Shown piece after piece: positions 1-64,000 of a stretch of 64,000 bases of DNA. The stretch covers positions 1 to 64,000 of the forward strand of contig CALGPN010000037.1 in assembly GCA_937960435.1 (NCBI GenBank), given 5' to 3'. Every line of letters begins with the position of its first letter. Position 1 is the first letter of the stretch. This stretch comes from an uncultured Desulfosoma sp. (GTDB taxonomy: Bacteria > Desulfobacterota > Syntrophobacteria > Syntrophobacterales > DSM-9756). Below the pieces are notes generated by a model. It did not search any database, had not been told where the DNA came from, and saw only the letters and a list, made by a program, of their open reading frames with translations. The position numbers and the translations under genes were made by a program.

Positions 1-11
1 CCCCAACCTAC
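1..11 (-). repeat. Partial REP-like palindrome at window edge
   Basis: The first bases CCCCAACCTAC are the right end of the dispersed palindrome found complete elsewhere in the window; the rest lies outside. It sits just past the 3' end of the sirtuin gene, matching the position of the other copies next to gene ends. Confidence 0.8.
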
Positions 12-39
12 GGATTGTACGTTATTCGGGTAGTGGGGG

Positions 40-798
40 CTAGGAAGAAGGCGGGGATTCCTCGATGATTTGGGGAACGAGCTCGCCCGCTTTGCCGAGA
101 AGACTCACGTTAAAGGCCCGGCTGTAGGGAGTGGGCTCCAGGTTGATTTCCACCACGAAGGCGCCGTGCTGCTGAGCGTAGAGTCCCATGGAGGCCGCTG
201 GCTGGACCACCCCCGACGTGCCGATAACCACCATGACATCGCAGCGTTCCAGGTTGTCGTAAGCGGTCTGAAGCACGTGAGAGTCGAGAGATTCGCCGAA
301 CCACACCACGTCGGGGCGCAGCATGGCGCCGCAGGCCTCGCAGTAAGGAGGATAAGGAATGGGGAGGCGCCGGTCCTCGCTTTTCCGGCCGCATCCACAG
401 CACCGAACCCACCAGATGTTGCCGTGGAGTTCCACCACGGCTCGCGAACCGGCGGCCTGATGGAGTCCGTCGATATTCTGGGTAAGCAGAACGAAATCGG
501 GCGTCCGATTTTCCAGGGTGACAAGAGCCATGTGGGCGGCGTTGGGTTTCAGCGGAGCCAGCACCTGGCGGCGGTAGTTGTAAAATTCCCACACAAGCTG
601 GGGATTTCGAGCAAACGCCTCCGGTGTGGCCAAGTCCGTGGCTCGGTATTCCCGCCACAGCCCCCCCGCCCCGCGAAACGTCGGCACGCCCGATTCCGCC
701 GATATGCCGGCCCCTGTGAGCACCAAAACCCGCCGGGCCTGCCGGATTTTTTCCCGAACCAGTTCGATATTCTTCGCCACTTGATCCGGTCGACTCAC
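40..798 (-). CDS. cobB: SIR2-family NAD-dependent protein deacylase (CobB-like)
   Basis: Cytoplasmic sirtuin that removes acyl groups from lysines using NAD+. The protein shows the NAD-binding GAGIS near residue 29, TQNIDGLH near 106-113, the catalytic His in LHGN at about 125, and two zinc Cys pairs near 133-136 and 153-156. The segment EFYNYRR aligns with the Tyr-x-x-Arg pair of CobB/SIRT5 that selects succinyl-type acyl groups, so desuccinylase activity is inferred. The longer track ORF is rejected. A GTG at 798 with GGAGGCGAG just upstream overlaps the stop of the ATP-grasp gene (GTGA), giving 252 residues and implying translational coupling. Confidence 0.92.
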   Translation of the reverse strand: MSRPDQVAKNIELVREKIRQARRVLVLTGAGISAESGVPTFRGAGGLWREYRATDLATPEAFARNPQLVWEFYNYRRQVLAPLKPNAAHMALVTLENRTPDFVLLTQNIDGLHQAAGSRAVVELHGNIWWVRCCGCGRKSEDRRLPIPYPPYCEACGAMLRPDVVWFGESLDSHVLQTAYDNLERCDVMVVIGTSGVVQPAASMGLYAQQHGAFVVEINLEPTPYSRAFNVSLLGKAGELVPQIIEESPPSS

Positions 799-1601
799 AA
801 CTCGCCTCCCTCGTCCAGGGATTGCAAAATGTCGTAAATATCCAGCCCGCGGCGCCGAAATCCCTCCAGGCCATAGACCATGTTGGCCTCCAACACCCAC
901 CATCGGCCATGAGCATGGCAAATATCCAGACCCACCTCGTCAAACCGGCACACCTTCACCGTCCATCGAGCAAAGTCCAAGGCCTCGTCAGGAACGGCGT
1001 CAAAGCATATGGCCCCGCCACGAGATACATTGTTTCGAAATTCCCCGGGCCTCGCGATGCGCCAATAAGCGTGGACAACACGACCGGCAATCAGCACCAC
1101 GCGAAGATCCCGATCGATGGGAAGGTATTCCTGAATATAGGCCGGGTGGTGGTCGGCCAAATATCGGCGCAGGTCCTCTTCCGTTCGGACCAACCAGACG
1201 CCTTCCCCCTGGGAGGACCCCACCGGGTTTTTCGCGATCATGGGAAAGGAGAAATCGCCCAGGATCCTGGAAAGTCTCTTTCTACCGTAATAGAGCCGCG
1301 TGCGGGGATGAGGGACTTCCAGTAACTGAAACAGAGCCGTTTGGCGGATCTTGTGCCCCATGAAGCCATAGTAGTTTTGAGGGAAAACCTTTTTACCCAG
1401 AGACCGGAAAAGATCCTCGTAGAGGCGGCTGGGATAGTAAACGACGGGGCTTTGCAGCAAGTTGTCGCGAATCTCTTCCGGATAATCCAGCCAATTGGGC
1501 TGGACGCCGATGCACCGAAAGGAGGGGCACCGGCGTAGACGCTTGCCCAAGGAAAGACGCTTTTGGGAGACTTCGGGATTTTCCTCTTGTTCGGAAGACA
1601 T
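795..1601 (-). CDS. RimK-like ATP-grasp ligase family protein
   Basis: A 268-residue protein of ATP-grasp type, the fold that makes amide bonds through an acyl-phosphate. The middle contains the ATP-binding FPMIAKNPVGSSQGEGV loop region and an acidic VGLDICHAHGRWWVLEANM segment, typical of the metal-binding GLDI...E-x-N end of RimK-like enzymes. The N-terminal third is family-specific and its substrate cannot be read from sequence. The start ATG has GAGG five bases upstream. The gene leads a two-gene operon, its stop overlapping the sirtuin start by four bases. Alternatives are alpha-L-glutamate ligase or an unassigned peptide ligase. Confidence 0.8.
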   Translation of the reverse strand: MSSEQEENPEVSQKRLSLGKRLRRCPSFRCIGVQPNWLDYPEEIRDNLLQSPVVYYPSRLYEDLFRSLGKKVFPQNYYGFMGHKIRQTALFQLLEVPHPRTRLYYGRKRLSRILGDFSFPMIAKNPVGSSQGEGVWLVRTEEDLRRYLADHHPAYIQEYLPIDRDLRVVLIAGRVVHAYWRIARPGEFRNNVSRGGAICFDAVPDEALDFARWTVKVCRFDEVGLDICHAHGRWWVLEANMVYGLEGFRRRGLDIYDILQSLDEGGEL

Positions 1602-1758
1602 TGTGGCCTCGCCAAGCCCTTGAGTTCAGCGTGGAAAGTCGCCTCGAGGGCGGCCGGGATTTTTCGGTTCCTTACGCCCTCGAATTTTATGTGACACACG
1701 GGCGGTTCGCGTGTCAAAATTTTTGCGATTCACCCTCTCAACCGAAAGGAGTAGCGCC

Positions 1759-2349
1759 ATGGTGCGCATTGTCGCCTTGTACGGAAGCCCCAGAAGATCC
1801 GGGAACACTTCCACCTTGCTCAACCATGCCGTCGAAGGCGCTCGGGAGGCAGGAGCGGCCGTAGAGTGCTTCTACCTCAGGGACCTTAAGATTTCTCCGT
1901 GTCTGGAACTCTACGGCTGCAAAAAATCCGGCCGCTGCGTCATTGAAGATGATTTCCACAAGGTAGCGGAAGCCGTCTCGGGCGCTCACGGGATCATGCT
2001 CGCCTCGCCTATTTTCTTTTATACCGTTTCCGCTCACACAAAAATTTTCATGGACCGGTGCCAATCCCTTTGGGTCAAGCGCTATTGGATTGACGGCATT
2101 CCTTTCGGGTCCAAGGACTACCCCCGGCGGGGGTTTTTTATTGCGGCGGGAGCGACGCACGGCAAGAAACTCTTTGACGGGGTGCTGCTCACGGTTCGGT
2201 ACTTTTTCGACGCCGTCGGCGCCGATCTCTGGGGAAGTCTTCTGGTTCGCGGGGTCGATGCCGAAGGCGACATTCTGAAGCGGCCCGAAGACTTGATTGC
2301 CGCTCGGGAAAAGGGTAAAGAGTTCGCCCGGGTGTTGTCCGGGTGTTGA
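1759..2349 (+). CDS. NADPH-dependent FMN reductase / flavodoxin-like family protein
   Basis: A 196-residue flavoprotein of the NADPH:FMN oxidoreductase (iron-sulfur flavoprotein-like) family. It begins with the phosphate-binding YGSPRRSGNTS loop and has the ASPIFFYTVSAHTKIFMDR segment seen in this fold. Cysteines in the SPCLELYGCKKSGRC region resemble the compact Cys motif of iron-sulfur flavoproteins, so an Fe-S site is possible but unproven. The start at 1759 is preferred over the track start because AAAGGAG lies at good distance. It is divergent from the ATP-grasp gene and followed by a REP-like element. Confidence 0.85.
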   Translation: MVRIVALYGSPRRSGNTSTLLNHAVEGAREAGAAVECFYLRDLKISPCLELYGCKKSGRCVIEDDFHKVAEAVSGAHGIMLASPIFFYTVSAHTKIFMDRCQSLWVKRYWIDGIPFGSKDYPRRGFFIAAGATHGKKLFDGVLLTVRYFFDAVGADLWGSLLVRGVDAEGDILKRPEDLIAAREKGKEFARVLSGC

Positions 2350-2381
2350 GCGGGGGTTCGGGTTGCAGGTGAAATTCAGGT

Positions 2382-2412
2382 GTTGGGGTTCGCTGCGCTC
2401 ACCCCAACCTAC
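2382..2412 (-). repeat. REP-like palindrome, copy 1
   Basis: A 31-base element whose 25-base core TTGGGGTTCGCTGCGCTCACCCCAA folds as a 7-bp stem, a 2-bp internal mismatch, 2 bp and a 3-base loop. Read on the minus strand it starts GTAG, the tetranucleotide flanking RAYT-associated REPs. It lies between the flavin reductase and the YhhQ-family gene. Confidence 0.85.
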
Positions 2413-2586
2413 GGCTGGCTGGGTTTCAGGCGGAAATGATTTAGATTGGCATGGTCGCCACCTTCGCCTGAGCCTTCAACGGTGCGGGTTAAGGGCTGGG
2501 ATGAGTGAGGCGAGCCTCAGGTAGCGGTGGCAAGGAACAGAGAGAGCCAAGGGTTTCGTAAAGGGTCGGTCGGGGTTGTGAAGCGG

Positions 2587-3246
2587 ATGATGGAAGAGAG
2601 AAGCCAGAAAGCTTTTGTTGTTCTCAACAGCATTTTCGTCGGCAGCCTGGTCATCGCCTCGGTTTTGGCCAGCAAGATCATCACGGTTTTCGGCATGGTG
2701 GTCCCCGCCGGGGTGCTCGCCTACTGCATCACCTTCGTGGTCACCGACGTCGTGAGCGAACTGTGGGGACGAGACAAAGCCAACACGGTGGTCTTGGGCG
2801 GCTTTGTGGCGCTCCTTTTTTCTTTGTTCTTGGTGCGCCTCGCCCTGCTGTGGCCGCCCGCCGCTTTTTGGCCGCACGATTCGGCCTTTCGAACCATTCT
2901 GGACAGCACCTCGCGGATCATCGTCGCCTCGTTCAGCGCCTATCTTCTGAGCCAATACCATGACGTGTGGGCCTTTCACCTGCTGCGGCGGCTGACGGGC
3001 GGGAGGCACCTCTGGATCCGAAACAACGTCTCCACAGCCGTCTCCCAGCTCATCGACACCGTGGTTTTCATCACCGTCGCCTTCTATGGTGTCATGCCCG
3101 TGACCCCTTTGATTTTGGGCCAATGGGTTCTCAAACTCACCATCGCCCTTCTGGACACCCCCGTCATCTACTTCGTCGTCTGGCTCCTGAAAAACCGCCG
3201 GTGGGCTCCACCGGAGCCCGCTTTTTCCCAATCGGCGGTGCAGTGA
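2587..3246 (+). CDS. yhhQ: Queuosine precursor transporter family (VUT/YhhQ-like) membrane protein
   Basis: An integral membrane protein of about 219 residues with some six hydrophobic segments. Family features include the N-terminal NSIFVGSLVIASVLASKI helix, VVTDVVSELWGRDKAN, and RNNVSTAVSQLIDTVVFITVAF. YhhQ proteins import queuosine precursors (preQ0/preQ1); substrate is inferred. Two adjacent ATG codons (2587, 2590) begin the conserved part. The track start GTG at 2527 would add a polar extension, and neither start has a strong ribosome site. Only seven bases separate it from the ABC exporter. No preQ1 aptamer was recognised upstream. Confidence 0.82.
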   Translation: MMEERSQKAFVVLNSIFVGSLVIASVLASKIITVFGMVVPAGVLAYCITFVVTDVVSELWGRDKANTVVLGGFVALLFSLFLVRLALLWPPAAFWPHDSAFRTILDSTSRIIVASFSAYLLSQYHDVWAFHLLRRLTGGRHLWIRNNVSTAVSQLIDTVVFITVAFYGVMPVTPLILGQWVLKLTIALLDTPVIYFVVWLLKNRRWAPPEPAFSQSAVQ

Positions 3247-3253
3247 GGGACCT

Positions 3254-5029
3254 GTGAGCCGCCGCGGGCCGGAACAGCCCCATGGGCGGGATGCGGGGAA
3301 CGCTTTCCGGCTGCTTAAGCCTCTGGCGGGCCGATACGTGTGGCGGCTTGCGGCCGGCTTTCTCTGCCTCGCCGTTGTCGACGTCCTCCAGCTGTGGATT
3401 CCCCGCGTGATGAAGCACGCCGTGGACGGCGTCTCGGCCGGCGAAGACACGGCCCTCCTTGTTCGACGCGCGGCCCAGATCGTTGGCCTGGCCCTGCTCA
3501 TCGCCGTCCTGAGGTATTTCTGGCGATTCTTTCTCTTGGGTTTTTCCCGGCTCTTGGAAAGAGATATCCGGCAGGAAATGGTGAGCCATGTGCTCACACT
3601 GGATCGCACCGCCCTTCATCGCCGAAGCACGGGGGACATCCTCGCCCTTTCGGGCAACGATCTCGCCTCGGTGCAGCTTGCCGCCGGCATGGGTCTGGTG
3701 GCTTTTGTGGATGCGGTGTTCATGAGCGTCGCCGCTTTGGCGTTCATGGCCGCCCTGCATGGTCGATTGACCGCCATTGCCGTCGCTCCCCTCCCCCTTT
3801 TGGCCCTTTTGACCCGATCCCTCTCGGGGAAGCTGCACCGCCGCTTCGTCCAGGTTCAAGAAAAATTTTCCGAACTCACGGAATGCGCCCGAACCACTCT
3901 CGCCTCCATCCGCCTCTTCAAGGCCTACAATCAGGAAGAAGCCCAGACGGCGCGCTTCGATGCCCTAGGGCGGGCTTACGTGCACCACAACCTCAAGGCG
4001 GCCATGGTCCAAGGGACGCTCTTCCCCTTTGCCGGCCTGGTGGGCAACGCCAGCATGGTGTTGGTACTCTATTTCGGCGGCCGCCTCACCATGGAGCGGA
4101 CCATCAGCCCCGGGGATTTCGTGGCCTTTATCGCCTACCTCCACCTGCTCACCTGGCCCATGATGGCCTTCGGATGGGTCGCCAACCTATTCCAGAGGGG
4201 CCTCACCAGCCTCAATCGCATCCGGGATCTTCTTTCGGACCGCCCAGCTCTGCAGGACCCCTGCGCTCCTGTTGCCGCGCCTCCTCCTCCCTTGACGCTC
4301 CGACTGCATGAATGCACTTTTGCCTACCCGGGCATGGAAAAACCTGTGCTGCGCCAATGCTCCATCACACTGGGACCCGGCATCACCGGCCTGATCGGTC
4401 CCACGGGTTCGGGTAAATCCACGCTGTGCCAAATCCTCACCCGCCTTTATCCCGTTCCCGACGGGACCTACACCGTGAACGGAATCGACGTCAACCGAAT
4501 GCGTGTGGCCGACGTCCGGTCTCTGATCGCCTACGTCCCTCAGGACGGCGTCCTTTTTTCCGACACCATCGCCGCCAACATCGCCTTGGGGAAACCCGAT
4601 GCCACGGAGAGGGAAATTCACGAGGCGGCTCGCGCCACGGCCATCCATGAAGAAATCCTCGCCATGGAAGCCGGCTATGAAACACGCATCGGGGAAAAGG
4701 GGGTGCGCCTCTCCGGCGGCCAGCGCCAAAGGATCGCTTTGGCGCGGGCCCTTCTTGTCGATCGCCCCATTCTCATCATCGACGACGGGCTCTCGGCCGT
4801 GGATGCGGAAACCGAACAAATCATTTTGCGGCACTTGGCCCAATATGGCCGCCATAGAATCTGCCTTGTCATTTCCCACAGGATCGCCCAACTTCTGGAC
4901 GCCCATCGCCTCCTCGTCATGGAAGACGGCCGGGTCGTCGACGCCGGGAGCCACGACGAGCTGTTGGAGAGAAACGCCTTTTATCGAACGATCCATGAGC
5001 ACCAAACCCGCATGTCGTGCATGGAATAA
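3254..5029 (+). CDS. ABC exporter half-transporter, degenerate-site subunit
   Basis: A 591-residue fusion of an N-terminal six-helix ABC exporter domain (about 1-330) and a C-terminal nucleotide-binding domain. Walker A is GPTGSGKS and the signature LSGGQRQR, but Walker B reads ILIIDDGLSAVD, with Asp where the catalytic Glu normally stands. That is the hallmark of the non-hydrolysing site of heterodimeric exporters such as TM287/288, BmrCD and MdlAB. The start is GTG eight bases after the upstream stop. The partner gene begins six bases downstream, so the two almost certainly form one inner-membrane exporter of drugs or lipids. Substrate unknown. Confidence 0.93.
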   Translation: MSRRGPEQPHGRDAGNAFRLLKPLAGRYVWRLAAGFLCLAVVDVLQLWIPRVMKHAVDGVSAGEDTALLVRRAAQIVGLALLIAVLRYFWRFFLLGFSRLLERDIRQEMVSHVLTLDRTALHRRSTGDILALSGNDLASVQLAAGMGLVAFVDAVFMSVAALAFMAALHGRLTAIAVAPLPLLALLTRSLSGKLHRRFVQVQEKFSELTECARTTLASIRLFKAYNQEEAQTARFDALGRAYVHHNLKAAMVQGTLFPFAGLVGNASMVLVLYFGGRLTMERTISPGDFVAFIAYLHLLTWPMMAFGWVANLFQRGLTSLNRIRDLLSDRPALQDPCAPVAAPPPPLTLRLHECTFAYPGMEKPVLRQCSITLGPGITGLIGPTGSGKSTLCQILTRLYPVPDGTYTVNGIDVNRMRVADVRSLIAYVPQDGVLFSDTIAANIALGKPDATEREIHEAARATAIHEEILAMEAGYETRIGEKGVRLSGGQRQRIALARALLVDRPILIIDDGLSAVDAETEQIILRHLAQYGRHRICLVISHRIAQLLDAHRLLVMEDGRVVDAGSHDELLERNAFYRTIHEHQTRMSCME

Positions 5030-5035
5030 CGCGCT

Positions 5036-6883
5036 ATGCATTACGGCTATGGATACTTCGAAGAGGCTCATCTGGGGCGCATAAGAGACATAAGGCTGTG
5101 GAGGCGCCTCATGGAAGTCCTCCGGCCTTACTGGAAGCCGATTCTCGGAGCGGTCGTCCTCTCCTTGCTCATTTCGGCCGCAGGACTGGCCATCCCCTCC
5201 GTGGTACGAACGGGCGTGGACGGCTATATCACGCGCGAGGCCCTGGCCTTGACGGAACGTCTTCGCGGCCTGCGTCAGGTGTCTTTCATTTTCATCGGGC
5301 TCATGGCCGTCGGCTTTGCGGCTAATTTCTTTCAAGTCGTCCTATTGGAGTGGGCTGGCCAGCGGGTGATGCACGCCCTTCGCCAGCGCCTTTTTCATCA
5401 CGTGGTTCATCTGGATGTGGCCTTTTTCAATGCGCATCCTGTGGGCAAACTGACCACCCGGCTCACCAACGACATTCAAAACATGCACGAGGCCATGACT
5501 TCGGTCGTGGTCACCGTCTTTAACGACCTCATTCAGCTTTTCGGCATCCTGGCGATTTTGTTTTGGTTGGATTGGCGTCTCACAGGGCTCCTGTGCACCG
5601 TCATCCCCATCGTTTTGGCGGCGACCTGGTGGTTCAGCCGTTTGGCCCGGGAATCCTTTCGAGATCTTCGCACGCGCTTGGCACGGATGAACGCCTTTTT
5701 GCAGGAAGTCCTCGGCGGTCTTTCCGTCATCCAGACTTTTCAACGGGAAAAGGATACCGCCGCCCGCTTCGAAGAACTCAACGGCGCCCATCTCCGGGCC
5801 GCCTTTCGCCAGATCCACATCTTTGGTTTTTTCATGCCGTTCATTGAAGTCATGCATTCATCGGCCGTCGCCCTCATGATCTGGTTCGGCGGAGGGGAAA
5901 TCGTCCGAGATCGGATGTCCTTGGGGACGTTGATCGCCTTCTTGTCCTATGTGCGCCTCTGTTTTCAGCCTTTGCGGGAACTGTCCCAGAAATACTCCAT
6001 CGTGCAGTCCGCTCTGGCGTCGGCGGAGCGTATTTTTGAGCTTCTGGACACCCGCCCGGCGGGGCCGGATTTCTCCGCCGCCGTGAGGCTCCCTCATGTG
6101 CGAGGGGCTCTCACCTTTGACCGGGTCTCCTTTGCCTATGATTCCGGCCGCCCCGTGCTCCAGAACATCACCTTTCACATCGAGCCGGGGGAAACCGTCG
6201 CGGTGGTCGGCGCCACCGGGGCCGGCAAAACCACATTGATCAATTTGTTGGAACGCTTCTATGAGCCCTCCGACGGGTGCATTCTTCTCGACGGGCATGA
6301 CATCCGAGACCTGGACGTGCATTGGCTGCGGCGGCAGATCGGACTTGTCATGCAAGACGTGTTCCTCGTTCCCGGTACCCTTCGCCAAAACATTTGCCTG
6401 GACCTCTCCTTGGACCCGCGTGCGCTGGAACGTGTCGTGGCACACGCTCGCCTCGACTCCGTCGTGGCCCGTCTGCCTCAAGGGCTCGACACCCCCATCG
6501 GCCCCGGCGGGATCGACCTCTCTGCGGGGCAAAAGCAGCTTCTCGCCTTCGCCCGGGTGTTGGCCCGGGACCCCAAGATCCTTATCCTTGACGAAGCCAC
6601 TTCCAATGTGGATTCATCCACGGAATGGGAGGTGGAAAAAGCCTTGCAAGATGTTTTGGCGGGCCGCACGGGAATCGTCATTGCGCACCGGCTGTCGACG
6701 GTTCGAAGAGCGTCCCGGATTTTCGTCCTAGAAGGGGGGAGATTGGTGGAAACCGGAAGTCACGAGGACCTGATCCGAAAGGACGGCCTGTACGCCCGAC
6801 TGCTCCGGTTGAGTCTCGCCTGCATTCCAACACACGAGAACAGTGTGTCACGGGAATCCCACGAACCGCAAACCGCGAAATAG
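5036..6883 (+). CDS. ABC exporter half-transporter, consensus-site subunit
   Basis: A 615-residue partner of the preceding gene with the same domain order: exporter helices to about residue 345, then the ATPase. Walker A is GATGAGKT and Walker B ILILDEATSNVD with the catalytic Glu, while the signature is LSAGQKQL, lacking the second Gly of LSGGQ. The intact Walker B here and the intact signature in the partner would build one working site; the two altered motifs would build the degenerate one. This complementary pattern is strong evidence of heterodimerisation. The transmembrane domain resembles MdlB-type subunits. Confidence 0.93.
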   Translation: MHYGYGYFEEAHLGRIRDIRLWRRLMEVLRPYWKPILGAVVLSLLISAAGLAIPSVVRTGVDGYITREALALTERLRGLRQVSFIFIGLMAVGFAANFFQVVLLEWAGQRVMHALRQRLFHHVVHLDVAFFNAHPVGKLTTRLTNDIQNMHEAMTSVVVTVFNDLIQLFGILAILFWLDWRLTGLLCTVIPIVLAATWWFSRLARESFRDLRTRLARMNAFLQEVLGGLSVIQTFQREKDTAARFEELNGAHLRAAFRQIHIFGFFMPFIEVMHSSAVALMIWFGGGEIVRDRMSLGTLIAFLSYVRLCFQPLRELSQKYSIVQSALASAERIFELLDTRPAGPDFSAAVRLPHVRGALTFDRVSFAYDSGRPVLQNITFHIEPGETVAVVGATGAGKTTLINLLERFYEPSDGCILLDGHDIRDLDVHWLRRQIGLVMQDVFLVPGTLRQNICLDLSLDPRALERVVAHARLDSVVARLPQGLDTPIGPGGIDLSAGQKQLLAFARVLARDPKILILDEATSNVDSSTEWEVEKALQDVLAGRTGIVIAHRLSTVRRASRIFVLEGGRLVETGSHEDLIRKDGLYARLLRLSLACIPTHENSVSRESHEPQTAK

Positions 6884-6894
6884 AGGAGCATGGT

Positions 6895-7392
6895 ATGACA
6901 GTACAAGGGCTCAAGAATCGGCTTATCTTCCCCGTGGTGGGGTTCATGATCATGGGGCTTCTGGGGTCGAGCGCCGCTCAGCCTCCGGTGAGCAACATGG
7001 GAGGGTGGGAAAAAGGGGGGGCATACGATCGCCTTTATAACGCTCAGGAATTGGACAAGATCAAGGGCACGGTCGTGAAGATTCAGGAAGTGACCCCTAT
7101 GGAAGGCATGAGCCCCGGGGTGGCTTTGATGGTCGAGGACAAGGACGGAACCAAGGCCTTGGTGCATCTGGGCCCGCGCTGGTTTATCGACCCGAAAACC
7201 ATGGGCATCCAGGTCGGGGACACGGTCAAGATCACGGGCTGCTGGGCGGATATTAAGGGTCAGGAAGTCTTCATGGCATCGAAAGTCAAGAAAGGCGACC
7301 AGTTCGAATTCAAAGTGCGTCTCACCAAGGACGGCACCCCGTTTTGGACCATGAGCCCCGAGGAACTGGCCAAAGAGCGCGCCGCCGATTAG
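6895..7392 (+). CDS. Small exported protein, OB-like beta-rich domain, function unknown
   Basis: A 165-residue protein with a lysine/arginine-containing N-terminus, a hydrophobic stretch (IFPVVGFMIMGLLGSSAA) that looks like a signal peptide, and a beta-rich remainder. The segments IKGTVVKIQEV, VALMVEDKDGTKALVHLGP and GDTVKITGCW suggest an OB-like barrel. I do not recognise a named family. The start at 6895 is chosen because AGAGGAG lies nine bases upstream; the track start runs inside the ABC gene. It sits 11 bases after the exporter and just before the phosphoesterase, so it is probably in the same operon. Confidence 0.65.
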   Translation: MTVQGLKNRLIFPVVGFMIMGLLGSSAAQPPVSNMGGWEKGGAYDRLYNAQELDKIKGTVVKIQEVTPMEGMSPGVALMVEDKDGTKALVHLGPRWFIDPKTMGIQVGDTVKITGCWADIKGQEVFMASKVKKGDQFEFKVRLTKDGTPFWTMSPEELAKERAAD

Positions 7393-7396
7393 CGCC

Positions 7397-8515
7397 ATGT
7401 GGACTTTTCTCCTCGTTTTCCTCACCGTCTATACGGGCATGCATGCGGTGTTCTATCACCGCGTGCATGTGCTTTTTGCCGATCGCAAAGAACTTTTGTT
7501 CGCCTTTACGGCCTTCCTCGCCCTCATGATCCTATCCCCTATATTCTGCCGTGTTTTGGAACGCGGCGGATGGGAAACCCAAGCGCGCCTTTTGGCTCAT
7601 GTAGGGTACCCCTGGATGGGGTTTTTGTTTTTGGCGTTCTGGTGTTCGTTGGTCCTCGGCGCCTTCAATGGGGTACTCTGGGGACTTCATCGCTACGCCG
7701 GCTTGGACGTCACCCGCATCCCGGAAAAACCGTCCGCCGTTTTGGTGCTCGTCACGGCAGGGGCCCTCACCCTTTATGGCGCTTTCGAAGCCCGGAACAT
7801 TCGCATTGAACGGATTCGCCTGGAAACGGAAAAGCTTCCCCCTCACATGCCGCGCATTGTCGTGGCCCAAATTTCCGACGTGCATCTGGGGCTCAACGGG
7901 CGGGAAGCCCGTGTCGAGAGGATCCTCCAGGCCGTCCAAGCCGTCAATCCGGATCTGCTCGTTTCCACTGGGGATTTGGTGGACGGGGCGCCCCATTCCT
8001 TGGAACCGTTGCTTGCGCTGTTCCAAAAGGTCCGGCCGCCTCTAGGCAAAGTGGCCATTGTGGGAAATCACGAATACTATGTGGGTCTCCAAGGAGCCTC
8101 AGAGTGGACACGGCGGGCCGGTTTCACGCTGCTCAGGGATCATGCCACCACCGTGGCGGGCGTTCTCAACGTGGTGGGCGCGGACGACACCTGGAAAGAC
8201 CGTCCCGAGACGGAATCCGCCCTGCTTCAAGCGGCACCCAACGGCCTGTTCACCTTGTATTTGAAGCACAGACCCCAGATATGCCCGGAAACCGTCGGCC
8301 TTTTCGACCTCCAGCTTTCCGGACATACGCATCGAGGCCAGATTTTCCCCTTCTCCCTTTTCGTCGCCCTGATGTATCCTTTTTTTAACGGCACATACGA
8401 CGTGGGCAAGGGATCCATGCTTCACACGAGCCGCGGCACGGGCACTTGGGGACCGCCGATCCGGGTGCTGGCTCCGCCGGAACTGACCGTAGTCGAAATT
8501 GTCCGAAAGGACTGA
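7397..8515 (+). CDS. Membrane-anchored metallophosphoesterase (YaeI/YkuE-like)
   Basis: A 372-residue protein with about four N-terminal hydrophobic segments (1-145) followed by a calcineurin-like phosphoesterase domain. Metal and phosphate ligands appear in order: DVHLG, GDLVDG, GNHEY, KHRP and SGHTHRGQ, closing with SRGTGTWGPPIR, typical of the YaeI/YkuE group that dephosphorylates lipid-linked or membrane substrates. The catalytic part is probably on the outer face of the membrane (inference). It starts four bases after the previous stop, implying coupling. All catalytic motifs are intact; the physiological substrate is unknown. Confidence 0.88.
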   Translation: MWTFLLVFLTVYTGMHAVFYHRVHVLFADRKELLFAFTAFLALMILSPIFCRVLERGGWETQARLLAHVGYPWMGFLFLAFWCSLVLGAFNGVLWGLHRYAGLDVTRIPEKPSAVLVLVTAGALTLYGAFEARNIRIERIRLETEKLPPHMPRIVVAQISDVHLGLNGREARVERILQAVQAVNPDLLVSTGDLVDGAPHSLEPLLALFQKVRPPLGKVAIVGNHEYYVGLQGASEWTRRAGFTLLRDHATTVAGVLNVVGADDTWKDRPETESALLQAAPNGLFTLYLKHRPQICPETVGLFDLQLSGHTHRGQIFPFSLFVALMYPFFNGTYDVGKGSMLHTSRGTGTWGPPIRVLAPPELTVVEIVRKD

Positions 8516-8588
8516 GTCCGGCGGCTCCACTCACTTGGACGGAGTCCTTGGCATTCAGAAGCTTCTCGAAAACACGGGGGGTCTCGCC

Positions 8589-8936
8589 ATGGACAAAAAC
8601 CGATGGCTGTATCTCACGGGCGCGTTACTTTACGTCAACTTCACGGCCCTGCTCATTCTGGGACTCCTGCTGAAATTCGCCATCCCCACCGGGCGGCTCG
8701 CCGGGGGATCGCCCCCTCGGTTTCTGGGCGTCGCCCGCCACAGTTGGGCCGATGTGCATGGCACATTGGGGATTTTGTTTGTGGTGCTCGTCGGGATCCA
8801 CATCGCACTTAACTGGACCTGGGTCGTCAACTCCTCAAAACGCTACTTCCAAGACAAGTGGGCGAAGGCCCTTTTGATTCTCAGCGCGGTGTGGGTGCCC
8901 GTCATTTTCGTCGGCTGGATCGTATCGCGGTTCTAG
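8589..8936 (+). CDS. DUF4405-like cytochrome b-type membrane protein
   Basis: A 115-residue protein with three to four hydrophobic helices. Histidines in RHSWADVHGTLG and VGIHIALNWTWV match the pattern of DUF4405 domains, distant relatives of the b-type cytochromes of hydrogenases, where paired His residues may bind heme. The start at 8589 gives a sensible N-terminus (MDKNRWLYLTG) and lies after a G-rich stretch; the track ORF begins inside the phosphoesterase gene. No partner oxidoreductase is adjacent, so any electron-transfer role is inference. Confidence 0.7.
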   Translation: MDKNRWLYLTGALLYVNFTALLILGLLLKFAIPTGRLAGGSPPRFLGVARHSWADVHGTLGILFVVLVGIHIALNWTWVVNSSKRYFQDKWAKALLILSAVWVPVIFVGWIVSRF

Positions 8937-8946
8937 GGTGTGGAGC

Positions 8947-8977
8947 GTTGGGGTTCGCTGCGCTCACCCCAACCTAC
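8947..8977 (-). repeat. REP-like palindrome, copy 2
   Basis: Perfect copy of the 31-base element (GTTGGGGTTCGCTGCGCTCACCCCAACCTAC in two halves), with GTAG on the minus strand. With copy 3 it forms a direct pair with a 76-base period in the gap between two convergent genes. Confidence 0.9.
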
Positions 8978-9022
8978 GAATCTACGACTCTGGGGTTGCA
9001 GGCTGTTCGGCGGCTGTCGAGC

Positions 9023-9053
9023 GTTGGGGTTCGCTGCGCTCACCCCAACCTAC
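9023..9053 (-). repeat. REP-like palindrome, copy 3
   Basis: Second perfect copy in the same convergent gap and same orientation. The flanks are also shared (AGCG before and GAATC after the element), showing that duplication included a few neighbouring bases. Confidence 0.9.
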
Positions 9054-9069
9054 GAATCCGCATGGGGCC

Positions 9070-10941
9070 CTAGAAGACGATGCCGTCGTCACTCCAGCGA
9101 AAAGTTTCCCCGTTGAGTACAAGTTTTTCCTTGGCGAACCACAAGGCATCCCCTTCCTTCTTGTCTCCTTTGGGCTCTTCAGGGTTCCCCGAAGCGTTCT
9201 GCTCGGTGCGCCCGGCATCGGCGAAAAGGAACCTGGAGTATTTCACGATCTTCGCGACCTGCTTTTCCGATGGGACGATCGTGGCCGCGAAGACCATTTC
9301 AATCTTATAGTCTTCTTTAGCGCCTCGGTCCTCGGCAAGCTTTTCCCGCCACAGGGACACGACAATCCGGGCCTGTCTCCGGTTCTTTATGAACTTCTTT
9401 GTCGACAGCACATCCTTGAACGTCAGGACGCTGACTTCGGGATGGTTGCGAAGCGGGGTCACTTCTGACGGCTGAAACGTGTGCTCCCCCTCGTCATCCA
9501 TGAGACGCAGGTGCACCGTGAGGTTGTCGGCCATCCATCGGCTCGGCAAAAGCAGCGCCAGATTATCTCCGCGAAAGACGTTAAGGGGATTAAGCATGGA
9601 TTTGTTTTCGGCCAGCAGGAGCACATGGTCGAACTCCCCTTGGATCCGGCGCAGGATGTCCCGGTTGCGCAGTTGCCCGTAGAGCCACAGGACATCGTAA
9701 TTTTTAACTTTATCGTTCTTGAGGATGGCATCCATGATGCGGTCGAACACGTCGCTTCGCGCTTTAAGCAACAGAGCCGGCCCCATGGCGCGCATCATTT
9801 CGGGATCCTCGATGAACGCCAAATACCCGTTGTCTAGGTTCCTCAGGATCAGGCGGCCGGCCGTGTCTGTGTCCCCGAGACGCGCGTAATGCAGGGCGGC
9901 AAAAAGGATATTGCCCCAATCTTCGTCGTCCGAATTGGCCAGGACCACGTCGAGATCACGCCGGATTTGGGCCGGTGAGGCACTTTGAACGGTAAGCATG
10001 ATCCTGTGCATGGCGGTGGATGCCGCGAAGGGGTCTTTTCTCAAGATTCCTTGATGGATGTTCTGAAACTGGGTGAAGCAAAAGAGCGCCTCCTGGGCGT
10101 TACCCATTTCGTAGGCGGACTGCCCCCGATAGTACCAGTAGGGGGGGAACTTTTGAAAGGCGCTCTCCAGCCGCTCCAGCTTGCGGTATCGGCGCTCGAT
10201 GTCCGGTTCCTTAAGAATGGCCGTGTAGTCGCTGAGTTGCTTTTCATTGAGGCGCCATTCGTCGGGCAGCTGGTATCGCCGCATGAGGTCCCAGGAATAT
10301 TTGAGCAACTTCTTGTAGAAATTGTTGAGGCCTTGGAGGGTAGCCGCCTCGATTTTCCAGGCCGCCTCTTCCCGTTCCTTCTTGTACTCGTCCAACCTGT
10401 CCCGATAGTTGAAGTAGAAGGAGCCCACGTTGAGCATGGCATTGAGAACGCCCATGTAGGGATTGAGCAGCAGGTCCGTTTCGAGGATCCTTTTTCTCAG
10501 ACGCTTTTTCAGTTCGGTCTGGACGTTCTTTTCGTAGGTGCGAGACAGCGCGGCGCGTTCGTGTTCTTGGATTTTGGAGCTGGTGAGGAGGTCCATGAGT
10601 TCCTGCAACAGGCTGATGATGTCGGCGTCCGGGATTTTGTTGAGATTCAAGTTGTTGATGATCGTGTTGTATTCCTGGTCCAGCACCACTTTGTCGTTGT
10701 ACGTGATGATGTGAGTCAAGGAGACGGCGATCTGGTTCAACGCCTGGAGAACCTGCAGCTGAACGTCAACATCCTGCCCTTGTCCGGTGACCGGCAGGGG
10801 CGGGCCGACATCCGAAAACGCCGCCGGTACCGCCGAAAACACCGCAAGGGAGAAAAGGACACCTCGAAAGCCCAACCCGATTTTCCGCCGAAGACCGCGG
10901 ATGTTGCCTTTTCCGGTTCGCAAGACCTTCATCTTCTTCAC
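9070..10941 (-). CDS. Large exported helical-repeat protein, function unknown
   Basis: A protein of about 620 residues with a basic N-terminus and a hydrophobic signal-like segment (FRGVLFSLAVFSAVPAAFS), predicted to be exported. The body is charged and largely helical; the YWYYRGQSAYEMGNAQEALFCF segment near residue 270 resembles a TPR unit, and coiled-coil-like stretches lie around 110-230. The C-terminal 150 residues look beta-rich. I do not recognise a family. GTG at 10941 and ATG at 10932 are both possible; GGAG spacing favours the ATG. It stands alone on the minus strand, convergent with the DUF4405-like gene. Confidence 0.7.
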   Translation of the reverse strand: MKKMKVLRTGKGNIRGLRRKIGLGFRGVLFSLAVFSAVPAAFSDVGPPLPVTGQGQDVDVQLQVLQALNQIAVSLTHIITYNDKVVLDQEYNTIINNLNLNKIPDADIISLLQELMDLLTSSKIQEHERAALSRTYEKNVQTELKKRLRKRILETDLLLNPYMGVLNAMLNVGSFYFNYRDRLDEYKKEREEAAWKIEAATLQGLNNFYKKLLKYSWDLMRRYQLPDEWRLNEKQLSDYTAILKEPDIERRYRKLERLESAFQKFPPYWYYRGQSAYEMGNAQEALFCFTQFQNIHQGILRKDPFAASTAMHRIMLTVQSASPAQIRRDLDVVLANSDDEDWGNILFAALHYARLGDTDTAGRLILRNLDNGYLAFIEDPEMMRAMGPALLLKARSDVFDRIMDAILKNDKVKNYDVLWLYGQLRNRDILRRIQGEFDHVLLLAENKSMLNPLNVFRGDNLALLLPSRWMADNLTVHLRLMDDEGEHTFQPSEVTPLRNHPEVSVLTFKDVLSTKKFIKNRRQARIVVSLWREKLAEDRGAKEDYKIEMVFAATIVPSEKQVAKIVKYSRFLFADAGRTEQNASGNPEEPKGDKKEGDALWFAKEKLVLNGETFRWSDDGIVF

Positions 10942-11156
10942 GCTCCCACACGTTCAAGAAATCCCCTCGCTTTGGGACGAAACCACCCCGAGGGGCACAT
11001 GTACCATAAGTGCGCCGAAGACCGCCAGTGCGAGCCCTTGCGGGGAAGCACCGGCCTTGACGAATCGTATGGCGTTCTCTTAGTATGAACTAATCTTCAC
11101 AAAAGGCATGGACCGGTTCCGTGGGGAACAGAGCGCGACAGGGAAAGGAGGCGGAG

Positions 11157-12116
11157 ATGGTCTTTCGTACTGCGGGGATTGAAGTGGCACCGTGGGTGCC
11201 ACCGTTGGTCGCCTTCGTCATTTCTTTTTTCACGTCCATGGGAGGGGTTTCCGGGGCGTTTCTCCTGCTGCCTTTTCAAATGTCGTTTCTCGGCTATACG
11301 CACCCTTCGGTCAGCGCCACCAACCAGCTTTTTAATATCGTCGCCATTCCCAGTGGGGTCTATCGCTATTGGAAGGAAGGCCGGATGGTCTGGCCCTTGA
11401 CCTGGGTCGTGGTCATCGGCACGCTGCCGGGCGTCCTTATTGGCGCCGTCGTCCGGGTGGCCTATCTGCCGAACCCGAAGAATTTTAAGCTTTTTGCCGC
11501 CGCCGTGTTGCTCTACATCGGCCTGAGGATGGTGCAGGATCTGGTCAAAGCAAACACCGGGACCCCGTCGAAAGCTGATGCGGAAAAGAGGTTCCAGGAA
11601 ATGGTACGCCGCCACCGGGCCATGGCCTCCCAATCCGGCGGGCAATCCCTTCAGCCGCTGCCGTCGGTGAAAGTGACCCATTTCAATACCCGCCGGCTCG
11701 GTTACACGTTTTATGAAGAATCCTACGATGTGCCGTTTTGGGGGATCTTCGCCCTGGCCTTCATCGTGGGCATTGTAGGCGGCATTTACGGCATCGGCGG
11801 CGGGGCGATCATCGCGCCTTTCTTTGTCACCTTTTTCAAACTCCCGGTGTACACGGTAGCCGGAGCAGCCCTCATGGGCACCTTTGTCACCTCCGTGGCC
11901 GGCGTGGCCTTCTATCAAGCCCTGGCCCCCTTTTACCCCACCATGTCCGTGGCCCCGGACTGGCTCCTCGGCGTCCTTTTCGGCGTCGGCGGGATGGCGG
12001 GCATGTATCTGGGCGCACGATGCCAAAAATACGTTCCGGCCAAAGCCATCAAATGGATGTTGGCCGCCATCATCGTCTTCACGGCCGTAAAATACATCGT
12101 AGGCTTTTTCCAATGA
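11157..12116 (+). CDS. TauE/SafE-family sulfite or organosulfur anion exporter
   Basis: A 319-residue polytopic membrane protein with around eight hydrophobic helices in two halves. The duplicated glycine-rich motifs GGVSGAFLLLPFQ near the N-terminus and YGIGGGAIIAPF in the second half are characteristic of TauE/SafE permeases, which export sulfite, sulfoacetate and related anions. A long polar loop (about 135-195) separates the halves. The start at 11157 has AAAGGAGG at ideal spacing, removing 12 residues from the track ORF. Export of sulfite would fit a sulfur-respiring host, but the substrate is inferred. A promoter and riboswitch begin 50 bases downstream. Confidence 0.85.
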   Translation: MVFRTAGIEVAPWVPPLVAFVISFFTSMGGVSGAFLLLPFQMSFLGYTHPSVSATNQLFNIVAIPSGVYRYWKEGRMVWPLTWVVVIGTLPGVLIGAVVRVAYLPNPKNFKLFAAAVLLYIGLRMVQDLVKANTGTPSKADAEKRFQEMVRRHRAMASQSGGQSLQPLPSVKVTHFNTRRLGYTFYEESYDVPFWGIFALAFIVGIVGGIYGIGGGAIIAPFFVTFFKLPVYTVAGAALMGTFVTSVAGVAFYQALAPFYPTMSVAPDWLLGVLFGVGGMAGMYLGARCQKYVPAKAIKWMLAAIIVFTAVKYIVGFFQ

Positions 12117-12165
12117 ACACGCACCCCCGCGCGAGGCGAGGTGGGGAGCTGCGGAACCTGGGCTA

Positions 12166-12194
12166 TTGACATAGGGAACAGTTCTTTGTATATG
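12166..12194 (+). promoter_or_regulatory. Sigma70-like promoter of the fluoride riboswitch transcript
   Basis: TTGACA at 12166-12171 and TATATG at 12189-12194 are separated by exactly 17 bases. The predicted start falls a few bases before the riboswitch aptamer, as expected for its leader RNA. Confidence 0.8.
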
Positions 12195-12209
12195 ACCTCC
12201 ACATGATCA

Positions 12210-12269
12210 AGGCAATGAAGTCTGCCTGAACCGCCCCTGCCCGAACGGCGGGGATGATGACTTCTCCAC
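12210..12269 (+). ncRNA. Fluoride riboswitch aptamer (crcB motif)
   Basis: The leader reads GGCAATGAAGTCTGCC, then TGAACCGCCCC, and GGGGATGATGACTTCTCC at its 3' end. This matches the known fluoride aptamer plan (T. petrophila: GGCGATGAGGCCCGCC, CAAACTGCC, GATGGCCTCTAC). P1 forms from GGCA and TGCC. The pseudoknot pairs AAGTC with GACTT, a compensated version of AGGCC with GGCCT. P3 forms from CCCC-T-GCC and GGC-GGGG. Conservation of the unpaired ATG, the AAC-YGCC joining segment and GATG, together with covariation in the pseudoknot, makes this a confident call. An intrinsic terminator follows about 80 bases later, giving a transcriptional switch ahead of the GTPase gene. Confidence 0.9.
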
Positions 12270-12350
12270 GGCGAGGGGTTGTCAAAAGGTGGCAACCGCC
12301 ATTCGGCGTGAGGTTCGCGTTCAGGCATGTCGCTGTTTTTCCTGACAAAG

Positions 12351-12380
12351 ACCCCACCCGCATGGCGGCTGGGGTTTTTT
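12351..12380 (+). terminator. Intrinsic terminator, riboswitch expression platform
   Basis: ACCCCACCCGC-ATG-GCGGCTGGGGT forms a 10-bp stem with one mismatch and a 3-base loop, followed by six T residues. It lies between the aptamer and the ribosome-binding site of the GTPase gene. Fluoride binding would be expected to prevent it from forming. Confidence 0.88.
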
Positions 12381-12414
12381 GATTTGATGCCAACATCATC
12401 AGGAGGTCGCGGGG

Positions 12415-14244
12415 ATGCTGGAACGATATCGACAGATGCAGGCCCGGCTTCTGAAAGTCTTGGAAGACATCCGGAACCTGAAAAAAAATGATTCCGACGA
12501 TGTCTTCGTCGGCCAAGTGGACGAATTGGCGGAAAAAGTTCGCCAAAGTGCCTTTTACCTTGTGGTCCTCGGTGAATTCAAACGAGGCAAAAGCACCCTC
12601 GTCAACGCCATCCTTAAAGATAACATCCTCCCTACCGCCGTGGTGCCGCTCACATCCATCGTGACCATGATCCGCTACGGCCCCGAGGAAGAAATTCTCG
12701 TGCGGTTCAAAGACGGCAAAACCCAAACCATCGATCGACGTCATCTGGTCGACTATGTCACCGAAAGAGGCAACCCGGATAATGCCAAAGGCGTGAACCG
12801 CGTGGAAATCGCCTATCCGGCGGAAACCCTTCGCGGCGGCGTCCACCTCATCGACACACCGGGGGTGGGCTCGATTTTCGAGACGAACACGCAGGCCACA
12901 TACGACTTCTTGCCCAAAGTGGATGCGGCCCTCTTTCTCTTTACGGTGGATCCCCCCATCAGCCAATCGGAGTTGGCGTTTTTGCGCGACGTGCGCCAAT
13001 ATGTCAGCAAGATCTTTTTTGTCCAAAACAAGATCGACTACGTGGATCCCGAAGATCGTGAAGAGTCCCTGGAATTTTCCAAACAGGTGCTCAAGGGCGT
13101 CATCCAGGACGGGGAAATTCGAATCTTGCCCCTTTCCGCCAAGCTGGCCCTGGAAGGACGGCTCAAGGAAGACCGCGAGAAAATCGCCCAAAGCTACTTT
13201 CCTCAGCTGGAAGAAGTCCTGACGCACTTTCTTACCCAGGAAAAGGGCCGTGTGCTCCTTCAATCCGCCACCCAGTCGGCCCGAAAGATGTTGAATGATG
13301 TAGAGTTTTCCGTCCAGCTGGAGCAGAAAGCCATTGAGATGCCGCTTCAGGATCTTGAACAGAGAATCGCCCTCTTCCAGAAAGAACTTCAAAAGATTCG
13401 GAGGGACCGCGAAGAGAACAGCTATTATTTTGAAGCCGAAATCAAACGGATCATGGCGTGGCTGGACCGAGAACTGAAGCGCCTGCAAAAGGACCATTTG
13501 CCGGAACTCATGGAACAGCTGCGCCAAGAGGGGGAAAAGAACCAACATTTGCCCGTTTCCCGATATGTGGAAAAGATGGAGAGCGTGCTCAACGAAGGGA
13601 TCGTCCGCACCTTCGACGACTGGATCGTCAATGAGGAAAAGGCCCTGAACGAAGAATTCGCTCGGGTCTCCCGCCAATACTCGGACCGGACCAACCAAGT
13701 TATTGAACGCCTCATTCAGGCTTCCGCCAAACTTTTCGACATCCCCTTCGAAACCATTCAAACGGATGAGTGTTTGCGGGCCGACAGCCGGTTTTATTAT
13801 CTTTTGGGAGATCCTCCGCGATTTTTCGACATCGCGGGCGCAGTGGATTTCTTTTCCCGAAAACTCATGCCTACAAGTTTTTCTCAAAAAAGGGTTTTAA
13901 GCAACCTCATGAAAAAACTGCCGGAGCGGATCGATGCCAACTGCGGCCGGGTCCGTTCCGATTTCATGCGTCGTCTCCAAGAGAGCTTTCTCACTTTCCG
14001 ATGGAACTTGAATGCCAAGATCGACACTACGGCCCAGGGCATTCAAGACGCCCTGGAAAAGGCCGTGGCTATGCAAAAGGCCGGAGCGGTCGAAAGGGAT
14101 CAGAAGATCGCCTTGCTCAACCAAAAAATGCGGACCATCGCTGCCATCAAAGAGGAACTGCGTCAAATGGCGCAACAGATTTCCACAGGAGATGCGGAAG
14201 AAGCTCAAATGGGCATGATGTGCTCCAGCACCGTCCGGGTGTAA
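12415..14244 (+). CDS. Dynamin-family (BDLP-like) GTPase
   Basis: A 609-residue large GTPase. G1 is GEFKRGKST (about 53-61), G2 threonine lies in VPLTS near 80, G3 is DTPG near 147-150 and G4 is NKID near 205-208. The rest is long amphipathic helices and coiled coil, as in bacterial dynamin-like proteins, which bind and remodel membranes or protect them under stress. AGGAGG stands eight bases before the ATG. The gene follows a fluoride riboswitch and terminator with no gene between, so fluoride-inducible transcription is predicted. That is not an association I know for this family. A Na+/H+-type antiporter gene follows 190 bases later. Confidence 0.92.
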   Translation: MLERYRQMQARLLKVLEDIRNLKKNDSDDVFVGQVDELAEKVRQSAFYLVVLGEFKRGKSTLVNAILKDNILPTAVVPLTSIVTMIRYGPEEEILVRFKDGKTQTIDRRHLVDYVTERGNPDNAKGVNRVEIAYPAETLRGGVHLIDTPGVGSIFETNTQATYDFLPKVDAALFLFTVDPPISQSELAFLRDVRQYVSKIFFVQNKIDYVDPEDREESLEFSKQVLKGVIQDGEIRILPLSAKLALEGRLKEDREKIAQSYFPQLEEVLTHFLTQEKGRVLLQSATQSARKMLNDVEFSVQLEQKAIEMPLQDLEQRIALFQKELQKIRRDREENSYYFEAEIKRIMAWLDRELKRLQKDHLPELMEQLRQEGEKNQHLPVSRYVEKMESVLNEGIVRTFDDWIVNEEKALNEEFARVSRQYSDRTNQVIERLIQASAKLFDIPFETIQTDECLRADSRFYYLLGDPPRFFDIAGAVDFFSRKLMPTSFSQKRVLSNLMKKLPERIDANCGRVRSDFMRRLQESFLTFRWNLNAKIDTTAQGIQDALEKAVAMQKAGAVERDQKIALLNQKMRTIAAIKEELRQMAQQISTGDAEEAQMGMMCSSTVRV

Positions 14245-14247
14245 GGA

Positions 14248-14276
14248 TTGGGTTCCATTGCCTCACCGCAACCTAA
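14248..14276 (-). repeat. Degenerate REP-like element
   Basis: TTGGGTTCCATTGCCTCACCGCAACC matches the outer arms of the dispersed palindrome but has diverged in the loop and right arm. It lies just past the GTPase stop and begins a cluster of three copies. Confidence 0.5.
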
Positions 14277-14312
14277 AGCGGTGGAGAAAAGAAAGGATTT
14301 TCATGGGTCTCT

Positions 14313-14343
14313 GTTGGGGTTCGCTTCGCTCACCCCAACCTAC
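14313..14343 (-). repeat. REP-like palindrome, copy 4
   Basis: Complete 31-base copy with a loop variant (TTCGCTTCGCTCA rather than TTCGCTGCGCTCA), same orientation as the others, between the GTPase and antiporter genes. Confidence 0.88.
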
Positions 14344-14378
14344 ACGGGTAAAGTAAGGGAGGATTTTCGGAGCCTTAA

Positions 14379-14404
14379 GTTGGGGTTCGCTTCGCTCACC
14401 CAAT
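14379..14404 (-). repeat. REP-like palindrome, copy 5 (decayed right end)
   Basis: Begins GTTGGGGTTCGCTTCGCTCACC with the same loop variant as copy 4 but loses the right arm and the GTAG end. The spacing of about 66 bases from copy 4 suggests local duplication. Confidence 0.75.
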
Positions 14405-14434
14405 CAACGCCAGTGAAGATAGGGGAGGATTTTT

Positions 14435-15919
14435 ATGGCCATTAGTTTGGCTTTGATCATCGTCCTAGGGCTTGGCGCCGATTACGTTTTCAAAAAGCTG
14501 AAGCTGCCGGGGCTCGTGGGCATGCTGCTGGTAGGCATTTTGGTGGGACCCTATGTCTTGGGACTCATGCGCCCCGAGATGATGCAAGTATCCGCGGATT
14601 TTCGAAAAATCGCTCTGATCGTCATCCTCCTTCGTGCCGGCTTTGAACTGCATCGGGACACGCTCAACCGGGTCGGCCGCGCGGCCTTGACCATGAGCGC
14701 CGTGCCCGCCATTTTCGAAATTCTCGGCGTCATGCTGGTCGCCCCCAAATGGCTGGGAATAAGCCTTTTGGAAGCGGCCATCCTCGGCGCCATCTTAGGG
14801 GCCGTGTCCCCTGCCGTCGTCGTCCCCCTCATGATCGACTACATGGATCGTGGCCTGGGAACGAAAAAGGGGGTTCCCACCTTGATTCTCGGCGCGTCCT
14901 CGGTGGACGACGTTTTCGTCATCGTTCTTTTCACAATTTTCCTCGGCATGTACGGCGGCGGCAAGGTGAATATCTGGGCAAAGCTCGCCGAAATTCCCAT
15001 TTCCATCGTCCTGGGCATTCTTGTGGGAGCCATCCCCGGCTATCTTCTCTACAAACTTTTCGTAACTTATGATTGGAAACCGCCCAAAAGGACGCTTCTC
15101 GTCCTCGGGGTGTCCATTGTACTCACGTGGATCGAATCGGCCGTGGAACATTGGGTCCCGGTGGCAAGCCTGCTCGGGGTTATGGCCATCGGGTTCGTCA
15201 TCCTCGAAAAGGCCGAACCCATCGCCCACCTCATTTCTCAAAAGCTCAAAAAGCTCTGGGTCTTCGCCGAACTGCTCCTCTTCGTCCTCGTAGGGGCTCA
15301 GGTGAATATCCACGTGGCGTGGAAGGCGGGGCTTGCCGGCACCGCGGTCATTTTCGTCGGCCTCATCTTTCGCAGCATCGGCACGTGGGTCTCATTGTTG
15401 GGAACGCCGCTGAATTGGAAAGAAAAACTCTTTTGCGTCGTCGCCTACATTCCCAAGGCCACCGTCCAGGCGGCCATCGGCGCCGTGCCCATGGCCGCCG
15501 GCGTCGCCTCCGGTGAAGTCATCCTGGCCGTGGCCGTCTTGTCCATCATCCTCACCGCCCCTCTGGGCGCCATCGGGATCATACTTATAGGGGACAAATG
15601 CTTGGACAAAGGGGACGTAAGCCCCTATCGGTTCAAAGAACTGCGGGCCAAGTTGGATCTTCCACGCGTCGGCGAACGTGTGCGCAGCAAGCGCTATGGC
15701 ACCGTGTGGAAAATTATCGAAGAAAAAGAAACTTGGATCCCTGTCCCGGCACACTTAGGCGGATCGGTGTTTCCCGACGGCAAAATGCCGGCCATCGTCA
15801 TTCGCTTTTGGAAGGAAGAAAGCGCCAAGGGGCCGGGTACCGGAAAAACCATGACGTACCGCTACAGCCAGCTGGACCCTTCCTTCCAGGAGCATTGGGA
15901 AGTGCTCTACGACTGGTAG
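14435..15919 (+). CDS. Cation:proton antiporter with C-terminal cytosolic domain
   Basis: A 494-residue protein. About twelve hydrophobic helices (to roughly 385) are of the monovalent cation:proton antiporter fold, with LPGLVGMLLVGILVGP at the N-terminus and an acidic GASSVDDVF motif near 153-160 where ion-binding Asp residues of CPA transporters lie. The last 105 residues are polar and beta-rich, presumably a cytosolic regulatory domain; I do not recognise it. GGGGAGG precedes the ATG. It follows the riboswitch-controlled GTPase. Na+/H+ antiporters are among genes reported downstream of fluoride riboswitches, which supports co-regulation, though the REP cluster between the genes could end the transcript. 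Confidence 0.88.
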   Translation: MAISLALIIVLGLGADYVFKKLKLPGLVGMLLVGILVGPYVLGLMRPEMMQVSADFRKIALIVILLRAGFELHRDTLNRVGRAALTMSAVPAIFEILGVMLVAPKWLGISLLEAAILGAILGAVSPAVVVPLMIDYMDRGLGTKKGVPTLILGASSVDDVFVIVLFTIFLGMYGGGKVNIWAKLAEIPISIVLGILVGAIPGYLLYKLFVTYDWKPPKRTLLVLGVSIVLTWIESAVEHWVPVASLLGVMAIGFVILEKAEPIAHLISQKLKKLWVFAELLLFVLVGAQVNIHVAWKAGLAGTAVIFVGLIFRSIGTWVSLLGTPLNWKEKLFCVVAYIPKATVQAAIGAVPMAAGVASGEVILAVAVLSIILTAPLGAIGIILIGDKCLDKGDVSPYRFKELRAKLDLPRVGERVRSKRYGTVWKIIEEKETWIPVPAHLGGSVFPDGKMPAIVIRFWKEESAKGPGTGKTMTYRYSQLDPSFQEHWEVLYDW

Positions 15920-15923
15920 CGAT

Positions 15924-16367
15924 TCAGCTCGCTGCAAGCACGCCGTGCACCCACCGCTCCAGTGTTGGCGCATCCATAGCGCCGGAACGGCGCGCCACCT
16001 CACGCCCGTTCTTAAAAATCACCACAGTGGGAATGCTTCGAATTCCGTAGCGTGAGGCTAAACTTGGCTCTTCCTCCGTGTTGACCTTGAGAAACCGCAC
16101 GCGCGGCTCCAGACGCCGCGCCGCCGATTCGAAGGCCGGCGCCATCATGCGACATGGACCGCACCACGGCGCCCAAAAATCCACCACCACAGGAATGTGC
16201 GAACGGCTCACCTGCTTTTCGAAAGCCGAAGCGTTCACGGCGATAGGGTGCCCCGCAAACAGCGCCGCCGAACATCGGCCGCACTTGGGAACCGCACCCA
16301 CGCGGTTCCCGTCTACCCGATTGACCGCCTCACATTCAGGACAGACGACATGCACCACCTCTGACAT
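15924..16367 (-). CDS. trxC: Zinc-ribbon thioredoxin (thioredoxin 2 type)
   Basis: A 147-residue thioredoxin with an N-terminal zinc ribbon (Cys at about 9, 12, 29 and 32) and a classical active site WCGPC at 68-72, followed by the cis-Pro loop (SIPTVVIF). This is the TrxC layout, a cytosolic disulfide reductase used in oxidative stress. The start at 16367 is preferred because AGGAGG stands upstream; the track start adds 14 polar residues without a ribosome site. It converges with the antiporter gene, leaving only four bases between stops, so there is no room for a separate terminator. Confidence 0.93.
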   Translation of the reverse strand: MSEVVHVVCPECEAVNRVDGNRVGAVPKCGRCSAALFAGHPIAVNASAFEKQVSRSHIPVVVDFWAPWCGPCRMMAPAFESAARRLEPRVRFLKVNTEEEPSLASRYGIRSIPTVVIFKNGREVARRSGAMDAPTLERWVHGVLAAS

Positions 16368-16502
16368 TGTCGTATTCACCTCCTGCACTTTTTGCGTCGA
16401 TGCTTTCACCGACTAAATTAGGAAGCTTCCGAGCCTTCGTAAAGACGCCCCTTGACAACAGGCCCGAGCAATGACTTATGCCAATGGAGGGAGGAAAGCG
16501 CC

Positions 16503-17156
16503 ATGGAAAACCCAAAGGAAAATTTCTGGAGACTTCGCCTGGAAGCTTTGAAAGGGAAACTGGAAAAAAACAACTTTACCGTGGATGTGGTGGACCGTTT
16601 GGAGGAGGCGCGAGAACTGGTTTTGGGAAAGATCCTTTCGGCGCGGAACCCAAAATCCGTCTCCTGGGGCGGATCCATGACGTTCGTCTCCTGCGGTCTT
16701 TACGAGGTTTTGCGCACCCGAAAGGACCTGGAGGTCATCGACACCTTCGAAAAAGGGGTCCCTTTTGAAGAAATGCTGGAGCGCCGTCGGCGGGCTCTCC
16801 TTGTTGACCTTTTCTTTACCGGCACCAATGCGGTGACCGAACAAGGTCATTTGGTCAATCTGGATATGTACGGCAATCGAGTGGCGGCGCTCACCTTCGG
16901 CCCCCGAGCCGTGGTCGTTCTCATCGGCCGAAACAAGATTGTCCCCGATCTGGAAAGCGCTTTCCATCGAGTCAAGGAATACGCCGCGCCCATCAACGCC
17001 ATGCGCCTGGATAAGAAAACCCCGTGCGTCAAGACCGGCGTGTGCCAAGACTGCTCAAGCCCCGAGAGAATTTGCAACCATTGGACCGTCACGGCCAAGT
17101 GCTTCCCTAAGGGACGGATCCACATCGTGCTGATCAACCAGGACTGCGGGATTTAG
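16503..17156 (+). CDS. LUD (LutC/YkgG, DUF162) domain protein
   Basis: A 217-residue cytoplasmic protein of the LUD family. Visible family features are SWGGSMTF near residue 57, DLFFTGTNAVTEQGHLVNLDMYGNR in the middle and GRNKIVPDLESAF afterwards. LUD proteins include LutC, needed for lactate oxidation, and stand-alone members of unknown role. The C-terminal region is Cys-rich (CVKTGVCQDCSSPERIC), so metal or Fe-S binding is possible. The start has GGAGGGAGG upstream. No lutA or lutB is adjacent, so a lactate role cannot be claimed here. Confidence 0.85.
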   Translation: MENPKENFWRLRLEALKGKLEKNNFTVDVVDRLEEARELVLGKILSARNPKSVSWGGSMTFVSCGLYEVLRTRKDLEVIDTFEKGVPFEEMLERRRRALLVDLFFTGTNAVTEQGHLVNLDMYGNRVAALTFGPRAVVVLIGRNKIVPDLESAFHRVKEYAAPINAMRLDKKTPCVKTGVCQDCSSPERICNHWTVTAKCFPKGRIHIVLINQDCGI

Positions 17157-17202
17157 CCCGTGCAGCGAACGGCTGGGGATCGCCGAAGATGGCGCTCAAC
17201 AC

Positions 17203-17237
17203 CCCCTGAACTCGAAGCGACCCTGGAAGTTCAGGGG
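17203..17237. repeat. Perfect 10-bp inverted repeat (17157-17382 gap)
   Basis: CCCCTGAACT and AGTTCAGGGG are perfect complements separated by 15 bases. The hairpin lies after the LUD stop but has no T-run, so it is not a classical terminator. The remaining 226-base gap before the flavoprotein gene shows nothing else I recognise. Confidence 0.75.
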
Positions 17238-17382
17238 ACCGAGAATAGGTCAAAACTCCCACAGTGGTTGAGTCCGGTAAATTTCGACCGGCCGTGTCCT
17301 GCCGCGGGACTTTTTCGCAAGGGTGTCAAAGAGAAAACGAAAACCCCAGAACACATCGTCACAGAGATTGGAGCCTCGGACA

Positions 17383-18294
17383 ATGGAAAAAGCCGACGTG
17401 GTGATCATCGGAACCGGCCCCGCCGGTCTTCAGGCGGCCATTCATGCGGCCCGAAAGAGAGTGAGAACGGTTGTGGTGGGCAAAACGGCCAAAAGCAGCG
17501 CCTGGCGAGCCCATGTGGAAAACTTTTGCTGCATGCCCCACACGACGGGGCAAGAAATGCTCATTCAGGGGCGGCGCCAAGCCGAACAATTTGGGGCCTT
17601 GTTTGTGGATGAAGATGTGGTTGGGCTTGAAAAGCAGGACGATGTTTTCCTCGTCCATCTGGAATCGGGCCGGGACTTGGAGGCGCGGGCCTTAGTTTTG
17701 GCCATGGGCATTTCTCGCAAAAAGTTGGGTGTCCCCGGGGAAAAGGAATTGTTGGGCAAGGGGGTGAGCTATTGTGTGGAGTGCGACGCCAATTTTTTCC
17801 GCGGCGTTCCCGTAGCCGTGGTGGGGTGCGAAAGCGCCGCCGTTTCGGGAGCCCTCATCCTGCTTTTTACCGCCTCCGAAGTGCATCTCGTGTGCGAGAG
17901 GCTCCAAGTGGCGAACACGTTGGCTGAAAAGCTTCGGGAAAGCGCCGTTCAGGTGCACGAGGGCCTCACGGTGATCCGGATCGAAGGCACGGACGCGGTG
18001 AAAGGCCTTGTCCTCGATGACGGGACGCATCTTCCCGTGGAGGGCGTTTTTATCGAATTGGGCGCCAAGGGCGCCCTGGAACTGGCCACGGCCTTGGGGG
18101 TGGATCTCGATCCCGAAAGCTTTCAGTACATCCTTACCAACAAAAAACAGGAGACCAACGTACCCGGAGTTTACGCCGCCGGCGACATTTGCGGGCCGCC
18201 ATGGCAGATCGCCAAGGCGGTCGGGGAAGGCTGCGTGGCCGGCCTTGAAGCGGCGGACTATGTGCGCCGGCACCTCAGCAAGACGGCGCCTTAA
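17383..18294 (+). CDS. Thioredoxin-reductase-like FAD flavoprotein
   Basis: A 303-residue pyridine nucleotide-disulfide oxidoreductase of the low-molecular-weight thioredoxin reductase type. FAD-binding GTGPAG lies near 10-15, the NAD(P)-binding region starts around 142, and the C-terminal FAD motif AAGDICG is present. The redox pair is Cys131 and Cys134 in SYCVECD, replacing the usual CATC(D) but keeping both cysteines. The NAD(P) loop AVVGCESAAVS lacks the canonical GxGxxA/G spacing, so the nucleotide or partner may differ from standard TrxB. The start at 17383 has GGAG upstream. The zinc-ribbon thioredoxin encoded 1 kb away is a candidate substrate. Confidence 0.88.
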   Translation: MEKADVVIIGTGPAGLQAAIHAARKRVRTVVVGKTAKSSAWRAHVENFCCMPHTTGQEMLIQGRRQAEQFGALFVDEDVVGLEKQDDVFLVHLESGRDLEARALVLAMGISRKKLGVPGEKELLGKGVSYCVECDANFFRGVPVAVVGCESAAVSGALILLFTASEVHLVCERLQVANTLAEKLRESAVQVHEGLTVIRIEGTDAVKGLVLDDGTHLPVEGVFIELGAKGALELATALGVDLDPESFQYILTNKKQETNVPGVYAAGDICGPPWQIAKAVGEGCVAGLEAADYVRRHLSKTAP

Positions 18295-18310
18295 CCGCGT
18301 TCGCACGACA

Positions 18311-18445
18311 TCAAAATTCTGGTGGGGATTGTCGCATATCCTCATGGGCCAGGAAACGACGGTTCATGAGGCCCTTGTCGGCCGAGTACCCGTATGAGTC
18401 TCTCAGAAGGCCCACGAAATGGTGCTTGAGCGGGAGTTCGCGCAT
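18311..18445 (-). CDS. Possible small ORF, 44 residues
   Basis: An ORF too short for the track begins MRELPLKHHFVGLL and ends MRQSPPEF, in a 225-base gap. It has sensible codon use but no convincing Shine-Dalgarno site and no recognised family. It could be a real mini-protein, a gene remnant or chance. Confidence 0.25.
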   Translation of the reverse strand: MRELPLKHHFVGLLRDSYGYSADKGLMNRRFLAHEDMRQSPPEF

Positions 18446-18519
18446 CGCTTCGGCGTCTTATGCAGATCAAAGGGTTCCGTCGCAGGGCATAAGGCCTTCC
18501 CCTGGAGCACAGGCACAAG

Positions 18520-19014
18520 TTATGCCGAAAAGCCCGGGGGCGGAGCGGCAGGTTCGGTGCAGGGAGCCGCAAGAAGTCGGGGAATCGTCCGGGCGCGGTA
18601 TCGGAAAATCCAGGCGATGAGCGCCCCGATTCCGGGGCCGGCCCATTCTCCCACGGGATACAAGGGCAGGGCCCACTGTACCCGGTCTTCCATCCACACA
18701 CCGCCCCCGCACGGCTCAAATGTATGCGTGTGCAGCCACAAACGGTATGGGCCACGAATTTGCTCATCCACGAAGCGCCTTGGAGGTTCCCAGACGGCAA
18801 TGCGCGTCGTCCAGCCGAAGGGGATCCCGAAAAGCCTCAGCCGGTAGTCGATGATCGTCCCGGCTCCCATGGGGATGGGCAAAGGCGTGAGAATCCGAAA
18901 ATGGAGTGCCGGCGGGGTGATGCGTTCCAGATTGGCCGCATCGGCAAAGAAGGGAAACACGCGATCGAGGGAATGGCGCAGCAAAATGCGCGTCGCAAAG
19001 GTTCTGACCCGCAT
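18520..19014 (-). CDS. SRPBCC-family (START-like) ligand-binding protein
   Basis: A 164-residue protein whose N-terminus (RHSLDRVFPFFADAANLERITPP) is diagnostic of the polyketide-cyclase/SRPBCC group often labelled cell division inhibitor or COQ10-like. The IDYRLRLFGIPFGWTTRI and WMEDRVQWALP strands complete the helix-grip fold, which binds a hydrophobic ligand. ATG at 19014 starts exactly at the conserved domain; the track ORF adds 76 unconserved residues antisense to the thioesterase promoter region. Ligand unknown. It is divergent from the thioesterase gene. Confidence 0.8.
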   Translation of the reverse strand: MRVRTFATRILLRHSLDRVFPFFADAANLERITPPALHFRILTPLPIPMGAGTIIDYRLRLFGIPFGWTTRIAVWEPPRRFVDEQIRGPYRLWLHTHTFEPCGGGVWMEDRVQWALPLYPVGEWAGPGIGALIAWIFRYRARTIPRLLAAPCTEPAAPPPGFSA

Positions 19015-19156
19015 GCCTAGGGCGCGCCCGCCGACTGGAGGGCTCTCGACCGGGGGCCGCCGGCCCTCAAAGGAACGGGGGATCCCCGGATGGTTTCCGG
19101 GAACCGCTGAAGGAAATAGGAAGAACCCCTCGCGGCTCGGCAAGGAGGCGGAACGA

Positions 19157-19624
19157 ATGGAAGAGTTCTTGAAGGAATTTCCCGTGGTCATCGAACTTCC
19201 CGTCGTCTGGGGTGAGATGGACGCTTTCCGGCACGTGAACAACGTGGTCTACTTCCGCTATTTCGAAACGGCCCGAATCGCCTACTTTCGGGCAATGAAT
19301 TACATGGAAATCATGGAGGAAACAGGCATGGGCCCGATTCTCGCCTCGGCCCAATGCCGCTATAGATTCCCCCTCACCTACCCGGACACGGTTTCCGTGG
19401 GAGCTCGCGTCACCGACCTGGAAACAGACCGCTTCCTCATGGTCTATCGCATCGTGAGCCACCGGCATCGGCGGATCGCCGCCGAAGGGGACGCTGTGGT
19501 CGTGTCCTACGACTATCGAAACCGGACCAAAGCGCCCCTGCCCGATGTGGTGCGCCGTTATATTCTCGAACTGGAAAAGAAAACCTCCGAACGGCTTTCC
19601 GAAAACGCCCCGCATGAGGGCTGA
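19157..19624 (+). CDS. Acyl-CoA thioesterase, 4-hydroxybenzoyl-CoA thioesterase (hotdog) family
   Basis: A 155-residue single-hotdog protein with the family motif GEMDAFRHVNNVVYFRYFE near residues 19-37, including the catalytic-type Asp and the HVNN turn, followed by ARIAYF. Such enzymes hydrolyse acyl-CoA thioesters in the cytoplasm (YbgC/FcbC relatives). AAGGAGG precedes the ATG at good distance, so the track start inside the SRPBCC region is rejected. The natural acyl-CoA is unknown. Confidence 0.9.
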   Translation: MEEFLKEFPVVIELPVVWGEMDAFRHVNNVVYFRYFETARIAYFRAMNYMEIMEETGMGPILASAQCRYRFPLTYPDTVSVGARVTDLETDRFLMVYRIVSHRHRRIAAEGDAVVVSYDYRNRTKAPLPDVVRRYILELEKKTSERLSENAPHEG

Positions 19625-19760
19625 TTCCCTAAGCCTGAGGGCCGCGCGCCGCTCAGATGTGACGCCGGGCCTCCCGGGAAACATTCCTTTTCCGAAGCCC
19701 CGGCGCCGGTGGACTCCGGGACGCTCGCGCGTCCCCGGTGTCATCTCTCTTTCGGCCCGG

Positions 19761-20573
19761 TTATCCGGCCTCGGCGATTTGGGTTGAAATTACCCCGTAG
19801 GGCAACGCCACGGTGGCTTTCAAAAGCACTGTGGGGTGGTCCACCGCGGTCCAGATACGGGCCGAAGATTTTTCCAAAACGTGGGGTTTTCCGGAAACCA
19901 CCTTCACTTTCACGTCCCAGAACTCGGCGGTCTGATTCCCAGCCGGTGTGGCGACATCTTCGCGCCCAGCGGGAATCATGCGCACCTCGAACACCCTCTT
20001 GCCGTCCGTGATGGACAGGGAGGACGGCCTCTGCGCCGCCCCGAGAAAACGGTAGACGCCCCCCAGAGGATCGACGGTTCCTGCAGGGACGGGCATGGTT
20101 CGCCGATGCCTCCCATTCTTGAACACTTCCACGCCGGCATTCTTTTCGCCGAAAATCAGGAGCTCCGTGTTTGGCTTGGCGCGCCCTGCCCGGGTTTCTT
20201 CCCAATACCGCAAAGCCCCGAGGCTTTCGGCGAGAAGCCGGGATTCGGCGTCGATTTTCATGGGGTAGACGGCGTCCATGAGCGATTCGGTTCGACCGGC
20301 CAACATCACCAGGGCTTCGTCTCCTGCCCGGGCGACCCGCAGGGTGACTTTTCCTGCAGGCATGCCGTTCCAAAAAATGCTATACGAGAAACTTCGGGGA
20401 GAGCTGCCGGATGTTGAAGCGTTTTCCACCGAGCGTGCCTCGGGGGACGTCGCGAGCATGAAAAGGACTGCCAGCGCCAGGAGGACCGCATCATGTCCGT
20501 AACCCGGCTTGTGTTGACCACAGCGGCTTTTTACGGAATCTATTGCGGGCTTCTTTTCGTTTTTCAACGCCAT
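19761..20573 (-). CDS. DUF3108 domain exported protein
   Basis: About 270 residues. A polar N-terminus is followed by a hydrophobic export segment (AVLLALAVLFMLATSPEA). The mature part carries the DUF3108 pattern: FSYSIFWNGMPAGKVTLRV, DAVYPMKIDAESRL and DPLGGVYRFLG. DUF3108 proteins are periplasmic or outer-membrane associated and uncharacterised. The start is uncertain: ATG at 20573 lies 81 bases inside the divergent hydrolase gene, whose own start is secure. No good start codon exists between the two, apart from one within the hydrophobic segment. Confidence 0.72.
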   Translation of the reverse strand: MALKNEKKPAIDSVKSRCGQHKPGYGHDAVLLALAVLFMLATSPEARSVENASTSGSSPRSFSYSIFWNGMPAGKVTLRVARAGDEALVMLAGRTESLMDAVYPMKIDAESRLLAESLGALRYWEETRAGRAKPNTELLIFGEKNAGVEVFKNGRHRRTMPVPAGTVDPLGGVYRFLGAAQRPSSLSITDGKRVFEVRMIPAGREDVATPAGNQTAEFWDVKVKVVSGKPHVLEKSSARIWTAVDHPTVLLKATVALPYGVISTQIAEAG

Positions 20574-21302
20574 CTCATCTTCCCCGCCCTTTTTGTGGGC
20601 AGTCCTCAATTTCCTTCTCCTTCGACGCCCATGGAACGCCTCTGGGTGGACATTCCCGGCGCTCGCGTGGAAGGTTGGCTCCTGCTGAGCCCCACTGCTG
20701 AAGGGAAGCGAAAACCGCTTGTTTTGTTCGCCCATGGGAACGGCGAACTTATCGACATCTGGCCGGAGACCTTTCAGAGCCTCACCCGGCGCGGTCTCCA
20801 CGTGCTTCTCGTGGAATATCCCGGCTACGGCCGATCCACGGGAAAACCGTCCCAGAAATCCATCACCGAAGCGCTTTGCGCCGCTTATGACCGGATCGTC
20901 GCTCGGTCGGACGTGGATCCTTCCCGGATTATTCTCATGGGCCGATCCATCGGAGGCGGCGCCGCATGCGCCGTGGCGGCCGAAAGACCTTCGGCGGCCC
21001 TCGTTCTCCTGTCCACCTTTACGAGCCTGCGTCCTTTCGCCCGCCGGTACTTGGCGCCGAGCTTTCTCCTCCGCGACCCCTTTGACAACCTAGCGGTCGT
21101 GTCGTCTTACCGTGGCCCCGTGCTCATCGTGCATGGAAAACATGACACCGTGGTCCCTTACAGCCATGGGAAGGCCCTGGCCGAAGCCGCCCCTTCGGGC
21201 CGGCTCATCACGTACGACGCCGATCATAACGACTGTCCCCCGGACTGGGAAGTTTTCTTCGATGCGCTGACGGACTTTCTTAAGGGCGTGCATGTGCTTT
21301 GA
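20493..21302 (+). CDS. Alpha/beta hydrolase with N-terminal membrane anchor
   Basis: A 269-residue serine hydrolase of the COG1073 group. An N-terminal helix (FYGIYCGLLFVFQRHLIF) anchors it to the membrane. The oxyanion segment FAHGNGE, nucleophile elbow GRSIGGG (Ser near residue 150), acid in HGKHDTVVP and the final His in YDADHNDCP make a full catalytic triad. AGGAGG lies eight bases before the ATG. Substrate unknown; relatives are esterases or peptidases of the BEM46 type. The 5' end overlaps the predicted DUF3108 start on the other strand. Confidence 0.88.
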   Translation: MSVTRLVLTTAAFYGIYCGLLFVFQRHLIFPALFVGSPQFPSPSTPMERLWVDIPGARVEGWLLLSPTAEGKRKPLVLFAHGNGELIDIWPETFQSLTRRGLHVLLVEYPGYGRSTGKPSQKSITEALCAAYDRIVARSDVDPSRIILMGRSIGGGAACAVAAERPSAALVLLSTFTSLRPFARRYLAPSFLLRDPFDNLAVVSSYRGPVLIVHGKHDTVVPYSHGKALAEAAPSGRLITYDADHNDCPPDWEVFFDALTDFLKGVHVL

Positions 21303-21464
21303 AGGTTTAAAGCGATTCCCGCCATGCCCGCCCCCGTGGATCGACTTTTCTCCTTCGAAAATTCGGGCTTTCTGAGTATAAGAAATACAAAAGCTTTCCA
21401 GGCAAGAGGTGATTCAGCTCCTTAGGCCACTCCCACGACCGCCCCCTCATGGAAAGAGGCTGCC

Positions 21465-22373
21465 ATGGACTGGAACCTTTTCTCCCTCAAGGTTTTTTCG
21501 GAAGTCGCTCGGCAGAAGAATTTTACGAAGGCGGCAAAAATCTTGGGACTGACCCAACCGGCTGTGAGCCTTCAGGTGCAGAACCTGGAAAAACAATTGG
21601 GCTGTCCCCTGTTGATTCGAAACAGGACGGGCGAGATGACGCTTACGGAAGCAGGTCAAGTGGTTTTGCGCTATATGGAAAACATTGAAAGAGTTTTTCA
21701 GAATCTTCGAAGAGACCTGGAACCCTGGAGCTCGGCCCGGAACCAGGTGGCCATCGGCTGCTGCTGCATCGCCGGCGAGCACATCGTGCCCTCTTACACG
21801 GTGGCTTTTCGCCGTATTCGGCCCAACACTACGGTGCAATGTCACGTGGGACGATGCGTCGACATATTCGGCCGCGTTCTCGACGGTTCCCTGGATGTGG
21901 CCATTGCGGGCATCCCGCCCCGCGACCCTCGGCTCGTGCATGTGCCCTTCGTCCAAATGCCTTTAGCATGCTTTGAAGCCCGACGGGACTCTTCACGACG
22001 GCGCCTGTCCATCAAAGACCTGATTTTGGAACCTGTGGTCCTTCGCGAGGAGGGCTCTGGAACCCGAGTCGCCTTTGCAAAATTTCTCGAACAGCACGGC
22101 CTGGCCCTGGATAGGTGCCCTATTGCCGCCACCTCTGAAAGCAACGAAGCCCTCAAGGAAATGGTCGCCAAAGGCATGGGCTGGTCTATCTTGCCCACTG
22201 TGGTTATTCAAAAAGAGCTGGAGCAAGGACGATTGAGCCTCATCGAACTTATGGAAGGCTGCCCGGTGCAGGATTTTTTTGTCGTCTACCGAAAACACGC
22301 CCTTTTGAACGGTCCTCAAAAGGAATTTGTGCATCTGTTGCTGCAAGAACCCTACCTCCACCACGTGCCCTGA
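21465..22373 (+). CDS. LysR-family transcriptional regulator
   Basis: A 302-residue regulator. The N-terminal winged helix-turn-helix (FSEVARQKNFTKAAKILGLTQPAVSLQVQNLE, about 11-45) is followed by an effector-binding domain resembling periplasmic binding proteins, including the LREEGSGTR phosphate/sulfate-type anion segment typical of CysB/CysL-like members. AAAGAGG precedes the ATG. It lies directly upstream of the molybdoenzyme operon on the same strand, so control of that operon in response to a sulfur anion is a reasonable inference. Confidence 0.92.
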   Translation: MDWNLFSLKVFSEVARQKNFTKAAKILGLTQPAVSLQVQNLEKQLGCPLLIRNRTGEMTLTEAGQVVLRYMENIERVFQNLRRDLEPWSSARNQVAIGCCCIAGEHIVPSYTVAFRRIRPNTTVQCHVGRCVDIFGRVLDGSLDVAIAGIPPRDPRLVHVPFVQMPLACFEARRDSSRRRLSIKDLILEPVVLREEGSGTRVAFAKFLEQHGLALDRCPIAATSESNEALKEMVAKGMGWSILPTVVIQKELEQGRLSLIELMEGCPVQDFFVVYRKHALLNGPQKEFVHLLLQEPYLHHVP

Positions 22374-22720
22374 AAGGGGACTTCTCTGATGCACCATAAA
22401 GCCGGCTTATAAGGTCAAAGGAATTTTCAATTAGACATCCCTCCCTGCGCCGATTATCGGTAAAAGCGTGGGGGCGCTGTCGTGGGCCATGCATGAGGCC
22501 TTCTTCACGTCCGGTGTCTTCCCCGCGCATTGTCCCTTCCTCACACTGCATCCATTCTCCACGAACCCCCTCTCTTCGTAAGATCCTACGCATCGCCATG
22601 CGGCTTCGGCGCACTCCATTCACTTCATGGAACTTTGGGGTGAATCCCGCGTCTCACAACAAGTCCCGCACCCAGTCCGAGGGTGCAGGGTGCGGGCCGA
22701 AAGGGAAAGGAGGGAGATTT
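22374..22720 (+). other. Intergenic region upstream of the molybdoenzyme operon
   Basis: This 347-base gap has no credible gene on either strand; the track ORFs crossing it have no recognisable content. It contains a 10-base palindrome AAGCCGGCTT at 22399-22408 and a small dyad CCGATTATCGG near 22452, possible regulator sites. No clear -35/-10 pair was found by eye. The ribosome site AAAGGAGGGAG sits at its right end. Confidence 0.6.
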
Positions 22721-24925
22721 ATGGCACCATTGAGCCGGCGCGAGTTCCTGCAATGGACCACGGGAGGGGTAGCGGCCGCAGCCCTTTCCGATTGGGTCTT
22801 TTTCAAGAAAATCTTGTGGGCGACTCCGGAAGAAGGGGAAAAGCTTTTCTATCATTCATGCCACATTTGCGACTGCAACTGCGGCATGATCTATCAAATG
22901 AAAAACGGGCGCATTGTGGAGATGCGCGGCAACCCGGCAGATAAGCTCGGTGCCGCCGGAAAGCTGTGCGTCAAAGGATATTCCACGCCTCGCCTTTATC
23001 ACGATCCGTGTCGGTTATCCCATCCGCTGCAACGGACAAACCCTCGAAAAGGCCGAGACCAAGACCCGGCCTGGAAAATCATCACATGGGACGAAGCGTT
23101 CAATCTTGTGGGGGAGCAATTTCGGCGTGCCTACGATCAGTACGGCCCGGAGTCTATCCTCCTGTTTGCCCGTGCAAAGCCCTGGGACTCCCATCTCCAA
23201 TATGCCATCGGCACACCCAACCAATTATGTCACGTGGATACCTGCTACATCAACCACGAGGTAGCAGGGAAGGCTGTTTCGGGGCAACGCATCTGGGGTT
23301 GGGATTTTTCCCACGCCAAGTACATCGTGGGATTCGGATACGACCAGCCCGGCAAAAGCAAGAACATTCATCAAAGGGAGTTCATGGAAGCCCGCCGCAA
23401 CGGCGCCAAGATCGTTATTTTTGACCCGAGACTCTCCGAAACCGCTCAAAAAGCCGACCTGTGGATTCCCATCCGGCCGGGCACGGACTTGGCGGCACTT
23501 CTCGCCATGATCCACGTGATCATCGATCAAGGGCTATACGATAAGGGGTTCGTCGAAAAATACACGGTCGGCTTCGACAAACTCAAACCCCATGTGGCCA
23601 AATACACACCCCAATGGGCGGAAAAGATCTGCGACGTTCCGGCCCAGACCCTTGTTCAGATCGCCCGGGAATTCGGCTCCATTCGCCCGGCGACCCTGGC
23701 CTATCACAAGCGGGATGCAGGCGGCCCCGTTTTCATGAATTCCTTCCAAACCGCCCATGCCATGCTTGTCCTCCAAGCCCTCGTGGGGTCCTTGGACCGA
23801 CCGGGAGGGCTCTATTTTTCCCGAACACCGAAACTGCCTTCCATCAAAGACGTCTATCAACTCTCCTATCCCGATCTCCAAGGAAAAGCGCGTTTTGACG
23901 ACCCCGAAAACCTGACCCCTCTGGCGTTCAAAGCCCAAAAAGCGGGATTCAGCACGGCCGCCGACGCCATTTTGAATGACGCCAAACCCCACGTCGCACT
24001 CTTCCACAGCTACAACACGACCTCCTTTTCAAACCCGCAGCGTTTTGAACAGGCCTTGAAAAAATTGGACTTCATCGTCAACGTGGACATGTATCTCACG
24101 GAACTGGGCATGTATGCCGACGTCGTTTTGCCGGAAAACCTCTGGATCGAGAGCAGCGGCTTTACGGAGCGAAGCTACCAAGCCGAAAGACCGCAAATCC
24201 TCTTGGACGAAGGAGCGCCTAAGCTCCACGACACGAAAAGTTACGGCGAAATTGTCAACGGCATTCTCGCCGCCATGAAGCTCTACGATTTCGTCGTAGA
24301 CCCCAAAAAGTTCACGCCGGCTCAGCTGAAGGCTTTGGGTCTGGACAAGGACACGCTGCGTCAAGCGGGTGGAGTGTTTGACAGCGGAGAACCCTTTAAG
24401 CCCACCGAACAGTTCAAAACGCCCAGCGGCAAGATCGAACTCTACAGCACCGTTTTGGAACAAGCCGGACATGCCCCCATGCCCGAATGGGTGGAACCCG
24501 CCGTCAAGCCGACCTCGGAATACCCGTATTATGTTGTCACCCATCACCTCCCCTGGATGCGGATGTTGAAAAACGCCAACGACCCCATCCTCAAGGACCT
24601 CCAGTGCGAAAACAAAGCCCATATCCATCCTTCCGTGGCGCAAAAGCTGGGGGTTAAGGAGAAAGATTTCGTATGGCTGGAGACTCCCGTGGGCCGCATC
24701 AAACTCAAAGTGGCCGTCACCGAGGGCATTCGTCCCGACACTGTGATGACCGAACACGGGTTCGGCATTTGGGCGAAAGGCCGATGCCAGGGCTTTGGTT
24801 GGGGACAAAACGAAGGGGAAATTCTTCCCGACAGAACCCTTGCGGAGATGAAACGATGGAAACGGCATGCCGCAGGCCGAGGAGTGGGAATCTGCGATAC
24901 GACGGTGCGCATCACCAAGGCCTAA
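22721..24925 (+). CDS. Tat-exported molybdopterin oxidoreductase, thiosulfate/polysulfide reductase (PhsA/PsrA) type
   Basis: A 734-residue catalytic subunit of the DMSO reductase superfamily. The Tat signal SRREFLQW is at 5-12. A [4Fe-4S] site follows at Cys47, 50, 54 and 83, then the molybdopterin domains. Cys175 in DTCYINHE is the likely Mo/W ligand. The length suits PhsA/PsrA-like enzymes, and thiosulfate, polysulfide or tetrathionate are the leading substrates; arsenate (ArrA) is a weaker alternative given the nearby ars genes. AAAGGAGGGAG precedes the ATG. It is followed by its chaperone and Fe-S subunit, so the mature complex should work in the periplasm. Confidence 0.9.
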   Translation: MAPLSRREFLQWTTGGVAAAALSDWVFFKKILWATPEEGEKLFYHSCHICDCNCGMIYQMKNGRIVEMRGNPADKLGAAGKLCVKGYSTPRLYHDPCRLSHPLQRTNPRKGRDQDPAWKIITWDEAFNLVGEQFRRAYDQYGPESILLFARAKPWDSHLQYAIGTPNQLCHVDTCYINHEVAGKAVSGQRIWGWDFSHAKYIVGFGYDQPGKSKNIHQREFMEARRNGAKIVIFDPRLSETAQKADLWIPIRPGTDLAALLAMIHVIIDQGLYDKGFVEKYTVGFDKLKPHVAKYTPQWAEKICDVPAQTLVQIAREFGSIRPATLAYHKRDAGGPVFMNSFQTAHAMLVLQALVGSLDRPGGLYFSRTPKLPSIKDVYQLSYPDLQGKARFDDPENLTPLAFKAQKAGFSTAADAILNDAKPHVALFHSYNTTSFSNPQRFEQALKKLDFIVNVDMYLTELGMYADVVLPENLWIESSGFTERSYQAERPQILLDEGAPKLHDTKSYGEIVNGILAAMKLYDFVVDPKKFTPAQLKALGLDKDTLRQAGGVFDSGEPFKPTEQFKTPSGKIELYSTVLEQAGHAPMPEWVEPAVKPTSEYPYYVVTHHLPWMRMLKNANDPILKDLQCENKAHIHPSVAQKLGVKEKDFVWLETPVGRIKLKVAVTEGIRPDTVMTEHGFGIWAKGRCQGFGWGQNEGEILPDRTLAEMKRWKRHAAGRGVGICDTTVRITKA

Positions 24926-24951
24926 CGGGATTGGACAAGGAAAGAGCCCGT

Positions 24952-25566
24952 ATGCTGGCTCCTGTTTTGGCCTGGGCGAAAACGGCCGCACGTTATCCCC
25001 GATCGGCGGACCACATGGAGGCCGTTCTCGAGCTTTCGGAACCTCTTGTGCATTGGCTGGCGGCCGCCCAACCCCTGTTGGAGGAATTCCTGGGCTGGTG
25101 GATCGAGAGTCCGCACGCGGCTCTGGAAGCGCACCAGGTGGAATATACCCGGCTCTTCGTGGCCCGCTGGGGCGGAATCCCTGTTCCCCTTTACGCTTCC
25201 TGGTATTTGGACCGCGAGACCTTCCGGGGCGCCGCGGCGGAGGTTACCGCGGGCTTCTATGAAAAATGGGGACTGGCGTGGCGTGAGACGGATCTCAAGG
25301 CGCCGCCGGATCACCTGGCTGTAGAATTGGAATTTCTGGAGATTCTCTGCCGGGACGTTCTAACCGCGCCCCGCGAGGCGGCCGAGGTCACCTTATCGGC
25401 TTTGGCACTTTGGCAGGAGTTTCGCTCGTCCCATTTCGATCGTTGGGTTCCCTGCTGCGCCGTGGCCATGGGACGACACGCCACCCTGCCCGTTTACAAA
25501 GTCTTGGCGCTGACTCTGACCCATCTCTGCGAGGAGGACCAGGCTCATGAAGGACACCACCCGTGA
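24952..25566 (+). CDS. TorD-family molybdoenzyme chaperone
   Basis: A 204-residue all-helical protein. The EYTRLFVARWGGIPVPLYASWYLD segment (near 65-88) is the signature of TorD/DmsD chaperones, which bind the Tat signal and help insert the molybdenum cofactor. PPDHLAVELEFLEIL matches the second conserved helix. It sits between the catalytic and Fe-S subunit genes and overlaps the latter by 20 bases. ATG at 24952 has GGA about ten bases upstream; TTG at 24931 is an alternative. The longer track ORF reads antiparallel to nothing useful and is rejected. Confidence 0.85.
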   Translation: MLAPVLAWAKTAARYPRSADHMEAVLELSEPLVHWLAAAQPLLEEFLGWWIESPHAALEAHQVEYTRLFVARWGGIPVPLYASWYLDRETFRGAAAEVTAGFYEKWGLAWRETDLKAPPDHLAVELEFLEILCRDVLTAPREAAEVTLSALALWQEFRSSHFDRWVPCCAVAMGRHATLPVYKVLALTLTHLCEEDQAHEGHHP

Positions 25567-26161
25567 TCGATACGTTATGGTCTACAATGCGGATTTGTGC
25601 ATCGGATGCGGCGCGTGCAGCATCGAATGCCGCCGCTACTACGGTTTGGATGAAAAAGGGAGTTTCCGGGTGCGGATCGAAACCAAGGAAACCGGAACGT
25701 TTCCCGATGTGACCCTGGAGCATGTGCGGGTGTCCTGCGCCCATTGCGCCAACGCCGAATGCATCAAGGAATGCCCGACAGGGGCCACTTTCCGTGCCGA
25801 AGACGGCTTCGTGCTCATCACCCAGGAGCGATGCATCGGCTGCGGCGCCTGCGTCGACGCCTGTCCGTACGGGGCTCGCTACATGCGCCAAGTGGGTCAA
25901 ATGCTCAAGGCCGACAAATGTGCGTGGTGCTATGCGAGGGTCTATGAAGGGGGAAAACCGGTGTGCGTCGAAAAATGCATCACCGGGGCTCTTGTCTTCG
26001 GTCTTTCCTCGGATCCGGTCATCAAGGCGGCCTTGGAAGAACCCGGCACGGACGTCTATCACCCCGAATACAACACGAAACCTCAACTGTACCGCAAGAC
26101 CGTGCGACTGCGGCAAAAAGACGTCAAAGTGCTGGTCCGAATCCCGCAGCCCATGGCTTGA
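25547..26161 (+). CDS. Four-cluster ferredoxin subunit of the molybdoenzyme (PhsB/PsrB/DmsB-like)
   Basis: A 204-residue electron-transfer subunit carrying four [4Fe-4S] motifs in the DmsB arrangement: CIGCGACSIEC, CAHCANAECIKECP, CIGCGACVDACPYG and CAWCYARVYEGGKPVC. It would pass electrons to the catalytic subunit and be co-exported with it on the Tat signal. GGAGG lies upstream of the ATG inside the chaperone gene. No NrfD/PsrC membrane anchor follows; the next gene is on the opposite strand, so the quinol-oxidising partner is missing from this locus. Confidence 0.93.
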   Translation: MKDTTRDRYVMVYNADLCIGCGACSIECRRYYGLDEKGSFRVRIETKETGTFPDVTLEHVRVSCAHCANAECIKECPTGATFRAEDGFVLITQERCIGCGACVDACPYGARYMRQVGQMLKADKCAWCYARVYEGGKPVCVEKCITGALVFGLSSDPVIKAALEEPGTDVYHPEYNTKPQLYRKTVRLRQKDVKVLVRIPQPMA

Positions 26162-26220
26162 CGCCCGGCCCGCTTTTGGCAGCCGGTTGCGGTCCGCAGA
26201 CGTGGGAAGGCCTCGCGGCA

Positions 26221-27561
26221 TCACCCTTCCAAGGCGGCCGCCAGGACTTCCATGGGGTGGTACACGGGAAGGTCAAGGAGGTGCTGGAACTGAAGGCGGC
26301 AACTGAGGCAGTCCGTGACGACGGCTTCAGGAGCCGCTTTCCTTATTTTCTCTATAAGAGAAGCCCCCAGCTGCATGGAGGCATCGTAAAAATTCTTTTT
26401 GTAACCCAAACTTCCTCCCATGCCGCAACAGTCGGTGCTGCTCCCGATGAGTTCCAGCTGGAGGCCGGGAATCTTTCGAAGGATTTTAGCATAAGGGGTG
26501 CCGATTCCCTGCTCCCTTTGATGGCACGGAGCGTAATAGACCCATCGTCCTTTGAGGGGGCGAAGTGGGCCGGGAAATCCCCCTTCCGCGAGACGTCGGG
26601 CCAAATACTCGCCGGCATCAAAAACAGAGTCGGCAAGGCGGAGGCGTTCCGACGGGTCTAACGCCGAAAAGGCGTCATCAGCCAGGGAGCTGGCCCCGTA
26701 ATTCGGGGAAGAGGCTTCGCCGTGGCGTCCCGAGTCTGTGCATCCTGTGGCAAGACAAGCGTTTTCCTTGAGGATCCCTTTCATGAAATAACCGCATGTG
26801 GGACATGAACAAACAATGTCGAATCCCTCGCCGGCCAAACCTAGAAGCCTCTCCATATTGGCCCGAATGCGCCGAAGGCTTCGCGCCATATCGCCTTCCA
26901 CCACCGTGGGCATGCCGCAACACTCTTGCGGCGGCACATAAACGGCCAATCCAAACCGTTGGAAAACGGCCGTGACGGCACGGGCGACCTCCGGAAAGAG
27001 ATAAGCCGCCGTGCACCCGCTAAAATAGGCGATCCGCCGAGTGCCCGCTTGCGCCGGCGGTTTACGGTCCAGGCCGCGGCGGGCCGCCCAGGAAAAAAAA
27101 TTCTCGGCGGCAAGCGGCGGCAGTGTCCGCTGGGGATGCAACTCAAAGAACTTCTGAAAAAGCCGACGCACCACGGGAAGAGAAAAAAGAGCGTTAAGGG
27201 CTTTGGGCGCGATACGCCCAAGGCGTCCGAAGGTCTGGAGGTCGGACAGGACACGGGCGCCCGGCTTTATCCCTTCGTCTTGCACCCGCGCCGCTTTGGC
27301 CTGAATCACGTTCGCCCGCACATCGGGGCACGGACACAAGCCGCACAAGGTGCAACGGTCCGTCACGTCCCGAAGGGCATCGGCACGGAGCGACTGCTTT
27401 TTTGTCAGGGCCTCATCGTAGCGCCTATAAATTTCAGGAAAGACCAAACAGCTCTCATCCATGAGGAAGCGGCAGATGTCGCAGTCCGTGCATCCCTCGA
27501 AAAAACGCTGCAGGGGATCTTGAGCCGCCTGGGGATTCTTTTCGCGTTTGTCGGCATGCAT
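26221..27561 (-). CDS. CCG-domain (HdrB/GlpC-like) Fe-S oxidoreductase subunit
   Basis: A 446-residue protein with an N-terminal ferredoxin-like part (CTDCDICRFLM and CTLCGLCPCPD, a shortened second motif) and two C-terminal CCG domains with PPQECCGMP and SSTDCCGMGG. This plan is shared by GlpC, GlcF, LutA and HdrB-like proteins, which route electrons to the quinone pool or bind noncanonical clusters. The usual partner flavoprotein is not adjacent. Upstream in the same direction stand two tandem mini-protein genes 18 bases away, which may be partners. Specific substrate unknown. Confidence 0.87.
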   Translation of the reverse strand: MHADKREKNPQAAQDPLQRFFEGCTDCDICRFLMDESCLVFPEIYRRYDEALTKKQSLRADALRDVTDRCTLCGLCPCPDVRANVIQAKAARVQDEGIKPGARVLSDLQTFGRLGRIAPKALNALFSLPVVRRLFQKFFELHPQRTLPPLAAENFFSWAARRGLDRKPPAQAGTRRIAYFSGCTAAYLFPEVARAVTAVFQRFGLAVYVPPQECCGMPTVVEGDMARSLRRIRANMERLLGLAGEGFDIVCSCPTCGYFMKGILKENACLATGCTDSGRHGEASSPNYGASSLADDAFSALDPSERLRLADSVFDAGEYLARRLAEGGFPGPLRPLKGRWVYYAPCHQREQGIGTPYAKILRKIPGLQLELIGSSTDCCGMGGSLGYKKNFYDASMQLGASLIEKIRKAAPEAVVTDCLSCRLQFQHLLDLPVYHPMEVLAAALEG

Positions 27562-27579
27562 CCGCAGTTCTCTCTTTGA

Positions 27580-27732
27580 TTAATCCAGGTGGGATTTCAG
27601 AGCCTTGCGTTCGTCGGCTTCGATCCTTTTCAAAAACACCTTGATGAGGCGCAGGGCCTCGTCCTTGTCTCCGTCTAGGACGATCCCTTTCATGGCTACG
27701 TATTCTTCCGGGGTCACGGTTAAGACGGGCAT
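27580..27732 (-). CDS. 50-residue conserved-looking mini-protein, paralogue of the next
   Basis: A 50-residue acidic/basic helical protein (MPVLTVTPEEYVAMKG...). ATG at 27732 has GGAGG eight bases upstream, so the track start is too long. Its core LDGDKDEALRLIKVFLKR aligns with LDGDPAEALELVRSVLAKK in the adjacent ORF, and both continue into an ALK motif, so they are tandem duplicates. There are no cysteines and no known domain. It is 18 bases upstream of the CCG protein gene and probably translated with it. Confidence 0.75.
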   Translation of the reverse strand: MPVLTVTPEEYVAMKGIVLDGDKDEALRLIKVFLKRIEADERKALKSHLD

Positions 27733-27746
27733 GAGCTGCCTCCATA

Positions 27747-27956
27747 TCAGCCTTTCGAGAACTCGTCCTTTTGGCCGGGGCTGTATCCAACATCGAAAAC
27801 AGGCACACAATGCATCTTGAGCGCCTCCCGCACCTTTTTGGCCAAAACCGACCGCACCAGCTCCAGAGCCTCCGCGGGATCCCCGTCCAGGTCCACTCGC
27901 AAGATCTCTTGAACCTCATCGGCGGTCAAGTTCAGCACGATGTTTTTGAGTCTCAC
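27747..27956 (-). CDS. 69-residue mini-protein, paralogue of the previous
   Basis: Starts with GTG at 27956, seven bases after GGGAGG, giving 69 residues. The first half matches the neighbouring 50-residue protein across about 40 residues (LTADEVQEILRVDLDGD compared with VTPEEYVAMKGIVLDGD). A C-terminal tail carries the single Cys (KMHCVPVFDVG). It leads the three-gene unit with the CCG-domain Fe-S protein. Function unknown; a small regulatory or assembly subunit is possible. Confidence 0.72.
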   Translation of the reverse strand: MRLKNIVLNLTADEVQEILRVDLDGDPAEALELVRSVLAKKVREALKMHCVPVFDVGYSPGQKDEFSKG

Positions 27957-28014
27957 CGTTCAGCCTCCCTCAATGCAAGCGACTTCCTGCGCCCCGACCG
28001 CCCTTCCCTCCTGC

Positions 28015-31000
28015 TCATCCCCAAATCTTTCCGAACCAGCGGCGCGTATCGTCCAGCAGGCTGTAGGTCACAGGAGTGATCACCAGGGTCATGACCGTTC
28101 CCACCAGCAGTCCCATACCGGCGGCGGTGGCCAGCGGCGACATGCGCTCCAGCCCCACGGCGGTTTCCAGGATCATGGGCAGCATCCCGACGAAGGTAGA
28201 CACGGTGGTCATGAGCACCGGGCGCAGCCTCAGCCGCACGGCCTCTTCCATGGCTTGGTCCCGCGTCATGCCCTGTTCGATTCCCTGGCGGATAAAATCG
28301 ATGAGAAAAATCGAGTTGTTGATCACAACCCCCGCCAGAAGCACCATGCCCATCATGGCCGGCATGCACATGGGCTTGGCGAAGAGAAGCAACCCCCAGA
28401 GAGATCCGATGACCGCCAAAGGAATCGCCACGAGGATGGGAAACGGTAAAAGAAAAGATCGGAAGGTCCCCATGAGGAGCACCACGAGCAGGACAAGGCC
28501 CAGCATGAGCGCTCCCATAATCCTTTGCATGCTCTCCTGCATGTCGGCGGCCGTGCCGCTCATTTTGATCCGCACACCTCCGGGCAACTCCGTCCGGGCC
28601 AGAACATCTTGAAGACGCGAAAGGACATGGCTCATGGGCCGTCCCACGTTATAGGCCGTGATGTCGATGGTATTTTCCAAATCCTCCCGCGTGATGAGCG
28701 TCTGGGTGGTCTCCTGCGTCACCTCTGCCAAAGTTCGCAAAGGCACGGCCCCTTGGGCCGTGGGAATAGGGAGACTTTCCAGCTTTTTGGGGCTGTCCAC
28801 CCAGACGTCGTCGTAAGCCACACGGATGGGCACATCGAGAAAGCCGTGAAGGCGGAGCCCCGAAACGGGCACGCCGCCCACGGCCGTTCGAAGCACCCGC
28901 GCCGTCTCGCCCGGCGTGGTCCCATAGAGGCGGGCCGTTCGCGAATCCACGGCCACTCTCACCTCCTCCTTGTCCATCCACCAGCCCGGAACGACGTCGG
29001 ACAGCCCCGAAATGCCCTTCATTCCCTCCATGATGTCCGCTGCCGTGTCCCAGAGAGCTTCACGGCTGTGGCCTCCCATGATGACAAGATCAATGGGCGC
29101 GCGAGCCGTACTCATGACCGTTGCGCCGTATTCATAGATCTGCAGAGACCGAATACCTGGAATTTCCTGAATTTTTCTCCGCCACGCATTCTGAATCTCC
29201 CAAATGGTTTTTTCCCTCTGATCGCGGGTCGTCAAGGTCACAATGATGGCAACCTTTTGAGCCGTTTGCGCACCGGCGCCAAAAGAAACCTGCCCCGGTT
29301 CGGACCCCACGGTGGAGGAGATCATCCGCACACTGGGTTCTTCCTGAACGATGCCTTCCACGACGCGGAGCACCTCTTCAACCCGGCCGACGGACGCCGA
29401 TGGCGGCATTTCGAACAAAATGTTGACGAAGCCCGCGTCCATGGGGGGCATGAGATCACGGCCGATGAGGGGCGGGACAATACGCAGTGTGAGGAGGAGG
29501 GCCAACATGGCCGACCCTAGGGCGATCAGGCGGCGGCGCAGGGCCCGTCGAACAAGTCCTGTGTAGAAAGCTCCGAGTCTCTCCACACCGCGGTTAAAGG
29601 GAAGAGCCAGTCGCTCCAAGAGATTTCTCGAAGCCTTCCCCTCGGCGGAAGGATTTCCGATAAGCTTCAGAGCCACGGGAGGGACGACGAAAACAGCGAC
29701 AAGCAATGACCCGATCAGGGCGTAGCACAGGGTGAGGGTGAAACGCCGCATGACCTGCTGCACGTAGCCCCCCGCAAACATGATAGGAACCAGCATCACC
29801 ACGGTGGTGAGAAGCCCCGCCGTAATCGACAGAAGAATTTCCCCCACGGCGCCTTCCACGCACCGCACAGGATCGCCCGGGCACAACCGTTGGTGTCGAT
29901 GGATGTTTTCCACCACGACCACCGTCGCATCGACAACCATGCCGGTCGCGATGATCAACCCGGAGAGAGTGACCACATTGAGGGTGTGCCCTGTGAGACC
30001 AAGGAGGGCGAGGGCGAAGAGGAACGATAGAGGGATGCTTACCAGAGACACGGCGGAGGTTCGAAGATCCGCCAGGAACAAAAAGATGATGATCACCGTC
30101 AAGGCGATGGACATATAGAGGGAGGAGCGCATGCCGGCGGTGTTGCGTTCGATGAGCGGCTGCTGGTCGTTGGTGATCTCGAATTCGACCTGCGGCCACT
30201 GTTTCTTCATCAGGGGAAGAGCCGCTTTGACGGCGCGGATGGCCGCCATGACGTTACCGCCTTCGGCCCGAAGCACGTTGATGCCTATGGCGGGCTTGCC
30301 GTTTCCGTGATAGAGGCTGCGGAGGTCTTCAATGCCTAATTCGACGCGGGCCACGTCCTTGAGGCGCACATAGGCATCCCGGGTCTGTTTGACGACCACG
30401 TTTTCCACATCCATCACATCCCGAAATTCCCCCACGGTTTTCACGAGCCGTTCCGAGCGAGAATCCTGCATAAATCCTGCTGGCACGGTGATGTTGTACT
30501 CCTGAACGGCCGTCATGACGTCCCTGGGCGTCACGCCGTAGGCTTCCAGACGGTCTCGATCCAGCCGGATGTTCACCTGAAGCTGGTGCCCGCCGAAGGT
30601 GTCCACATCGGCCACATGGGGAAGACGGAGCAAGGCGTCTTTGATGTCGTTGTCCGCGAGCAGACGCACCTCGCCCAAGCTCAGTCCCGACTCTGGCTTG
30701 GGACGCACGGCAAGGGTAATGACGGGACGCGTGGCGTCCGTGATGCGGTAGATGCGGGGTTCCAGAATATCTTCGGGCAAGTCGGCCCGAATGCGGCTTA
30801 GGGCGTTTTGAATGTCGGTGACGGCTTCCCCGATGGGTTTTTCATAACCGAACTGGGCGTTAATGGATGCCACCTCATCCCGAGACGTGGAGGAGAGTTT
30901 GGTCAACCCGGAAAGGCTCGAGAGCTCCTTTTCCACCACCTCCGTGATGCGCCGGTTGATGTCCACGGCCGCCGCGCCGGGCTGCACGATGATGACGGCC

Positions 31001-31134
31001 GCCTGCGGCGGGTTCGTATCGGGAAAATATTCCACGGGCATGGTGAAGAAAGCCCTCAGGCCCATCACAGCGACGATCAAGCCGCCAACCAGGACGGCCC
31101 AAGGGTTTCGCAACGCCCAGCCGTGCGGACTCAT
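28015..31134 (-). CDS. RND-family inner-membrane efflux pump (AcrB/HAE-like)
   Basis: A 1039-residue proton-driven efflux pump with the duplicated RND plan: an N-terminal helix, a large periplasmic loop, a helix bundle around 335-480, then the repeat. Helix 4 reads GMVVDATVVVVEN, with one of the two Asp residues of AcrB. Helix 10 reads VVINNSIFLID, with Asn where AcrB has the proton-relay Lys. These changes occur in several HAE-type subfamilies and suggest a modified relay. The start overlaps the adaptor stop by four bases. With the adaptor and TolC it forms a tripartite pump; substrate unknown. Confidence 0.93.
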   Translation of the reverse strand: MSPHGWALRNPWAVLVGGLIVAVMGLRAFFTMPVEYFPDTNPPQAAVIIVQPGAAAVDINRRITEVVEKELSSLSGLTKLSSTSRDEVASINAQFGYEKPIGEAVTDIQNALSRIRADLPEDILEPRIYRITDATRPVITLAVRPKPESGLSLGEVRLLADNDIKDALLRLPHVADVDTFGGHQLQVNIRLDRDRLEAYGVTPRDVMTAVQEYNITVPAGFMQDSRSERLVKTVGEFRDVMDVENVVVKQTRDAYVRLKDVARVELGIEDLRSLYHGNGKPAIGINVLRAEGGNVMAAIRAVKAALPLMKKQWPQVEFEITNDQQPLIERNTAGMRSSLYMSIALTVIIIFLFLADLRTSAVSLVSIPLSFLFALALLGLTGHTLNVVTLSGLIIATGMVVDATVVVVENIHRHQRLCPGDPVRCVEGAVGEILLSITAGLLTTVVMLVPIMFAGGYVQQVMRRFTLTLCYALIGSLLVAVFVVPPVALKLIGNPSAEGKASRNLLERLALPFNRGVERLGAFYTGLVRRALRRRLIALGSAMLALLLTLRIVPPLIGRDLMPPMDAGFVNILFEMPPSASVGRVEEVLRVVEGIVQEEPSVRMISSTVGSEPGQVSFGAGAQTAQKVAIIVTLTTRDQREKTIWEIQNAWRRKIQEIPGIRSLQIYEYGATVMSTARAPIDLVIMGGHSREALWDTAADIMEGMKGISGLSDVVPGWWMDKEEVRVAVDSRTARLYGTTPGETARVLRTAVGGVPVSGLRLHGFLDVPIRVAYDDVWVDSPKKLESLPIPTAQGAVPLRTLAEVTQETTQTLITREDLENTIDITAYNVGRPMSHVLSRLQDVLARTELPGGVRIKMSGTAADMQESMQRIMGALMLGLVLLVVLLMGTFRSFLLPFPILVAIPLAVIGSLWGLLLFAKPMCMPAMMGMVLLAGVVINNSIFLIDFIRQGIEQGMTRDQAMEEAVRLRLRPVLMTTVSTFVGMLPMILETAVGLERMSPLATAAGMGLLVGTVMTLVITPVTYSLLDDTRRWFGKIWG

Positions 31135-32339
31135 GAGCGCCCCTCCGTTTTCACCAAGAGGCCCTCATGACGGCGGACCCACTGCAAGTATTCACCCACG
31201 GCAGTCTGCTCCCCAGGGCGAATCTCCCCTCGCACCAGGGCCCTGTGCTCCGCAACTAAGCCAACTTCCACAGGAACCTTCACCAAGCGCCCGTCGCGAA
31301 CCGCATACACCGAGAAGGTCCCATCGGCTCCCGGGACCAGAGCCTGCCTGGAAACGCTCAACCCCTCCCCTTCCCGAACCACCGCCTCTACGGCTACAAA
31401 GGATCCGGGGCGAAGCGGGGCGTCGCACGTCCATGGAAACTCTGATTCCACGCGTACCGATTTGAAGGCTTCCATGGCCGGAAAGATGCGGGTGATGGCT
31501 ATCTCCTTCGGCAGGCCGGTGTATTCTTCAGGCCAATGGACACGAAGGCTTTGGCCGGGGCGCAAAACCATGAGGTCTTCTTGAACGGCATCCACGGCAA
31601 GCTTAGCGGCGGAGCAGTCCATTATTTCGAGCACCGGGACGCCGGGTTTGGCCAAATCCCCCGGATCCACCAGGCGACGGGTCACCACGCCGCGGAAAGG
31701 GGCTTCAATCCGCGTGTAGGAAAGCCGGGTTTCGGCTTCTTTGAGCTGAGCTTTGGCGGCGTCCACCTCCCGTTTGGCGCTGCGCCCCTCCGCGGCCAAG
31801 GATTCCCAACGGCCCAGGGCCGACGTCAAGCGATTGCGCGAGGCGTCCAACGCCGAGGCGCTGATCCCCTTTTTCTCAAAAAGAGCCCGATCCCTATCGA
31901 ATTCCTGCCGATAATATTCCACGTCCTTCCGAGCGGCTGCTTCCGAAGCGGCGACGGCAGCGAGCTTGGCTTGGAGGGCCTGAACCTTTGCTTTGAGGGT
32001 TTCCAGTTCCGCCCGTAGATCCCGATCGTCGAGAACAACCATGAGGTCTCCCTGGGCGACGGCGTCGCCTTCATTGACGAGAACGGCAACGACGTCTGCC
32101 GTCAGCCGAGGGGACACGGCGGCTTGCGCTGCCGCCTCAAGCCGCGCCAGATAGCGAAGGGTGTCAGCAAGTTTTTCATGGCGCACCGTATCGGTTTCCA
32201 TCGGCACCGGCCGCTCTTTCCACACGGGGGCCGACGCAAGCCGCTGTCGGGCGCGGTGCACCCCGATGACCAGCACGACCACAACGACGGCACACACCAG
32301 AACGACCCAAAACCTTGGACCCCATATTCGCTTTTCCAT
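31131..32339 (-). CDS. RND efflux periplasmic adaptor (membrane fusion protein)
   Basis: A 402-residue HlyD/AcrA-like adaptor. An N-terminal membrane helix (FWVVLVCAVVVVVLVIGV) is followed by a split lipoyl domain (VLVNEGDAVAQGDLMVVLDD and IEAPFRGVVTRRLVDPGDLAKPG), between them a long Ala/Lys/Glu-rich coiled-coil hairpin (about 105-205), then beta-barrel and membrane-proximal domains. It bridges the RND pump to TolC in the periplasm. It lies between the two partner genes with a four-base overlap to the pump, and about 130 bases separate it from the TolC gene. Confidence 0.92.
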   Translation of the reverse strand: MEKRIWGPRFWVVLVCAVVVVVLVIGVHRARQRLASAPVWKERPVPMETDTVRHEKLADTLRYLARLEAAAQAAVSPRLTADVVAVLVNEGDAVAQGDLMVVLDDRDLRAELETLKAKVQALQAKLAAVAASEAAARKDVEYYRQEFDRDRALFEKKGISASALDASRNRLTSALGRWESLAAEGRSAKREVDAAKAQLKEAETRLSYTRIEAPFRGVVTRRLVDPGDLAKPGVPVLEIMDCSAAKLAVDAVQEDLMVLRPGQSLRVHWPEEYTGLPKEIAITRIFPAMEAFKSVRVESEFPWTCDAPLRPGSFVAVEAVVREGEGLSVSRQALVPGADGTFSVYAVRDGRLVKVPVEVGLVAEHRALVRGEIRPGEQTAVGEYLQWVRRHEGLLVKTEGRS

Positions 32340-32469
32340 GGGCTTCGTCTCTCGCTTCCGCTCGGGCTCCTGCCTCTAGGGGGTAGATCGTCCCTGGAAC
32401 GCCGCCAAGACCCATCCCTCCAGGGAGCTCCTCCAAGAAGGATGCCTCACCTTAACCGATTGATCATCT

Positions 32470-33855
32470 TCAGCGTAAACTTTCTGCCGGGTCCCGGCCG
32501 AGGGCCCGATCGCGCTCCATGAGCGCAATGTGCGCATCCACCACGGCCTGTGAGTACTCCACTTCCGCTTGAAGCAAGGCCGCCTGCGCATCCAGGACAT
32601 CGTTGATGCTGTTTTTCCCCGCCGCGTATTTCTCCCGCTCAATGCGAAGCGTTTCTTCCGCCACCGTCAAGGCCGAGCGCGTTACGTCCGTTCTTTCCAT
32701 GGCGTCGTTAAGGACCGTGAGCGCCCTTTCCACGTCTTTGCGAATTTCCAGCTCCACCGCCCGGAGTTGCTCCCGCGCCCGATGCTCGAGCAGCTTCGCC
32801 TGCTGGACGTTCGCCTGAACGGCACCGCCTCGAAACAGCGGCACATCCACCTGCATTCCCATAGCCCATGTGTCCTCGTGGGACAACCCAGCGGAAGGCT
32901 CGTCTGCATCGTAGGGGAGCCCATGACGCAGGCCGTAACGCCCAAAAGCGGAAACTTGAGGCCAATGATCGGCTCGGGCGGCCCGCACTGCCTGGGCCGC
33001 CGCCTGGGCCGCCGCCTGGGCCGCCTTTTTCTCCGGGCGCTTTTCCATAGCCTCGCGAAGCGCCTCGTCTTGGGACATCGGTGAAACCCTAGGCCTTTCC
33101 AGAGACCCGGAAACTTCAAAAGACGGCCGCCCCGCGACTTCCAAACCCATGAGCCGCCCGAGGAACACCAAGAGCACCTGGCGGTCGGCCCGAAGGGACG
33201 ACAGTTTTTGAGTGAGGCTTGAGACCCGCACGTTGATTTTCATGAGATCCACGGGCGCGGCCCTTCCCACATCCAACTGATCCTGCACCAGTTTTGCCTG
33301 AGCATCCAGGGCTTTCAGGGAGCCTTCCGTAGCGCGCACGACTTGGTCCGACTGAAGGATCTTATAGAAAACCGAGGCCGTGTTGAGGACGACGTCGTGG
33401 GTCGTCGCCGTGAGATCCCAAAGAGTGCGTTCCGCCCCGAGCTCCGCCGATCGGACGGCAGCTGCCCGACGTCCTCCCTCAAAAAGGAGGACCCGCCCGA
33501 TAAGCGCTGTATCCACCATATCTCGATCGAAGACGCCGGGGTCATTATTGGCATGCGCCGGCACGAGGCGTTGGGGTTCGCCGAAACGGGAGTAGGTCCA
33601 CTGCGCATCCAAAGACGGCCAGTACGCCGCCCGGGCTTTCGTCCTTTCCTGCTGTGCCGCCTCGAGGCCGTAGCGCTGCGCTCGAATCTCGGGATTTTTT
33701 TCCAGAGCTGTGGTGATGCAGTCTTTGAGCGTGAAGATGTCGGCGGCCGAGGCGGCGCCAACCGCTCCGATGGCAAGACTCCACAGAAGAGCGCATTTCG
33801 CAAGGGTCCGAAAAAGGGCCCACCAGCCTAAAGCTCCGAAGGAAAAAGTGCCCAT
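32470..33855 (-). CDS. TolC-family outer membrane efflux protein
   Basis: About 461 residues with a signal peptide (CALLWSLAIGAVGAASA) and two halves rich in long Ala/Leu/Glu/Arg helices, the TolC trimeric-channel fold. Each half begins with the typical LKDCITTALEKNPEIRAQ or EALREAMEKRPEKKAA pattern. It forms the outer-membrane exit duct for the RND pump encoded downstream. ATG at 33855 is favoured because GGGAG is nine bases away; the track ATG at 33864 touches it. An odd feature is a perfect threefold 12-base repeat coding AAQA. Confidence 0.92.
   Translation of the reverse strand: MGTFSFGALGWWALFRTLAKCALLWSLAIGAVGAASAADIFTLKDCITTALEKNPEIRAQRYGLEAAQQERTKARAAYWPSLDAQWTYSRFGEPQRLVPAHANNDPGVFDRDMVDTALIGRVLLFEGGRRAAAVRSAELGAERTLWDLTATTHDVVLNTASVFYKILQSDQVVRATEGSLKALDAQAKLVQDQLDVGRAAPVDLMKINVRVSSLTQKLSSLRADRQVLLVFLGRLMGLEVAGRPSFEVSGSLERPRVSPMSQDEALREAMEKRPEKKAAQAAAQAAAQAVRAARADHWPQVSAFGRYGLRHGLPYDADEPSAGLSHEDTWAMGMQVDVPLFRGGAVQANVQQAKLLEHRAREQLRAVELEIRKDVERALTVLNDAMERTDVTRSALTVAEETLRIEREKYAAGKNSINDVLDAQAALLQAEVEYSQAVVDAHIALMERDRALGRDPAESLR
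32990..33025. repeat. Three perfect 12-bp tandem repeats inside the TolC gene
   Basis: GCCTGGGCCGCC occurs three times without interruption and codes an AQAA-type helix repeat at the start of the second TolC half. The unit is a multiple of three, so copy-number change would keep the frame. Confidence 0.9.
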
Positions 33856-33953
33856 GTCCTGCATCTCCCTTTTCCGTCAGTGCCCTCACGCTCCGGGACA
33901 CGGCCTTTCGGAAACGTTCCCACGTTGCCGGGAAAAAGATGGAGCGCGGTACC

Positions 33954-34658
33954 TTAAGCTGGGATAAAGGGTCGGAGAATGAAATAAACGCCCAGAAGGC
34001 CCACGGCGACGCCGGCCGCTTTACGAAACCACAGGCTCCCCTGCTGAAACGTGCCGCTGGCCATGAGTCTCCTCACAAGGGCCGTAAAACTTCCCGCAAC
34101 GGCGATGGGCACGCAATGACCGATGCCGAAAAGAACAATGGAAACGACGCCAGTAAGGATTTTTTCCTGCACCGTGATGATCGCCAAAATAGGCGCAATG
34201 AAACCGAAGGTGCAGGTTCCGGAAAGGATCCCGTAGCCCAGTCCCAGCACCAGGGCACCCCGAAGGCCCCGGAGGCGAAGCTTCGCCAAACGCGTCCCCG
34301 AAAGGGAGCACACGGCGACGCCCATCATGTCCAGGGCCAACCACAGCAAAAGGACACCCACCACGATCGTCCAATAGGGGCTCACATCTCCCAACATCCG
34401 GCCCAGAAAGGAACAGACAATGCCAATGGCCGCAATGGTCAGAAAAAGTCCCAGCGTGAAAACCACAGCGTATCGGGCGGCTTCCCGGGGCGCCAAGATT
34501 CGCTGCTGGCCCGCCACATAGCTCACCACCAACGGGATGGACGCCATATGACAGGGACTCAACAGCACCGAAATCATACCCCAGAGGAAACACCCCGCCC
34601 AGGCCAGGCCCCCTTGGGTGCTCATCCACGTGTTGACCATCAAAAAAACATCCTGCAC
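33954..34658 (-). CDS. ccdA: CcdA-family thiol-disulfide transmembrane electron carrier
   Basis: About 234 residues with six hydrophobic helices. The two conserved redox cysteines sit in LLSPCHMAS near the start and SGTCTFGF after helix 4, the pattern of CcdA and the DsbD membrane domain. It moves reducing equivalents from cytoplasmic thioredoxin to periplasmic thiols. The neighbouring exported thioredoxin-like gene, 24 bases upstream, is the natural electron acceptor. GTG at 34658 preceded by GAGGAG is the likely start; GTG 34673 and ATG 34640 are alternatives. Confidence 0.88.
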   Translation of the reverse strand: MQDVFLMVNTWMSTQGGLAWAGCFLWGMISVLLSPCHMASIPLVVSYVAGQQRILAPREAARYAVVFTLGLFLTIAAIGIVCSFLGRMLGDVSPYWTIVVGVLLLWLALDMMGVAVCSLSGTRLAKLRLRGLRGALVLGLGYGILSGTCTFGFIAPILAIITVQEKILTGVVSIVLFGIGHCVPIAVAGSFTALVRRLMASGTFQQGSLWFRKAAGVAVGLLGVYFILRPFIPA

Positions 34659-34682
34659 GGTTCCTCTCCTCACCGATTGCGG

Positions 34683-35078
34683 TTACTGCACCCCCAACTT
34701 GGTCAAAACGTGCACGATGCTTTTTTTGTCCAAAAATCCTTCGTGCCGAAAAACCTCCCGGCCTTCTTTGTCGTAAAAGATCTGGGTCGGAATGACGCGG
34801 ATGCCGAACTTGGGCGCCGCCTGACGATCTTTCCACACATCGATAAAAATGATCGCCGCCCGGCCTTCATATTCCTTTTGCACTTCCTTCAAAACGGGTT
34901 CCATCATTTTGCAGGGAATGCACTCGTGGGCGCCCAAATCCACCATAGTGACCATGCCTTTGACGGGAATGTCCTGGACAGCTTCGCTCGCCCCGGCTGA
35001 ACCCGCCGTCAGAAGCCCCCACACCACAACCGACATCACCAGAACCATGACCGGAAAAACCAACGCGCGCCGATTCAT
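34683..35078 (-). CDS. Exported thioredoxin-fold protein (CcdA partner)
   Basis: A 131-residue protein with an N-terminal hydrophobic export or anchor segment (ALVFPVMVLVMSVVVWGLL) and a thioredoxin domain whose active site is HECIPCKMM, followed by RVIPTQIFYDKEG with the cis-Pro. It should act in the periplasm as a disulfide reductase fed by CcdA. The ATG overlaps the stop of the CDF-MauE gene (ATGA), and GAGGAC lies six bases upstream, so it is translationally coupled to that fusion. Target proteins unknown. Confidence 0.87.
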   Translation of the reverse strand: MNRRALVFPVMVLVMSVVVWGLLTAGSAGASEAVQDIPVKGMVTMVDLGAHECIPCKMMEPVLKEVQKEYEGRAAIIFIDVWKDRQAAPKFGIRVIPTQIFYDKEGREVFRHEGFLDKKSIVHVLTKLGVQ

Positions 35079-36739
35079 TCTTGTGTCCTCACTGTTTCTT
35101 TGCCGCAAAGATCTGCATCCTTCCCCATCCGCGTTTTGTGCCTCTTCATGATGCGCCAAGTCGTCACGGCCGAAATGATAAATAGCACGGCATCCCGGGC
35201 GACGCTCACCTTCATGGAACTCATCCCGGACGAGCCGCCCGAACCGAAACACCCACAGTCCACGTCCAAACCGCGGACCAGATTGAACACGACAGCCCCC
35301 AGAAAAACCCCCAGGAGCGCCGTCGCCAGGCTCAAGGCCCCCGGCAGCCAAAAACCCGCCACGAGGCATACCCCGACCAAAGCTTCCAGCCATGGAAGGA
35401 TCAAGGCCACGGCGTTCACCGCCCAGGAGGGGACAAGCTGGTAGTTGTCGACTGTCTGGGCGAAATCCAACGGCTGCAGGATCTTTTCATACGCGGCAAC
35501 CAAGAACACCAGGCCCAAAAGGAGACGCGCCGCCGTCAGTGCCCCCCGCTCCCATCGTTCGCCGACCTTTTGGACGCCCACCCGCGCCGGCGCCTCCCAT
35601 GCGTGCGCCTCATGAGCGGTATCTTCACCGGGCACCGCACAAACCTCACCTTGAGCGCCCCCGGGGCAAGACATTTCACACAACAGCGATCCATTGCCGC
35701 ACGATTGGGTCTCCAACTGGATGATAGGATGATCGATCCCAAAACGGCGATGAAGGACGTCGCCGGCGAGGCGCCTCACCTGTTCCACTTCGCTGAGCTT
35801 TTGGTCCGGGACCACCAGATGGCAGGAAAAAGCGATGCTCGAAGAGCTCACCTGCCAGGCGTGAAGGTAATGGGCGTTGACCACGCCCGGGAGAGCCTCG
35901 AGGGTCTCCTTGATCCTGGCGATCTCTACATGACGCGGAGCGGCATTCAGGAGCACCGCCACGGCTTCCTGAAGGACGGCCCAACAGTTTTTGAGGATGA
36001 AGGCGACGATGATCACGGAAAGCAGCGGATCAAGCCATGTCCACGGGCGAATCATGAGGACGGCGCCGGTAATGAGTACGGCCACGGAGGTGAGCACATC
36101 CCCGACCATGTGAAGGAACGCCCCGCGCACGTTGAGATTGCGGGCGGCGTCCGCATGCAACAGAAGCGCCGAAAGGCCGTTGCCCACCACGCCCACCGCC
36201 GCCAAGGCCATGACCCAACCGCCGGAGACGTCCCGAGGGTGTCGGAATCGCTCGAGGCCTTCGTAAAGGATCACCGAACAAGCGCCCGCAAGAATGAGGA
36301 CGTTGACCAGGGCGGCGAGGATTTCCACGCGACGGAATCCGAAGGTGTGGCGCGATGTCGCACCGCGACGCCCGATACGCCATGCGCCGTAGGCGATGAG
36401 AAGGGCTGCGAAATCGCTGAAATTATGGACGGCGTCCGAAAGAAGCGCCACGCTGTCGGCCAGGATGCCGCCCACGATTTGGGCGGCCGGAATGAGCAGG
36501 TTGAGCCCCATGGTGAAGAGCAGCCGTCCTCCGGACACCTCTTCCGACGCCGGCCCATGAACATGGACGCCCGACTTGGAATGTCCGTGGGGTTCTTCGG
36601 TCATCGGGGTAAAAAGACGCTCACCGTGGCCAGATGACGAGGCGTGATTCTCGAGATCATCGTGGCCGTCATGATGCGGGGATTCCTCATCGTGGGCGTG
36701 CACGACCCCCTTAAGGTCCCGACGATTGTCACTTTCCAT
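35075..36739 (-). CDS. CDF zinc-type cation exporter fused to a MauE/DoxX-like redox domain
   Basis: A 554-residue fusion. Residues 1-62 are His-rich (HHDGHDD, HVHG). Residues 70-265 form a six-helix CDF domain with the metal-site pairs HNFSD (105-109) and HMVGD (210-214) typical of Zn2+ exporters such as ZitB/CzcD. A cytosolic C-terminal domain follows to about 345. A linker then carries four cysteines (347, 354, 358, 367). Residues 398-535 are a four-helix MauE/DoxX-like domain ending in DCGCFG. It is one uninterrupted reading frame. The downstream thioredoxin and CcdA genes suggest the MauE part is in a thiol-disulfide chain. ATG 36739 is preferred; GTG 36772 is possible. Confidence 0.87.
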   Translation of the reverse strand: MESDNRRDLKGVVHAHDEESPHHDGHDDLENHASSSGHGERLFTPMTEEPHGHSKSGVHVHGPASEEVSGGRLLFTMGLNLLIPAAQIVGGILADSVALLSDAVHNFSDFAALLIAYGAWRIGRRGATSRHTFGFRRVEILAALVNVLILAGACSVILYEGLERFRHPRDVSGGWVMALAAVGVVGNGLSALLLHADAARNLNVRGAFLHMVGDVLTSVAVLITGAVLMIRPWTWLDPLLSVIIVAFILKNCWAVLQEAVAVLLNAAPRHVEIARIKETLEALPGVVNAHYLHAWQVSSSSIAFSCHLVVPDQKLSEVEQVRRLAGDVLHRRFGIDHPIIQLETQSCGNGSLLCEMSCPGGAQGEVCAVPGEDTAHEAHAWEAPARVGVQKVGERWERGALTAARLLLGLVFLVAAYEKILQPLDFAQTVDNYQLVPSWAVNAVALILPWLEALVGVCLVAGFWLPGALSLATALLGVFLGAVVFNLVRGLDVDCGCFGSGGSSGMSSMKVSVARDAVLFIISAVTTWRIMKRHKTRMGKDADLCGKETVRTQE

Positions 36740-36821
36740 CGGGAAACAGCATCTCCTCTCTTCCAGGGGCACCCGAGCGGTCGGCGGATCGCGGTGAGGC
36801 CGCTTCCCGTGAAGTGGGATA

Positions 36822-37325
36822 TCACGGACCCGTGCTCGTGGGCAAATCGTGCTCCGTCCACACCGACCATCCGTTGGCCAGAACCATGACGTGGGTATAG
36901 CCCCGGGCGATCAAAGCCACAGCCAGTTCATAACTCAGATCACAGCCTTCACCGTCGCAGTAGGTCACGATAGGTGTCTCTTTGGGGATGTCCGCAAGGA
37001 CGACGGGGGCTCTTTCCTCAAAAGCACCCCACGGGAGATTCAAGGCCCCTTCAATGTGGCCCCGAGCGTAGGCCTCAGGGCTCCGCGCATCCAAGAAGAC
37101 AGCCTCTTTAGTGAAAAAAAGAATCTGAGCTTCCTCAAGAGGAATCTCGAGCCCCAGCACGCCTTCCGCCGTGGCGGGGGAAGCGGGCGACCCATCTCCA
37201 AGCCAAGGGAGACCGTCGGAACGAAGCCCGTTGGAAACCACTGACAGAACACAGGCCAACGCCACCAACGCTCCGCTCTGCCAGATGGCTTCCCGCCATG
37301 GATATGTCCCGCCCTTTCTTCGCAT
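36822..37325 (-). CDS. Membrane-anchored rhodanese-like protein
   Basis: A 167-residue protein. An N-terminal hydrophobic segment (SGALVALACVLSVVSNGL) anchors or exports a rhodanese domain with the substrate motif VFLDARSPEAYARGHIEGALNLP. The active-site loop reads TYCDGEGCDLS, so the catalytic Cys is present and a second Cys stands five residues on. Rhodaneses carry sulfane sulfur or transfer it to thiols. It lies between the ACR3 gene and the CDF-MauE gene on the same strand, so it is probably part of the metal/thiol operon. Confidence 0.87.
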   Translation of the reverse strand: MRRKGGTYPWREAIWQSGALVALACVLSVVSNGLRSDGLPWLGDGSPASPATAEGVLGLEIPLEEAQILFFTKEAVFLDARSPEAYARGHIEGALNLPWGAFEERAPVVLADIPKETPIVTYCDGEGCDLSYELAVALIARGYTHVMVLANGWSVWTEHDLPTSTGP

Positions 37326-37493
37326 TCCTGACTTTTCTTCCCTCTATCAGAATGTTTGTAATTTGCCGAGACAAGATCCTTTTTCCCGCGCCGAGCACAT
37401 TCCCGTCTCGGGGCACGGGCGTCCGCGGCGGAACACTCCTTCAAGCCGGATCCGGGGACCCTCAACCCGTAGCCCTTTTCACCGACACGCTCC

Positions 37494-38777
37494 TTAGCGA
37501 ATCTTGGCCTTCAATTCGCTCAGCTCCCGACGCATGGCTGCCACGTCCTCCATGAGGCCAGCGACAGCTTCATGGAGATTCATGCCCCGGAGCCAGTCCG
37601 CAAACCAGTGGCGGGTGGCGAGGCAGATTTTCACGAGCATGAGCATGACAGGCACTTCGATCAGAACCCCCACGACAGTAGCCAATGCAGCACCCGAAGA
37701 CAAGCCGAAGAGAAGGGTAGCCGTGGCGATGGCCACTTCAAAGTGATTGGACGCCCCGATCATTGCCGCAGGGGCCGCGTCTTCATAGTGGAGTTTTAAC
37801 AACTTGGCCAAGCCATAACCGAGCCAGAAAATCAGGTTCGTCTGAATAAAGAGCGGGATGGCGATCCAAAGAATCGTCAAAGGATTGCCGATGATGACGT
37901 CGCCTTTGAAGGAAAAGAGCAAGATTAGGGTGATGAGCAGCGCGATGATCGTCACGGGGGTGAGTACATGAAGGAATCTTTGCTGAAACCACTCGATTCC
38001 CTTGGATCGGATGATGAACTTTCTGGAAAAATAGCCTGCCACCAGGGGAAGTGCCACATAGATCCCAATGGAAAGGACCAGAGCCTGCCACGGCACGGGA
38101 AGCCGTCCCACCCCAAGCAGGAATCCGCCCAAAGGTCCATAGAGAAGAAGCATAGTCAAACTGTTGATGGCCACCATCACCAATGTCAGTCCATCGTTGC
38201 CGCGGGCAAGGTACCCCCACACCAACACCATGGCCGTGCATGGGGCGATTCCTAGAAGAATACAACCGGCCAGGTAGCTGCGCCACAGGGGCACTGCCAT
38301 CATTTTGACGCCGTTGTGGAGGACCACCGTGCCCACCCCGTGGGTTGCCCCTACCGGAAGGTTCAACCCTAAGGGCATCTTCACGTAATCCATGGCCTCC
38401 GGGCCGATAAATCTTTGAAAAATGTAACCTAAAAAGATTAACGCAAGAAAATACATGGTAAAAGGCTTGATCGCCCAGTTGATGAAAAGGGTGAGGCCCA
38501 CCGGCTTGAGGCTCTTTCCCGCCCTCACCACTTCACCAAAGTCGATCTTCACCATGATGGGATACATCATGAAGAAAAGACACACAGCGATGGGAATGGA
38601 GACCACCGGCGCCTCATTGACGGTGATGGCCAACCCATCCAAGTATCGGGCCACCTCCGGCGCGATCCGGCCGAGTATGATGCCGGCCGCGATACATAAG
38701 ATGACCCAAATGGAAAGGTATTTTTCGAAAAAGCTCAGCCCTCGACCTTCTTTTTGGATTGCCGCTTCCGCTGCCAT
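37494..38777 (-). CDS. acr3: ACR3-family arsenite exporter with an unusual loop insertion
   Basis: A 427-residue ten-helix secondary exporter of the BASS/ACR3 fold that extrudes arsenite. Diagnostic parts are [30 protein letters not shown] with the essential-type Cys at 180, and the [14 protein letters not shown] segment. GGGAGG precedes the ATG at 38777. Between FIGPEAMDY and YLAGCILLG there is an extra stretch of about 36 residues, with two His, that ordinary ACR3 proteins lack. A polar C-terminal tail ends in a short coiled coil. It is divergent from the ArsP-like permease with matching promoters. Confidence 0.92.
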
Positions 38778-38937
38778 GGTGTCCACCTCCCGCGTGTTCT
38801 GCCCTCTCAACGATACATTCTTTTTGGGCAATATTAATTGGCCTCCGCCCTATGGGGCGGCACGGCCGGTTGCAAAGTCCCTTGGGGGAGATCTCCTTGC
38901 TCCATCAAGAACAAGGTGATTTCCACATGGCCTCGTT

Positions 38938-38966
38938 TTCATATAAGCAGTTTGCCTCGCTGTCAA
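38938..38966 (-). promoter_or_regulatory. Promoter of acr3 (minus strand)
   Basis: Read on the minus strand, TTGACA and TATGAA are separated by exactly 17 bases, about 160 bases before the acr3 start. The 332-base divergent gap 38778-39109 holds this and the permease promoter, back to back, and no gene. Confidence 0.72.
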
Positions 38967-39016
38967 GCGCCCTCTTTGACGTGCGGGCAGCGAAACGGCA
39001 CTATACCGAAAGGGGC

Positions 39017-39045
39017 TTGACAGATATGCATTATATTACTAAATA
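39017..39045 (+). promoter_or_regulatory. Promoter of the ArsP-like permease, with possible ArsR site
   Basis: TTGACA and TAAATA are spaced by 17 bases, about 65 bases before the ATG. The spacer and -10 carry TATATTACTAAATA, close to TATATTACCATATC at the arsR promoter. Shared control by the same ArsR repressor is therefore likely. Confidence 0.7.
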
Positions 39046-39109
39046 GCAATACGGTACAATCGGGGCTTGCCCCGGATGCAGCGGACATTCAGATCAAGGA
39101 GGAAAAACC

Positions 39110-40486
39110 ATGGCGCGGGTCAATGCGACTCACACGGATGTCGGTCTTGAAGAGACCCAGGCGGTTCAAGAAGAAGAAAGCCAGATTCAATGGGCGGAAA
39201 TCTGGAAACCTCTGAGCGTCCTCGTCGGCGCTTTTCTCATTTTCTTCTGGCTTCCCATAACAAACGAGCGATTCCGGGGCGCGGTCCTGGAATCCTTGGC
39301 CCTGGTCAAGTGGTACGCCCAGGAACACGTTCTCTTGTGTTTGGTTCCCGCCTTTTTTATCGCCGGGGCCATTTCCTGTTTCGTCTCCCAAGCGGCGGTC
39401 ATGAAATATCTCGGCGCCGGGGCAAAGAAACTGCTTGCCTACGGCGTCGCTTCGGTTTCCGGAAGTATTTTGGCCGTGTGCTCATGCACGGTGCTGCCGC
39501 TTTTTGCGGGCATTTGGAAGCGAGGGGCAGGCTTGGGGCCGGCCATCGCTTTTCTCTACTCGGGACCAGCCATCAACGTTTTGGCCATCGTGCTCACGGC
39601 GAGGATCCTCGGCCTTCCACTAGGGATTGCCCGGGCTGTGGGAGCCATATCCTTCAGCGTCATCATCGGCCTCATCATGCATCTCGTTTACCGAAAGGAA
39701 GAGCAAGCCAAGGCGGCGGCCGCCCTCCACATGCCGGCTCCAGAGGTGGAGCGGCCCCTATGGCAAAATGTCGTTTATTTTGCAAGCATGGTCGGCGTGC
39801 TCATCTTCGCCACCTGGGGAAAACCCTCATCGCCCGTAGGCTTCTGGAACGCGGTGTACTCCGTGAAATGGTATCTGTGCGGCGCCTTCGCCCTCTTTTT
39901 GGGGTACCTGCTCATCCAATGGTTCCGGGTCAAAGCAGTGAAAATTGTCCTTTCGGCGCTGATCGTGGCGGCTCTCGCCTTCCTTTTTCCTCACGAACCT
40001 CTGATCGCCTTTTCGGCGGGAATCATCCTCTTCACGGTTTGCCTCACAACGACGCGGGGCGAGACGGAAACCTGGTTTCTGGCCACGTGGGATTTCACCA
40101 AACAGATCACACCACTCCTTTTCGGCGGCGTCCTCGCAGCAGGGCTTCTGCTCGGCCGTCCCGACGGTGCCGAGGGCCTCATTCCATCCCGATGGGTGAG
40201 CGGCCTTGTGGGCGGCAATTCCCTGGGAGCCAATTTATTCGCCGCGGTCGTCGGGGCGTTCATGTACTTTGCCACCTTGACGGAAGTGCCCATTCTTCAG
40301 GGCCTCATCGGCGCCGGCATGGGCAAGGGGCCCGCTTTGGCTCTGCTTCTTGCGGGGCCGGCTCTCAGTCTTCCCAACATGCTGGTCATTCGAAGCGTTC
40401 TCGGCACAAAAAAAACCGTGGTGTTTGTCACTCTCGTCATCCTGATGTCCACAGCGGCGGGCATCCTCTTCGGCACCTTTTTCTAG
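39110..40486 (+). CDS. DUF318/ArsP-like permease
   Basis: A 458-residue membrane protein with around ten helices. The first half has VPAFFIAGAISCFVSQ and the family-defining CSCTVLPLFAGIWKRG; the second has the repeated YFATLTEVPILQGLIGAGMGKGPALALLLAGPALSLPN. This two-half permease family includes ArsP, which exports trivalent organoarsenicals such as methylarsenite, and other metal-linked permeases. AAGGAGG precedes the ATG. It is divergent from acr3 and shares an ArsR-like site, which favours an arsenical substrate; Cu or Zn efflux is an alternative. Confidence 0.85.
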   Translation: MARVNATHTDVGLEETQAVQEEESQIQWAEIWKPLSVLVGAFLIFFWLPITNERFRGAVLESLALVKWYAQEHVLLCLVPAFFIAGAISCFVSQAAVMKYLGAGAKKLLAYGVASVSGSILAVCSCTVLPLFAGIWKRGAGLGPAIAFLYSGPAINVLAIVLTARILGLPLGIARAVGAISFSVIIGLIMHLVYRKEEQAKAAAALHMPAPEVERPLWQNVVYFASMVGVLIFATWGKPSSPVGFWNAVYSVKWYLCGAFALFLGYLLIQWFRVKAVKIVLSALIVAALAFLFPHEPLIAFSAGIILFTVCLTTTRGETETWFLATWDFTKQITPLLFGGVLAAGLLLGRPDGAEGLIPSRWVSGLVGGNSLGANLFAAVVGAFMYFATLTEVPILQGLIGAGMGKGPALALLLAGPALSLPNMLVIRSVLGTKKTVVFVTLVILMSTAAGILFGTFF

Positions 40487-40638
40487 GTCGGGTTCTAGAC
40501 AAGGACGAAAGTCGTTCGAGCGGCGTTCGGACGGCTTTCTCCTCTTAAAACGTCGACGTTTCGCCTGTCTCGCACGGCGACCGTGCTTCAAGGGGGCATG
40601 AGGCCACCCCGATCATGAGTCTTGGAGAACCTCCCCTT
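40487..40638. other. Intergenic segment with a 14-bp perfect palindrome
   Basis: AAACGTCGACGTTT at 40548-40561 is a perfect 14-base palindrome 60 bases after the permease stop. It lacks a loop and a T-run, so it looks like a protein-binding dyad rather than a terminator. No gene is seen here. Confidence 0.55.
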
Positions 40639-40803
40639 CTAAGCTACCTTCCTTATGATCTCCGCCAGGTCGTCCTCCACAGACATCACGCGTTTCTCCA
40701 GCCGCCCGTAGTCCTCACGGCGTGCCATGGCGTCATAAAGCCGATCCATACGCCGGTTGTTCTGATCCAGGCGCTCGATGAGGTTCCCGCGCATCGTGTC
40801 CAT
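40639..40803 (-). pseudogene. Small coiled-coil ORF, possibly a frameshifted remnant
   Basis: A 54-residue reading frame (MDTMRGNLIERLDQNNRRMDRL...EIIRKVA) has strong heptad character. Just upstream in another frame lies MEMMETVRAVVQG, which would continue smoothly into this sequence if one frame shift were repaired. It may be a decayed coiled-coil protein or a short real one. No clear ribosome site. Confidence 0.4.
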
Positions 40804-40863
40804 CCCTGCACCACAGCACGAACGGTTTCCATCATCTCCATGTGTTACCTGCGGACCGACTCC

Positions 40864-41025
40864 TTAAGATCTTGCCGCAGAGATATTTTCTCGGCCCATC
40901 TTTATCTTAGCCTCGACCATCAAGAAGAACGCCCGAAGACTCGCGACCGTTTGGTCACAAACGGGGCAATTAAACCCCAGCTCCAAATGGGAAGAGGTAG
41001 CCCTTTCCTGGAAAATTTCGTCCAT
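40864..41025 (-). CDS. Possible 53-residue protein with a CxxC knuckle
   Basis: The reading frame MDEIFQERATSS... contains FNCPVCDQTV, a possible zinc knuckle, and an amphipathic end. The longer track ORF is rejected because its first 40 residues read through a REP element (GWGERSEPQ is the translated palindrome). It lies just upstream of the coiled-coil ORF on the same strand. Reality uncertain. Confidence 0.35.
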   Translation of the reverse strand: MDEIFQERATSSHLELGFNCPVCDQTVASLRAFFLMVEAKIKMGRENISAARS

Positions 41026-41063
41026 TGGGAGCGCAAGGATTTGCCGCAAAGCTGGTGATTTGT

Positions 41064-41094
41064 GTTGGGGTTCGCTGCGCTCACCCCAACCTAC
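41064..41094 (-). repeat. REP-like palindrome, copy 6
   Basis: Perfect 31-base copy with GTAG on the minus strand, between the small ORFs and the end of arsC. It is the only copy in the central 45 kb of the window. Confidence 0.9.
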
Positions 41095-41202
41095 AAGAAG
41101 AAAAACGGCGCTCAGACCGACCGAAAAAAGGAAAAAGGGCGACACCGGTAGCAGGGAAAACGAAGAGAGCGGAGAGACGTCCCGGCAACGGCGGAAGACG
41201 GC

Positions 41203-41625
41203 TCAGAGTTCAAGGGTTTCCACAAAGGTTTTGATTTCGTCGCGGACACGGCGGTAATGGCTCATGGCTTCTTCTTCAGTGGCGGCACCGGCGGCCAGAA
41301 CGGGCGGGTCATCGAAGGGGACATGCATCTTTTTTGTCGTCGCGGGGAAAAAAGGACAAGATTCCTGAGCATGACCGCACAGGGTGACCACGTAGTGATA
41401 GTCCTGGGCCGGAAGCTCGTCCACCGCTTTCGAACGTTGCCCGCTGATATCGATCCCCACTTCCGCCATGGCTTTCACCGCGCGGGGGTCAAGCCCCTTC
41501 GGGTCCACTCCCGCCGAAAAGGCTTCCAGCCGGTCTCCTTTAAGAGCTCTCGTCCACGCCTCCGCCATCTGGCTTCGGCAAGAATTGCCCGTGCACAAAA
41601 ACAGGATGCGTTTGCGTTCCGCCAC
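41203..41625 (-). CDS. arsC: Arsenate reductase, thioredoxin-coupled (low-molecular-weight phosphatase fold)
   Basis: A 140-residue enzyme reducing arsenate to arsenite. The P-loop CTGNSCR puts the nucleophile at Cys11 and Arg17 in the CX5R signature. Cys83 and Cys90 in TLCGHAQESC form the disulfide relay later reduced by thioredoxin, the Staphylococcus/Bacillus ArsC type. It is the last gene of the arsR-led operon, which also encodes two thioredoxin-fold proteins that could regenerate it; the arsenite formed would leave through ACR3. Confidence 0.95.
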   Translation of the reverse strand: MAERKRILFLCTGNSCRSQMAEAWTRALKGDRLEAFSAGVDPKGLDPRAVKAMAEVGIDISGQRSKAVDELPAQDYHYVVTLCGHAQESCPFFPATTKKMHVPFDDPPVLAAGAATEEEAMSHYRRVRDEIKTFVETLEL

Positions 41626-41654
41626 GGCGCGCCCCTTTCATCCTGATAACAGTG

Positions 41655-42179
41655 TCAGCCATTGAGGTCGAACGGTTCGAGATAGGCCTGAAGCGCTTGG
41701 AGCTGCTCGGGGCTCAGATGCGGGCAGTGTTCCGGGCCGCGGCCGCCTTCGGCCACCTGTACGGCAAAGACGGTGCATGTGGGATAGCCGCAGTCTTTGC
41801 AATTGGTTTTGGGCAAGTGTTTGAGGATCGCAAACACTTGGGGCTTTTTCATCGGTTCGTATTTTGGCGTGATTTCGTTGCGCTTTTCCCAGATGCTGTT
41901 GATTTCATCCCGAAGCCACTGGAGGATCTTGTCCGCTTCCTCGGGTTCCTTCAAAGCGTTGATGGCGATTTCCCGCGGGTGCACCGTGATGAGCTTACCG
42001 TGCACCTTGAAAGTCACTGACATCGGCTCCCGCGTGAATTGGGATCCCCCGAGCACCGCATTGAGGTACGGAATGACCTCCCCCACGTCTTGATCCAAGT
42101 GGGCGATGCAATGGAGCGATTGAAAGCTCGGATTGCATTCCGGTCGGAAAATTTCTTTTCGATAGCTCCGGAGCAACAT
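41655..42179 (-). CDS. ars-operon Fe-S-binding protein
   Basis: A 174-residue protein. The first 110 residues have no family I can name. The end carries LPKTNCKDCGYPTCTVFA and a later HCPHL, the four-cysteine [4Fe-4S] domain found in corrinoid/acetyl-CoA pathway proteins and RnfB. AAAGGAGG precedes the ATG at 42179. It lies between the DGC-domain gene and arsC in the ars operon. A redox or sensing role in arsenic handling is only an inference; proteins like this may be typical of anaerobes. Confidence 0.78.
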   Translation of the reverse strand: MLLRSYRKEIFRPECNPSFQSLHCIAHLDQDVGEVIPYLNAVLGGSQFTREPMSVTFKVHGKLITVHPREIAINALKEPEEADKILQWLRDEINSIWEKRNEITPKYEPMKKPQVFAILKHLPKTNCKDCGYPTCTVFAVQVAEGGRGPEHCPHLSPEQLQALQAYLEPFDLNG

Positions 42180-42305
42180 AAGGCACCTCCTTTGTTTCGG
42201 GTACCTTCCGGGTTTGGCGGCGCCCTGGAAATTCTGCGACGGCCTCGCCTCCGGGCGCCGTCTCGAGCAAATATTGTTCGCCCAAATCAAAAGAGAATGG
42301 CCGTA

Positions 42306-42731
42306 TCAACCGCAGCAGACCATCCCGGAAGAGGCCTCCGTGGGAAGGTCCTTGCACGCTTCCTTCACGGCCGCCTTCACTTTTTCGATGGTTTCCCGTT
42401 CCAACTGAAAATTCTTGTTCTTTTCAATCCCCAGATCCGTCAAAACAACGTAGGCCTTCAGCGGCGCCTGGATGTGCTCCAAAATGGCCTTGGCACACCC
42501 GACGTTGCAGCCGTCGATGGCCACCATGGCCGGCGTGTCTTGGGCGGATCGGACAAATCCCGACAGATGGGCGCCGATCCCCGCCAGACAAAACATCTTT
42601 CCAAAACCCTCCACCGTGAGTTCCACTGCCGCCTGGTTTGACAATTGGCCCACGTTGGACCCGCCCGAGCAGGCGAGAATCATCACGTTGCCTTGGGGAG
42701 AAGCCCCCGTTTCACAACATTGTTCGGCCAT
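42306..42731 (-). CDS. DGC-domain putative zinc-binding protein
   Basis: A 141-residue Cys-rich protein with ACSGGSNVGQLSNQAA near the N-terminus and VAIDGCNVGCAKAIL in the middle, the DGC motif of the putative metal-binding DGC family, plus a C-terminal MVCCG and N-terminal QCCE. GGAGGAG precedes the ATG at 42731. Ten or more residues could ligate metal. Members of this family commonly occur with small thioredoxin-like proteins, as here (24 bases downstream of one), so the two may work together in metal or arsenic binding. Confidence 0.8.
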   Translation of the reverse strand: MAEQCCETGASPQGNVMILACSGGSNVGQLSNQAAVELTVEGFGKMFCLAGIGAHLSGFVRSAQDTPAMVAIDGCNVGCAKAILEHIQAPLKAYVVLTDLGIEKNKNFQLERETIEKVKAAVKEACKDLPTEASSGMVCCG

Positions 42732-42755
42732 TGGCACTCCTCCGTTCGACGAAGC

Positions 42756-42995
42756 TTACGACGCTGCCTTGATCCATGCAACGACTTCTTCCTTCTTGGG
42801 AATCTTCCCCACGGATTTCACTTCGCCGTTAATAACCACAGCCGGTGTGCCGAAAACCCCATAGCTTGCAATGTCCATGGCATCCGTCACATGGTCTACG
42901 GAAACCTGCAATCCGACTTCAGCCAGGGCTTCCTTCACCACCGCTTCCGTTTGATGGCACTTCTTGCATCCCGGTCCCAGCACTTTGATGTCCAT
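42756..42995 (-). CDS. Small redox-active disulfide protein (MTH895-like thioredoxin fold)
   Basis: A 79-residue glutaredoxin-sized protein. The active site is GPGCKKCHQTE at 8-18, followed by the cis-Pro loop FGTPAVVING and KIPKKEEV. This group of minimal thioredoxins is widespread in anaerobes and archaea. AGGAGG lies before the ATG, across a run of T. It sits in the ars operon and may reduce ArsC or the metal-binding protein next to it. The 205-base gap upstream contains a 6-bp GGGCTC/GAGCCC hairpin at 43168-43186. Confidence 0.88.
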   Translation of the reverse strand: MDIKVLGPGCKKCHQTEAVVKEALAEVGLQVSVDHVTDAMDIASYGVFGTPAVVINGEVKSVGKIPKKEEVVAWIKAAS

Positions 42996-43200
42996 AAAAA
43001 AAACCTCCTGAGTTCGCCGCTGGAGCTTCTACTCTATGCCCTCTTCACCCCCTCAGAGGGCAAAGGGCGCCGGTAAAACAACCTTCTCCGCTCCAACGCA
43101 TTCGGAGAGGCGCCCTTCCCATCTATCCCTTTCAGCCTTTCCTCCCTGGTGCCCACTCGCGAAACCGGGCTCAAGGGCTGAGCCCTCGGACACCGCAACG

Positions 43201-43713
43201 TTATGGATGGGGCGATGCGGTTTTGAGCGCCTGAACCAAGCGTTTTTTCAATTCCGAGCGAGGCGGAACGCGCCCGGAAAAAAGCACCTGCCGCCCGACC
43301 ATCAACGCGGGCACCCCGAGAATTCCCAGCTGGCCGATGGCCATGGGATCGCGCACATGATCCACACTGACCGAAATCTTTTCTTCATTGAGAATATCCA
43401 TCACGAGACGTTCCAGTGCGTCGCACTGCGCGCAGCCCGGCCCGACCACGAGAACCGACATGGGATCCGGCGGTTCGTCTTCCGTGACAGATTCCCCGAC
43501 AAACCGCTGCCATTCCCGATATAACGCCTTCGCGTAATCGCCTCGCGCGCCTGAAGGAATGTAGTTGTCCGCCGCGAGACGCTGCAACAAAGCCTCTTTG
43601 ATCTCCTCGGGGGACTGACCCCAGAGGGATGATGCCGCCTCCTGAAGGGCCTCGTCAAGACCCACCACGCCCACCGTTTGTTTGCCGATACGCACCTGAC
43701 GGACTGACTTCAT
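43201..43713 (-). CDS. Two-domain protein with C-terminal thioredoxin fold
   Basis: A 170-residue protein. The first 85 residues, including YIPSGARGDYAKALYREWQRF, form a small helical domain I cannot name. The rest is a thioredoxin-like domain with VVGPGCAQCDALE and GVPALMVGRQVLF, closely similar in plan to the neighbouring 79-residue protein. ATG at 43713 overlaps the arsR stop (ATGA), so the two are coupled. It would be the first enzyme made after derepression. A role in thiol supply for arsenic detoxification is inferred. Confidence 0.82.
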   Translation of the reverse strand: MKSVRQVRIGKQTVGVVGLDEALQEAASSLWGQSPEEIKEALLQRLAADNYIPSGARGDYAKALYREWQRFVGESVTEDEPPDPMSVLVVGPGCAQCDALERLVMDILNEEKISVSVDHVRDPMAIGQLGILGVPALMVGRQVLFSGRVPPRSELKKRLVQALKTASPHP

Positions 43714-44072
43714 TCTATCCCTCTCGTCTGTCGAGCGCAAACCATGCCGCGATCCAATTCGGGAACCTTTCTCAGGACGGCCTGGATTTCGGGATCGTCA
43801 TTGAGCCAGTGTTTGAGGCTCCCGAGGAGCATGGCCGCATAGGGGCTGCTTTGCCCGTCCGCGGGCCGGTAGTTCACCCAGAGCCCGTCTTTGCGCTTTT
43901 CCACGAGACCTGCATCTTCGAGGATCTTGAGATGCTTGGATACGGTCGGCTGAGCCAGCCCGAGTCCCGCCTGGATCTCGCACACGCACAGTTCCCGGCG
44001 GTTGAGCATCTTGAGAATCTTCACCCGATTGGGATCGCACAGGGCTTTCATGACCCGAATAAATTCTTTCAT
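43710..44072 (-). CDS. arsR: ArsR-family metalloregulatory repressor
   Basis: A 120-residue winged-helix repressor. The metal-sensing loop RELCVCEIQ carries the CxC that binds As(III) or Sb(III) in ArsR, directly before the recognition helix (LGLAQPTVSKHLKILEDAGL). GGAGG precedes the ATG at 44072; the track ORF starts upstream of the promoter. It heads the operon ending in arsC. A perfect dyad overlapping its own -10 is the likely operator, giving autorepression released by arsenite. Confidence 0.94.
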   Translation of the reverse strand: MKEFIRVMKALCDPNRVKILKMLNRRELCVCEIQAGLGLAQPTVSKHLKILEDAGLVEKRKDGLWVNYRPADGQSSPYAAMLLGSLKHWLNDDPEIQAVLRKVPELDRGMVCARQTRGIE

Positions 44073-44093
44073 CGCGCCTCCTGTCATAGATCG

Positions 44094-44129
44094 CGATATG
44101 GTAATATATCGTTTCATAACGGCGGTCAA
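44094..44129 (-). promoter_or_regulatory. arsR promoter and operator dyad
   Basis: On the minus strand TTGACC and TATTAC are spaced by 17 bases. The perfect dyad CGATAT-N6-ATATCG at 44094-44111 covers the -10, an ideal place for repression. Its core TATATTACCATATC resembles the spacer and -10 sequence of the ArsP-like permease promoter at 39033-39046. Confidence 0.82.
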
Positions 44130-44211
44130 GTCCAAGCAGACCAAAGTGTCCGCCCCACTTCACGGTGCCGTCGGTGAAGACCTGTGCGTCCGCCCGAACA
44201 CCCCATCACCC

Positions 44212-47112
44212 TTACAATACCTGTGTCACAGGGATCCTTGTCCCCATCCCTTTCATCGCCTCCGATGTCCCCAGGACCACAACTCGCCCTTTGTCCCGAA
44301 GAACATCTAAAACCTCCCCAAAGGCGCGAAAATCCGCCGCCTCAGTTCCCAAAACTTCTTCCCGCATGCGTTGGCGCGCCTCGTCGTCATCCCCGGTGAG
44401 GTGGCGCACGAAGGACGCGAACCCCTTGGCGTCGGGCAAAAGATGCCGGTCCAGATCGCCGATGACGCCGATGACGGCCTTGGTCAATTCGTCGTGGTGA
44501 AGGGCGAGGTTTTTTAAAAAATCCGCACACTGGTCGAAAACTTCCAAGGTCTTCTCGACGTTCGGATCCCGGTAGGAAACCATGGCGAAGTCCCCGGAAA
44601 AACGGTCCAGCTGGCAGAAGGCGCCGTAAGCCCCTCCCTGAACCCGAACTCGGTCCCAGAGATACGCGGTTCGAAGATAATGGCTCACCACCAAGGCACA
44701 TCCCCGAAATTGGAATCCCGCCTCACGCAGATTGGCCCCCTTCGCGACGAAGTTCACCTGCATAGGACCCGCAAAGCCTTCGTCGGGAGGAAAAACTTCC
44801 GGAAGCCATGCCGCGGGTGACACGTCACGGCGCGGGAGCGACGTTAGAAGTTCTTCCACGGGACCGGCGGCTTCTTTCCAGGAAGCCGCATCGACGGTCA
44901 CATTGACACGGAGCCCCCCGAAAGCCAAAACGCACCGCCGCACGTCCTCCAAGTCCGCCAAAACGCCGTCCCAGTCCGTTTCCACCCTCTGAGCGAGCTT
45001 TCGCAGAAAAAAGAGAGAATCGATGCCCTTCATCTTCTCTTCGGCCCAATGAGCCCGATGGAACCGGGCCTTGAGTCTTCGGGAAACGAACCGGTGCCCT
45101 TCGGGAATGAGGTGCGCTTCCCTCCGGGCCTTGGATTCCAAAAGGATCTGCCGGAAGCGGTCACGATTGTCCAAGCGCACTCCGGTGACGATATCCTGCA
45201 AGATGGCGCAAAGGTCGGGCACCTGTCGGATCAAGGCCTTGCCTCGAAGGAAGAGCCAGGCCCCGGTGGTTTCGCCGTCGGCGCACACGGCCGTACTCGT
45301 CTGGACAAAAATGCCCCCCGTCTTTCGGCTGATGCGTTCGTTCAGCGTGGCGTAGTCTTCTTTATCGGTCCCCATCTCCAGCAGGGCGCGGCCGAAAAGG
45401 GGCACGTAGCCCAGCAAGGGTGCCGGAACGCCCGAAAGGTCGAAGGCCAGGTCCAGGTAGAAAATGCCGTTGGTGAAAAGGTCGTGGGTGAGCACAGGAA
45501 CGCCGGCTAGGGTTTCTTCCTCCGCGGGGATTTTCTTGTTTTCCCGGTCCAGATCGTCCAAACGCAGGCTGGGAATCGTCGCCAAGGCTTCCGGCGGATC
45601 CGGCGTTTCCTGAAGGGCCCGCAGCGTCTTCGTTTCTTCGACGATTCGCCGGATTTCCTCCGGCGGCAAAGCGGCTTTTACTGCGGCCAATTTCCGGTCT
45701 TCTTCCGCCTTGTACCGCTCTTCCAGCGTCGGGTCCGGCTCTAAAAACACCGTCGCCCGATGGGGGTTTTTTACCCAATAGCGCATCAAAAGATCTTCCA
45801 AATACCGGGTGCCGGCCAAAGCTTTTTCTTTCACGGCGGCCAAGGGCTTTTCAAAGGCCACCAGCGCCAGGGGATCCCCGTCATAGAGCCACGTGGTGAG
45901 CGCCCGCAGCATCAGAGCGAGGCCCCGGGGATACTGGCCCGTGTTGTTTTCTCGCAGGCGAAATTCCACGGTGTTGAGCGCCGCTTCCACGGTGTCCCTG
46001 GGGATGCCTTTTTCGGCGAGATCTTCCAACACTCGGATTACAAGGCCTTCCACCCGTTCCAGGTTTTCCGAGGCGACACCTTTAAGGCCCGTGGAAAACA
46101 GCATTTGGCGCAGTTCCCCTTCCAAGCCCACACCAGCCAAGTCTTCCCCGAGTCCCGACTCGATCAGAGCGCGCCGAAGGGGTGAGCCCGGCATGCCGAG
46201 AAGAATGTACTCGAGCACATGGAGGGCTAGGTTCGTTTCGGCGGGTTCCGTCGGCGCGAGCAGCCAATTGACGGTGACCATGGCCTTGGGGGGCTGGTCT
46301 TTGCCCACGGCATAAGTCTTGGCGACACGGCGGGGTTCGTTGAAAGGCGCTTGCAAGGGGACGGTGCTGTCAACCCGGCGCGTTGGAAAATCTTTGAGAA
46401 CCCCACCCAAGATCTCGAGGCGTTTTTGGGGATCGTCGTCGCCATAAAAGTAAAACCAGGCGTTGGAGGGGTGGTAGTAGGTCTCGTGAAAGGCTTTGAA
46501 CTGTTCATAGGTCAGGGAGGGGATCACCCGAGGATCCCCACCGGAATCTACGCCGTAAGGCGTATCCGGAAAGACGCTTTGCTGGCTGTATTCCACAATG
46601 AGCCGGTCGGGGGAGGAATAGGCCCCGCGCATTTCGTTATAAACGACCCCTTTGTAAGTCAGGGGATCACTCGGGTCTTCCAATTCGTAATGCCATCCTT
46701 CCTGTTTAAAAATCCAAGGGGTGAGCCGGGGATAGAAAACGGCGTCCAGATAGACGTCGATGAGGTTATAGAAGTCTTGGTGGTTTTGGCTGGCAACGGG
46801 GTAACACGTCTTGTCCGGGTAGGTGAAGGCATTGAGAAAAGTCTGTAGAGACCCTTTGAGGAGCTCCACGAAGGGCTCTTTGACGGGATACTTGCGCGAC
46901 CCGCAGAGCACGGAGTGTTCCAGAATATGGGGAAGCCCTGTGGCGTCCGGGGGAGGTGTCCGGAAGGTCACGCCGAAGACCTTGTTTTCATCATCGTTTT
47001 CCATGGATAGGATTCGGGCGCCCGTGGGCCCGTGGGTGTAGATTTTGGCGTGCGTCTTAATCTCTTCAACAAACACCTCTCGAACCAATTGGAAATCGCC
47101 TTGTTGCGACAT
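44212..47112 (-). CDS. M16C zinc metallopeptidase (presequence protease PreP-like)
   Basis: A 966-residue inverted zincin. The zinc site HILEH is at 62-66 with the distal Glu in VVYNEMRG around 160, and the protein has the full four-domain length of PreP-type M16C peptidases, which degrade short unstructured peptides inside a closed chamber. There is no export signal, so a cytoplasmic role in peptide clearance is likely. AGGAGG lies eight bases before the ATG at 47112; the track start is 16 codons too long. It stands alone, 140 bases after the ars promoter. Confidence 0.93.
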   Translation of the reverse strand: MSQQGDFQLVREVFVEEIKTHAKIYTHGPTGARILSMENDDENKVFGVTFRTPPPDATGLPHILEHSVLCGSRKYPVKEPFVELLKGSLQTFLNAFTYPDKTCYPVASQNHQDFYNLIDVYLDAVFYPRLTPWIFKQEGWHYELEDPSDPLTYKGVVYNEMRGAYSSPDRLIVEYSQQSVFPDTPYGVDSGGDPRVIPSLTYEQFKAFHETYYHPSNAWFYFYGDDDPQKRLEILGGVLKDFPTRRVDSTVPLQAPFNEPRRVAKTYAVGKDQPPKAMVTVNWLLAPTEPAETNLALHVLEYILLGMPGSPLRRALIESGLGEDLAGVGLEGELRQMLFSTGLKGVASENLERVEGLVIRVLEDLAEKGIPRDTVEAALNTVEFRLRENNTGQYPRGLALMLRALTTWLYDGDPLALVAFEKPLAAVKEKALAGTRYLEDLLMRYWVKNPHRATVFLEPDPTLEERYKAEEDRKLAAVKAALPPEEIRRIVEETKTLRALQETPDPPEALATIPSLRLDDLDRENKKIPAEEETLAGVPVLTHDLFTNGIFYLDLAFDLSGVPAPLLGYVPLFGRALLEMGTDKEDYATLNERISRKTGGIFVQTSTAVCADGETTGAWLFLRGKALIRQVPDLCAILQDIVTGVRLDNRDRFRQILLESKARREAHLIPEGHRFVSRRLKARFHRAHWAEEKMKGIDSLFFLRKLAQRVETDWDGVLADLEDVRRCVLAFGGLRVNVTVDAASWKEAAGPVEELLTSLPRRDVSPAAWLPEVFPPDEGFAGPMQVNFVAKGANLREAGFQFRGCALVVSHYLRTAYLWDRVRVQGGAYGAFCQLDRFSGDFAMVSYRDPNVEKTLEVFDQCADFLKNLALHHDELTKAVIGVIGDLDRHLLPDAKGFASFVRHLTGDDDEARQRMREEVLGTEAADFRAFGEVLDVLRDKGRVVVLGTSEAMKGMGTRIPVTQVL

Positions 47113-47296
47113 GGAAAGAGCCTCCTCGTCGTGTTCCACGATGGTGGGCACGGCGCCCACACCGGCAGACGGCGTCCGGATTTGTTGCCCGTTAACGGTT
47201 TAAGCTGAAAAGAAACCGTGTTAAGAAAGCAAGGTAACCAGGGCGGGTGGCAAAGAAAAGAATTTTCTCAACCTAGGGTACGGGCGGAGGCACACG

Positions 47297-48259
47297 GTGG
47301 GACGGTGTTTTTCAGGGAGAATGAGAAAAGGCTTTCCGGTGAAGGCGATTGCGGCGGTTTTGCTCGGGATGCTGATGGGGATCGAAGGCGCCCAGGCGGC
47401 AGATCCTTTTTTCGGCGTGCGGAAACTCTTGGAAGCCGAAGGCTATCCATCGAAACCCTTGGAGACGGTCTTTTCCAGCCTAGGGTCGCCTGTTTACAGC
47501 AACGTGGCGCTGTCCATGAAAATTCGTGAAAGTGCTCTCAACTACAACGCTTTTCTTGAACCTCCGGTCTTGGCTCAAGCGGAAGATTTTTGGAAGGCCC
47601 ATGAAGAAGCTCTTCGCCGCGCCGGGACGTTGTATGGGGTGGACCCTTCGGTCATCGTGGCCGTCCTCCTGGTGGAAACCCGTCTGGGCCAAAACACCGG
47701 GTCCCATCCTGTGGCGGCGACTCTCGCCACCTTCGCTCTGATGCTCGACCCGGCAGAGCGCGATCGCGTCTGGCGGATGCTCTCGGAAAGCGACCGGGCC
47801 CGATGGACTCGGAGCCGTTTCGACGCCAAGCTGGAACAGAGGGCGTCTTGGGCCTTAAAGGAATTGCGGGCGCTTCTCACGCTGGTGGAAAAGGGCTACA
47901 CGGATGCGGCACAATGGCGCGGATCTTACATGGCCGCGGTGGGCTGGCCCCAGTTTCTCCCTTCCAGCCTTCTCCACTACGGGGCGGACGGCGACGGCGA
48001 CGGGTTCGTGGATCTCTATTGCCCGGCCGACGCCTTTGCCAGCATCGCACGCTACCTCAAATTGAACGGATGGGAAAACGACGCCCCATGGGAACAGCAG
48101 GAAAAGGTCATCCTTCGGTACAACAACAGCCGACCTTACGCGGAAACCATCCTGGAAGCCGCCCGCCGACTGCGGGAATCTAGGGCGTCCGCCCGTGGCC
48201 CGGCGTCGGACAACGTTCCCATGACGGAGGCGCCGGCGGCGCCAAAAACTTCATCTTAG
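47297..48259 (+). CDS. Lytic murein transglycosylase, MltB-like
   Basis: A 320-residue exported muralytic enzyme. A signal peptide (AIAAVLLGMLMGIEGAQA) precedes the catalytic domain with VIVAVLLVETRLGQNTG, whose Glu is the general acid/base, and AAVGWPQFLPSSL and DGDGFVDLY, all MltB-family marks. It cleaves peptidoglycan to anhydromuropeptides in the periplasm. GTG at 47297 follows GGAGG at good spacing; ATG 47321 is an alternative. There is no lipobox, so it is probably soluble. Its stop overlaps the convergent coaD stop by four bases. Confidence 0.9.
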   Translation: MGRCFSGRMRKGFPVKAIAAVLLGMLMGIEGAQAADPFFGVRKLLEAEGYPSKPLETVFSSLGSPVYSNVALSMKIRESALNYNAFLEPPVLAQAEDFWKAHEEALRRAGTLYGVDPSVIVAVLLVETRLGQNTGSHPVAATLATFALMLDPAERDRVWRMLSESDRARWTRSRFDAKLEQRASWALKELRALLTLVEKGYTDAAQWRGSYMAAVGWPQFLPSSLLHYGADGDGDGFVDLYCPADAFASIARYLKLNGWENDAPWEQQEKVILRYNNSRPYAETILEAARRLRESRASARGPASDNVPMTEAPAAPKTSS

Positions 48260-48750
48260 GCGCCGCGCAAGCGCTCGATGAGTTTCTTTTCCACCACGTC
48301 GGGCACCAAGCCCTTGACATCCCCGCCGGAAACCACCACTTCTTTGATAATCCGGGAACTGATATAGATCCACCGCATGCCGGTCATGAGATAGAGCGTT
48401 TCGATATTGTTGTTGAGCTTTCGGTTCATGAGAGCCATTTGGAATTCGTACTCGAAATCACTCACGGCCCGAAGCCCCCTGAGGATAGCCCGGGCTCCTA
48501 CGCGATCGACGTAATTGACCAAGAGGCCGTCGAAAGTGTCCACGTCGATGCGGCCCGCCAGCGGATGCCCCACCAAAGAGCCACGAATCATGTCCATCCG
48601 CTCTTCCAGGGAAAACAAAGGGTTTTTGGCGGGATTGCTGGCGACGGCAATGATCACGCGATCGAAGATTTTTAATGCCCGCTCGAGAAGATCCAGATGC
48701 CCGTTGGTGATGGGATCGAAAGAACCTGGATAGACGGCCAGCTTGTCCAT
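48256..48750 (-). CDS. coaD: Phosphopantetheine adenylyltransferase
   Basis: A 164-residue enzyme of coenzyme A synthesis converting 4'-phosphopantetheine and ATP to dephospho-CoA. The nucleotidyltransferase motif PGSFDPITNGHLD is at the N-terminus, GLRAVSDFEYEFQMALMN in the middle and ISSRIIKEV near the end, matching CoaD throughout. GAGGAGGGG precedes the ATG at 48750, so the 32-residue track extension is rejected. It is monocistronic by position and convergent with the transglycosylase gene. Confidence 0.97.
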   Translation of the reverse strand: MDKLAVYPGSFDPITNGHLDLLERALKIFDRVIIAVASNPAKNPLFSLEERMDMIRGSLVGHPLAGRIDVDTFDGLLVNYVDRVGARAILRGLRAVSDFEYEFQMALMNRKLNNNIETLYLMTGMRWIYISSRIIKEVVVSGGDVKGLVPDVVEKKLIERLRGA

Positions 48751-48855
48751 GCCCCCTCCTCGACGTTTTGAGACGTTCAGTCTTCCACTTCCCCTGCCGA
48801 CCCCAAAAGAAGGGAGGAACATAGCGCCTCGGTTTGCGAAAGTCAAAGAATAGGG

Positions 48856-49170
48856 CTATGCGGCGGTTTCTTTTTCCTCAGACGCCACCGTCAGGGTCAA
48901 AGATCGGGCCTCCGTGATCCGCACCTGATCTCCAGGGGCAAGGCTCGAAGAACCGGACGCTTTCCACCTCTCCCCATCCACCATGACCGTTCCGGTCCTC
49001 CCGTCCCAATCCATCACGCGCGCTCGCCTGCCCACAAGGGCCTCAAGGCCCGTTCGAGGCGGACGGTCACGCATTTTCCAGCGAAAAAGCACGGGAAAGA
49101 TCACATGCTCACACACTTCGAAAGCTACAACGGCACAAACGATTCCTGCGAAGAGCTTTTCCACATCCAT
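48856..49170 (-). CDS. NfeD-like OB-fold membrane protein
   Basis: A 104-residue protein with one N-terminal hydrophobic helix (LFAGIVCAVVAFEVCEHVIF) and a beta-rich domain: LVGRRARVMDWDGRTGTVMVDGERWKASG and LAPGDQVRI. This resembles the NfeD C-terminal OB domain found next to stomatins. No stomatin or ClpP-like gene is adjacent, so function is open. It lies 39 bases after the neighbouring membrane-protein gene on the same strand. Confidence 0.75.
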   Translation of the reverse strand: MDVEKLFAGIVCAVVAFEVCEHVIFPVLFRWKMRDRPPRTGLEALVGRRARVMDWDGRTGTVMVDGERWKASGSSSLAPGDQVRITEARSLTLTVASEEKETAA

Positions 49171-49209
49171 GGGCGGGTGTCGGATCTCAGGGCCGACTTC
49201 GGAGCATCT

Positions 49210-49794
49210 TCAATCCAGGTATTGATGCCCGAGAAACAATAGGCCGAAAACCGCGGCCACAAGAATCGCGTTCGTGTGCACCCACCGAACCGAACGGAGC
49301 AAAGGCTTGGGAATGAGGCCAAATTTCATCGAGAGCCCCATGAGGCCCACAAGGAAGATCAGAAACAGGGCCCACTCGGGAAGGCTTGTGGATCGGCACC
49401 ATGAAAGCTTGAGGTGGATCAAAGCCGTCAGGATGGCCATGGAATTGAGGATGTAGTGAAAGGGCATGAGATCCTTTCTGAACCAAGCGTACCATTCGAC
49501 CGCCTTTTTCTTGACCCCGCCGGCTGCCCTTCGCAGGGCAAAGCGCCGAAGAATCACCGTTCCGGCAACGGGAATGTTTCCCACGGCGAAGAGCCACGCG
49601 GCGGCCTGCCCCGTCGCTTCGTTGCCGTGATCTCCCCGGCCCGCGCGGCCCTGCCCTTCGGAGATGTGCTCAGCGAGATCCCCGAGGATTCCATGTTTCG
49701 AACTCTTGCGGTGATCCGCATGGGCCACGGAAAAGCTGTTGAGCGCCACCACAAGGCCCACAATTAGGGCCCATATCCACGGCCTACGGCCCAT
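49210..49794 (-). CDS. Multi-span membrane protein, possibly cytochrome b-like, function unknown
   Basis: A 194-residue protein. An N-terminal hydrophobic segment (IWALIVGLVVALNSFSVAHA) may be a cleaved signal, followed by a polar His/Gly-rich region and about four helices. Histidines in PFHYILNSMAIL, LIHLKL, VHTNAIL and LGHQYLD are spaced like those of helical b-type heme proteins, but no family is recognised. GAGGAGG precedes the ATG at 49794. It is upstream of the NfeD-like gene and probably cotranscribed. Confidence 0.65.
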   Translation of the reverse strand: MGRRPWIWALIVGLVVALNSFSVAHADHRKSSKHGILGDLAEHISEGQGRAGRGDHGNEATGQAAAWLFAVGNIPVAGTVILRRFALRRAAGGVKKKAVEWYAWFRKDLMPFHYILNSMAILTALIHLKLSWCRSTSLPEWALFLIFLVGLMGLSMKFGLIPKPLLRSVRWVHTNAILVAAVFGLLFLGHQYLD

Positions 49795-49881
49795 GGCCAC
49801 CTCCTCTTCCCGGGGGGTTCCCATGAATTCAGCCTGTTCCACCGATGAATCCGAAAGGGACACCAGGCAAACAAATCGATA

Positions 49882-50745
49882 CTATGCCTGGGACGGCGGG
49901 ATAAAAAGAATCGGCAGTGTGACATTTCGGGCCACATGAAACGCTACACTTCCCATGAGAATCGCTCCGAAAAATCCTCTTCCCTGTGTGCCCATGACCA
50001 GAATGGAATAATCGCCCCTCCGGGCCAGCTGCACGATTTCCTGCTTGGGGGCGCCGTAGAGCAAATCGATGGTCACGTCCGCCGCGCCCAATTCCCTCAG
50101 TCGGTTCTCCAATCGCTTCAAACGCTCCATGTCGATGCGACGGCTTTCATCCTGATCGGTTGCGACGTTCGTCCGGTCCTGGACGTGGCACAAAGTCACC
50201 CTCTTCCCGCCCCTTTTCACTATTTCCTCCACATAGCGGAAAGCGCGCTCGGCTGTGTCGGAAAAATCCGTCGGGTACAAAACGTGCCTTCTTGGATCGC
50301 ATTCGATTTCCTCACAAGCGGTTTGTCCCTGTTCCTGAATCGGTTTGATATGGAGCAGAAGGACGGGAAGGGTCGACGATTGGAGGACCGCGTTGGCCGT
50401 TCCGCCGAGGAAGAACTCGGCCCAGAGGCTTCTCCCTTGAGACCCGAGCACGATCAGGGAACATCCGTTGTCGGCGGCCTGGCGAATAATTTCGATGTGG
50501 GGCAGTCCCAAATTCATTTTGGCTTCCACCCGCAGTCCTTGATTCTCGAGAAGCTTGGCTTGTCTCTCGAACGATTCCCTCGACAAATCCATGAGCTGGG
50601 GACCGAGCGTTCCGACATTTCGGATATTCAGACAATGGAGTAAGATTGCTTCCTCCGCCCCCAAGGCTTTCAAGGCGCCGATCGTGCACACCACTCTTTC
50701 GGAAGCTTGGCTGAGATCCGTGGCCACAAGCAGTTTTCGGAACAT
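49882..50745 (-). CDS. Tandem universal stress protein (UspA) with two ATP-binding motifs
   Basis: A 287-residue fusion of two Usp domains (about 1-140 and 148-287). Each ends with the ATP-binding pattern GxxGxG-type: GSQGRSLWAEFFLGGTA and GTQGRGFFGAILMGSVA, so both probably bind nucleotide. Such proteins respond to energy or redox stress in the cytoplasm. GGAGGAGGG precedes the ATG. It follows an ArsR-family regulator gene 36 bases upstream, so the two are likely one transcript from the promoter at 51170-51210. Confidence 0.92.
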   Translation of the reverse strand: MFRKLLVATDLSQASERVVCTIGALKALGAEEAILLHCLNIRNVGTLGPQLMDLSRESFERQAKLLENQGLRVEAKMNLGLPHIEIIRQAADNGCSLIVLGSQGRSLWAEFFLGGTANAVLQSSTLPVLLLHIKPIQEQGQTACEEIECDPRRHVLYPTDFSDTAERAFRYVEEIVKRGGKRVTLCHVQDRTNVATDQDESRRIDMERLKRLENRLRELGAADVTIDLLYGAPKQEIVQLARRGDYSILVMGTQGRGFFGAILMGSVAFHVARNVTLPILFIPPSQA

Positions 50746-50780
50746 GGCTTTTCCCTCCTCCATTTGCAGGGCCTAGGCGT

Positions 50781-51146
50781 TCATGGCGATTCTTTCCCAA
50801 TGGGCTCTGTGGCTTGCGATCTTTTCCCATCCACGCGCATCGTGGTCAATTGCGCTGCATCCCGACGCATCTGAGGATCCTCGGCCACCTCCTCGGTGAT
50901 CCAGTTGAGGAGCTTCGGGGGAAATTCCTCCGAAAGTCGGTAATAGACCCAACGGCCTTCCTTGCGAGCCTTGACCAGGTGCGCTTTTTTAAGCACATCC
51001 ATGTGTCTTGAGACCGTGCCCATGGCGAGGCCGAGCATTTCCGCGATGTCGCACACGCACAGCTCCCCGGAACTTCTGAGCGCCAGAAGCGTTCGCAGCC
51101 GGTTCGGATCCGAAACGGCCTTGAAAATTCCGATAAGGCGTTCCAT
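50781..51146 (-). CDS. ArsR-family metal- or redox-responsive repressor, second copy
   Basis: A 121-residue winged-helix regulator with SGELCVCDIAEML, the CxC sensing loop of ArsR-type repressors, then LAMGTVSRHMDVLKKAHLVKARKEGRWVYY. It differs clearly from the ars-operon ArsR (separate dyad, different tail of about 20 polar residues). It precedes the universal stress gene. Ligand could be As, Sb or another thiol-binding signal. A CTAAT-N7-ATTAG dyad over its promoter is the likely operator. Confidence 0.9.
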   Translation of the reverse strand: MERLIGIFKAVSDPNRLRTLLALRSSGELCVCDIAEMLGLAMGTVSRHMDVLKKAHLVKARKEGRWVYYRLSEEFPPKLLNWITEEVAEDPQMRRDAAQLTTMRVDGKRSQATEPIGKESP

Positions 51147-51169
51147 GCGGGCCTCTCATTGTTATTTAG

Positions 51170-51210
51170 CTAATCATAGAAATTAGAACACGGCCTCGGG
51201 GCCCCGTCAA
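51170..51210 (-). promoter_or_regulatory. Promoter and operator dyad of the arsR2-usp unit
   Basis: On the minus strand TTGACG and TCTAAT are 17 bases apart. CTAAT-N7-ATTAG at 51170-51186 overlaps the -10, fitting repression by the adjacent ArsR-type protein. The dyad differs from the arsenic operator at 44094, so the two regulators probably do not cross-control. Confidence 0.72.
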
Positions 51211-51288
51211 TCGGGAAAAGGGCATTCTAAAAAACCGAGCCATCCCAGGATCCACCCAGTGAGAACAGAGCGAGGGCCGTTAAGGGCT

Positions 51289-51849
51289 TCAGGAGGGGTC
51301 GCTCACGCGCCGAAAGAAAGTGACGCCCACCGTGCCGTAGCGACGCCGATCCTCTGCTTTCCAGGGAGGCAAAAAGTCCGCAATGGAGTCCTGTTCGTGG
51401 TGTTCGGCGATGACGAGAGCGCCCGTGTCGGCGACGGGATCCAGGATCTCCAAGGTTTTGTCGATCCACCCTTTGCCGTAGGGAGGGTCCATGAAGATGA
51501 GGTCGAACAGGCGGTTTTGGGAGGCGAGACGGGAGACGGCGGCGGAGGCGCTCATGGCCAGGATTTCCCCCTCCCGAGGGCGGACGCCGCACCGCTCCAA
51601 ATTGGCGCGTATCAAGACCACCGATGATCGCTGGTGATCGACGAAGACGGCATGAGCCGCTCCCCGGCTGAGGGCTTCCAGACCCATGGCCCCTGTTCCG
51701 GCGAAGAGATCCAGGACGCGGCTTCCCACAACCCTTTCCCCAAGAATGCTGAAGACGGCTTCTCGCACCCGATCCGCCGTCGGCCGGACGGCCGCCGACT
51801 TCGGGGCCGCCAGGTTCCTTCCACGAAAACGTCCCGCGATGATCCGCAC
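51289..51849 (-). CDS. rsmD: 16S rRNA (guanine966-N2)-methyltransferase
   Basis: A 186-residue SAM-dependent methyltransferase acting on assembling 30S subunits. It starts VRIIAGRFRGRNL, the usual RsmD opening, followed by RPTADRVREAVFSIL, the SAM motif VLDLFAGTGAMGLEALSRG and catalytic IFMDPPYG. GTG at 51849 with GGAG five bases upstream is preferred to the longer track ORF, whose first 53 residues read through palindromic intergenic DNA. It is the last gene of the asd-leu-ilv block. Confidence 0.93.
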   Translation of the reverse strand: MRIIAGRFRGRNLAAPKSAAVRPTADRVREAVFSILGERVVGSRVLDLFAGTGAMGLEALSRGAAHAVFVDHQRSSVVLIRANLERCGVRPREGEILAMSASAAVSRLASQNRLFDLIFMDPPYGKGWIDKTLEILDPVADTGALVIAEHHEQDSIADFLPPWKAEDRRRYGTVGVTFFRRVSDPS

Positions 51850-51869
51850 GAAAGCTCCCACAAAATTTC

Positions 51870-51894
51870 GGGGGGCACACAGGTCCGCCCCGAC
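51870..51894 (-). repeat. Possible second REP-type palindrome
   Basis: On the minus strand GTCGGGGCGGACCTGTGTGCCCCCC has inverted GGGGC/GCCCC arms around a loop. It resembles a different class of short GC-rich palindromes common between bacterial genes. The 195-base gap between rsmD and asd contains further G-rich pieces but no gene. Confidence 0.45.
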
Positions 51895-52044
51895 AGGTGC
51901 CCTGCGACCCACCGGCATACCCCGGGAAAAACACCTTACGGCGTGCGACGCGACCGGAGTTCTCCTCAGGTGTGCGTCCGCCCCCCGTAAAAGCCCGCAG
52001 AGGCGCACCGGTGTAGGTGCGCCCGAATGGCCGCGATCTTAAAA

Positions 52045-53073
52045 TCAGGGAACCCGCAGGAGGTCTTCCCGCATCAAGATTTCTGCAATCTGGACGGCGT
52101 TGGTGGCGGCGCCTTTGCGAATATTGTCGGCCACAACCCACATCACGAGGCCGTATTCCACGGAAATGTCTTTACGGATGCGGCCGACGAAGGTTTCGTC
52201 CCGCCCGGCTGCATCCATCGGCATGGGATAGCGGTTCAAACTCGGTTCGTCCACCACCACAACCCCTTCCGCCTTCCGGAGCAGCGCTCGGGCTTCTTCC
52301 ACGCTCAAGGGGCGATGCGTTTCCACGGCCACGGATTCGCTGTGGCCGTAATAGACCGGCACCCGGACGGTGGTGGCGCACACCTGAATGGTCGGGTCTT
52401 CAAAGATCTTTCGAGTCTCGTTGACCATCTTCATTTCTTCTTCGGTGTAACCCGTATCCAGAAACGCTCCGATATGCGGCAGGCAATTGAAAGCGATCTG
52501 ATGCGGATAGACGGCTCGCGGCACAGGCCGGGCCTGGACGATGGCCTGCACCTGGGCTTCCAGCTCGAAGACGGCCTTTTGCCCCGTCCCGGAAACGGCC
52601 TGGAACGTCGTAACCACGATCCGTTTGATTTTCGCCGCATCCTGGATGGGCTTGAGAGCCACCACCATCTGGATCGTCGAGCAGTTGGGATTGGCGATGA
52701 TCCCCTTATGGGTGCGGACCGCATGGGGATTGACTTCCGGGACGACGAGGGGCACCTCAGGATCCATCCGAAACGCGCTGGAATTGTCCACCACGACGCA
52801 GCCCGCCTGTGCCGCAAGGGGCGCAAAGCGGCGGCTGACGCCGGCGCCCGCCGAAAACAAAGCCAATTGGACGCCGTCGAAGGACCGCTCGGTGAGTTCC
52901 TCCACCGTGATCATCTTGTCCTGAAAAGAGACCTTTTTCCCTGCCGATCGGGCCGAGGCGAGGGCCTTGAGGGAAACCACGGGGAAACGACGCTCTTCCA
53001 ACACCTTGATCATCATGGTGCCCACGGCTCCCGTGGCACCGACCACAGCGACGCGATAACCCTTTTCAGCCAT
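52045..53073 (-). CDS. asd: Aspartate-semialdehyde dehydrogenase
   Basis: A 342-residue NADP enzyme making aspartate semialdehyde from aspartyl phosphate, the branch to lysine, diaminopimelate, methionine and threonine. NADP-binding GATGAVGTMMIKVL is near residue 12 and the catalytic Cys lies in NPNCSTIQ near 130. The DETFVGRIRKD segment near the C-terminus carries the usual substrate-binding Arg. Length and motifs match bacterial Asd. It follows leuD by seven bases in the amino-acid operon. Confidence 0.97.
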   Translation of the reverse strand: MAEKGYRVAVVGATGAVGTMMIKVLEERRFPVVSLKALASARSAGKKVSFQDKMITVEELTERSFDGVQLALFSAGAGVSRRFAPLAAQAGCVVVDNSSAFRMDPEVPLVVPEVNPHAVRTHKGIIANPNCSTIQMVVALKPIQDAAKIKRIVVTTFQAVSGTGQKAVFELEAQVQAIVQARPVPRAVYPHQIAFNCLPHIGAFLDTGYTEEEMKMVNETRKIFEDPTIQVCATTVRVPVYYGHSESVAVETHRPLSVEEARALLRKAEGVVVVDEPSLNRYPMPMDAAGRDETFVGRIRKDISVEYGLVMWVVADNIRKGAATNAVQIAEILMREDLLRVP

Positions 53074-53080
53074 TGTTGCT

Positions 53081-53629
53081 TCAGCTCCTCGATTCCCAGA
53101 GGTGACGTTTCTTCACATAGCCCATGAGGCCCCCGGATTGCAGCAGCTCGATCATGAAAGGCGGCACGGGCGCCGCCTGGTAGGATCTTCCCCGGGTGAC
53201 GTTGTGGATCTCCCCCGTTTCCAAGCACACGGAAAACGTGTCCCCTTGGCCGGCTTCCCGAACAGCCTCCGGGCATTCCAAAATGGGAAGACCCATATTG
53301 AAGGCGTTCCGATAAAAGATTCGGGCGAAGCTCACGGCAATCACACAGGAAACCCCTGCGGCCTTAATGGCGATGGGCGCATGTTCTCGGGACGATCCGC
53401 AGCCGAAGTTTTTGCCCGCCACGAGGATGTCTCCCGGCCGCACCTTGCCGGGGAACTCGGGGTCCGCGTCTTCCATGCAGTGTTTGGCCAGTTCCTGAGG
53501 ATCGGACGTGTTCAAGTACCGCGCGGGGATGATGGCGTCGGTGTCCACATCGTCACCGAAAATCCATATGGACCCTGTGAATTGGTTCGCGCCGTCGCCG
53601 CAAGGGCGTCTCGCCGTTGGTCCTGTCAT
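53081..53629 (-). CDS. leuD: 3-isopropylmalate dehydratase small subunit
   Basis: A 182-residue swivel-domain subunit. The substrate-selecting region has [14 protein letters not shown] near the N-terminus and [14 protein letters not shown] in the middle, as in archaeal/bacterial type 2 LeuD proteins that also include homoaconitase and citramalate isomerase subunits. It pairs with the large subunit encoded 114 bases upstream to isomerise 2-isopropylmalate in leucine synthesis. The first 15 residues are poorly conserved, so an internal start is possible. Confidence 0.93.
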
Positions 53630-53743
53630 TTTCCCCCTCTTTCTCGTCTGTCCTTCTCAATAGGATAAAGCCCCCCCGAGCGCTCTTTCCCCCCAGAGTG
53701 AAGAAAGGCCGCGTGGTAGGGCTCACCGTTTGTGATCCGCTTC

Positions 53744-55006
53744 CTAACGCACCTCATCCGGATGGGCGATACGCCCCAGGACGGCCGAAGCCGCTGCCAC
53801 GGCCGGAGAGCTCAGGTAAACCTCACTCTCCGGATGGCCCATACGGCCCACAAAGTTTCGGTTCGTCGTCGCCACAGCCCGTTCCCCGGCGGCCAGGATG
53901 CCCATATGCCCGCCCAGACACGGCCCGCACGTGGGGGTGCTCACCGCCGCTTCCGCATCGAGGAAAATCTGAAGGAGCCCTTCGTCCAGGGCGTCCCGAT
54001 AAATCTTTTGGGTAGCCGGGATGACGAGGCAGCGCACGGACGAATGGACCTTGCGGCCTTTGAGCACGGCGGCGGCTTCCCGCAGGTCTTCCAGCCTGCC
54101 GTTGGTGCAACTGCCGATAACCACCTGGTCGATGGGGATCTCGGGCAGATCGGTCACCGGCTTCACGTTTTCCGGCAGATGCGGCAGCGCCACCATGGGA
54201 TCCAAGGTGGAAACATCCCATTCATGAATGGTTTCGTAGCGCGCGTCGGCATCGGAAGCGTAAAAGGTGTAAGGCCTTTGGGCGCGGCCCTCGATGTACT
54301 GCCGGGTGATCTCGTCCGGGGCGAAGAGCCCCACCTTCGCCCCCGCTTCGATGGCCATGTTGGCCATGGTCATGCGATGGCTCATGGGAAGGTTTTCGAT
54401 TACCGGCCCAGTGAATTCCATGGCCATGTAGCGCGCGCCGTCCACGCCGATTTGCCCGATGGTATACAGGATCAGGTCTTTGCCGCCCACCCACGGCTTC
54501 AGCCGCCCATGGTAAACGAACTTCATGCTGGCCGGCACCTTGAACCACGTGGTGCCCGTGATCATGGCCGCTGCCAGATCAGTGCTCCCGACCCCGGTGG
54601 CGAAAGCCCCTAAGGCCCCGTAGGTGCATGTGTGGCTGTCCGCCCCGATGACCACGTCTCCCGGAAGCACCAGGCCCAGCTCGGGAAGCAGGGCATGCTC
54701 CACGCCCATGCGGCCGACTTCGAAGTAATGGGCAATGCCGAATTCGCGCGCAAAATCCCGAAGGATCTTCACCTGCATCGCCGAGGCGATGTCTTTGTTG
54801 GGCGTGAAGTGGTCGGGAATCAGGGCCACCCGCTGCGGATCGAAAACCTTTCGGGCTCCCGATTCGCGGAAGGCTTTAATGGCGATAGGGGCCGTAATGT
54901 CGTTTCCGAAACAGAAATCCACGCGCACTTCCAGCAGCTCACCGGGATGGACGTTCCCACGGTCCGTATGCGCCGCCAGGATCTTTTCCGCAAGAGTCAT
55001 GGGCAT
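53744..55006 (-). CDS. leuC: 3-isopropylmalate dehydratase large subunit (archaeal/HACN type)
   Basis: A 420-residue aconitase-family subunit with the three [4Fe-4S] ligands in VIGSCTNGR and [11 protein letters not shown], and the [23 protein letters not shown] active-site segment. Length and sequence fit the compact HACN family shared by LeuC, citramalate isomerase and homoaconitase, so substrate range needs the pathway context. GGAAGG precedes the ATG at 55006. In comparable operons leuA often stands directly upstream; here pssA does. Confidence 0.94.
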
Positions 55007-55029
55007 GGAACGTTCCTTCCGCTCGAGGT

Positions 55030-55866
55030 TCAGCTTGCCGAGGATCCGTTTTCCCTGGGGATTTCGCACGTTTTCGATCCGTTTTCCGCCACCTTGGGGC
55101 GCCTCACCGCTCGCACGACATAGCGCACCGGCCCGGAAAGGACGTAAAGGGTGAAGATGATGAAGAGCATCACCGAGGGTTTAGCCGCCACGACGGTCAC
55201 CAGGAGCACCAGCACAAAAAGGACGGGAAGGGGCCTTCCCTTCACCACTTCCAATTCTTTGAAACTGTCGAAGGGAATGCTGCTCACCATCAGGAAACCC
55301 AAAACATACGTCATGAGCAAAAAGACCACATGGGCAGGACTGAAATCCGGCCCTTTGACTTTCAAAAGAAATAGTACGGTGGTGGCCACCATGCAGGCCG
55401 CCCCGGGGATAGGCAACCCCGTGAAATACTTCTTGCTGCCCGTCCCCGTCTGCACGTTGAAACGAGCAAGCCGCAACGCGCCGCAGGCGACAAAGAGAAA
55501 GCCAGCCAGCCAGCCCAAACGGCCGAAGGGTTTCAGCGCCCACAGGTAAATGAGCAATCCAGGGCCGACGCCGAAAGCCACCAAATCCGCCAGTGAGTCG
55601 TATTCGACCCCGAAGCGGCTTGTCCCCTTTGTCCAACGCGCCACTTTGCCGTCTAGGATGTCGAACACACACGAGATGAGGATGGCGATGGCGGCCTTGT
55701 CGTAATGGCCGTTGATGCTGCTGACGATGCCGTAGAACCCGGAGAACAAATTGGCCGTGGTGAAAAGGTTCGGGATCACGTAGGTCACCGGTCCGGCCTG
55801 GCCGTCTTCGGACCATCGCTTCTTTTTCCGCCGCTTGGAATAAAACCGATTTACGGGATTCGACAT
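55030..55866 (-). CDS. pssA: CDP-diacylglycerol-serine O-phosphatidyltransferase
   Basis: A 278-residue membrane enzyme making phosphatidylserine. The CDP-alcohol phosphotransferase motif is complete in [25 protein letters not shown], with four of its catalytic acidic residues, and around eight hydrophobic helices follow. The start ATG, preceded by GGAG, overlaps the psd stop by 16 bases. It works with Psd to make phosphatidylethanolamine in the inner membrane. Confidence 0.95.
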
Positions 55867-56528
55867 AGGATCGTCTCCCCGGCAAAGACCTTCTGACCTT
55901 TGCGGACCAGGACTTCGCCTGCTGAAGGAATATAGACATCGAGTCGGGAACCGAATCGGATCATGCCGAAACGCTCCCCCTGCCGGAGGTCGTCCCCGAC
56001 TTTAGGCCAAAACACGATGCGGCGCGCGATGAGCCCCGCCACTTGGGTGACCACCACGAACGACCCGGAGCCGGTCTCGAAATGAACCCAGTTCTGTTCG
56101 TTTTCCAGCCCGGCTTTATCTTTGTCCGCCGGGAGGAAGCTCCCTTTTTGGTAAAAGACGTCCACCACACGCCCGTCCACCGGCGCCCGGTTCACATGGA
56201 CATCGAAAACGTTCATGAAAATGCTGATCTTCCAGCATGACCGGTGCGTGAACCGGGGTTCCACCGTCCTTTCCACAACGATTACCCGGCCGTCGGCCGG
56301 AGACACCACATCGCCGGGCCGGGCATTGGACCATCGGACGGGATCGCGAAAGAAATGGACCATGAGGACCGTCACGGCAGCGAGGACCACCGAAGGGACG
56401 GCCCATCCCAAAACCGCCGCCGTCATCGTCAGAAAGACCCCCATGAGCACATAGGGGAGGCCTTCCGCAATGAAGGGGACGTGGTTTCGTAAGCGCCGAA
56501 AATCCGACTGTTTCGAAGACTCGTCCAT
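55851..56528 (-). CDS. psd: Phosphatidylserine decarboxylase, short type
   Basis: A 225-residue pyruvoyl enzyme converting phosphatidylserine to phosphatidylethanolamine. Self-cleavage between Gly and Ser is predicted in MIRFGSRLDVY near the C-terminus. HVNRAPVDGRVV and FFRDPVR with an SPADGRV loop are family marks. Two helices at the N-terminus anchor it. The length places it in the short bacterial/archaeal Psd class. ATG at 56528 follows a weak GGAG/AGAGG region; TTG 56531 is the track start. Confidence 0.95.
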   Translation of the reverse strand: MDESSKQSDFRRLRNHVPFIAEGLPYVLMGVFLTMTAAVLGWAVPSVVLAAVTVLMVHFFRDPVRWSNARPGDVVSPADGRVIVVERTVEPRFTHRSCWKISIFMNVFDVHVNRAPVDGRVVDVFYQKGSFLPADKDKAGLENEQNWVHFETGSGSFVVVTQVAGLIARRIVFWPKVGDDLRQGERFGMIRFGSRLDVYIPSAGEVLVRKGQKVFAGETILCRIP

Positions 56529-56681
56529 CAACGCCGACTTGTCCTCTCCCCGGTCTTTACTCTACCCTTTTCCCCATTCGAGGAAAACGCATCAAGAACC
56601 CCCAGGGTGCCCTTTCACTCCGTGGGGGGGAACACCGCCCCCTCCCCGTCCCGACTCAGACCGCGAAGCTTCAAAACCCGC

Positions 56682-57683
56682 CTAGGCGAACTCTTTGGCG
56701 TCCAAGAAAGGCATCATGGCGCGCAGCCGCTTGCCCACTTGTTCCACGAGATGGCCTCGTTCGCGCTGCCGGATCGCTCGAAACATGGGAGTTCCGGCCT
56801 GGTTTTCCAGGATCCATTCTCGGGCAAAAGCCCCCGTTTGGATTTCCTGCAAAATTTTCTTCATTTCCCGGCGGGTCTCTTCCGTGATGATCCGCTTGCC
56901 GCGCGTATAGTCGCCGTATTCGGCGGTATCACTGATGGAATAGCGCATGTACGACAAGCCGCCTTGATAGATGAGATCCACAATGAGTTTCAATTCGTGC
57001 ATGCATTCGAAGAAGGCGATTTCCGGCTGGTAGCCAGCTTCCACCAAAGTTTCGAACCCTGCTTTGATGAGTTCGGACACCCCGCCGCATAGGACAACCT
57101 GTTCCCCGAATAGATCCGTTTCCGTCTCTTCCTGAAACGTGGTTTCCATAACCCCGGCTCGGGTGGCGCCGATGCCGCGGGCGTAGGCGAGGGCCGTCTG
57201 GAGGGCGTGGCCGCTGGCATCTTGATGAATCGCCACCAAAGCCGGCACACCGGCTCCCCGCACGTATTCGCTGCGCACAAGATGCCCCGGCCCTTTGGGG
57301 GCCACCATGATCACGTCCACGTCTTTCGGGGGCACGATCTGACCGAAATGGATGTTGAATCCATGGGAAAAGAGAAGCGTCTTACCCCGGGTCATGAAGG
57401 GGGCCACATCCTCTCGATAGAGCCGCGCCTGGATGTGGTCCGGGACCAGCATTTGAACGACGTCGGCTTTTTCCGCCGCTTCCCGAGCGCTCACGGGCTG
57501 GAATCCGTCTTCCACCGCCCGATCGTAGTTGGCGGACCCCGGCCTTTGCCCGACAATGACCTGAATGCCGCTGTCGCGCAGATTCTGGGCCTGAGCGTGG
57601 CCCTGGCTGCCGTAGCCGATCACGGCCACTGTTTTTCCCTGAAGAAACTTCCCATCGGCATCCGCTTCATAAAAAATCCGCAT
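56682..57683 (-). CDS. ilvC: Ketol-acid reductoisomerase
   Basis: A 333-residue class I enzyme of valine, isoleucine and leucine synthesis, rearranging and reducing acetolactate. NADPH-binding [19 protein letters not shown] is near 20-38, and the knotted C-terminal domain has the metal ligands in [12 protein letters not shown] and [22 protein letters not shown] precedes the ATG at 57683, so the 41-residue track extension is rejected. The second nucleotide loop reads [11 protein letters not shown], with Arg and Ser for the NADP phosphate. Confidence 0.97.
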
Positions 57684-57705
57684 GGACTCTCCTCCTCGCA
57701 AGGGA

Positions 57706-58212
57706 TCAATGTTTTTTTGCACGCGCCAGGGCCGCTTTGCCCGTGCGGGCCACTTCGACAATGCCGATCTGGCCGAGAAGCTCCAAAATGGCCTGGATCT
57801 TTCCATCGTCCCCGGTCACTTCGATGGTGTAAAAGTGAGGGCTCACATCCACCACCTTGGCCCGGAAGATGTCGACAATGCGAAGGACTTCGGCCCGAGT
57901 GTGCTGTTCAGCGCGAACTTTGATCAGGGCCATTTCTCGTTCCACGAATTCCGTGTCGCGAAAGTCAAAGACTTTGATCACATTGACGAGTTTATTGAGT
58001 TGTTTGATGATCTGTTCCAGGATGTGCTGGTCTCCTGTGGTGACCAGAGTGATGCGCGACAGGCCCGGCTCGTTGGTCTCCGCCACCGTGAGGGATTCGA
58101 TGTTGAACCCGCGGCCGCTGAAAAGCCCCGCCACTCGAGACAGCACGCCCGGCTGGTTCTCCACCAGCACGCCGATGGTATGCTTCAGTCCGTTTGGTCT
58201 TGTCATGCTCAT
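57706..58212 (-). CDS. ilvN: Acetolactate synthase regulatory subunit
   Basis: A 168-residue small subunit. An N-terminal ACT domain ([32 protein letters not shown]) binds the valine feedback signal; the second half is the usual IlvH/IlvN C-terminal domain. The start ATG overlaps the ilvB stop (ATGA), so the two subunits are translationally coupled. The track ORF adds about 70 residues that are antisense or out-of-frame reads of ilvB. Confidence 0.96.
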
Positions 58213-59927
58213 ACCAGTAACATCTCCGAAATTTCTTTGCCTGCCGGCACCATGGGATAAACGCCCTCTTCGGGGTTCACCCAGAAATCCATCATCACCG
58301 GGCGCCGCGTGGAAAAAGCCTCCCGCAAGACCGGCTCCACATCTTCGGGTTTTGTGGCTCGAAGCCCTACCGCTCCGTAGGCGTCGGCCAATTTGACAAA
58401 ATCCGGGGACGCATCCAAACACGTGGCGCAGTAGTTCTTGTTATAGAAAAGCTCCTGCCATTGACGGACCATGCCGAGAAACCTGTTGTTCAAGATGGCG
58501 ATCTTTACCGGCAGGTCATTGCACACGGCCGTCATCATTTCCTGGATGTTCATCTGAATACTGCCGTCCCCGGCCACATCGATCACCAGGCGGTCGGGAA
58601 AAGCGACCTGAGCGCCGATGGCCGCCGGAAGGCCGTAGCCCATGGTGCCCAAGCCTCCAGAGGTGAGCAGGGTGCGGGGTCGGGTGAAATGGAAGTATTG
58701 AGCCGTCCACATCTGGTTTTGGCCCACTTCCGTCGTAATGATGGCATCTTCACTGGCCAGCTCGAAAATTTTTTCCACCACGTACTGCGGCTTGATCCCC
58801 TCCCCTTCCTGCTTGTAGGCCAGAGGATAGGTTTCCCGCCACTGGCGGATCTGATCCAGCCACGGGAACCGGATCTCCTCAAGGTTCTCGATGGGTTCCT
58901 TCTCCACCAGTTCGTTGAGCCGCTGGAGAGCCTTCTTGCAGTCGCCCACGATGGGGATGTCCACGAGAACGTTCTTGCTGATGCTTGTGGGATCCACGTC
59001 GATATGAATAATCTTCGCCTTGGGCGCAAACCCCGATATTTTTCCAGTGACTCGGTCGTCGAAGCGCGCCCCGATGGCAAACAGGACATCGCAGTTCTGC
59101 ACGGCCATATTGGCGCGAAACGTGCCATGCATGCCCAACATGCCCAGCCACAGAGGGTGCAAGACCCTTTCCCCGTTTTCCTTCTTTATAACCGCCGGGA
59201 AGCCTCCTAGGCCCATGAGGGTGGTGGTCACGGGGGCCTGGAGCATTTCCGCAAGGCGCAGCAGCTCTTTGTGGGCGCTGGAGATGATCACACCGCCGCC
59301 GGCGTAGAGCACCGGACGCTTTGCGGTTTTCAGGAGCTCCCACGCTCGATGAATCTGGCCCTGGTGGGGCTCCACCGTCGGCCGGTACCCACGCAGATGT
59401 ACCGCTTTGGGGTAGCGAAATTCCGTCGACGCCTGAATCACATCTTTGGGTAAATCCACGAGCACCGGGCCCGGCCGGCCCGTTCGGGCCAAGTAGAAGG
59501 CTTCCCGAATGATCCGGGCGAGATCGTTGACGTCTTTGACCAGATAATTGTGCTTGGTGCAGGGGCGTGTGATCCCGACGATGTCCACTTCCTGAAAGGC
59601 GTCATTGCCGATGAGCGGCGTCGGGACCTGACCCGTAAAAATCACCATGGGCACCGAATCCATGTAGGCCGTGGCAATGCCGGTAACCGTGTTGGTGGCG
59701 CCGGGGCCGGAAGTGACCAAACAAACGCCCACTTTGCCCGTAGCCCGCGCGTAGCCGTCGGCCATGTGCGCCGCGCCCTGTTCGTGCCGTACCAAAATGT
59801 GACGGATGGGATGGTTGGGCATTTCATGGTAAATGTCCAAGACGGCCCCGCCCGGAAAGCCGAAAATGACCTCGACACCTTCCTTTTTGAGACATTCGAA
59901 AAAAATTTGGGCTCCTGTGAGTTTCAT
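58209..59927 (-). CDS. ilvB: Acetolactate synthase catalytic subunit
   Basis: A 572-residue thiamine-diphosphate enzyme condensing pyruvate with pyruvate or 2-oxobutyrate. [15 protein letters not shown] with [17 protein letters not shown] holds the catalytic Glu, and the ThDP/Mg motif [11 protein letters not shown] with [12 protein letters not shown] is near 440-480. GAGGAAG precedes the ATG at 59927; the track start is an upstream TTG. It is the first gene of the block and has a good promoter upstream. Length and motifs are standard. Confidence 0.97.
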
Positions 59928-60048
59928 GGGCTTCCTCAAAAGACCTCGAGGGCACCGGTTGCGGTGGATCGTCGCACGGCACCCCCGCAGAGGGTTTGAT
60001 GGTGGCTAACTTATTTTCTTTCCTCGCCTTTCCTTGTGATGAAAGGTC

Positions 60049-60077
60049 ACCATAGAGAAATTGCGTCTTGGTGTCAA
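60049..60077 (-). promoter_or_regulatory. Promoter of the ilvBNC-psd-pssA-leuCD-asd-rsmD block
   Basis: On the minus strand TTGACA and TATGGT are separated by exactly 17 bases, about 120 bases before ilvB. The leader has a 15-codon reading frame MVTFHHKERRGKKIS without branched-chain codons, so classical attenuation by leader peptide is not supported. Confidence 0.78.
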
Positions 60078-60160
60078 CGCCCACGCATTGACAAACCCTC
60101 GGCGTTGTAAGATGTTGTCTCCGGGTCGGTTGCGCCGAAACTCGCCAAAAGGATAAGGTC

Positions 60161-60637
60161 ATGAAGGTTCAACCTCATTGCGCGGTGACCTTGAGCTATA
60201 CCGTGAAACCCGGCGACGAGGAGCCCTTTCCGTTTCCCACCGGTCCCTTTCGCATGGAATGCCTCGTGGGACACGGCCGCCTGCTGCCGCCCTTGGAACA
60301 GGCCATCATGGGCTTGGATGAGGGAGATCAGGTGGATGTGGATCTGAAGCCCGGCCAATTCGTCGAAGACGCCTCTCCAGGGCGGCTCGTCCCTATACCC
60401 GTGGACAACATTGCCGAGGAAGGCCCACACCCGGAAGGGTCCATTCGTCATCTCATGGACGAAGCCCGACGCCTCCAGCCCTTTCGTGTCGTCAAACACG
60501 ACGGCGCCGTCGTGTGGGCGGATTTCAGCCATCCTTTCGCGGGACGGTCTTTCCGCCTTCGGGTCCGGGTGGAAAAAGTCCGCTGGGCCACGCTGGAAGA
60601 AATCAAAACCGCCGCGCAGTACGGCGCACCTCATTGA
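60161..60637 (+). CDS. SlyD-like FKBP-type peptidyl-prolyl isomerase
   Basis: A 158-residue cytoplasmic isomerase and holdase. The FKBP half has VTLSYTVKPGDEEPF and VGHGRLLPPLEQAIMGLDEGDQ, with the insert-in-flap region around 70-120 that replaces the FKBP flap in SlyD. The C-terminal metal-binding His/Cys tail of E. coli SlyD is absent, so a nickel role is less likely. AAGGA lies upstream of the ATG. It is divergent from the ilv promoter and followed by the HD gene at 12 bases. Confidence 0.88.
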   Translation: MKVQPHCAVTLSYTVKPGDEEPFPFPTGPFRMECLVGHGRLLPPLEQAIMGLDEGDQVDVDLKPGQFVEDASPGRLVPIPVDNIAEEGPHPEGSIRHLMDEARRLQPFRVVKHDGAVVWADFSHPFAGRSFRLRVRVEKVRWATLEEIKTAAQYGAPH

Positions 60638-60649
60638 GGCCCTGAAAGC

Positions 60650-61294
60650 ATGTTCATGGATCCGGAAAAAGACCTCCTAGGCTCGGATGAACGCAGCCGA
60701 AACGAAGAACTCAGCGCCGTCGCCCGATTCTTTTTCGAGATGGGCATGCTCAAGCGCACGGCCCGTTCGGGATTTCAGTTTTTGGGGACCGGCAAAGAAT
60801 CCGTGGCAGACCACTCCTTTCGGGTCGCCGTCATCGGCTACGCCCTGGCGCGGTTGACCGCGCATCCCGATCCCTATCGAGTCCTGTGCCTGTGCCTGTT
60901 CCATGACGCGCCGGAAGCGCGCACCGGGGATATGAATTACGTGAACAAGCAATATGTGACGGTCCACGAGGCCAAAGCCGTCCGCGATCTCACGAGCCCG
61001 CTTCCTTTCGGGGACGAATTGCGCTCTTTTATCGAAGAATATCGGGAAGGCACTTCGGAAGCGGCCCGGCTGGCCCACGATGCGGACCAGTTGGATCTCT
61101 TGCTGGAACTCAAGCAGCAAAAGGACCTGGGCAACGCCTATGCCGAAGACTGGATCCGATACGCCCTGGAGCGTCTTCAAACCCCGGTGGGTCGGCACAG
61201 CGCCCGGGTCATCCTCGAGACCGATTCCGCCGCGTGGTGGTTCGACGGCCATGACGATTGGTGGGCCAAACCCCGCCGGGAGTCGTCCGAGTGA
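60650..61294 (+). CDS. HD-domain phosphohydrolase (YfbR-like 5'-nucleotidase group)
   Basis: A 214-residue protein whose metal ligands appear in order: ESVADHSFRV, LFHDAPEARTGD and HDADQLDLLLEL, the HD-domain pattern of YfbR/YGK1-type deoxynucleotide 5'-phosphatases. The C-terminal 40 residues are rich in Trp and charged residues and not conserved in that family as far as I know. It starts 12 bases after the isomerase gene and probably shares its transcript. Substrate inferred, not shown. Confidence 0.85.
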   Translation: MFMDPEKDLLGSDERSRNEELSAVARFFFEMGMLKRTARSGFQFLGTGKESVADHSFRVAVIGYALARLTAHPDPYRVLCLCLFHDAPEARTGDMNYVNKQYVTVHEAKAVRDLTSPLPFGDELRSFIEEYREGTSEAARLAHDADQLDLLLELKQQKDLGNAYAEDWIRYALERLQTPVGRHSARVILETDSAAWWFDGHDDWWAKPRRESSE

Positions 61295-61312
61295 GGTGGA
61301 AGGGCCATTTTT

Positions 61313-61339
61313 GTCGGGGTTCGCTGCGCTCAGCCGGAG
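61313..61339 (-). repeat. Degenerate REP-like element
   Basis: GTCGGGGTTCGCTGCGCTCAGCC keeps the left arm and loop but has lost the right arm. It is the first of a three-element cluster in the 207-base convergent gap 61295-61501. Confidence 0.6.
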
Positions 61340-61360
61340 CGCGGCTTCACTAGTCCTTCT

Positions 61361-61391
61361 GTTGGGGGTCGCTGCGCTCACCCCAACCTAC
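61361..61391 (-). repeat. REP-like palindrome, copy 7
   Basis: Complete element with one change at the left arm junction (GGGGGTCG for GGGGTTCG) and the CCTAC end intact. Same orientation as all others. Confidence 0.87.
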
Positions 61392-61434
61392 AGCGCTACA
61401 CATCACCCAAACGGTATAAAATGTCCCAACGCGA

Positions 61435-61465
61435 GTTGGGGTTCGCTGCGCTCACCCCAACCTAC
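61435..61465 (-). repeat. REP-like palindrome, copy 8
   Basis: Perfect 31-base copy, 74 bases after copy 7, close to the 76-base period of copies 2 and 3. It ends shortly before the stop of the next minus-strand gene. Confidence 0.9.
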
Positions 61466-61501
61466 GGGTTACCTTGACGTACGCGCTCGCTCGATAATCC
61501 C

Positions 61502-61867
61502 TCATCCCTTCTTTTTGGGTTTGCGGTCCAAGAGGGAAACCACCTTGGCGGGCGCCTCGCCGGAGTCTTTTCGCTGCGGGGCCGACTCGCCCCCTTCCCG
61601 TTCGTCCTCGTCGCCGGGTGACGCACCTTCTTCGGCCGGGGCCTCCACTTTGACCAGGCGCATGGGGTGGCCTCCCATGGTGAATTCTTCGCCGTTGATA
61701 TAAGCTTCCCGCAAAATCCAAGTGACCGTAATGATGGGAACCTGGAGGACCAGCATCTTCACCTGCCACCACTCCGGCTTGGGATCCGGGGATATCTTTT
61801 CAATACGGGCAAAAAACGCTGGCTTCCCTTCGATATGAACCAAAACCAAATCGCCCTCTTTTGTCAT
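61502..61867 (-). CDS. Conserved-looking hypothetical protein with beta-barrel core
   Basis: A 121-residue protein. The first 75 residues look like a compact beta barrel (GDLVLVHIEGKPAFFARIEKI, WWQVKMLVLQVPIITVTWIL, GEEFTMGGHPMRLVKVE); the rest is a disordered, charged tail ending in KPKKKG. I do not recognise the family. It lies 30 bases after the ADP-ribosylglycohydrolase-like gene on the same strand. Codon use matches its neighbours, so it is probably a real gene. Confidence 0.7.
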   Translation of the reverse strand: MTKEGDLVLVHIEGKPAFFARIEKISPDPKPEWWQVKMLVLQVPIITVTWILREAYINGEEFTMGGHPMRLVKVEAPAEEGASPGDEDEREGGESAPQRKDSGEAPAKVVSLLDRKPKKKG

Positions 61868-61897
61868 GGATCGCGAACTCTCCCTGACCCCTTTTGA

Positions 61898-62839
61898 TTA
61901 CCCGGCTGTTTTGGCAGCCCTTTTCGCTTCATCGATGCGCTCCAACAGGCGCCGGATCCTTTCTCCGGCCCGAAGCCCATCCACCCATTCCCTTGGAAGA
62001 CCCGCATAGCCATGGTGCGCTCCCAAAACCATCCCCACCAGAAGGCCGCGGCCCGCCGAGTCCCCTCCGGCCATGACATTCTGGATGAGTCCCTCGCGGA
62101 GATCTTCGGCGTAGCGCACAATGAGATGCACCACGGACGGAAAGGCCCCGTCCACCGCACAGCTTTGCCCGAAGTCCAGAACCGCCGCTTCCGTTTCCAT
62201 GGAAGCGCTTTCCAGCCCATGCCGCACGGAGGTCGCCAAAGGACCCTGAAGGGACATCTCGTAAAGCACGGCTTCCAGAGCGTCTCCCGGCGGGCTTCCT
62301 GCAAGAACATGGAGAGTCACCCGGGCGAAATATGCCGCCGCCGTGAGCACCATCGGGTGATTGTGGGTCATGGCCGTCTGCGCCTCAACCGCCGCCACGC
62401 ATTCTTGGGGATCGTCCCGATAGGCGTAAAGGACCGGAGCCATCCGCCCAGCGCCCGCCAGGTCCGACGACGAGGACCCCGAGGCGTCGGGACCATGGCC
62501 CTCGCCGAATCGCTGCAGCGTCGCCTTCGTGGCCTTATCCACATAGCCTCCGTAATCTTTGAACAGATTTCGCCATCTCGAGGCGAAATCCGAAAGATGG
62601 AAGCGCCCGCCGTTTTCCGCCACAGATTCCAAGAGAACGAGCATCTGATCGCCATAATGGGTCAAATCCCCGGCTCCTTTTCCGGGATGATAGGAATCCG
62701 GCCCCGGCGTCACGTAGTGCTCCACACGTCCGAATCGTTTTCGAATGACCGCCGGGTCGTAGATCCAATGCGCTCCCAGGGCCAAGGCATCGGCGGCAAA
62801 GGCCGCCCACAACATTCCATGAGCTCTATCGTCCATCAT
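61898..62839 (-). CDS. ADP-ribosylglycohydrolase-family protein, metal site partly degenerate
   Basis: A 313-residue all-helical protein of the ADP-ribosylglycohydrolase (crystallin J1) fold. The N-terminus LWAAFAADALALGAHW and the late NVMAGGDSAGRGLLVGMVLGA align with the family. However the usual TDDT motif is replaced by THYGDQM and the GGDTDT metal motif by GGDSAG, so several Mg-binding Asp residues are missing. It may be a crystallin-J1-like or inactive member. Two ATG codons start the protein. Confidence 0.8.
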   Translation of the reverse strand: MMDDRAHGMLWAAFAADALALGAHWIYDPAVIRKRFGRVEHYVTPGPDSYHPGKGAGDLTHYGDQMLVLLESVAENGGRFHLSDFASRWRNLFKDYGGYVDKATKATLQRFGEGHGPDASGSSSSDLAGAGRMAPVLYAYRDDPQECVAAVEAQTAMTHNHPMVLTAAAYFARVTLHVLAGSPPGDALEAVLYEMSLQGPLATSVRHGLESASMETEAAVLDFGQSCAVDGAFPSVVHLIVRYAEDLREGLIQNVMAGGDSAGRGLLVGMVLGAHHGYAGLPREWVDGLRAGERIRRLLERIDEAKRAAKTAG

Positions 62840-62940
62840 GAGTTTTCTGCGCCTTTAATTTGTGCTTCGGGTTGGCATTCCGGGGACTGGGTCCCCCACG
62901 GTCCGGATTTCCACGAACGGCCGCGCGTCATACCGACGGC

Positions 62941-64000
62941 CTAGGGCCATTGTGCCTGCATGGCCAGGACATGGCGGCAGCAGCGGTGATGATACGTCAC
63001 ATCCACTCCATAACGCGACTGGAGCCTTTCGTCCATGAGGAATTGCCCCGTTGGAACATCTTCTACGAGACAGCCTTGATGGAGGACCAGGGCACGGTCC
63101 GTGAGTGCGGACACAAAGCAGAGGTCGTGACTAATGAGGATCAGGGTGGTGCGAAGTTCGTCCAAAATTTTAAGAAGCCGCTCTTCGTTTTCCGGGTCCA
63201 GATTGGCCGTCGGTTCGTCCAAAATGAGCACCTGAGGGTCCATGGCGAGAACGGCCGCAAGGGACAGTCTTTTTTTCTCGCCGCCGCTCAGGTGGTGAGG
63301 CACCCGATTCTCCATGCCTTCCAAACCGACTCGGGCCAGCGCCTCGTGGACCCGGCGGCGCAGATCGGCGCCTTTCATCCCCAAGTGTTTGAGCCCGAAG
63401 GCCACTTCATCAAAGACATTGGAGGAGACCACCTGGTCCATGGAATCCTGAAAGACAATCCCCACATGGCGCCACAAATCTTTCCGCAACCTCCCGCGGA
63501 CGACCTCCCCGCGGAAACGGTAGGTCCCGAAGCCGCTCCGAATTCCCACAAGCACCGAAGCCAATGTAGATTTTCCCGCACCGTTTTCCCCAAGCAGGGC
63601 GATGCGCTCCCCCTCGTGGACATGAAACGAAAGACGCCGAAGCCCCCACGTGCCGTCCGCGTAGCGAAAGGAGTAATCTTCAAGCTCCATCAAGGGGGTT
63701 CGAGAGGCTCCGCAGCCCTCAGGGGTAGATCGAAGGGATGCCGGATGCCCGTGGGCGGCGGCTGGATTTTCCGGAGTGTCTTGGGCGGGGGAATCCATGC
63801 AGCACCGAAAACGGAATGTGAAATCCAACCCGTGTTCCCTCAGGGAGGGGCGGTGGGCGATCAGGGCGTCAAAATCGGTGTCGTGGTGCAAAGCCCCTCG
63901 TTGCAGCACTACGGCCCGGCGACACAATTCGTAAAGGAACAAAAGGTCGTGGCTGATACAAAGAAGTGTTCCCGAAAACCCGCTCAGCACTTCAAGAAGC
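62941..64000 (-). CDS. ECF/cobalt-type ABC ATPase with two fused ATPase domains (5' end beyond window)
   Basis: The visible 349 residues hold a complete C-terminal ATPase with GENGAGKST, LSGGEKKR, ILDEPTANLD and ISHDL. Before it, GTLLCISHDLLFLYELCRRAVVLQRG is the H-loop and end of another ATPase domain, so the full protein is a tandem double ATPase like fused EcfA/CbiO. It would energise uptake of cobalt, nickel or a vitamin with T and S components, probably encoded beyond the window. The last His pair (YHHRCCRH) at the C-terminus is unusual. The true start lies past position 64000. Confidence 0.88.
   Translation of the reverse strand, partial: LLEVLSGFSGTLLCISHDLLFLYELCRRAVVLQRGALHHDTDFDALIAHRPSLREHGLDFTFRFRCCMDSPAQDTPENPAAAHGHPASLRSTPEGCGASRTPLMELEDYSFRYADGTWGLRRLSFHVHEGERIALLGENGAGKSTLASVLVGIRSGFGTYRFRGEVVRGRLRKDLWRHVGIVFQDSMDQVVSSNVFDEVAFGLKHLGMKGADLRRRVHEALARVGLEGMENRVPHHLSGGEKKRLSLAAVLAMDPQVLILDEPTANLDPENEERLLKILDELRTTLILISHDLCFVSALTDRALVLHQGCLVEDVPTGQFLMDERLQSRYGVDVTYHHRCCRHVLAMQAQWP

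Follow-up and report, generated by a model that had tools for sequence, protein, structure and literature searches.

A zinc-type CDF transporter fused to a MauE domain, encoded behind a rhodanese gene in an arsenic cluster of an uncultured Desulfosoma

The CDF family, the MauE family and ars clusters with CcdA and thioredoxin (Trx) are all known already. MauE is a maturation protein of methylamine dehydrogenase, and DoxX-SodA-SseA is a membrane oxidoreductase complex of mycobacteria. Zinc-type CDF exporters (ZitB/CzcD, along with ZnT1 and ZnT8, for which structures exist) have six helices, H/D sites in TM2 and TM5, a cytosolic dimer domain and a cysteine tail, and in ZnT8 the tail cysteines and the N-terminus bind zinc in the cytosol (PMC8000985). 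CcdA and thioredoxin were reported in 2010 as determinants of an ars operon (PMC2963123), and the mycobacterial membrane oxidoreductases DoxX and SseA, the latter a rhodanese, are named together in PMC11614215. In the open-access papers searched we found no report joining MauE and CDF, nor any of an arrangement rhodanese (Rhod)-CDF-MauE, and both the chain and the arrangement described below appear to be unreported there.

We analysed a window of DNA, i.e. the whole stretch of 64,000 nt from an uncultured Desulfosoma sp., a bacterium of sulfate-reducer type, for which a sequence-only reading had proposed one uninterrupted frame joining a CDF exporter to a redox domain. This frame is indeed unbroken, running on the minus strand from a GTG at 36772 to 35075 with an ATG at 36739 inside. 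The assembly that holds it (3.0 Mb, 95% complete) has one further CDF gene. The gene and its parts are as follows.

35075 to 36739, minus strand: CDF-MauE fusion gene, 554 aa from the ATG at 36739, alternative GTG at 36772, supported by homologues
36539 to 36739, minus strand: His-rich N-terminal tail, residues 1-67, predicted disordered (pLDDT under 50)
35951 to 36535, minus strand: CDF transmembrane domain, six helices, residues 69-263, with HNFSD at 105-109 and HMVGD at 210-214 (Pfam, alignment, model)
35702 to 35950, minus strand: CDF cytosolic dimerisation domain (ZT_dimer), residues 264-346 (Pfam, model)
35666 to 35701, minus strand: CDF cysteine tail CGxGxLLCExSC (Cys347, 354, 358), also in unfused CDFs
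35582 to 35665, minus strand: unconserved spacer, residues 359-386, with no conserved cysteine
35087 to 35581, minus strand: MauE four-helix domain, residues 387-551 (Pfam, model)
35243 to 35260, minus strand: DCGCFG redox motif, residues 494-499, with a predicted periplasmic position, on the loop from MauE helix 3 to helix 4

The CDF half belongs to the CDF transporter superfamily by TIGR01297 (263.9 bits, cut-off 82.35), and Pfam finds Cation_efflux PF01545 (139.8 bits, cut-off 26.6) and ZT_dimer (51.4 bits, over its cut-off). The HNFSD and HMVGD metal sites pointed out from the sequence are present and conserved, the zinc-type HxxxD pairs H105/D109 (TM2) and H210/D214 (TM5) being invariant across 24 fusions. 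An AlphaFold2 model of the fusion (mean pLDDT 77, pTM 0.51) contains the six CDF helices, the cytosolic domain and the four MauE helices, the third and fourth of which are joined by the loop carrying DCGCFG, and the CDF half matches the structures of ZnT1, ZnT3, ZnT8 and YiiP. Hence this half is like the described zinc-type exporters in helices, metal sites, dimer domain and cysteine tail. The fusion differs from them in its added C-terminal MauE and in staying below the cut-off of its nearest NCBIfam family, ZitB (equivalog NF002923, 211 bits against 408). From the motifs we infer a divalent cation as the cargo, and the protein is probably dimeric.

The C-terminal half had been described as MauE/DoxX-like, and of this double label the first part stands. 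MauE PF07291 scores 97.4 bits (cut-off 27) over residues 412-539 in GTG numbering, and the CGC of DCGCFG is invariant in 47/47 sequences, 26 of them fused and 21 solo MauE. We rejected the DoxX label, as PF07681 reaches 21.1 bits, slightly below its cut-off of 23.6. The likeness to MauE of methylamine dehydrogenase maturation thus lies in the Pfam score, the four helices and the CGC motif, whereas here the domain is fused to a transporter within an arsenic cluster. No mau genes occur among the identified neighbours (ars, Trx, CcdA, rhodanese, RND), so the context is not that of a mau operon.

A sequencing or assembly error that merges two genes is one rival explanation of such a chain, and a check of the reading frame against it had been proposed. 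The full-length fusion in one frame was found in 16 of 61 related genomes (this one included), with one additional genome where the fusion is read across a contig end. A sample of 395 genomes from across the phylum had it in 17, and the 292 genomes of a second order in 22. Counted from our tables, this amounts to about 42 distinct genomes, i.e. this one and about 40 others, of Desulfobacterota. As the same full-length frame recurs in these independent assemblies, including those of the type strains Desulfacinum infernum and D. hydrothermale, the fusion is not a sequencing error; nothing was found in favour of that explanation, and we give it practically no weight. A mobile plasmid gene was also considered and rejected, since among 919 plasmid records that matched the CDF none reached 80% query coverage. 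Other seemingly long fusions (L211-L213) owe their extra length to overlapping frames or split genes and carry no new domains.

The sequence-only reading also saw a four-cysteine linker between the halves, which could act as a redox or metal relay. In its favour, Cys347, 354 and 358 stand right before the spacer, and the alignment shows them conserved among the fusions (26/26, 26/26 and 23/26). The same cysteines are, however, found in unfused CDFs (20/23, 20/23 and 15/23), and the tail can be aligned to the human ZnT1 tail and resembles the zinc-binding cytosolic tail of ZnT8. By this comparison Cys347/354/358 sit in the CDF's own cytosolic tail and are not a feature of the linker, while the fourth, Cys367, is among the fusions private to the window sequence. 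The spacer proper lacks any conserved cysteine. In the AlphaFold2 model (a structure prediction of the linker had been suggested) it lies within a stretch, 350-386, that is disordered. Among close relatives dN/dS is about 0.06-0.16 in the CDF and MauE halves, i.e. purifying selection, and about 0.47-0.76 in the nearly unconstrained linker; it should be noted that some pairs are near saturation at synonymous sites. Selection thus keeps both halves, with the join serving as a spacer.

The side of the membrane points the same way. The C-tail is rich in K+R and the CGC loop is acidic, a positive-inside pattern that sets CGC outside, and from these charge counts and the model (pTM 0.51) the CGC loop is predicted to be periplasmic. 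As the cysteines are common to unfused CDFs and CGC is predicted across the membrane, the supposed linker would be part of the transporter on the face opposite to the redox motif. The comparison with unfused CDFs and the relaxed selection on the spacer led us to reject the linker as a relay, which we regard as very improbable.

The MauE/DoxX-like part might also be an assembly or stability partner of the exporter and not a redox enzyme. A fold search with the MauE model gave weak matches throughout, and the sole plausible one is indeed an assembly factor, NACHO/TMEM35A (prob 0.99, E 0.1, TM 0.45-0.57), but many CDFs function without MauE, the CGC is invariant in all 47 sequences and the neighbours are redox genes. 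We consider this explanation improbable. A sequence search found no solved MauE structure.

The neighbourhood of the fusion is an arsenic cluster, which along with the rhodanese upstream had gone unmentioned in the sequence-only reading. The genes are:

43710 to 44144, minus strand: ArsR-family regulator, cluster head (HTH_5, 73 bits)
43201 to 43740, minus strand: second Thioredoxin_3 protein
42756 to 42995, minus strand: Thioredoxin_3 small disulfide protein
42306 to 42737, minus strand: DGC-domain protein (PF08859, 118 bits)
41655 to 42290, minus strand: Fe-S protein (C-terminal PF04060 motif), recurrent in such ars clusters
41203 to 41625, minus strand: ArsC, thioredoxin-type arsenate reductase family (153 bits, below the equivalog cut-off of 174)
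39110 to 40486, plus strand (opposite strand): ArsP-family permease (PF03773, 226 bits)
37494 to 38831, minus strand: ACR3 arsenite efflux transporter (TIGR00832, 380.6 bits, over cut-off)
36822 to 37325, minus strand: rhodanese, encoded immediately upstream of the fusion; it has an N-terminal hydrophobic anchor, and its active loop reads YCDGxxC
34683 to 35078, minus strand: periplasmic-type thioredoxin with CIPC motif, ATGA overlap with the fusion
33954 to 34673, minus strand: CcdA (DsbD_TM) membrane electron carrier (44.7 bits)
32470 to 33864, minus strand: TolC-type outer membrane channel
31131 to 32339, minus strand: HlyD-type membrane fusion protein
28015 to 31134, minus strand: RND efflux pump (ACR_tran)

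The minus strand order is thus ArsR, Thioredoxin_3 (two genes), DGC, Fe-S, ArsC, ACR3, rhodanese, CDF-MauE, Trx, CcdA, TolC, HlyD and RND. An ArsR regulator, an arsenite exporter and an arsenate reductase together identify an ars cluster, ArsC being assigned at family level. We confirmed the thioredoxin and CcdA genes that had been noted downstream, with the fusion stop TGA (35077-35075) and the thioredoxin ATG (35078-35076) sharing ATGA. Compared with the operon of PMC2963123, the cluster shares ArsR, ArsC, ACR3 and ArsP along with CcdA, Trx and Thioredoxin_3 genes. Rhodanese, CDF and MauE are extra here, and that paper's text contains neither "rhodanese" nor "cation". The pairing of a DoxX/MauE-like membrane protein with a sulfurtransferase recalls DoxX and SseA. 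Here, in contrast to DoxX-SodA-SseA, no superoxide dismutase (SodA) is seen among the identified neighbours in the cluster, where MauE and rhodanese are adjacent, and the domain is MauE, under the DoxX cut-off. Near the cluster, 22493-27561 encodes a molybdopterin oxidoreductase nearest to PhsA thiosulfate reductase (394 bits, below the cut-off of 694), a DMSO-reductase-type chaperone, a ferredoxin subunit and a GlpC-like protein.

In 18 of 20 ars-type fused loci, those outside one sister family, a rhodanese lies directly upstream, and the same holds at 5/7 of the split CDF-MauE loci and 7/13 of those with a solo MauE. Of the 20 fused loci, 16 have ars genes within 8 kb and nine have CcdA. A few loci are cut by contig ends. 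Both active-loop cysteines of the rhodanese CDGxxC are invariant in 40/40 homologues, as are the CIPC/CVPC cysteines (CxPC) of the thioredoxin in 21/21. The anchored rhodanese at 36822-37325 often pairs with MauE even where no CDF is present, and the two look like a little-described sulfurtransferase/MauE pair.

In a tree of 49 CDF sequences the fused, split-adjacent and CDF-only forms are intermixed. Well-supported branches force at least six changes of the fused label, though long branches and contig ends make their exact number uncertain; a tree that unites all fusions in one clade is rejected (p-AU 2.75e-6). In two Desulfamplus genomes the CDF and MauE genes are in-frame with a stop between and a restart 3 bases later. 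CDF precedes MauE in every fused or directly adjacent case, one Nitrospirota MAG has the order Rhod-MauE-CDF, and both CDF-only clusters without MauE and Rhod-MauE pairs without CDF occur. One cluster of ACR3-Rhod-MauE-ArsP without CDF (L169:3008-7547) suggests that the Rhod-MauE pair is the older and gained the CDF later. As relatives carry CDF and MauE as split or adjacent genes, the fusion is not obligatory and the covalent link not essential.

This pattern raises the question whether adjacent operon genes have simply merged, so that the exporter exports, MauE keeps its usual rhodanese-linked job and the tether means co-production only. The intermixed forms with their repeated changes, the variable linker and the Rhod-MauE pairs without CDF are all in line with such a merger. 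Against it, the same pair was fused repeatedly in the same order, which suggests functional contact, and five sister-family genomes hold the fusion alone, without ars, Trx or rhodanese neighbours, with the key residues of both halves conserved. We regard a mere merger as unlikely, though it is the alternative to which we give most weight. ACR3 is absent from three of these five genomes, hence the role of the fusion is not arsenic-specific, and together with the isolated position of the gene this means that the fusion has a function of its own, not tied to arsenic. In the sister family (L039-L043) the fusion lies beside NAD synthetase-like and PII (GlnB-type) genes, as read from the sequence, a setting without ars neighbours that is kept across genera. 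A real coupling is favoured by the recurrence of the fusion and by its isolated copies in the sister family, while the recurrent splitting argues that this coupling is not essential.

The explanation we prefer, and hold to be somewhat more probable than all others together, is that the fusion sits in the inner membrane and has two parts, a CDF proton antiporter of zinc type (Zn/Cd/Co) and, C-terminal to it, MauE, and that the Rhod-CDF-MauE-Trx-CcdA module in an ArsR-type cluster would tie periplasmic thiol/sulfur redox to the export of a thiophilic cation. CcdA would hand cytosolic electrons to the periplasmic thioredoxin, which would keep the MauE CGC and/or the rhodanese cysteines reduced, while the CDF would export a thiophilic divalent cation, such as zinc that As(III) has driven off cysteine sites. 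Through the fusion, the redox domain would sit next to the point where the metal leaves, at a fixed 1:1 ratio. A link between metal export and periplasmic thiol chemistry, as first proposed, is thus a natural inference from a genuine fusion, zinc-type CDF sites, MauE and a periplasmic-redox neighbourhood; what falls away is the linker as the link between the halves.

Further, we speculate on another, rather improbable reading, a redox-coupled exporter in which the two-cysteine rhodanese and the MauE CGC, powered by electrons from CcdA and Trx, free sulfide or persulfide at the CDF exit. The exported cation, and nearby arsenite, would then be trapped as metal sulfide or thiolate and could not re-enter; alternatively, the redox state of MauE might gate the exporter.

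A fusion in itself hints at function, and this one, recurrent and with a rhodanese in front, ties the well-understood CDF family to the poorly understood MauE redox family and to the arsenic clusters of anaerobes, and offers a testable entry to the role of MauE/rhodanese pairs. That the pair is fused and split repeatedly in ars clusters suggests cooperation between metal export and thiol chemistry at the membrane's outer face, and the repeated joining suggests that these bacteria resist arsenic in part by exporting divalent metals and controlling periplasmic thiols.
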